Shown in pieces: positions 1-18,730 of a stretch of DNA of 18,730 nt (position 1 is its first letter; each line of letters starts with the position of its first letter). The DNA is from a candidate division WOR-3 bacterium. Lineage in GTDB: Bacteria > SDB-A. The notes under the pieces were generated by a model. It made no database searches and was not told the DNA's origin. It worked only from the letters and a program-made list of their open reading frames with translations. The DNA is taken from positions 1-18,730 of the forward strand of contig JAFGSQ010000069.1 in NCBI GenBank assembly GCA_016934535.1, read 5' to 3'. The position numbers and the translations under genes are program-made.

Positions 1-95
1 GCTCCCCAGCTCCCGTCTATGCTCTCCTGCCAGCCAAAAACTGCTCCGGCGAAGATGAAGCTAAGACAGAAAAAAACCGAAAAAGCTTTTTTCAT
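1..95 (-). CDS. Secreted protein, N-terminal fragment (runs off left edge)
   Basis: An ATG on the minus strand (complement of 93-95) opens a frame of 31 complete codons to the window edge. It begins MKKAFSVFFCLSFIFAGAVF, followed by GWQESIDGSWG. This is a textbook Sec signal peptide: two Lys, a hydrophobic core of about 16 residues, then small residues near a likely cleavage site around residues 18-21. A strong ribosome-binding site, GAGGAG (complement of 101-106), lies 5 nt before the ATG, and a sigma70-like promoter lies further upstream. The product is exported, to the periplasm, outer membrane or outside. The mature protein is not in the window, so its function cannot be told. Confidence 0.75.
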   Translation of the reverse strand, partial: MKKAFSVFFCLSFIFAGAVFGWQESIDGSWG

Positions 96-155
96 GTTCA
101 CTCCTCTTTTTGTGGTCAACCAAAAAAAAACACTCCTCCGACAAAACTTTCGTTA

Positions 156-184
156 TTTTTATCCTTTTTCCAATAATCTGTCAA
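156..184 (-). promoter_or_regulatory. Sigma70-like promoter for the partial secreted-protein gene
   Basis: On the minus strand a perfect -35 TTGACA (complement of 179-184) is followed after exactly 17 nt by TAAAAA (complement of 156-161), a 4-of-6 match to the -10 consensus. It lies about 60 bp upstream of the ATG at 95 and after the end of glmS, so the secreted gene can be transcribed independently of the glm operon. The leader carries the 8-mer GAGGAGTG twice (complements of 131-138 and 99-106). Only the second copy is spaced as a ribosome-binding site. Confidence 0.55.
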
Positions 185-250
185 CTTTTATAAATATTTT
201 GTTCCCTTGCCCTGAGGAAAATATTCCTTAAATTGAGACTATTTCAACAT

Positions 251-2080
251 TTATTCAACCGTAACGCTTTTAGCGAGGTTTCTAGGCTGGTCAATACTGC
301 ATCCTCTTTCGACTGCTACATAATATGCAAGGATTTGCATGGGTAAAACCGTTAAAAGGGGATAAAGAGAGTCGATTGTTTCTGGAACATATATGACGTG
401 ATCCACTTTTTTCCTTATCTCATCATCTCCCTCTGTCGCAATGGCTATGACTTTGCCCTTCCTTGCCTTGACTTCTTCGATGTTGCCCAAAACTTTTGTG
501 TAAACCGAATCTTTTATGGCTATAACGACAACCGGCATTTCTTTATCTATCAGGGCTATTGGCCCGTGTTTCATCTCAGCGGCCGGATAACCTTCGGCAT
601 GAACGTAGCTTATCTCTTTAAGTTTTAGGGCGCCTTCAAGAGCGACCGGATAGTTGAATCCTCTTCCGAGGTAGAGAAAATTGTTTCTATCGCTGTATGT
701 TTTTGCAATATTTTTTATCAATTCGGCACTATTCAAAACAGCGCTGATTTTATCCGGAATTTCACCTATGCAGTCGACGTACTTTTTTCCGTCGTCATAA
801 GACAGGCTTCTCATTCTTCCTAAAAGAAGGCTTATAAGATTGAGGACCATCACCTGCGCGGAAAAGGCTTTCGTCGATGCGACGCCGATTTCGGGTCCGG
901 CATGTATATACACTCCTCCGTCGCTTTCTCTGGCGATGGTGCTCCCGACAACATTGCATATACCTAGGCAAACAGATCCCTTTCTCGAAGCTTCTCTCAT
1001 GGCCGCGAGTGTGTCCGCTGTTTCACCACTTTGGCTTATTGCGAAAGTCAGGCTGTTTTTTCTGACGACGGGATTCTTATATCTGAATTCGCTCGCGTAT
1101 TCGACGTGAACCTGTATTCCGGCGTTCTTTTCTATGACATATCCTCCTATGAGGCCGGCGTAGTAAGAAGTTCCGCATCCGAGTATTATCAGGCTGTCGG
1201 TCGAGAGCAGCTGTTTTCTGTGTTTGTCGAGTCCGTCGAGCCTCGCCGTTCCGTTCTCTCTGTCGAGTCTTCCCCTGATCGAATCCTTTATAATTTGTGA
1301 TTGCTCGTTTATTTCTTTAAGCATGAAATGGGCGTAACCGCTTTTTTCAATTTTTCTTATGTCCGTTTCTATGGTTTGCAGTTTCGGCGTCACCTTGACT
1401 TTATCGATTGTCTCTATAAGGTATTCGTCTTTTCTGACTTCGGCAATTTCGTTGTCTTCGAGATAGACAACCTTGTTTGTGTGGTCAATTATAGCCGCCG
1501 TGTCGGACGCGACAAGCATTCCTCCTTCCGAATGTCCTATCGCGAGCGGACTTCCCAGTCTAGCTATTACAATCTTGTCGGGTTCTAGAGAGGATATTAC
1601 TGCAATGCCGTATGTTCCCTCGGCTTCCTGAAGCGACTGCCTGACGGCTTCAAACAAATTCCCTTCGTAAAATTCTTCGATCAGATGTACGAGGACTTCC
1701 GTGTCAGTCTCGGTTTTGAAAGAATGTCCCCGGTCTAAAAGTATCTTTTTCAGAGCGCTGTAATTTTCTATGATCCCGTTGTGCACAATTGCAATATTGT
1801 TTTTACAGTCTGTGTGAGGGTGAGCGTTTATTTCGTTGGGTTCTCCGTGCGTCGCCCATCTCGTATGAGCTATCCCGATTGTTGTCGTCGGTTTCCACTC
1901 TCTTATCTCGGCTTCCAGCTCCTTTACTTTACCGGCTCTTTTTTCTATTGAAATGAGATTGTTTTTATCAATAACCGCTATTCCGGCAGAGTCGTAGCCT
2001 CTGTATTCAAGCCTTTTCAATCCTTTAAGCAGAATTGCGACTGTGTTTTCCTTGCCAATAGAACCTACTATACCGCACAT
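251..2080 (-). CDS. glmS: Glutamine--fructose-6-phosphate aminotransferase (isomerizing)
   Basis: GlmS makes glucosamine-6-phosphate from fructose-6-phosphate and glutamine in the cytoplasm, the first committed step towards UDP-GlcNAc for peptidoglycan and LPS. The 609-residue length is normal for the family. The protein starts MCGIVGS, giving the catalytic Cys once Met is removed. The N-terminal class II glutaminase domain (about 1-220) shows RGYDSAGIA, RWATHGEPNEINAHPH, HNGIIENY and TDTEVL. Two SIS isomerase domains follow, with LGCGTSYYAG, ISQSGETADTL, STKAFSAQ and AEMKHGP. The C-terminus is the usual NLAKSVTVE. The start overlaps the end of glmM by 13 bp, so the two are probably translationally coupled. 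No space is left for a glmS ribozyme leader. Confidence 0.98.
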   Translation of the reverse strand: MCGIVGSIGKENTVAILLKGLKRLEYRGYDSAGIAVIDKNNLISIEKRAGKVKELEAEIREWKPTTTIGIAHTRWATHGEPNEINAHPHTDCKNNIAIVHNGIIENYSALKKILLDRGHSFKTETDTEVLVHLIEEFYEGNLFEAVRQSLQEAEGTYGIAVISSLEPDKIVIARLGSPLAIGHSEGGMLVASDTAAIIDHTNKVVYLEDNEIAEVRKDEYLIETIDKVKVTPKLQTIETDIRKIEKSGYAHFMLKEINEQSQIIKDSIRGRLDRENGTARLDGLDKHRKQLLSTDSLIILGCGTSYYAGLIGGYVIEKNAGIQVHVEYASEFRYKNPVVRKNSLTFAISQSGETADTLAAMREASRKGSVCLGICNVVGSTIARESDGGVYIHAGPEIGVASTKAFSAQVMVLNLISLLLGRMRSLSYDDGKKYVDCIGEIPDKISAVLNSAELIKNIAKTYSDRNNFLYLGRGFNYPVALEGALKLKEISYVHAEGYPAAEMKHGPIALIDKEMPVVVIAIKDSVYTKVLGNIEEVKARKGKVIAIATEGDDEIRKKVDHVIYVPETIDSLYPLLTVLPMQILAYYVAVERGCSIDQPRNLAKSVTVE

Positions 2081-3408
2081 TTTCTAAGCCTTTCCGTCAG
2101 TTTAAAAAGTATTTTTTCAGATTCATTTTTTTCCTGTGTTTCGACGATTAGTCTGATAGCTTTTTCGGTCCCCGACTTTCTCACATGAAACCATGCTGTG
2201 TCATTTTGCCATCTGATGCCGTCTATACCGACAAATTCGGCATTTTTAATAACACCCTCGAAAAGAGAAGGTTGGATGTCTCCTTCGAAATCGTCGATTT
2301 TGTTTTTTATCATGTGAGTCGAAGGCAGTTTTTTGACGGCTTCTTTCAGAGTCATGCCGTGTTTTTTCAGATAGCCGAGGATTAGAAGAACTGCCGTCTG
2401 AGCGTCACGAGCGGGGTGAACAGACGGAAAGATCACGCCTCCGTTTCCTTCTCCCCCTATGACGGCTTTTTTTTCGAACATAGTATCGACTACTTTTCCT
2501 TCGCCAACGGGAGACATAAAAAAAGCGCAACCCTCTTTTTCAGCTATTATTTTTACGGCCGATGATGTAGACACGTTCGTGACAACCGGTCCTTTTTCTT
2601 TTTCGAGAACCGCAAGAACTGCCAGCTGAAGAGTCCTTTCTTCTCCGACCGGTATCCCGTCTTCGTCGACAAGAGCGAGCCTGTCTCCGTCTGTGTCAGT
2701 TGCCAAGCCAACAGTATTGCCGTGTTTTGCTACGGTTTTCGACAATTCTTTTAGATTTTCAGGCACCGGTTCGAGTTCTCTTGTGAAATTTCCATCTTTT
2801 CCGCCTCCGAGGGTTTCCAGTATATCGCAGTCCATTTTCGCGCAAAGTTCCGGCAAAATTGTGGATGATGCGCCGCCCGCAGTGTCTATAACCACGCGGA
2901 TACCTGAACATTTGACAAACCATTCCGAATTTATCAAAGCGTCGAGATGTGTTTTTTCAGCCCTGTCGAATTCTTGATATGCTCCCCGGTCATTATGATT
3001 TGACCAGACAGGGCTTTTTGAATCGACAATATCAAAAAGGACTTTTATGTCGTCTGAATTTAAAAAAACACCACCTTTTTTTACGAACTTCAAAGCGTTC
3101 CATTTTTCGGGGTTGTGTGAAGCCGTGACTATTACGGCGCCTGCGTAACCGCCTTTTTTGACATTTATCAAAACTGTCGGAGTGGTAACAATTCCGAAAT
3201 CGGTCACGTCTCTTCCGGAGGACATAAGTGAACCTGCGGCTATCATGGCAAATTGACCGCCTGATTTTCTGGGATCCCTGCCTATACAAACAGCTCCGTC
3301 TCCGAGAAACCGTGCAAAAGCATTCGTGTAGCGGACAACGACGTCTGGGTCAAACCCGTCGCCGACTATGCCTCTGTAGCCCGATACACTGCGAACAAAA
3401 TTCATCAA
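2068..3408 (-). CDS. glmM: Phosphoglucosamine mutase, archaeal-type alpha-D-phosphohexomutase
   Basis: Converts glucosamine-6-phosphate to glucosamine-1-phosphate, the step after GlmS. The 446-residue protein has all four phosphohexomutase loops: phosphoserine loop TASHNP with Ser97, Mg-binding DTDGDR (Asp238, Asp240, Asp242), sugar-binding GEGNGG (319-324), and phosphate-binding RKSGTE (410-415). The N-terminal SVSGYRGIVG and the WNALKF after the phosphoserine loop resemble archaeal GlmM and related phosphomannomutases more than E. coli GlmM, which has a GTDGIRG start. Strict substrate choice (glucosamine-P or hexose-P) cannot be proven from sequence, but direct coupling to glmS (13-bp overlap) favours GlmM. 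It overlaps the upstream membrane-protein gene by an ATGA junction. Confidence 0.92.
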   Translation of the reverse strand: MMNFVRSVSGYRGIVGDGFDPDVVVRYTNAFARFLGDGAVCIGRDPRKSGGQFAMIAAGSLMSSGRDVTDFGIVTTPTVLINVKKGGYAGAVIVTASHNPEKWNALKFVKKGGVFLNSDDIKVLFDIVDSKSPVWSNHNDRGAYQEFDRAEKTHLDALINSEWFVKCSGIRVVIDTAGGASSTILPELCAKMDCDILETLGGGKDGNFTRELEPVPENLKELSKTVAKHGNTVGLATDTDGDRLALVDEDGIPVGEERTLQLAVLAVLEKEKGPVVTNVSTSSAVKIIAEKEGCAFFMSPVGEGKVVDTMFEKKAVIGGEGNGGVIFPSVHPARDAQTAVLLILGYLKKHGMTLKEAVKKLPSTHMIKNKIDDFEGDIQPSLFEGVIKNAEFVGIDGIRWQNDTAWFHVRKSGTEKAIRLIVETQEKNESEKILFKLTERLRKCAV

Positions 3409-4085
3409 TAAAGTCCGCTAATGCTTATGCCTATGCTGTATGATTCTTCTTTAATGTCAATTTCGGGAAGAATGACTCTGTCGTTGGACAATCTTCTCAG
3501 ACTGTTTATTGTCCATGCGAAAGAAACCACTCTCGTCAGAATGGCTCCGGAAATGATGTAAGAAGCGTTCTGAAGAGCCTCTCTTGAATTTCTTCTCATT
3601 CCCCTGTAAAAATCGTATTGTGCCTGTCTTCCGCTCCAGTCCCATGCGTAAGAACCGGAAAAACCGTTTTCCTGAATATATCTGAGTTGGGCGTCATAAT
3701 CATCCGGATAAAGCTTTCTGGCATCTTCCCTTATTTTCAAATTGTAGCTCTCCGAATTTTCATACCATTCGACGGCGTCCCAATATGTTTCGCTTCTCTC
3801 GCCTGAATAAGCGCCTGAGTTATCACCCGCGTACATACGGTAGTTGTTAATTATTGAGTTCCCTTTCCATCTCATCGAAAGGTAGCCGGTCCAAACCAAA
3901 CCTTCGGCGATGAACAGACCTAACGCGGCTTTTTTGTTGCCGAGCAGAAACTCTCCTGCTCCGGGAACGAGTATAGAGGCAAACAATACCTTCGATCTGG
4001 ACGGTGCGGAAAAAATTTCCGATTTGAACGCTATTCCGTTCAGCAAAATATTGAAGGAAATAAAAGCGATTAATATTTTTTTCAT
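3405..4085 (-). CDS. DUF5683-like membrane/secreted protein
   Basis: A 226-residue protein of unknown function. A signal-like hydrophobic N-terminus (residues 3-20) is followed by a hydrophobic, Gly-rich segment, ASILVPGAGEFLLGNKKAA (36-54), continuing into GLFIAEGLVWTGYLSMR. This is the SxLxPGxGxxxxG signature I associate with DUF5683 proteins. A polar middle rich in Tyr, Glu and Asp follows, then another hydrophobic stretch around 175-195. The C-terminus YSIGISISGLY ends in a beta-strand-like run with a terminal aromatic, as in outer-membrane barrels. It overlaps both neighbours by ATGA. The protein encoded at 14016-14429 shares the same signature and a similar tail. A role in the envelope is inference only. 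Confidence 0.72.
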   Translation of the reverse strand: MKKILIAFISFNILLNGIAFKSEIFSAPSRSKVLFASILVPGAGEFLLGNKKAALGLFIAEGLVWTGYLSMRWKGNSIINNYRMYAGDNSGAYSGERSETYWDAVEWYENSESYNLKIREDARKLYPDDYDAQLRYIQENGFSGSYAWDWSGRQAQYDFYRGMRRNSREALQNASYIISGAILTRVVSFAWTINSLRRLSNDRVILPEIDIKEESYSIGISISGLY

Positions 4086-7000
4086 TTGATCACCGCCATT
4101 TTGACAAATTTTACTGTTGTGTTTCCTGAATCCCTGGCTTCAATTCTGAGCAAATATACACCCGCGGCGAGAAAACCTACATCAAAGCTTTTTTCGTTTA
4201 TACCTGTAAAAGTGTCTCCGTTAAAAGTATCTTTTTTGTCTCCGGCTATATCGAAAATTGCAATCTCTATTTCGTCGACTTCCTCCGACAAAGTATACCT
4301 CAGATAGGCAGTGGTTCCTTCAACAGGATTCGGCCAAACGTAAAGATCTGAAAAGTCGGCGAACAAAACGGGATTTTGCCCGGGTTGATTTTGTTTCAAG
4401 TCGTGAGCCGGGTCTCTGCGGAACATAGGCCAAGGCGATTTTCCCGTGTCTCTTCCGAGACTCCATCCGCGGATCTTACCGTCATCGACATTGGCTATCA
4501 AATCAATAAAACCGTCTCCGTCAAAATCAATAACCGTTGGAGTGCTGTATACTGAATCGCCGCAGCTCAAAGGAAAACCTCCGATAACTTTTCCTTTACA
4601 GTCAAATCCGCATATCCAGCCGCTTATTGTTCCGATTATTATGTCTGTCTTGTCGTCCCCGTTTACGTCGGCGAGGACAGGCGAAGACTGAACATTGAAT
4701 GTGTCGCCGAGACTGACGGGAAAACCTTCTAAAACTGCACCGTTCGCATTATACGCGTAAATTTTACTTCCGAAAGCGGCAACTATATCCAGATAACCGT
4801 CATCGTCTATGTCTCCCAACGAAGGAGAAGTGACGTACGATTTTCCTTCGAGTTTTCTGTTCCATATATTTTTTCCGTCATAAGTGAGAAGATGAAGACC
4901 TCCGTCTCCGCGAAGAACTACAATTTCATCAAATCCGTTGCGATCAATGTCAGCCAGACAAAGAGAAGAAGTCGTCAAAATCAGAGAGGGTTCGAAAACT
5001 CTCCATTTTTCCATCCAAGTTCCGTAAGAGTTCTCGGAATAAGCGTGAAGAACACCGTCTCCGCCCAAAGCATAAAGAAAACTGTCTCCTAAAACCGGCG
5101 TTGACCAGACCCAGTTACCCATTTCCATTGGAAAACCGGGAACTAAGTCTGCTTTACCGTCTTTGTCGGCATCTTCCATTTTGAAACAGTAAAATTTGTT
5201 GTCGTTTGCGCCGACCAATAGTTCTTTCATGCCGTCCCCGTCAATATCAAGAAGTGCTGGACTGCAAGCCACTCTTGCGTTGACCCTGACGGGAAAACCG
5301 TCAACGGCCTGAGGGGGTATCATGTTGGGCAGAGAATGCCAAGCGTATATGTATCCGTTTTCGTTGCCGCAGACTATTTCTTTCCCGTTCAAAGTGTCAC
5401 CGTCTGCTTCAGCTATAACAACTGATGTAAACGATTCGGCGTATGTCCTGAAAAAAATTGTTGTGGTTGATGTGTTTGTTCTCATATACCCGCTTCCGTC
5501 TCTTTCAAAAGCATAGACGGTTCCGTCTTCAGTTATTGTCACAAGTTCCAGCTCTTCATCGTAATCAATATCGCATATTACGGGAGAGTTGACGTCGAAA
5601 GTGCCGATAACGAAAAAAGGAAAGTTGTCGAGAAGCCAGTCGAAACTCACGTTGAACCTTGCGATCGTGTCGTTTATTATTCTCAGGCTGTCTATTCTCA
5701 AATGTGTGACGGATCCGAAATTGTCGTTTGTGTTAGGATTTGTATAAGCATCAAATCTGGTCAAACCGCCCGGTTTGAACAAGTCGTATTCATTGCCGTA
5801 AAAAGTTGAATTCCAGTTGGTCACTTCGTAATAACCAAGTTCACAGTCCTGTATTCCGTCCGCTTCCTCAAGGTCTACTCCATGAGGAAATCCGGCATTT
5901 ACTCTGTTGTCTTCAACTGTCGTGTCAACTTTTACTCTGTCTATATGCCATATTGCAAGGCCACCACTGCTGTCGCTTTGCGGAAGGCTGTAGTCGTAGT
6001 CGAAAAATTTCACCATTACGCCGCCTCTCCAAACCCTAGTCGCGTTAGAGTCCGGATTGACGTGTGACGTGTCTCCCGGAGTAGCGGAATATCTGTATGA
6101 AATAAGAAAGTGCTCTCTGTTGTTAATTGGGATTTTCACGTAATAAACGGCTGTTGTGTCCAAGGAACCTCGCCACCTGAGTTCCACGGTTGTGTCTCTG
6201 ACAATCTCAGAAGGACGGGACCAACGCGGATAACTCATGTACGAAGTATTCCACACATCGTGATGAGGAGGGACAAGGCCGTCGAGGTTCCAGTTTCCAG
6301 TCCCCATCAGTGACCACCCGTTGCATCCCATAGTCTGACCGGAAACATCGTAAAGATCATACGCGCCAAGCTGATGAGCAAACTCGTGCGTCAGTCCACC
6401 CTGAAGATATGCGACGCCTCCGTCCTGGAAACCGGTCTCACAATACATCACGGCTTCAAAAATGGAATCAGTTCTGTTGTTTGCATATATAGGTTCCCCG
6501 AAAAGGGCGTCTGCACCTCCGATCCAAACTGCCGGAAGATCGTAGGGACTGTCGCCGTAATCAGTCTGCCACATAGATCCCGCGTGAAAAAGGACGATTG
6601 CATCGTATTCAGAAAATATTATATTTGCCGCTGTGTCTTTGTCGGCTTCATAAACTGCATCACGCAACAGATAAAAAAGTCCGTAGACAATGTTCTGCGG
6701 TTCTCCATAATAAAGCATCTGGTGCGGAACGGTGTAAGAAGCTGATTCTCCGGCCGGAAATATGTCGTAATCAACGTAAAGGAAGTTTTTTGTGTCGCTC
6801 AAATAATAATTTTGGAGAGCTTCCATCTGATGACCGAAATATGACAAATTATGCGGTGGATCATATCTGAGGTTGTGAGATCCGTCCGAATTATATTCAG
6901 GCTCGCCGTTTCCTGTATAATTGAATTTACCGTTGCCGGTTGTCAAGGACGAGTTGTCCTCCTGGAATTCAACTCTGAGAACCAAAACCTTCATTGTGTC

Positions 7001-7213
7001 CGTATCCCTGGGACCGTCACCGAATTTATATACCTTTCTCGCCGGAGCATTAAAATGATATCCTGCGAGCGGATTGTTTCTGTATAATTCCAGCTCTTTT
7101 TCTATAAATCTGCCTGCGTTCCCGCAAAATAAATCTTGCATCTGGCCAAATTCGATGTTAGCATTCATGGCCGTTGCAAGCAGGAAGCAGGTTGAAAAGA
7201 GAGTCAATTTCAT
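4082..7213 (-). CDS. Secreted M6-family metalloprotease with FG-GAP/VCBS propeller and T9SS-like C-terminal domain
   Basis: A 1043-residue exported zinc protease. A signal peptide (about 1-18) is followed by an M6 (immune inhibitor A-like) catalytic domain at about 70-460. That domain shows zinc motif HEFAHQLG (His276, Glu277, His280), a downstream WSLMGTG turn with Met303, and the M6-type IWHIDR near 421-426. Residues about 540-920 hold about eight VCBS/FG-GAP repeats with Asp-rich loops such as DIDGDG, DIDDDG and DVNGDD, likely a calcium-binding beta-propeller. SPWPMFRRDPAH (927-938) closes this region. The last 85 residues, from LYVWPNP with FDIAG and AAGVYLLRI, resemble a type IX secretion (Por) sorting domain. 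AAAGGAG lies 5 nt before the ATG. First gene of the glm operon. Substrate unknown. Confidence 0.93.
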   Translation of the reverse strand: MKLTLFSTCFLLATAMNANIEFGQMQDLFCGNAGRFIEKELELYRNNPLAGYHFNAPARKVYKFGDGPRDTDTMKVLVLRVEFQEDNSSLTTGNGKFNYTGNGEPEYNSDGSHNLRYDPPHNLSYFGHQMEALQNYYLSDTKNFLYVDYDIFPAGESASYTVPHQMLYYGEPQNIVYGLFYLLRDAVYEADKDTAANIIFSEYDAIVLFHAGSMWQTDYGDSPYDLPAVWIGGADALFGEPIYANNRTDSIFEAVMYCETGFQDGGVAYLQGGLTHEFAHQLGAYDLYDVSGQTMGCNGWSLMGTGNWNLDGLVPPHHDVWNTSYMSYPRWSRPSEIVRDTTVELRWRGSLDTTAVYYVKIPINNREHFLISYRYSATPGDTSHVNPDSNATRVWRGGVMVKFFDYDYSLPQSDSSGGLAIWHIDRVKVDTTVEDNRVNAGFPHGVDLEEADGIQDCELGYYEVTNWNSTFYGNEYDLFKPGGLTRFDAYTNPNTNDNFGSVTHLRIDSLRIINDTIARFNVSFDWLLDNFPFFVIGTFDVNSPVICDIDYDEELELVTITEDGTVYAFERDGSGYMRTNTSTTTIFFRTYAESFTSVVIAEADGDTLNGKEIVCGNENGYIYAWHSLPNMIPPQAVDGFPVRVNARVACSPALLDIDGDGMKELLVGANDNKFYCFKMEDADKDGKADLVPGFPMEMGNWVWSTPVLGDSFLYALGGDGVLHAYSENSYGTWMEKWRVFEPSLILTTSSLCLADIDRNGFDEIVVLRGDGGLHLLTYDGKNIWNRKLEGKSYVTSPSLGDIDDDGYLDIVAAFGSKIYAYNANGAVLEGFPVSLGDTFNVQSSPVLADVNGDDKTDIIIGTISGWICGFDCKGKVIGGFPLSCGDSVYSTPTVIDFDGDGFIDLIANVDDGKIRGWSLGRDTGKSPWPMFRRDPAHDLKQNQPGQNPVLFADFSDLYVWPNPVEGTTAYLRYTLSEEVDEIEIAIFDIAGDKKDTFNGDTFTGINEKSFDVGFLAAGVYLLRIEARDSGNTTVKFVKMAVIK

Positions 7214-7218
7214 CCAAT

Positions 7219-7225
7219 CTCCTTT
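7219..7225 (-). promoter_or_regulatory. Strong Shine-Dalgarno for the M6 metalloprotease
   Basis: AAAGGAG on the minus strand (complement of 7219-7225) sits 5 nt before the ATG at 7213 and fixes the start. With AAAGGAG before dnaN and AAGGAGG before the OmpA-like gene, it shows this genome uses classical ribosome-binding sites at some genes. Confidence 0.7.
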
Positions 7226-7293
7226 AGCTTGATTGCAGTTTTAACTGAAAATTTGAGATGACAGAAAATATAATTCATAAGTTGAGAGTAGAA

Positions 7294-7322
7294 AATTTAA
7301 CAGAAAATAACCGTTCAGTCAA
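7294..7322 (-). promoter_or_regulatory. Sigma70-like promoter of the M6 protease-glmM-glmS operon
   Basis: On the minus strand, -35 TTGACT (complement of 7317-7322), exactly 17 nt, then -10 TAAATT (complement of 7294-7299). It matches the promoter before the secreted gene at the left edge in -35 type, spacing and a TAAA-type -10. The predicted transcript would start about 75 nt before the ATG at 7213 and run leftwards through four overlapping genes. Confidence 0.55.
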
Positions 7323-7383
7323 CCTCTACATTTTTGGCATGTTTGAAGACATATTCTTATTTATATGAGCAATTTTACTTTTA

Positions 7384-7403
7384 TGTTGAAAAAAAATTCA
7401 ACA
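7384..7403. repeat. Perfect 7-bp inverted repeat with A6 loop
   Basis: TGTTGAA (7384-7390), AAAAAA, then TTCAACA (7397-7403) form a hairpin-capable palindrome in the dnaA upstream gap, about 170 bp before dnaA. It could be a structural element of the origin or leader, or a repressor site. No U-tract follows on either strand that would make it a clear terminator. Confidence 0.35.
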
Positions 7404-7461
7404 ACAATAAGAGGAACTATGATAAGCAGCAATATAGAGCAGGTTATAAATTTTACATTTT

Positions 7462-7482
7462 TGTGGAAAACAATGTGAATAA
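7462..7482 (-). promoter_or_regulatory. Pair of DnaA boxes upstream of dnaA
   Basis: Two 9-mers in the same orientation, 3 bp apart: TGTGGAAAA (7462-7470; complement TTTTCCACA, 8 of 9 to TTATNCACA) and TGTGAATAA (7474-7482; complement TTATTCACA, a full match). They lie about 90 bp before the dnaA start. They are plausible for origin binding and/or for dnaA autoregulation. The reading rests on sequence match only. Confidence 0.6.
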
Positions 7483-7569
7483 ACCTTGTTTTATTAACAT
7501 TTACTTTTTATTGAATGATATTTCACAATTTCCAACAGTTGATAAATGAAAAATTTAAGCAAATAAATT

Positions 7570-8928
7570 ATGCCTGACAAAGAAACTGATAAAAGCGCCG
7601 AAAACTGGGAAAGAATAGTAAAGCTTCTGAAAAATGAAGCTCCTTTTGAAGGTCATGAATCTTTAAATCTCTGGTTTGCCAATTCAAAAGCTTTACATAT
7701 GGATGACGGAGTTTTAAAGATAGAAGTCCCAAACTCAACAATAAAAGATTGGATAGATCACAATTATCTTAAAAAAATTAACAATTTAATAAAAGCAAAC
7801 TTTCCTAGTAATTTCGAAATTACTTTTATTGCAAAAGAGTTCAACCACATACCTGAACCTGAAATTAAAATTGAAACTCAGGAAGCGGTTATAAATATAA
7901 GCACGACAAATCTGGACAATAGATATACATTTGACAATTTTATTCAAGGAGACAGCAACAAATTTGCTTGTGCAGTCGCCGTTTCTGTTTCAGACAATCC
8001 GGGTACAAGATACAATCCTCTATTTATTTATGGCGGAGTCGGCCTAGGAAAGACTCACATTTTAAACGCCATAGGTAATAAAATAATTCACGGAAGAAAA
8101 TTAAAACAGATTCTTCTAACCTCGGCTGAAATGTTTGTAAATGAATTGATTGAATCCATAGGAAAAAACCAGCAAACAATCTTCAGAAAAAAATACAGAA
8201 ACCTTAATGTTCTGATGATAGACGACATTCAGTCTCTTGTGAGATGGGACAGCGCTCAGGATGAATTCTTTCACACTTTTAACACTCTTTATAGTTTAAA
8301 AAATCAAATTGTAATGACATCAGACAGACCTCCGAACGAAATTCCGAAACTTCACGAAAGGCTTATATCAAGATTCAGACAAGGATTGATGGTTGAAATT
8401 AAACCGCCTGAACTTGAAACGAGAATAGCCATATTAGAAAGATATGCTCAAAATAATCACATAAATGTCGAAAAAGAAGTGCTAGACGCTATAGCAAGAA
8501 AAGTAACAGACAACGTCCGGGTTCTCGAAGGTGCCCTCATAAGACTTTCTGCATTCAGTTCCATAGTAGGAAAAGATGTCATAGACATTGAAATGGCGCA
8601 TGAAATATTAAAGGACATTTTAAAAAGCGAAGAAAAAGTTATCACTCCTGAGATTATACAGAAGAAAGTAGCTGAATTTTTTGATTTGTCGGAATACGCG
8701 ATAAAGGGGAAAAAAAGGAACAAATCAATCGCTATTTCAAGACACATTGCTATGTATCTGACAAGAGAGATGACTGATTTATCTTACAAAGAGATAGGAG
8801 AATTATTCGGAAAAAAAGACCATTCTACAGTAATTCATGCTATTAAAAAAATCGGAAAGAAAATTCAGGAAGAACAGTCGTTTGCAAAAGAAATCGAAAA
8901 AATTAAATCAGACTTGAAAGATAAATAG
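7570..8928 (+). CDS. dnaA: Chromosomal replication initiator protein DnaA
   Basis: AAA+ ATPase that binds DnaA boxes and melts the origin. The 452-residue length is typical. Domain I spans about 8-80 (WERIVKLL ... DWIDHNYLKKI), with a short variable linker to about 115. The AAA+ domain begins YTFDNFIQGDSN and has Walker A GGVGLGKT (155-162), Walker B VLMIDDIQ, sensor 1 MTSDRPP, the arginine-finger region ERLISRFRQG and sensor 2 RVLEGAL. The C-terminal DNA-binding domain carries the family signature DLSYKEIGELFGKKDHSTVI (403-422), with the DHST residues that read the box. The ATG at 7570 has no good ribosome-binding site, but the N-terminus aligns well with domain I. It is followed by a 220-bp gap and then dnaN. 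Confidence 0.98.
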   Translation: MPDKETDKSAENWERIVKLLKNEAPFEGHESLNLWFANSKALHMDDGVLKIEVPNSTIKDWIDHNYLKKINNLIKANFPSNFEITFIAKEFNHIPEPEIKIETQEAVINISTTNLDNRYTFDNFIQGDSNKFACAVAVSVSDNPGTRYNPLFIYGGVGLGKTHILNAIGNKIIHGRKLKQILLTSAEMFVNELIESIGKNQQTIFRKKYRNLNVLMIDDIQSLVRWDSAQDEFFHTFNTLYSLKNQIVMTSDRPPNEIPKLHERLISRFRQGLMVEIKPPELETRIAILERYAQNNHINVEKEVLDAIARKVTDNVRVLEGALIRLSAFSSIVGKDVIDIEMAHEILKDILKSEEKVITPEIIQKKVAEFFDLSEYAIKGKKRNKSIAISRHIAMYLTREMTDLSYKEIGELFGKKDHSTVIHAIKKIGKKIQEEQSFAKEIEKIKSDLKDK

Positions 8929-9148
8929 TGTTTTTGTTTAAAAGAGATGAAAAAAGTGTGGAAATCAGATAAACAATATTGACAAAAAGATTAATAATGA
9001 AAAAATGTGAATTCTTTGAATTTATAAACAAAAGAATTAACAAGGGTAAACTTAATAACTTAATGACATAAACAATGTATCAAGATAATTCACACAGCAA
9101 CAACAACAACAGATATATATTTAATATTAGTTGAAGAAAGGAGAGAAT
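8929..9148. other. dnaA-dnaN intergenic region with DnaA-box-like sites, second candidate oriC segment
   Basis: This 220-bp AT-rich gap holds DnaA-box-like 9-mers: TGTGGAAAT (8957-8965, complement ATTTCCACA, 7 of 9), TGTGAATTC (9006-9014, 7 of 9) and TAATTCACA (9086-9094, 8 of 9). The last abuts a run of CAA trinucleotides (about 9098-9109) and then an AT-rich stretch (9111-9130), a box-repeat-AT layout like an unwinding element. No gene or RNA is recognisable here. Many bacteria place oriC on either or both sides of dnaA, so this may work with the gap upstream of dnaA. Confidence 0.45.
9086..9130 (+). promoter_or_regulatory. DnaA box next to a CAA repeat and AT-rich tract (possible unwinding element)
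   Basis: TAATTCACA (9086-9094) is followed directly by CAG, then four CAA repeats and CAG, then ATATATATTTAATATTAG. A box next to a phased trinucleotide repeat and an AT tract is the geometry of the DnaA-trio unwinding element, but CAA does not fit the published trio consensus. The assignment is therefore tentative. Confidence 0.35.
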
Positions 9149-10273
9149 ATGAAATTTAAAACTTCCTCCGATGTTTTTCTTACAAGCCTGGAACCTCTTT
9201 TATCAATCGTTCCTCAGAGAACACCGTATAATGTTTTAAAAAATCATTTGAAAATGACTGCGGAAAAGAAAAAGATTAAAATTCTTGCCACAAATATTGA
9301 AACTACCGGAGAACTGTCATTCGACGCAGACGTAGAAAAAGAAGGTGAAATTGTAATACCGGTCAAAAAACTGACTGATTTTTTGAGAAAAATTCCTTCT
9401 TCGGAATTGAGTATAGAAGCTGTTTCTGGAAAACTAAATTTTATGTATGACAAAGGATATTTTCATTTACCAACTGTAATGCCTGACGAATTTCCCGAAA
9501 TTCCTGAAGTTGTGCCTGAAAAAGAAATTCTTTTTAACCCGAGAATGTTAAAAAAAATGGTTGATAAAACCGCTTTTGCGATAAACACAATTGGAGCGAC
9601 TAGCCCTATTGTCGACGGTATTTATTGGAAATTTAAGGGAAAAAATACAGAAATGGTAGGAGCGAGTAACCACAGACTCGCAAAATTTTCCAATGAAGTC
9701 CAAATAAACGCCGATTTTTCTGTAATAATACCTCAAAAGTTTCTTGTACACGTCTCTTCATACGTCGAAGAAGAAGATATAAAAATCTCTCTTGGGCAGG
9801 AAAGAATCAGTTTTCATATACCTGAAAAGAACCTTTTACTGACAAGCAGACTAATAAATTTTAATTTTCCAGATTACAGTAAAATAATATTTGATTCTTC
9901 AAAACATAAATTTCAGGTAAATAAAAAAACTATTTATGAAGTAATAGCGAGAATTTCAATTTTTTCAGATTCTCTATCTTTCAGGATAAAATTGTTTTTT
10001 GACAAAGATAATAAACTTGAAATTTCTTCATCTTCAACAGAAAGCGGAGAAGCAAAAGAAACAATAGAATATATGAGGAATTCAAAAGGGAATGAAAAAA
10101 TTAAAATTCCGATTAATTATCACTACATTACTGATATATTGAAAAATATTGAAAGTGAAGATGTTTTGTTTTTGATAAATGAGACTGATAAAGCTATTGA
10201 AATCGTACCTGCTGAAGAAGATCCTGGTGAGAAAGTTGTTTATATTTTGATGCCTTTACATTCTAAAGACTGA
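9149..10273 (+). CDS. dnaN: DNA polymerase III sliding clamp, beta subunit
   Basis: The ring-shaped processivity clamp of the replicative polymerase. The 374 residues from this start are the usual length. Recognisable segments include the N-terminal MKFKTSSDVFLTSLEPLLSI, the domain-2 region with AINTIGATSPIVDGIYWKF and the ligand-pocket-like ASNHRLAKFS (clamps usually have TDGHRLA here). The C-terminus EKVVYILMPLHSKD matches the family VxMPMR-type ending, with LH in place of MR. The ATG at 9149 is preceded by AAAGGAG (9137-9143) at 5-nt spacing, so the in-frame TTG at 9131 is not the start. One nucleotide separates its stop from the next gene, a penicillin-binding protein, where recF would normally be. 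Confidence 0.96.
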   Translation: MKFKTSSDVFLTSLEPLLSIVPQRTPYNVLKNHLKMTAEKKKIKILATNIETTGELSFDADVEKEGEIVIPVKKLTDFLRKIPSSELSIEAVSGKLNFMYDKGYFHLPTVMPDEFPEIPEVVPEKEILFNPRMLKKMVDKTAFAINTIGATSPIVDGIYWKFKGKNTEMVGASNHRLAKFSNEVQINADFSVIIPQKFLVHVSSYVEEEDIKISLGQERISFHIPEKNLLLTSRLINFNFPDYSKIIFDSSKHKFQVNKKTIYEVIARISIFSDSLSFRIKLFFDKDNKLEISSSSTESGEAKETIEYMRNSKGNEKIKIPINYHYITDILKNIESEDVLFLINETDKAIEIVPAEEDPGEKVVYILMPLHSKD

Positions 10274-10274
10274 C

Positions 10275-12389
10275 ATGAAAGAAAAAGGTTTTTTATTTTT
10301 TAAATTTTTATTGATCCCAATAATTTTTTGCATCGCAGGTACAGTTTTAGGATCGGTTCTTAGATTTAGATTCCTTGAAGACAGCATAAAAGATCAGCTA
10401 CCTCTTGTTAACACACTGGAAAATCCTGCTTCAGGTGTTACAAGGATATACGACAGAAATAATAAATTAATTGCCGAATTTTCGACACAGTGGAGAGACC
10501 CGGTTCCTTTGGAATCAATACCTGAATATCTCGTAAAAGCAATAATTACAGTAGAAGACAGAAGATTTTACGAACACAAAGGGATTTCATGGTTTGATAT
10601 AGCGCGAGCTTTCATTAAAGACATAGTAAGCTCGGAAAACGTATCGGGTGCGAGCACTATAACTCAACAGCTTGCGAGAAACAGATTTTTAGGTTTTGAA
10701 AAATCCATGCAGAGAAAACTTAAAGAATTTTTTTTGGCCAGGGAAATAGAGAGGAATTTTTCAAAAAATGAAATACTTGAATTGTATCTCAATGAAATAT
10801 ATTTTGGACAAGGTGCTTACGGAGTAAAAGCGGCGGCAAAAAGATATTTCAATAAAGATTTATCTGAACTAACTCTTGCGGAATGCGCATTGATAGCAGG
10901 TATTCCAAGACAACATAATTATTATAATCCTATCAGGAATTATAACGCGTCCCTTGAAAGAAGAAATTTAATATTAAAGATGATGAAAGATTTAGGACAG
11001 ATTGACGAAGAAACATATAATGCTGCAAAAAGAGAATCTCTTTTAGTAAATGAAGGATACCTGCTTGGTGGAAAGGCACAGTACTTTGTTGAAGAAGTCA
11101 GAAAGTGGCTGATATCTCACTACGGAATCGAGAGAATTTATCAAAAAAACGGCGGACTGGATGTTTATACGACTCTGGACTTGGACGTTCAAATAGCTGC
11201 AGAAAGTATATTGGAAATAAATTTAGACAATCTTGAAAAAACATACAGTTTAAGACCGAAAAGACTAGACGAAAACTCAATTGATGAAACGGGTAAAACG
11301 AAATATATTCAGGGAGCGCTTGTTTGTATACAGGCAGGAACCGGAGAAGTGCTGGCTATAGTCGGAGGAAGAGATTTCGAAGAGAGCGAATTTAACAGAG
11401 CGACACAGGCGAGAAGGCAAGTCGGATCTTCTTTCAAACCTTTTGTTTACCTGGCTGCCATTGACAATGGATTTACTTTAGGAGACGTGATGCTCGACGC
11501 TCCGCTTGCAATAGATTTAGGCGGCGGAAAGCAATATAGACCGCAGAATTACGACTTGAAATATGAAGGATTCATGACTCTGAGGACCGCATTGGCAAAA
11601 TCGAGAAACGTCATAGCTGTTAAGCTTTTAAGGCACGTAGGAGCTTCGACGGTTATTTCATATGCAAGACTGCTCGGAATAAAAAGCCAGTTGAAACCGG
11701 TATTATCACTGGCTCTTGGAACTTGCGATCTGACACTAATGGAAATGACGTCTGCTTTTAGTGTATTTGCATCCGGAGGAATGAGAGCAGATCCATATAT
11801 GATTAGAAAGATAGAAGAAAGAAGCGGAGATACAAGAAACATTATTTTTGAGTATACACCTAAACCTACAAGAGTCATATCAAAAACAACAGCTTACCTT
11901 ATGCAAAGCGCCATGAGATCAGTTGTTAGATCAGGAACAGCTACTTCGGCGGCGAGAAATGCAGGATTGACAAGACCATCAGCGGGAAAAACAGGGACTA
12001 CTGACGACTACACAAACTGCTGGATGGTCGGTTATACTCCGGATATTTCATGCGGTGTTTGGGTAGGATACGACAGCTTGAGGACAATATTCAGATCAGC
12101 TTCCGGAGGTCTTGTAGCGGCTCCAATATGGGCTTCTTTTATTGTAGAAGCGAGCAGAATTTTAAAAATACCTTCTAATGATTTTATCGCACCGGAAAAT
12201 ATTGTGTCATTAACTGTATGTACAGAAAGCGGAAAAATAGCTTCATCTAACTGCGAAAATACATACAGCGAAATATTTATAATTGGAACTGAACCGACAG
12301 AAGTGTGCCCTCTGCACAGAGATTATCTTGGGATGCCGGAGGATCCGGAATTCAAGGATGACACGACGAAACCGATTTTGATTTTTTAA
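10275..12389 (+). CDS. Class A penicillin-binding protein (bifunctional transglycosylase/transpeptidase, PBP1A-like)
   Basis: Polymerises lipid II and crosslinks peptidoglycan from the outer face of the inner membrane. It has 704 residues, with a single N-terminal membrane anchor (about 8-30). The GT51 domain shows EDRRFYEHKG with catalytic Glu94, GASTITQQLARN, the QRKLKEFFLA region and EIYFGQGAYG. The transpeptidase domain has the three active-site motifs SSFK (nucleophile Ser385, Lys388), SRN (443-445) and KTGT (572-575). A C-terminal segment contains Cys-rich VCTESGK...NC...VCPLH, common in PBP1A-type enzymes. It starts 1 bp after the dnaN stop. The next gene, encoding an OmpA-like protein, has its ribosome-binding site overlapping this gene's stop codon. 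Confidence 0.95.
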   Translation: MKEKGFLFFKFLLIPIIFCIAGTVLGSVLRFRFLEDSIKDQLPLVNTLENPASGVTRIYDRNNKLIAEFSTQWRDPVPLESIPEYLVKAIITVEDRRFYEHKGISWFDIARAFIKDIVSSENVSGASTITQQLARNRFLGFEKSMQRKLKEFFLAREIERNFSKNEILELYLNEIYFGQGAYGVKAAAKRYFNKDLSELTLAECALIAGIPRQHNYYNPIRNYNASLERRNLILKMMKDLGQIDEETYNAAKRESLLVNEGYLLGGKAQYFVEEVRKWLISHYGIERIYQKNGGLDVYTTLDLDVQIAAESILEINLDNLEKTYSLRPKRLDENSIDETGKTKYIQGALVCIQAGTGEVLAIVGGRDFEESEFNRATQARRQVGSSFKPFVYLAAIDNGFTLGDVMLDAPLAIDLGGGKQYRPQNYDLKYEGFMTLRTALAKSRNVIAVKLLRHVGASTVISYARLLGIKSQLKPVLSLALGTCDLTLMEMTSAFSVFASGGMRADPYMIRKIEERSGDTRNIIFEYTPKPTRVISKTTAYLMQSAMRSVVRSGTATSAARNAGLTRPSAGKTGTTDDYTNCWMVGYTPDISCGVWVGYDSLRTIFRSASGGLVAAPIWASFIVEASRILKIPSNDFIAPENIVSLTVCTESGKIASSNCENTYSEIFIIGTEPTEVCPLHRDYLGMPEDPEFKDDTTKPILIF

Positions 12390-12394
12390 GGAGG
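12388..12394 (+). promoter_or_regulatory. Shine-Dalgarno deciding a TTG start
   Basis: AAGGAGG at 12388-12394 overlaps the TAA stop of the penicillin-binding protein gene and lies 6 nt before TTG at 12401. It is a near-perfect ribosome-binding site. No in-frame ATG follows for several codons, so it supports TTG initiation and termination-reinitiation coupling. Confidence 0.75.
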
Positions 12395-12400
12395 AGCGAC

Positions 12401-13063
12401 TTGAAATTATTATTGTCGCTGTTTGTCATTGTCATGACTCTTTTCGCAGCGTATTCAGTTTATCTTTATTTTACAAAGTATAAGATGATTGAAGATAAAT
12501 TAATAAGTGTAGAACATGAAAGAAACGCGCTTCTGACTAGAATGGCTTCTGTTGAAGGATTTAAAGTCAACGACACGTTGATGTCAAAAACGAGCACTCC
12601 GTTGACTCCATACGGCAAGGAAATTGTTGATTCGCTGGAATTGCAGGTAAACAATATAATTATGGAAGTCGATTCTCAAGTTTTTATAGGAGCGTCGGTT
12701 GAAATACCCCTGGATAATTTTTTTGATCCGGAATCTATTACAGTGTGGAAGCAAGGAGGAAAAGAGCTTTTACAAAGAATCGGCGACATTATTAACAGAA
12801 GCGGAAACGTAAAAGTTGTTTTTTCTGTATACGTAGACAGTTATATTCCCGGAGAGGGAGAGATTTACGCAATAAAAACCCCATGGGAAGTTGCAGCAAA
12901 AAGAGGACTCGACATAGTTCAATTTCTGAATGACAGCTGCGGAACAGTATCAGCTCAAATAACACTTGAAATTTACGGATCACAGTTTCCAAAAGGAGAC
13001 ACGACTACCAGGGAAGGAAGAGTTGCGACGAGAAGAGTTGTTTTTACGCTTTTGGAAAAATGA
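12401..13063 (+). CDS. Membrane-anchored OmpA/MotB-like protein
   Basis: A 220-residue protein with a TTG start set by a strong ribosome-binding site. One N-terminal membrane segment (about 3-24) is followed by a short charged, coiled-coil-like stretch (about 30-52) and a linker. The C-terminal domain (about 105-220) follows the OmpA/MotB peptidoglycan-binding pattern: GKELLQRIGDIINRSGNVKV, a strand with VDSY, then WEVAAKRGLDIVQFL, then YGSQFP and EGRVATRRVVF. The GRxxxRR near the end matches the OmpA-family GRxxNRRV. The Asp and Arg that bind diaminopimelate in OmpA are only partly recognisable. Its position after a PBP suggests a tether or helper in wall synthesis (inference). It overlaps the next gene by ATGA. 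Confidence 0.75.
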   Translation: MKLLLSLFVIVMTLFAAYSVYLYFTKYKMIEDKLISVEHERNALLTRMASVEGFKVNDTLMSKTSTPLTPYGKEIVDSLELQVNNIIMEVDSQVFIGASVEIPLDNFFDPESITVWKQGGKELLQRIGDIINRSGNVKVVFSVYVDSYIPGEGEIYAIKTPWEVAAKRGLDIVQFLNDSCGTVSAQITLEIYGSQFPKGDTTTREGRVATRRVVFTLLEK

Positions 13064-14019
13064 AAGTCCTGGTTCTTTTCTCAGGCGGACTCGATTCTCT
13101 GTTAGCTTCCTTCTGGGTAAAAAGTTCAGGATTAGAGCCTGAACACATATTTATAAAAACTCCATTCAATAGGTCAGAAAGACCTCAATATTTCGCCGAG
13201 AAATACGGATTGAAATTGAACCTGATAGAAACAGATAGAAATTATTTAGAAATAATAAAAAACCCTGAATACGGAACAGGGAAAAATCTGAATCCTTGTA
13301 TAGACTGCCATGCGTTCATGATAAAACAAACGGGAATTTTACTGGAACATAAAAAAGCGGCCTTCATTGTAACAGGAGAAGTTTTGGGTCAAAGGCCGAT
13401 GTCTCAAAGAAAAGACGGATTGAGATCGGTAGACAGACTGAGCGGATATGGAGAATTGACAGTAAGACCTCTTTCAGGCAAATTACTTGAAAAGACTACA
13501 CCTGAAAAGCTGGGGTGGATTAAAAGAGAAAAAATGTTATCTATTTCAGGAAGAGGTAGAGCAGAACAACTGGAACTGGCAAAGCAATATGGAATAGACG
13601 AATATGAGAACCCGGCAGGGGGATGTCTTTTGACTGATAAAAACATATCATCCAGGACGTTAAAACTTATACAAAGAAACGAATTCGATAAATTCAACAT
13701 TGAACTTGTCAGAGTAGGAAGACATTTTGTATCGCGCTCAGGAACGAAAATAATCTTGGGAAGAAATAAAAATGAAAACGATAAACTCTTTAAAATGAAA
13801 AGAAAAAATGACTTGTTTTTAGAACAGAATAAAATAAAAGCTCCTTCCGCGTTAATTCTGTTTCCCTTCAAAAGCGATGACTTACAGACTGCGGCAGATC
13901 TTATTTGTTTTTTTTCAAAAAATAGGAACGGCAACTTCACGATTCCAGCGCCGGTAGGCGAGATATTAAGCCGTCAATTATCTGACGAAGAAGTTGAAAG
14001 GATGAAGCTGTTTAAATGA
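13060..14019 (+). CDS. PP-loop ATP pyrophosphatase, thiouridylase-like, with NFACT-R-like C-terminal domain
   Basis: A 319-residue cytoplasmic protein. The N-terminus, VLVLFSGGLDSLLA, carries the PP-loop SGGLDS (8-13) used to adenylate substrates in MnmA, ThiI, TtcA and QueC. NPCIDCHAF (Cys80, Cys83), GEVLGQRPMSQ and NPAGGCLLTD (Cys189) follow. This CxxC plus distant Cys arrangement resembles the [4Fe-4S] ligands of TtcA/TtuA-type tRNA thiolases. The C-terminal third has RVGRHFVSRSGTKIILGRNKNENDKL, close to the NFACT RNA-binding (DUF814-like) motif, consistent with a tRNA substrate. A tRNA thiolation role is therefore likely, but the modified position is unknown. It overlaps both neighbours by ATGA. 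Confidence 0.8.
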   Translation: MKVLVLFSGGLDSLLASFWVKSSGLEPEHIFIKTPFNRSERPQYFAEKYGLKLNLIETDRNYLEIIKNPEYGTGKNLNPCIDCHAFMIKQTGILLEHKKAAFIVTGEVLGQRPMSQRKDGLRSVDRLSGYGELTVRPLSGKLLEKTTPEKLGWIKREKMLSISGRGRAEQLELAKQYGIDEYENPAGGCLLTDKNISSRTLKLIQRNEFDKFNIELVRVGRHFVSRSGTKIILGRNKNENDKLFKMKRKNDLFLEQNKIKAPSALILFPFKSDDLQTAADLICFFSKNRNGNFTIPAPVGEILSRQLSDEEVERMKLFK

Positions 14020-14429
14020 ATTTAATCGTTTTTTTATTGATAGTAAACGTAACGGGAGATTTTCAGCCTTCTCCTGCCAGAGCAATATTCTCTTCAGTTT
14101 TAATTCCTGGAGGAGGGCAGTTTTATACAGGTAGAACAACGAGAGGAATAATAATAGGAACGATAGAAGGTTTAATGTTATCTTCCACCGTCTATAATCA
14201 TTTCAAATACAAACATTATTTGAATGAATTTGAGAGAACAGGAAACATTGAAGACAGTCTAAGATATAGAGGTTTTTACGACATGAGAAACAATATGTTG
14301 TGGTGGGATGCCTTTGTTATTGCTGTTTCTGCGGTTGACGCTTATGTTGGCGCCAAGATGTATGCTTATTACGAACACCAGGAAAATGGCGACGGAAGAA
14401 TAAATATTGGATGGGTTTTAAATTGGTAA
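14016..14429 (+). CDS. Small DUF5683-like membrane protein
   Basis: 137 residues, function unknown. A hydrophobic signal-like N-terminus (1-12) is followed by ARAIFSSVLIPGGGQFYTGR (21-40), the SxLxPGxGxxxxG motif also seen in the 226-residue protein at 3405-4085. A hydrophobic stretch (IIIGTIEGLMLSS) follows, then a polar loop, then a second hydrophobic segment (WWDAFVIAVSAVDAYVGA). The tail GRINIGWVLNW ends in a terminal Trp, beta-strand-like. Its ATG overlaps the PP-loop gene stop. Its stop codon lies inside the arm of the first parS palindrome, and it overlaps rsmG by 19 bp. Confidence 0.72.
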   Translation: MNLIVFLLIVNVTGDFQPSPARAIFSSVLIPGGGQFYTGRTTRGIIIGTIEGLMLSSTVYNHFKYKHYLNEFERTGNIEDSLRYRGFYDMRNNMLWWDAFVIAVSAVDAYVGAKMYAYYEHQENGDGRINIGWVLNW

Positions 14430-15025
14430 ATGTTTCACGTGAAACATTTATAGATCAATTTAATGTAAATTTGGAAAAAATTGATAAACTGCTTTTGTTT
14501 GAGAAATTATTAATAGAAACGCTTTCAACACATCAGATAATATCGAGAAAAGATGAAAAAAAGATTTGGAACAGACATATCCTCGATAGTTTAATGATGA
14601 TGTTTCACGTGAAACATTACAATATTGATGTAATAGACGATGTCGGATCGGGAGGGGGTTTTCCTGGCCTGGTTCTGGCCGTGGTTATAGATGAATTAAA
14701 AGTCAGACTTGTCGAAAGAAAAATAAAAAAGTGTAATTTTCTCGCTCAGGTAATAAAAAAACTTGGATTAAAGAATGTTGATATAATTTGTCGTGATTCA
14801 TTCGAAAAAAAAATATTTTCAGACTTCTTAGTTACCAGGGCCGTTTTCGGTGAAAAAGCCAGCGGAAATATTTATAAACTGATTTCGGATAAAGGAATTT
14901 TTTTTAACTATCAGAACGAACTATATCCTATAAGTAAATTAAAGATAATAAATAAACTGGATTACGTTTTACCTGGTGAAGAAAAAAAGAGATATTTAGT
15001 GGCGTACAGAAAATCCTTATTATGA
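14411..15025 (+). CDS. rsmG: 16S rRNA (guanine527-N7)-methyltransferase RsmG (GidB)
   Basis: Methylates G527 of 16S rRNA using S-adenosylmethionine. 204 residues, slightly short for the family. The N-terminal helical part includes IWNRHILDSL. SAM motif I, DVGSGGGFPG, is at 77-86, followed by LVERKIKKCNFLAQV and the TRAVFG motif. Two perfect parS sites lie in the coding sequence and are read as NVSRET (codons 7-12) and MFHVKH (64-69). The ATG at 14411 overlaps the previous gene by 19 bp. An in-frame TTG at 14423 is an alternative start. Its stop overlaps the next ATG. In many genomes this gene sits beside parA-parB, but here an EamA-type transporter gene follows. Confidence 0.93.
   Translation: MGFKLVNVSRETFIDQFNVNLEKIDKLLLFEKLLIETLSTHQIISRKDEKKIWNRHILDSLMMMFHVKHYNIDVIDDVGSGGGFPGLVLAVVIDELKVRLVERKIKKCNFLAQVIKKLGLKNVDIICRDSFEKKIFSDFLVTRAVFGEKASGNIYKLISDKGIFFNYQNELYPISKLKIINKLDYVLPGEEKKRYLVAYRKSLL
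14431..14446. promoter_or_regulatory. parS: parS centromere site 1
   Basis: TGTTTCACGTGAAACA matches the conserved bacterial parS 16-mer exactly. It is the core of a perfect 24-bp palindrome (14427-14450) that includes the stop codon of the upstream DUF5683-like gene. parS is the loading site for ParB (Spo0J) in chromosome segregation and usually lies near oriC, as here, about 5-7 kb from the candidate origin. It is inside the rsmG start region. Confidence 0.93.
14601..14616. promoter_or_regulatory. parS: parS centromere site 2
   Basis: A second exact copy of TGTTTCACGTGAAACA, within an 18-bp perfect palindrome (14600-14617), starting 170 bp after the first. It lies in rsmG in a different codon frame from site 1, so the repeat is kept at DNA level rather than protein level. 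Two sites this close give two ParB loading points on one gene. Confidence 0.93.
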
Positions 15026-15933
15026 AAACGCACACTACAAGAAGTGTATTTTTAGCTTTTATCGCTATGACACTCTGGTCAACAGTAGCAACGGCTTTTT
15101 CTATTGCTCTTAAAAATACCGATTTTTATGAAGTTCTGTTTATTTCAATTAATACATCGACGGTTGTTTTATTTGCAGCTGTTTTAGTCACCGGGAAATT
15201 AAAAAAGATTTTCAACTTGAAAAGTATTTATAAATCTTCTATATATGGGATATTGAATCCATTTATATACTACATAGTTTTGTTCAAGGCTTATTCGCTT
15301 TTAAAAATTCAAGTTGCACAAGGATTGAATTACACATGGCCGATAGTATTGTCTGTGCTGTCATTATTTTTTTTAAAACAAAATATGAAGATTAAGGATT
15401 TTATTGCTCTTTTTTTAAGTTTCACCGGAGCTCTAATACTTATTTTTGGAACCGGACAAGAGTCACTTGGTCAAAACAACTTTATCGGAGTGTGTCTGGG
15501 AATATTAAGCTCGTTGATATGGTCTTTTTTTTGGATTTTCAATATTAAAGACAAACGTGACGATGTTGTAAAAATGTTCCTTAATTTCTTGTTTGGATCT
15601 ATTTATGTAACGATTTTATTTTTTATAACGCGCGGAACATTTGTTTCATTAAATACGGGTTTCTATTCTTCTGTTTACATTGGTCTTTTTGAGATGAGTT
15701 TGACTTTCATTATATGGATTTTCGCATTGAAAAACTCCGATAAAACATCACGGGTCAGCAATATAATTTATCTAACTCCATTTCTTTCACTTGTGTTTAT
15801 TCATTTTATCGGGCAGGAAAAAATTAAACTGACAACTGTTGTTGGTTTGATTATAATACTTATCGGAATATTTATACAGAATCTGGATAAAAAAAAGTGC
15901 TTTAAACTGCAAAAATCAGGTGCAGTTTTGTGA
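15022..15933 (+). CDS. EamA/DMT-superfamily transporter
   Basis: A 303-residue inner-membrane protein with about ten hydrophobic segments in two halves of five, the drug/metabolite transporter fold. The first segment is SVFLAFIAMTLWSTVATAFS (8-27), with the Trp-Ser typical of EamA first helices. A half-repeat appears later as FIGVCLGILSSLIWSFFWIF. The last segment, TTVVGLIIILIGIFIQN, is followed by a Lys-rich cytoplasmic tail. The region FKAYSLLKIQVAQGLNYTWPIVLSVLS resembles the end of an EamA first repeat. Substrate cannot be predicted. It may export amino acids or metabolites, as relatives do. ATG overlaps the rsmG stop. It is strongly AT-rich. Confidence 0.85.
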   Translation: MKTHTTRSVFLAFIAMTLWSTVATAFSIALKNTDFYEVLFISINTSTVVLFAAVLVTGKLKKIFNLKSIYKSSIYGILNPFIYYIVLFKAYSLLKIQVAQGLNYTWPIVLSVLSLFFLKQNMKIKDFIALFLSFTGALILIFGTGQESLGQNNFIGVCLGILSSLIWSFFWIFNIKDKRDDVVKMFLNFLFGSIYVTILFFITRGTFVSLNTGFYSSVYIGLFEMSLTFIIWIFALKNSDKTSRVSNIIYLTPFLSLVFIHFIGQEKIKLTTVVGLIIILIGIFIQNLDKKKCFKLQKSGAVL

Positions 15934-15948
15934 GAGAGAGACTTGAAA

Positions 15949-16779
15949 ATGCTTTTAAATTCTTTCTGTCATCTCGACGGGATAAATTTGAAAAGGGAAG
16001 AAAAAATCTGGGACAACGGAATCAAGAATTGGGAAGAAGCTTTATCGGCAGAATTTCTCTGTGACTCCTCAAAAAACGACCTCCTTGAATTTAGAAAAGG
16101 GATTGAACTCTCGTATCAAAAATTAGAAGAAAAAGCCACGGATTATTTTTTTGATAAAATTCCTCGCGATCAACACTGGAGGTTTTTCAGAGAATTTAAG
16201 GACGAGATGGCTTATCTGGACATAGAAACTACAGGATTGACAAGGTTTGATTCTGTGACAGTTGTTTCTATATATCACAAAGGGAAACTCGGAATCTATG
16301 TAAAGGGTATAAATTTCGATAAACTTCTCACGGACATCACAATTCCTAGAATATTTGTTACTTACAACGGGAACAAATTCGATTTGCCTTTTCTGGAGAA
16401 TTATTTTGGAATAAAAATATTTCAAAACAGAATAGACTTGAGATACGTCCTGTCAAATTTGGGATACAGAGGCGGTTTAAAGAAATGCGAAAAAATGCTA
16501 GGAATTAGTAGAGAAGGAATGAAGAATATAGACGGCAATGTTGCCGTCATGCTTTGGGAAGATTATAAACACAACAAAAACATAAAAGCGTTGAAAACTC
16601 TAATCGCCTACAACGTATCAGATACTGTAAATCTCGAGAAACTATCTGCAATTGCATATAACGAAAATGTAAAAAGAACCAAACGTAATTTTGGTTTTTT
16701 AGAAATGACGGAAAAAAAATCAGTACCTTTCTTTCCGAATCCAACTACTGTAAAAAAGCTATTACAAAATCTAAAATGA
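15949..16779 (+). CDS. YprB-like RNase H-fold 3'-5' exonuclease (DEDD type)
   Basis: A 276-residue cytoplasmic nuclease-like protein, RNase_H_2/YprB family. The four acidic metal ligands are visible: DIETTGL (Asp91, Glu93), TYNGNKFDLPF with Asp145, and YNVSDTVNL with Tyr221 and Asp225. A Tyr four residues before the last Asp makes it DEDDy-like. The family is thought to trim nucleic acid 3' ends, but the substrate here is unknown. GAGAGAGAG (15932-15940) suits ATG at 15949 (8 nt). TTG at 15943 in the same frame would add two residues (MK). It starts 15 bp after the transporter stop and 1 bp separates its stop from the next frame. Confidence 0.82.
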   Translation: MLLNSFCHLDGINLKREEKIWDNGIKNWEEALSAEFLCDSSKNDLLEFRKGIELSYQKLEEKATDYFFDKIPRDQHWRFFREFKDEMAYLDIETTGLTRFDSVTVVSIYHKGKLGIYVKGINFDKLLTDITIPRIFVTYNGNKFDLPFLENYFGIKIFQNRIDLRYVLSNLGYRGGLKKCEKMLGISREGMKNIDGNVAVMLWEDYKHNKNIKALKTLIAYNVSDTVNLEKLSAIAYNENVKRTKRNFGFLEMTEKKSVPFFPNPTTVKKLLQNLK

Positions 16780-16780
16780 T

Positions 16781-18730
16781 TTGAAACGCCTAATACCGCC
16801 ATTTATTTCACAAAAATATGTTGAAAAAATTTTCTCAGGAAATCTTTCTGGTACTGTTTTGTCCGTAGACATCACAGGCTTTACCTCAATGACAGAAAAA
16901 CTTATGGAAAGAGGCAGCGAAGGAGCTGAAATTCTGTCTTATATTTTAGATGAAGTGTTTGATAACATCGTTGAATCAGTATATAAAATGGATGGTTTTG
17001 TGTCTTCTTTTGCGGGAGATGCCTGTAATGCTATTTTTTTTGGGGATCAAAGCATTGAAAATGCTTGTATTGCCGCATTGAGGATCAGAGATTTTTCTAA
17101 AAACAAGAATAATTATGAAACTAAATTCGGTATATATAACGTCACTTTAAAAATTGGACTTTCATACGGGAATATTGAATGGGAAATATTAGATGCAGGA
17201 AAAAGCAAGACTTATTATTTTACAGGAGAAGCGATTCGAAATTGCTATGATTCACAGAAAAAAAGCAAAACAGGAGATATAGTTCTCGATAAACGTGTAT
17301 ATTTATTTTTAAAAAACTTGTATCTAAATCTCAAAAATGTACATTTAATTGAAATTGATAAAGATTTTTATATATTGGATGAATGTAATTTTTGTTTTTT
17401 AGATGAAAATATTACAAAAGAAAAGAAGATAAAAATAGATAGCTCACATGATTTTATTCCCGAAAAGGCATCAGAAAAATATCACAGGGGAGAATTCAGA
17501 GAAGTGCTTCCAGTATTCCTGCTTTTTTCAGATTTTTCTTACAAGAACGAACTGAACAACTTCATTAAATTTATTCTCAACAAAGCGGATCTATTTGGAG
17601 GATTTTTTAGCGGTTTGGATTTCGGAGATAAAGGAAACACTGCACTTATAATTTTTGGAGCTCCCGTGATGCTTGACAACGTCTGGAACAGAGCAGTTTT
17701 ATTTTCCAGGTCGCTTATAGAACTATATGGTGAAAAAGTGAAGATCGGGATTTCTTACGGCACGGCATTTTCAGGAATAGTTGGATCTGAACTTCAAAGT
17801 ACATACACTTGCCTCGGAGATGAAATAAATCTCGCACAAAGAATTTCCATGACAGGCATGGTCGGGCAGATAATTGTCACAGAAAAAGTAATGAAAAAAA
17901 CACATAAATATTTTAATTACAGTGACTTAGGTGACGTGAGAGTTAAAGGAAAAGAATCAAACACACACATTTTTTTATTTTCAAAAATTAAAAAAGAAAG
18001 GTGGAACATTGATTCAACAAAACCTCTGGTTGGAAGAGATATAGAACTGGATAATATTAAAAAAAATGTAGAAAAGATATTTGCAAGTGGTTGGGCTGGA
18101 GTTATTTATGTTTCAGGAGGATTTGGCGTTGGAAAAACGAGACTTGTAGCTGATTTCGTAAAAAAAATCGAAGGCGATGTTGAAGTTTATTTATTTAAAC
18201 CGGACCAAGTGATAAAGAAAAATTTAGGCGTTCTGGAATTATTTTTTAAAGATTTTTTTAAAATTGACGACAGGGACTCAGAAAGAGAAAAGAAAGAACA
18301 GTACATCAAAATTTATAAAAGTTACATTGATGAAAATTCTCGAAACGACGAAAAAGAATTGTCAAGAATCAGTTCAATCATAGGATCTGTAATAGATATT
18401 TATTGGGAAAATTCTATCTTTGATAAAATTGAGTCTGGAGAAAAAGTAGAAACAGTCAAAAATGCATGTGCTTCTTTTATCAAAAGCAGTAAACTGCCAA
18501 CTCTTTGCGTTCTTGAAGATTATGATAGCTTTGACACGTCGTCGCTCGATGTTTTCGATTTGATTGTGAAATCTTCGGAAAAAAAAGAAATAGTAATTTT
18601 AGCGCTGACAAGAAAAGAAACAGATTACAGAAGGTTTGTTACAGGTGAAAATTGTTTTATAAACGAAATGACAATTAATCCCCTTGAAGACTTTCAAGTA
18701 AAAGAATTAATAGAAAATAATTTCGGTGCA
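16781..18730 (+). CDS. Tandem class III nucleotide cyclase with AAA/STAND ATPase, N-terminal part (runs off right edge)
   Basis: An open frame of 650 codons reaching the window edge. An in-frame stop lies at 16772-16774, and the first in-frame ATG is inside the first domain, so TTG at 16781 is the likely start, 1 bp after the nuclease stop. Domain 1 (about 22-190) is a class III cyclase homology domain with DITGFT (Asp30) and FAGDA (Asp80), the two metal ligands. Domain 2 (about 245-415) has GISYGTAFSGIVG and YTCLGDEINLAQR (Asn350, Arg354), the transition-state residues. A P-loop ATPase follows, with Walker A GGFGVGKT (446-453) and Walker B-like CVLEDYD (Glu579, Asp580). The order resembles soluble adenylyl cyclase. 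It probably makes cAMP or senses a signal. The C-terminal part, often TPR repeats, is missing. Confidence 0.88.
   Translation, partial: MKRLIPPFISQKYVEKIFSGNLSGTVLSVDITGFTSMTEKLMERGSEGAEILSYILDEVFDNIVESVYKMDGFVSSFAGDACNAIFFGDQSIENACIAALRIRDFSKNKNNYETKFGIYNVTLKIGLSYGNIEWEILDAGKSKTYYFTGEAIRNCYDSQKKSKTGDIVLDKRVYLFLKNLYLNLKNVHLIEIDKDFYILDECNFCFLDENITKEKKIKIDSSHDFIPEKASEKYHRGEFREVLPVFLLFSDFSYKNELNNFIKFILNKADLFGGFFSGLDFGDKGNTALIIFGAPVMLDNVWNRAVLFSRSLIELYGEKVKIGISYGTAFSGIVGSELQSTYTCLGDEINLAQRISMTGMVGQIIVTEKVMKKTHKYFNYSDLGDVRVKGKESNTHIFLFSKIKKERWNIDSTKPLVGRDIELDNIKKNVEKIFASGWAGVIYVSGGFGVGKTRLVADFVKKIEGDVEVYLFKPDQVIKKNLGVLELFFKDFFKIDDRDSEREKKEQYIKIYKSYIDENSRNDEKELSRISSIIGSVIDIYWENSIFDKIESGEKVETVKNACASFIKSSKLPTLCVLEDYDSFDTSSLDVFDLIVKSSEKKEIVILALTRKETDYRRFVTGENCFINEMTINPLEDFQVKELIENNFGA

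Follow-up and report, generated by a model that had tools for sequence, protein, structure and literature searches.

Two copies of a 16-bp palindrome identical to parS, the chromosomal centromere site, lie inside one gene of a candidate division WOR-3 bacterium. This arrangement raises the question of whether a chromosome can keep its centromere entirely within the coding sequence of a housekeeping enzyme and, if so, whether selection acts there on the DNA or on the protein that it encodes. We addressed this question in the window, i.e., the whole stretch of 18,730 nucleotides that was analyzed, as well as in the remainder of the genome, in relatives, and in other bacteria.

The parS pair, its host gene and the replication origin

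Both sites are exact copies of TGTTTCACGTGAAACA, the 16-bp palindrome of chromosomal parS (consensus TGTTNCACGTGAAACA). Site 1 (positions 14431–14446, no strand assigned) lies at the 5′ end of the gene and is read as (N)VSRET, and site 2 (14601–14616, likewise strandless) occupies the loop that precedes SAM motif I and is read as (M)FHVKH; the sites are 170 bp apart, with NVSRET read in phase 2 and MFHVKH in phase 1. Each is found at the same place in two relatives, G002 and G003. No other match occurs in the window even when three mismatches are allowed (0.13 expected by chance), and a genome-wide scan (76 contigs totaling 2,234,418 bases, completeness estimated at 100%) identified the pair as the sole sites with zero or one mismatch. 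By simple arithmetic, ~0.0005 exact 16-mers and ~0.6 sites with up to two mismatches are expected in this genome, so that two exact copies in such proximity are not attributable to chance. The first-pass annotation had reported perfect 16-mers at these two places and nowhere else, read in different frames as NVSRET and MFHVKH; both readings are correct, and the genome-wide scan that it had proposed revealed no scattered copies, the total being two perfect sites. Two further sites, each with two mismatches, were detected on contigs C10 and C11, a number near the chance expectation, and they may themselves be chance matches. They are located at G000 C10:68083–68098 (L003) and C11:4023–4038 (L004), and one of them shares the contig of parAB.

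The host gene is rsmG (gidB), encoding the 16S rRNA G527 N7-methyltransferase (14423–15025, plus strand). Its product matches TIGR00138 with 108.9 bits (cut-off 99.5) and carries the SAM motif GxGxGFPG as GSGGGFPG, as befits a member of the RsmG/GidB family. Comparison with relatives assigned the start codon to the TTG at 14423, the only start that they share with the window; the surrounding TTGGTAAATGTTTCACGTGAAACA is unchanged across the three genomes. The ATG at 14411 has no counterpart, both relatives being devoid of an in-frame ATG or GTG upstream of site 1. The codon numbers given earlier for the two peptides (7–12 and 64–69) had assumed this ATG and need to be corrected: counted from the TTG, NVSRET occupies codons 3–8 and MFHVKH codons 60–65.

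Site 1 is embedded in a perfect palindrome of 24 bp, visible in the sequence (14427–14450, no strand assigned), which takes in the TAA of the upstream DUF5683 gene (14016–14429, plus strand; Pfam PF18935, E 4e-9); the stop codon of the latter overlaps the rsmG start region. The first-pass annotation had emphasized this longer palindrome, and it is indeed present in the window, but it is not conserved: it spans 24 bp in the window genome and 22 bp in G002, whereas G003 has just the 16 bp of the 16-mer, the one part that is kept throughout. Elsewhere in the window, a ThiI-like ATP-dependent enzyme fused to an NFACT-R_2 RNA-binding domain is encoded at 13060–14019, and an ORF leaving the window (16781–18730) contains adenylate/guanylate cyclase and AAA_16 ATPase domains.

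The origin-region marker dnaA is located at 7570–8928 (plus strand; TIGR00362, E 2.9e-149) and, like dnaN, which is also present, lies upstream of the rsmG region. GC skew is negative up to ~8 kb and positive beyond, with its cumulative minimum at 7–8 kb, at dnaA, which indicates that the origin of replication is probably just upstream of dnaA. The parS pair is thereby placed ~7 kb from both the dnaA start and the skew minimum, near the origin as is the case for chromosomal parS sites. The likely oriC region is the AT-rich divergent intergenic stretch upstream of dnaA (7214–7569, no strand assigned), at the cumulative GC-skew minimum; since a search found one DnaA-box-like site only, we infer the exact position of oriC. 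Alongside the skew flip, G+C content drops from 43–47% left of the putative origin (positions 1–7000) to 31–41% right of it (8000–18,730). Beside the origin, positions 4082–7213 (minus strand) encode a large protein that looks secreted; it contains an M6 peptidase-like stretch as well as FG-GAP repeats and also carries a Por_Secre_tail sorting domain.

The ParA and ParB proteins of the genome

The first-pass annotation had held that absence of a parB gene would count against a centromere at this locus. ParB is encoded on contig C10 (TIGR00180, E 4e-56), as the sole TIGR00180 match in the genome, and it has a ParA partner: a ParA-like ORF, in which the Walker motif KGGVAKTTT was recognized by reading, overlaps the parB start (L005, 657–1445 and 1426–2289). 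The parAB genes and the parS pair are on different contigs. When aligned to Caulobacter ParB 6t1f, the protein retains Q162, G170, K171, S172, R173, N178, G201 and R204, residues whose roles in parS contact have been described (PMC7383237). It thus possesses the parS-specifying residues R173 and G201 together with the other contacts, as a cognate ParB should, and has S179 and D184 at two positions that differ among ParBs (PMC7383237). A Noc-type partner for a Noc-binding site (NBS), with Q173, K179, K184 and R201, was not found, the sole TIGR00180 match having R173, S179, D184 and G201. One ParB is encoded in each of four genomes of the phylum that were examined, all of one family.

The WOR-3 system resembles general chromosomal ParABS (PMC7333895): its parS sites are origin-proximal, and it has both a ParA ATPase and a ParB of the parS-binding type. 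Nothing in the mechanism distinguishes it; what differs is that all parS copies of the WOR-3 genome are within one coding gene. Such a placement is known from Thermus thermophilus HB27, where parSc lies inside rsmG/gidB, is the sole chromosomal parS (one mismatch allowed), and is bound by ParB in vitro, as seen by gel shift (PMC4409726). HB27 has one site, with parA immediately downstream, whereas the WOR-3 genome has two sites and carries parAB on another contig. The WOR-3 locus is a well-supported further example of this known placement, not a new kind of system.

parS inside rsmG in other bacteria

To cover other lineages, 84,980 genomes were scanned for parS immediately ahead of the SAM motif of RsmG, which yielded at least 118 stretches. 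Among the 80 examined in detail (of the at least 118 matches), the site is in the RsmG frame in 78, read as VSRET in 73 and as FHVK[H/Q] in 5. The matches listed span Sphingomonadales, Lachnospiraceae, Leptospiraceae, Rickettsiales, Rhodobacterales and others. Of the five FHVK cases among them, four come from Rhodobacterales or related Alphaproteobacteria (L082, L100, L110, L150), the fifth being G002, and all four also possess an N-terminal VSRET site 134 bp upstream of the FHVK site. When a broad sample of 386 genomes was considered, the exact loop parS was limited to the window's family, and a 5′ parS at matching distance was limited to this family and one other genome. Finally, 30 genomes from diverse families, each with a parS-like site, were inspected; within the sequence retrieved around the site (at most 1.5 kb to either side), rsmG was present in 12, and parS was in the rsmG frame at the 5′ end in two of the 30. 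One of these two, G009, from an unrelated family, carries VSRET and MFHVKH sites at the 5′ end of rsmG, with a spacing of 47 bp. The occurrence of parS in rsmG is recurrent but not common. No description of rsmG as a repeated coding home of the centromere across phyla was found in the literature, with the Livny 2007 parS survey outside our coverage.

The first-pass annotation had called it unusual for one rsmG to hold two sites in different frames, a view that was not supported as stated and is at most partly right: the Rhodobacterales show this very pair in identical order, the Erythrobacteraceae have a two-frame pair of their own, and G009 has a pair as well. In the Rhodobacterales loci (L082, Pseudoprimorskyibacter insulae; L100; L110; L150), rsmG contains two perfect parS, an N-terminal VSRET followed by FHVKH or FHVKQ in the pre-motif I loop, as in the WOR-3 gene; these loci differ in the 134-bp spacing, in a further parS ~2 kb away and in belonging to the phylum Pseudomonadota. 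Erythrobacteraceae, Rickettsiales and Leptospiraceae likewise have two or three perfect parS inside a single rsmG, although at other gene positions and, in many loci, with extra parS outside rsmG. The Erythrobacteraceae use two frames, the loop site being read as VSRET and the one near the C-terminus as MFHVKH, and two Rickettsiales loci have three rsmG sites each, all VSRET.

Two variations on this theme were observed. A Lachnospiraceae rsmG (L095, 720–1538) contains two perfect parS 45 bp apart, both read as VSRET and both in the same pre-motif I loop. In Sphingomonadales (L077, L085, L116, L075, L090 and others), the second site near the rsmG C-terminus is TGTTTCACGTGAAACA, TGTTCCACGTGGAACA or TGTTTCACGTGGAACA; the symmetric change would turn FHVKH into FHVEH with the palindrome kept, which suggests evolution driven by the palindrome.

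Comparison with RsmG structures was used to locate site 2 within the protein. MFHVKHYN aligns ungapped with AFYVDFNQ of B. subtilis RsmG (1xdz), and the matching stretch of E. coli RsmG (1jsx) has a 3-residue gap. The first-pass annotation had proposed checking which residues relatives carry at site 2 where parS is missing; across 27 RsmGs, the segment flanked by the RHxxDS helix and the GxGxG motif proved hypervariable in length and residues when it lacks parS, and the same pre-motif I stretch hosts parS at several offsets. A second tolerant place is the RsmG N-terminal tail, ahead of the first aligned helix. The earlier idea that the N-terminus had adapted to carry centromere sequence fits site 1 but not site 2, which is situated in a loop of the methyltransferase core before motif I. 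An origin-proximal gene with two tolerant places could host parS in the least disruptive frame, and rsmG may be such a host, being near the origin and having an N-terminal tail and a pre-motif I loop that would tolerate any peptide encoded by the 16-mer.

Spacing, ancestry and DNA-level selection

The parS pair was compared with its counterparts within the family. In G002, a member of the same genus whose RsmG is 54% identical, parS occurs at contig positions 1000 and 1170, and in G003, from another genus (RsmG 42% identical), at 4102 and 4290; both pairs are in rsmG at places homologous to those in the window. All three genomes with an assembled rsmG have exactly two parS in this gene and no other site at up to one mismatch. 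A loss of rsmG together with parS in G001 was considered and rejected, its contig beginning inside the gene after rsmG, i.e., at an assembly gap.

The two parS might constitute one spacing-dependent composite element, serving for example ParB bridging or rsmG repression, rather than independent loading sites. In favor of this view, both sites are kept together in three genomes, though other bacteria often manage with a single parS (PMC7333895, PMC4368675). However, the spacing is 170, 170 and 188 bp within the family and 134 bp in Rhodobacterales, on which grounds a conserved spacing was rejected; we consider a composite element unlikely. As neither distance nor helical phase is kept, the two parS would most likely be loaded independently by ParB.

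A slightly less probable alternative is that the two-site rsmG was horizontally transferred between the WOR-3 lineage and Alphaproteobacteria, in which case the shared arrangement would not be convergent. Rhodobacterales indeed show the same order and the same two peptides, and an AU test, performed on the RsmG tree rebuilt without badly filled alignment rows, does not quite reject a joint clade (p-AU 0.057). Nevertheless, forcing this clade costs 18 log-likelihood units, and the family's RsmG is placed apart from the alphaproteobacterial group in the tree, at weak support. Once the parS peptides were masked, BLAST gave Rhodobacterales 56–62 bits versus up to 73 bits for other phyla (Lachnospiraceae and others), and the spacing is 134 bp versus 170 or 188 bp. 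Taken from these sequence comparisons, convergence is favored over transfer, though not proven.

Next, codon usage was compared under and outside the sites. In every pairwise comparison of the three genomes, the parS-encoded residues are identical at 12/12 and the degenerate codons at 11/11 positions. Outside parS, the three pairs share 94/188, 71/187 and 66/187 RsmG residues (35–50%), and the codons at conserved residues are identical in 45/92, 41/69 and 31/64 cases (48–59%). At such background rates, simple arithmetic gives a probability of ~0.0003 to 0.003 for 11/11 identical codons per comparison, the comparisons not being independent. Identity at 11/11 codons under parS versus 48–59% elsewhere places the DNA site under selection and, at the scale of three genomes, all of them draft assemblies in many contigs, establishes purifying selection on parS at the DNA level from sequence comparison. 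This agrees with the first-pass annotation, which had claimed selection on the DNA and had pointed to palindrome-breaking codons for the same peptides as contrary evidence; none were seen in G002 or G003.

DNA-level conservation could also arise if the palindromes formed RNA hairpins controlling rsmG translation or stability, their likeness to parS being incidental. Both 16-mers can fold into hairpins of 6 to 11 bp with an ACGU loop, and site 1 is at the start codon. The z-scores are −1.7 and −0.7 for the window, −2.9 for G002 and −1.8 for G003. However, the hairpins are weak, the exact parS, including its loop, is kept without compensatory change, the site-1 extension is not conserved, site 2 is distant from the start codon with a fold no better than that of shuffled sequence, and this genome, which does encode ParAB, has no other parS. 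Control of rsmG by hairpins may occur, though the support is weak, and as the explanation of the palindromes it is very improbable. Hardly credible is the proposal that VSRET and FHVKH are conserved for RsmG function with DNA conservation as a by-product: both peptides are invariant across three family members, but the codons are identical at all 11 positions under parS versus about half elsewhere, lineages differ in the frame in which the 16-mer in this loop is translated (73 VSRET and 5 FHVK among the matches listed), and RsmGs without parS have unrelated residues and lengths in this loop.

Together, the identity of the sites, their uniqueness in the genome, their proximity to the skew minimum, the contact residues of ParB and the DNA-level selection make us highly confident that the two rsmG 16-mers are the chromosomal parS centromere of this WOR-3 bacterium, where ParB is predicted to load. 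From known ParABS systems (PMC7333895, PMC8494293, PMC7053999), we infer ParB binding, clamp loading, a role in segregation and SMC loading in this organism. ParB would load at each parS, probably as a CTP-dependent clamp, and slide into the flanking DNA; ParA would carry the origin-proximal ParB–parS complex to the daughter cells, and the ParB complex would probably also load SMC.

The locus provides clear sequence evidence for a chromosome's centromere lying wholly inside a coding gene, in a lineage named only from metagenome assemblies, and DNA-level selection here dictates part of the sequence of a housekeeping enzyme. Of more general interest is that rsmG serves repeatedly, across phyla, as a coding host of the centromere. 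We consider it fairly likely that rsmG is a repeated, convergent centromere host, i.e., that unrelated phyla independently wrote parS into the same two tolerant places, in whichever frame fits; in some lineages the entire chromosomal centromere would then be coding DNA, and centromere selection would have shaped part of the RsmG sequence as a by-product. Caution is warranted when VSRET or FHVKH is encountered in RsmG, as these peptides would represent centromere footprints, not functional protein motifs. The recurrence across phyla may offer a way to examine how a sequence reconciles protein and centromere constraints that overlap.
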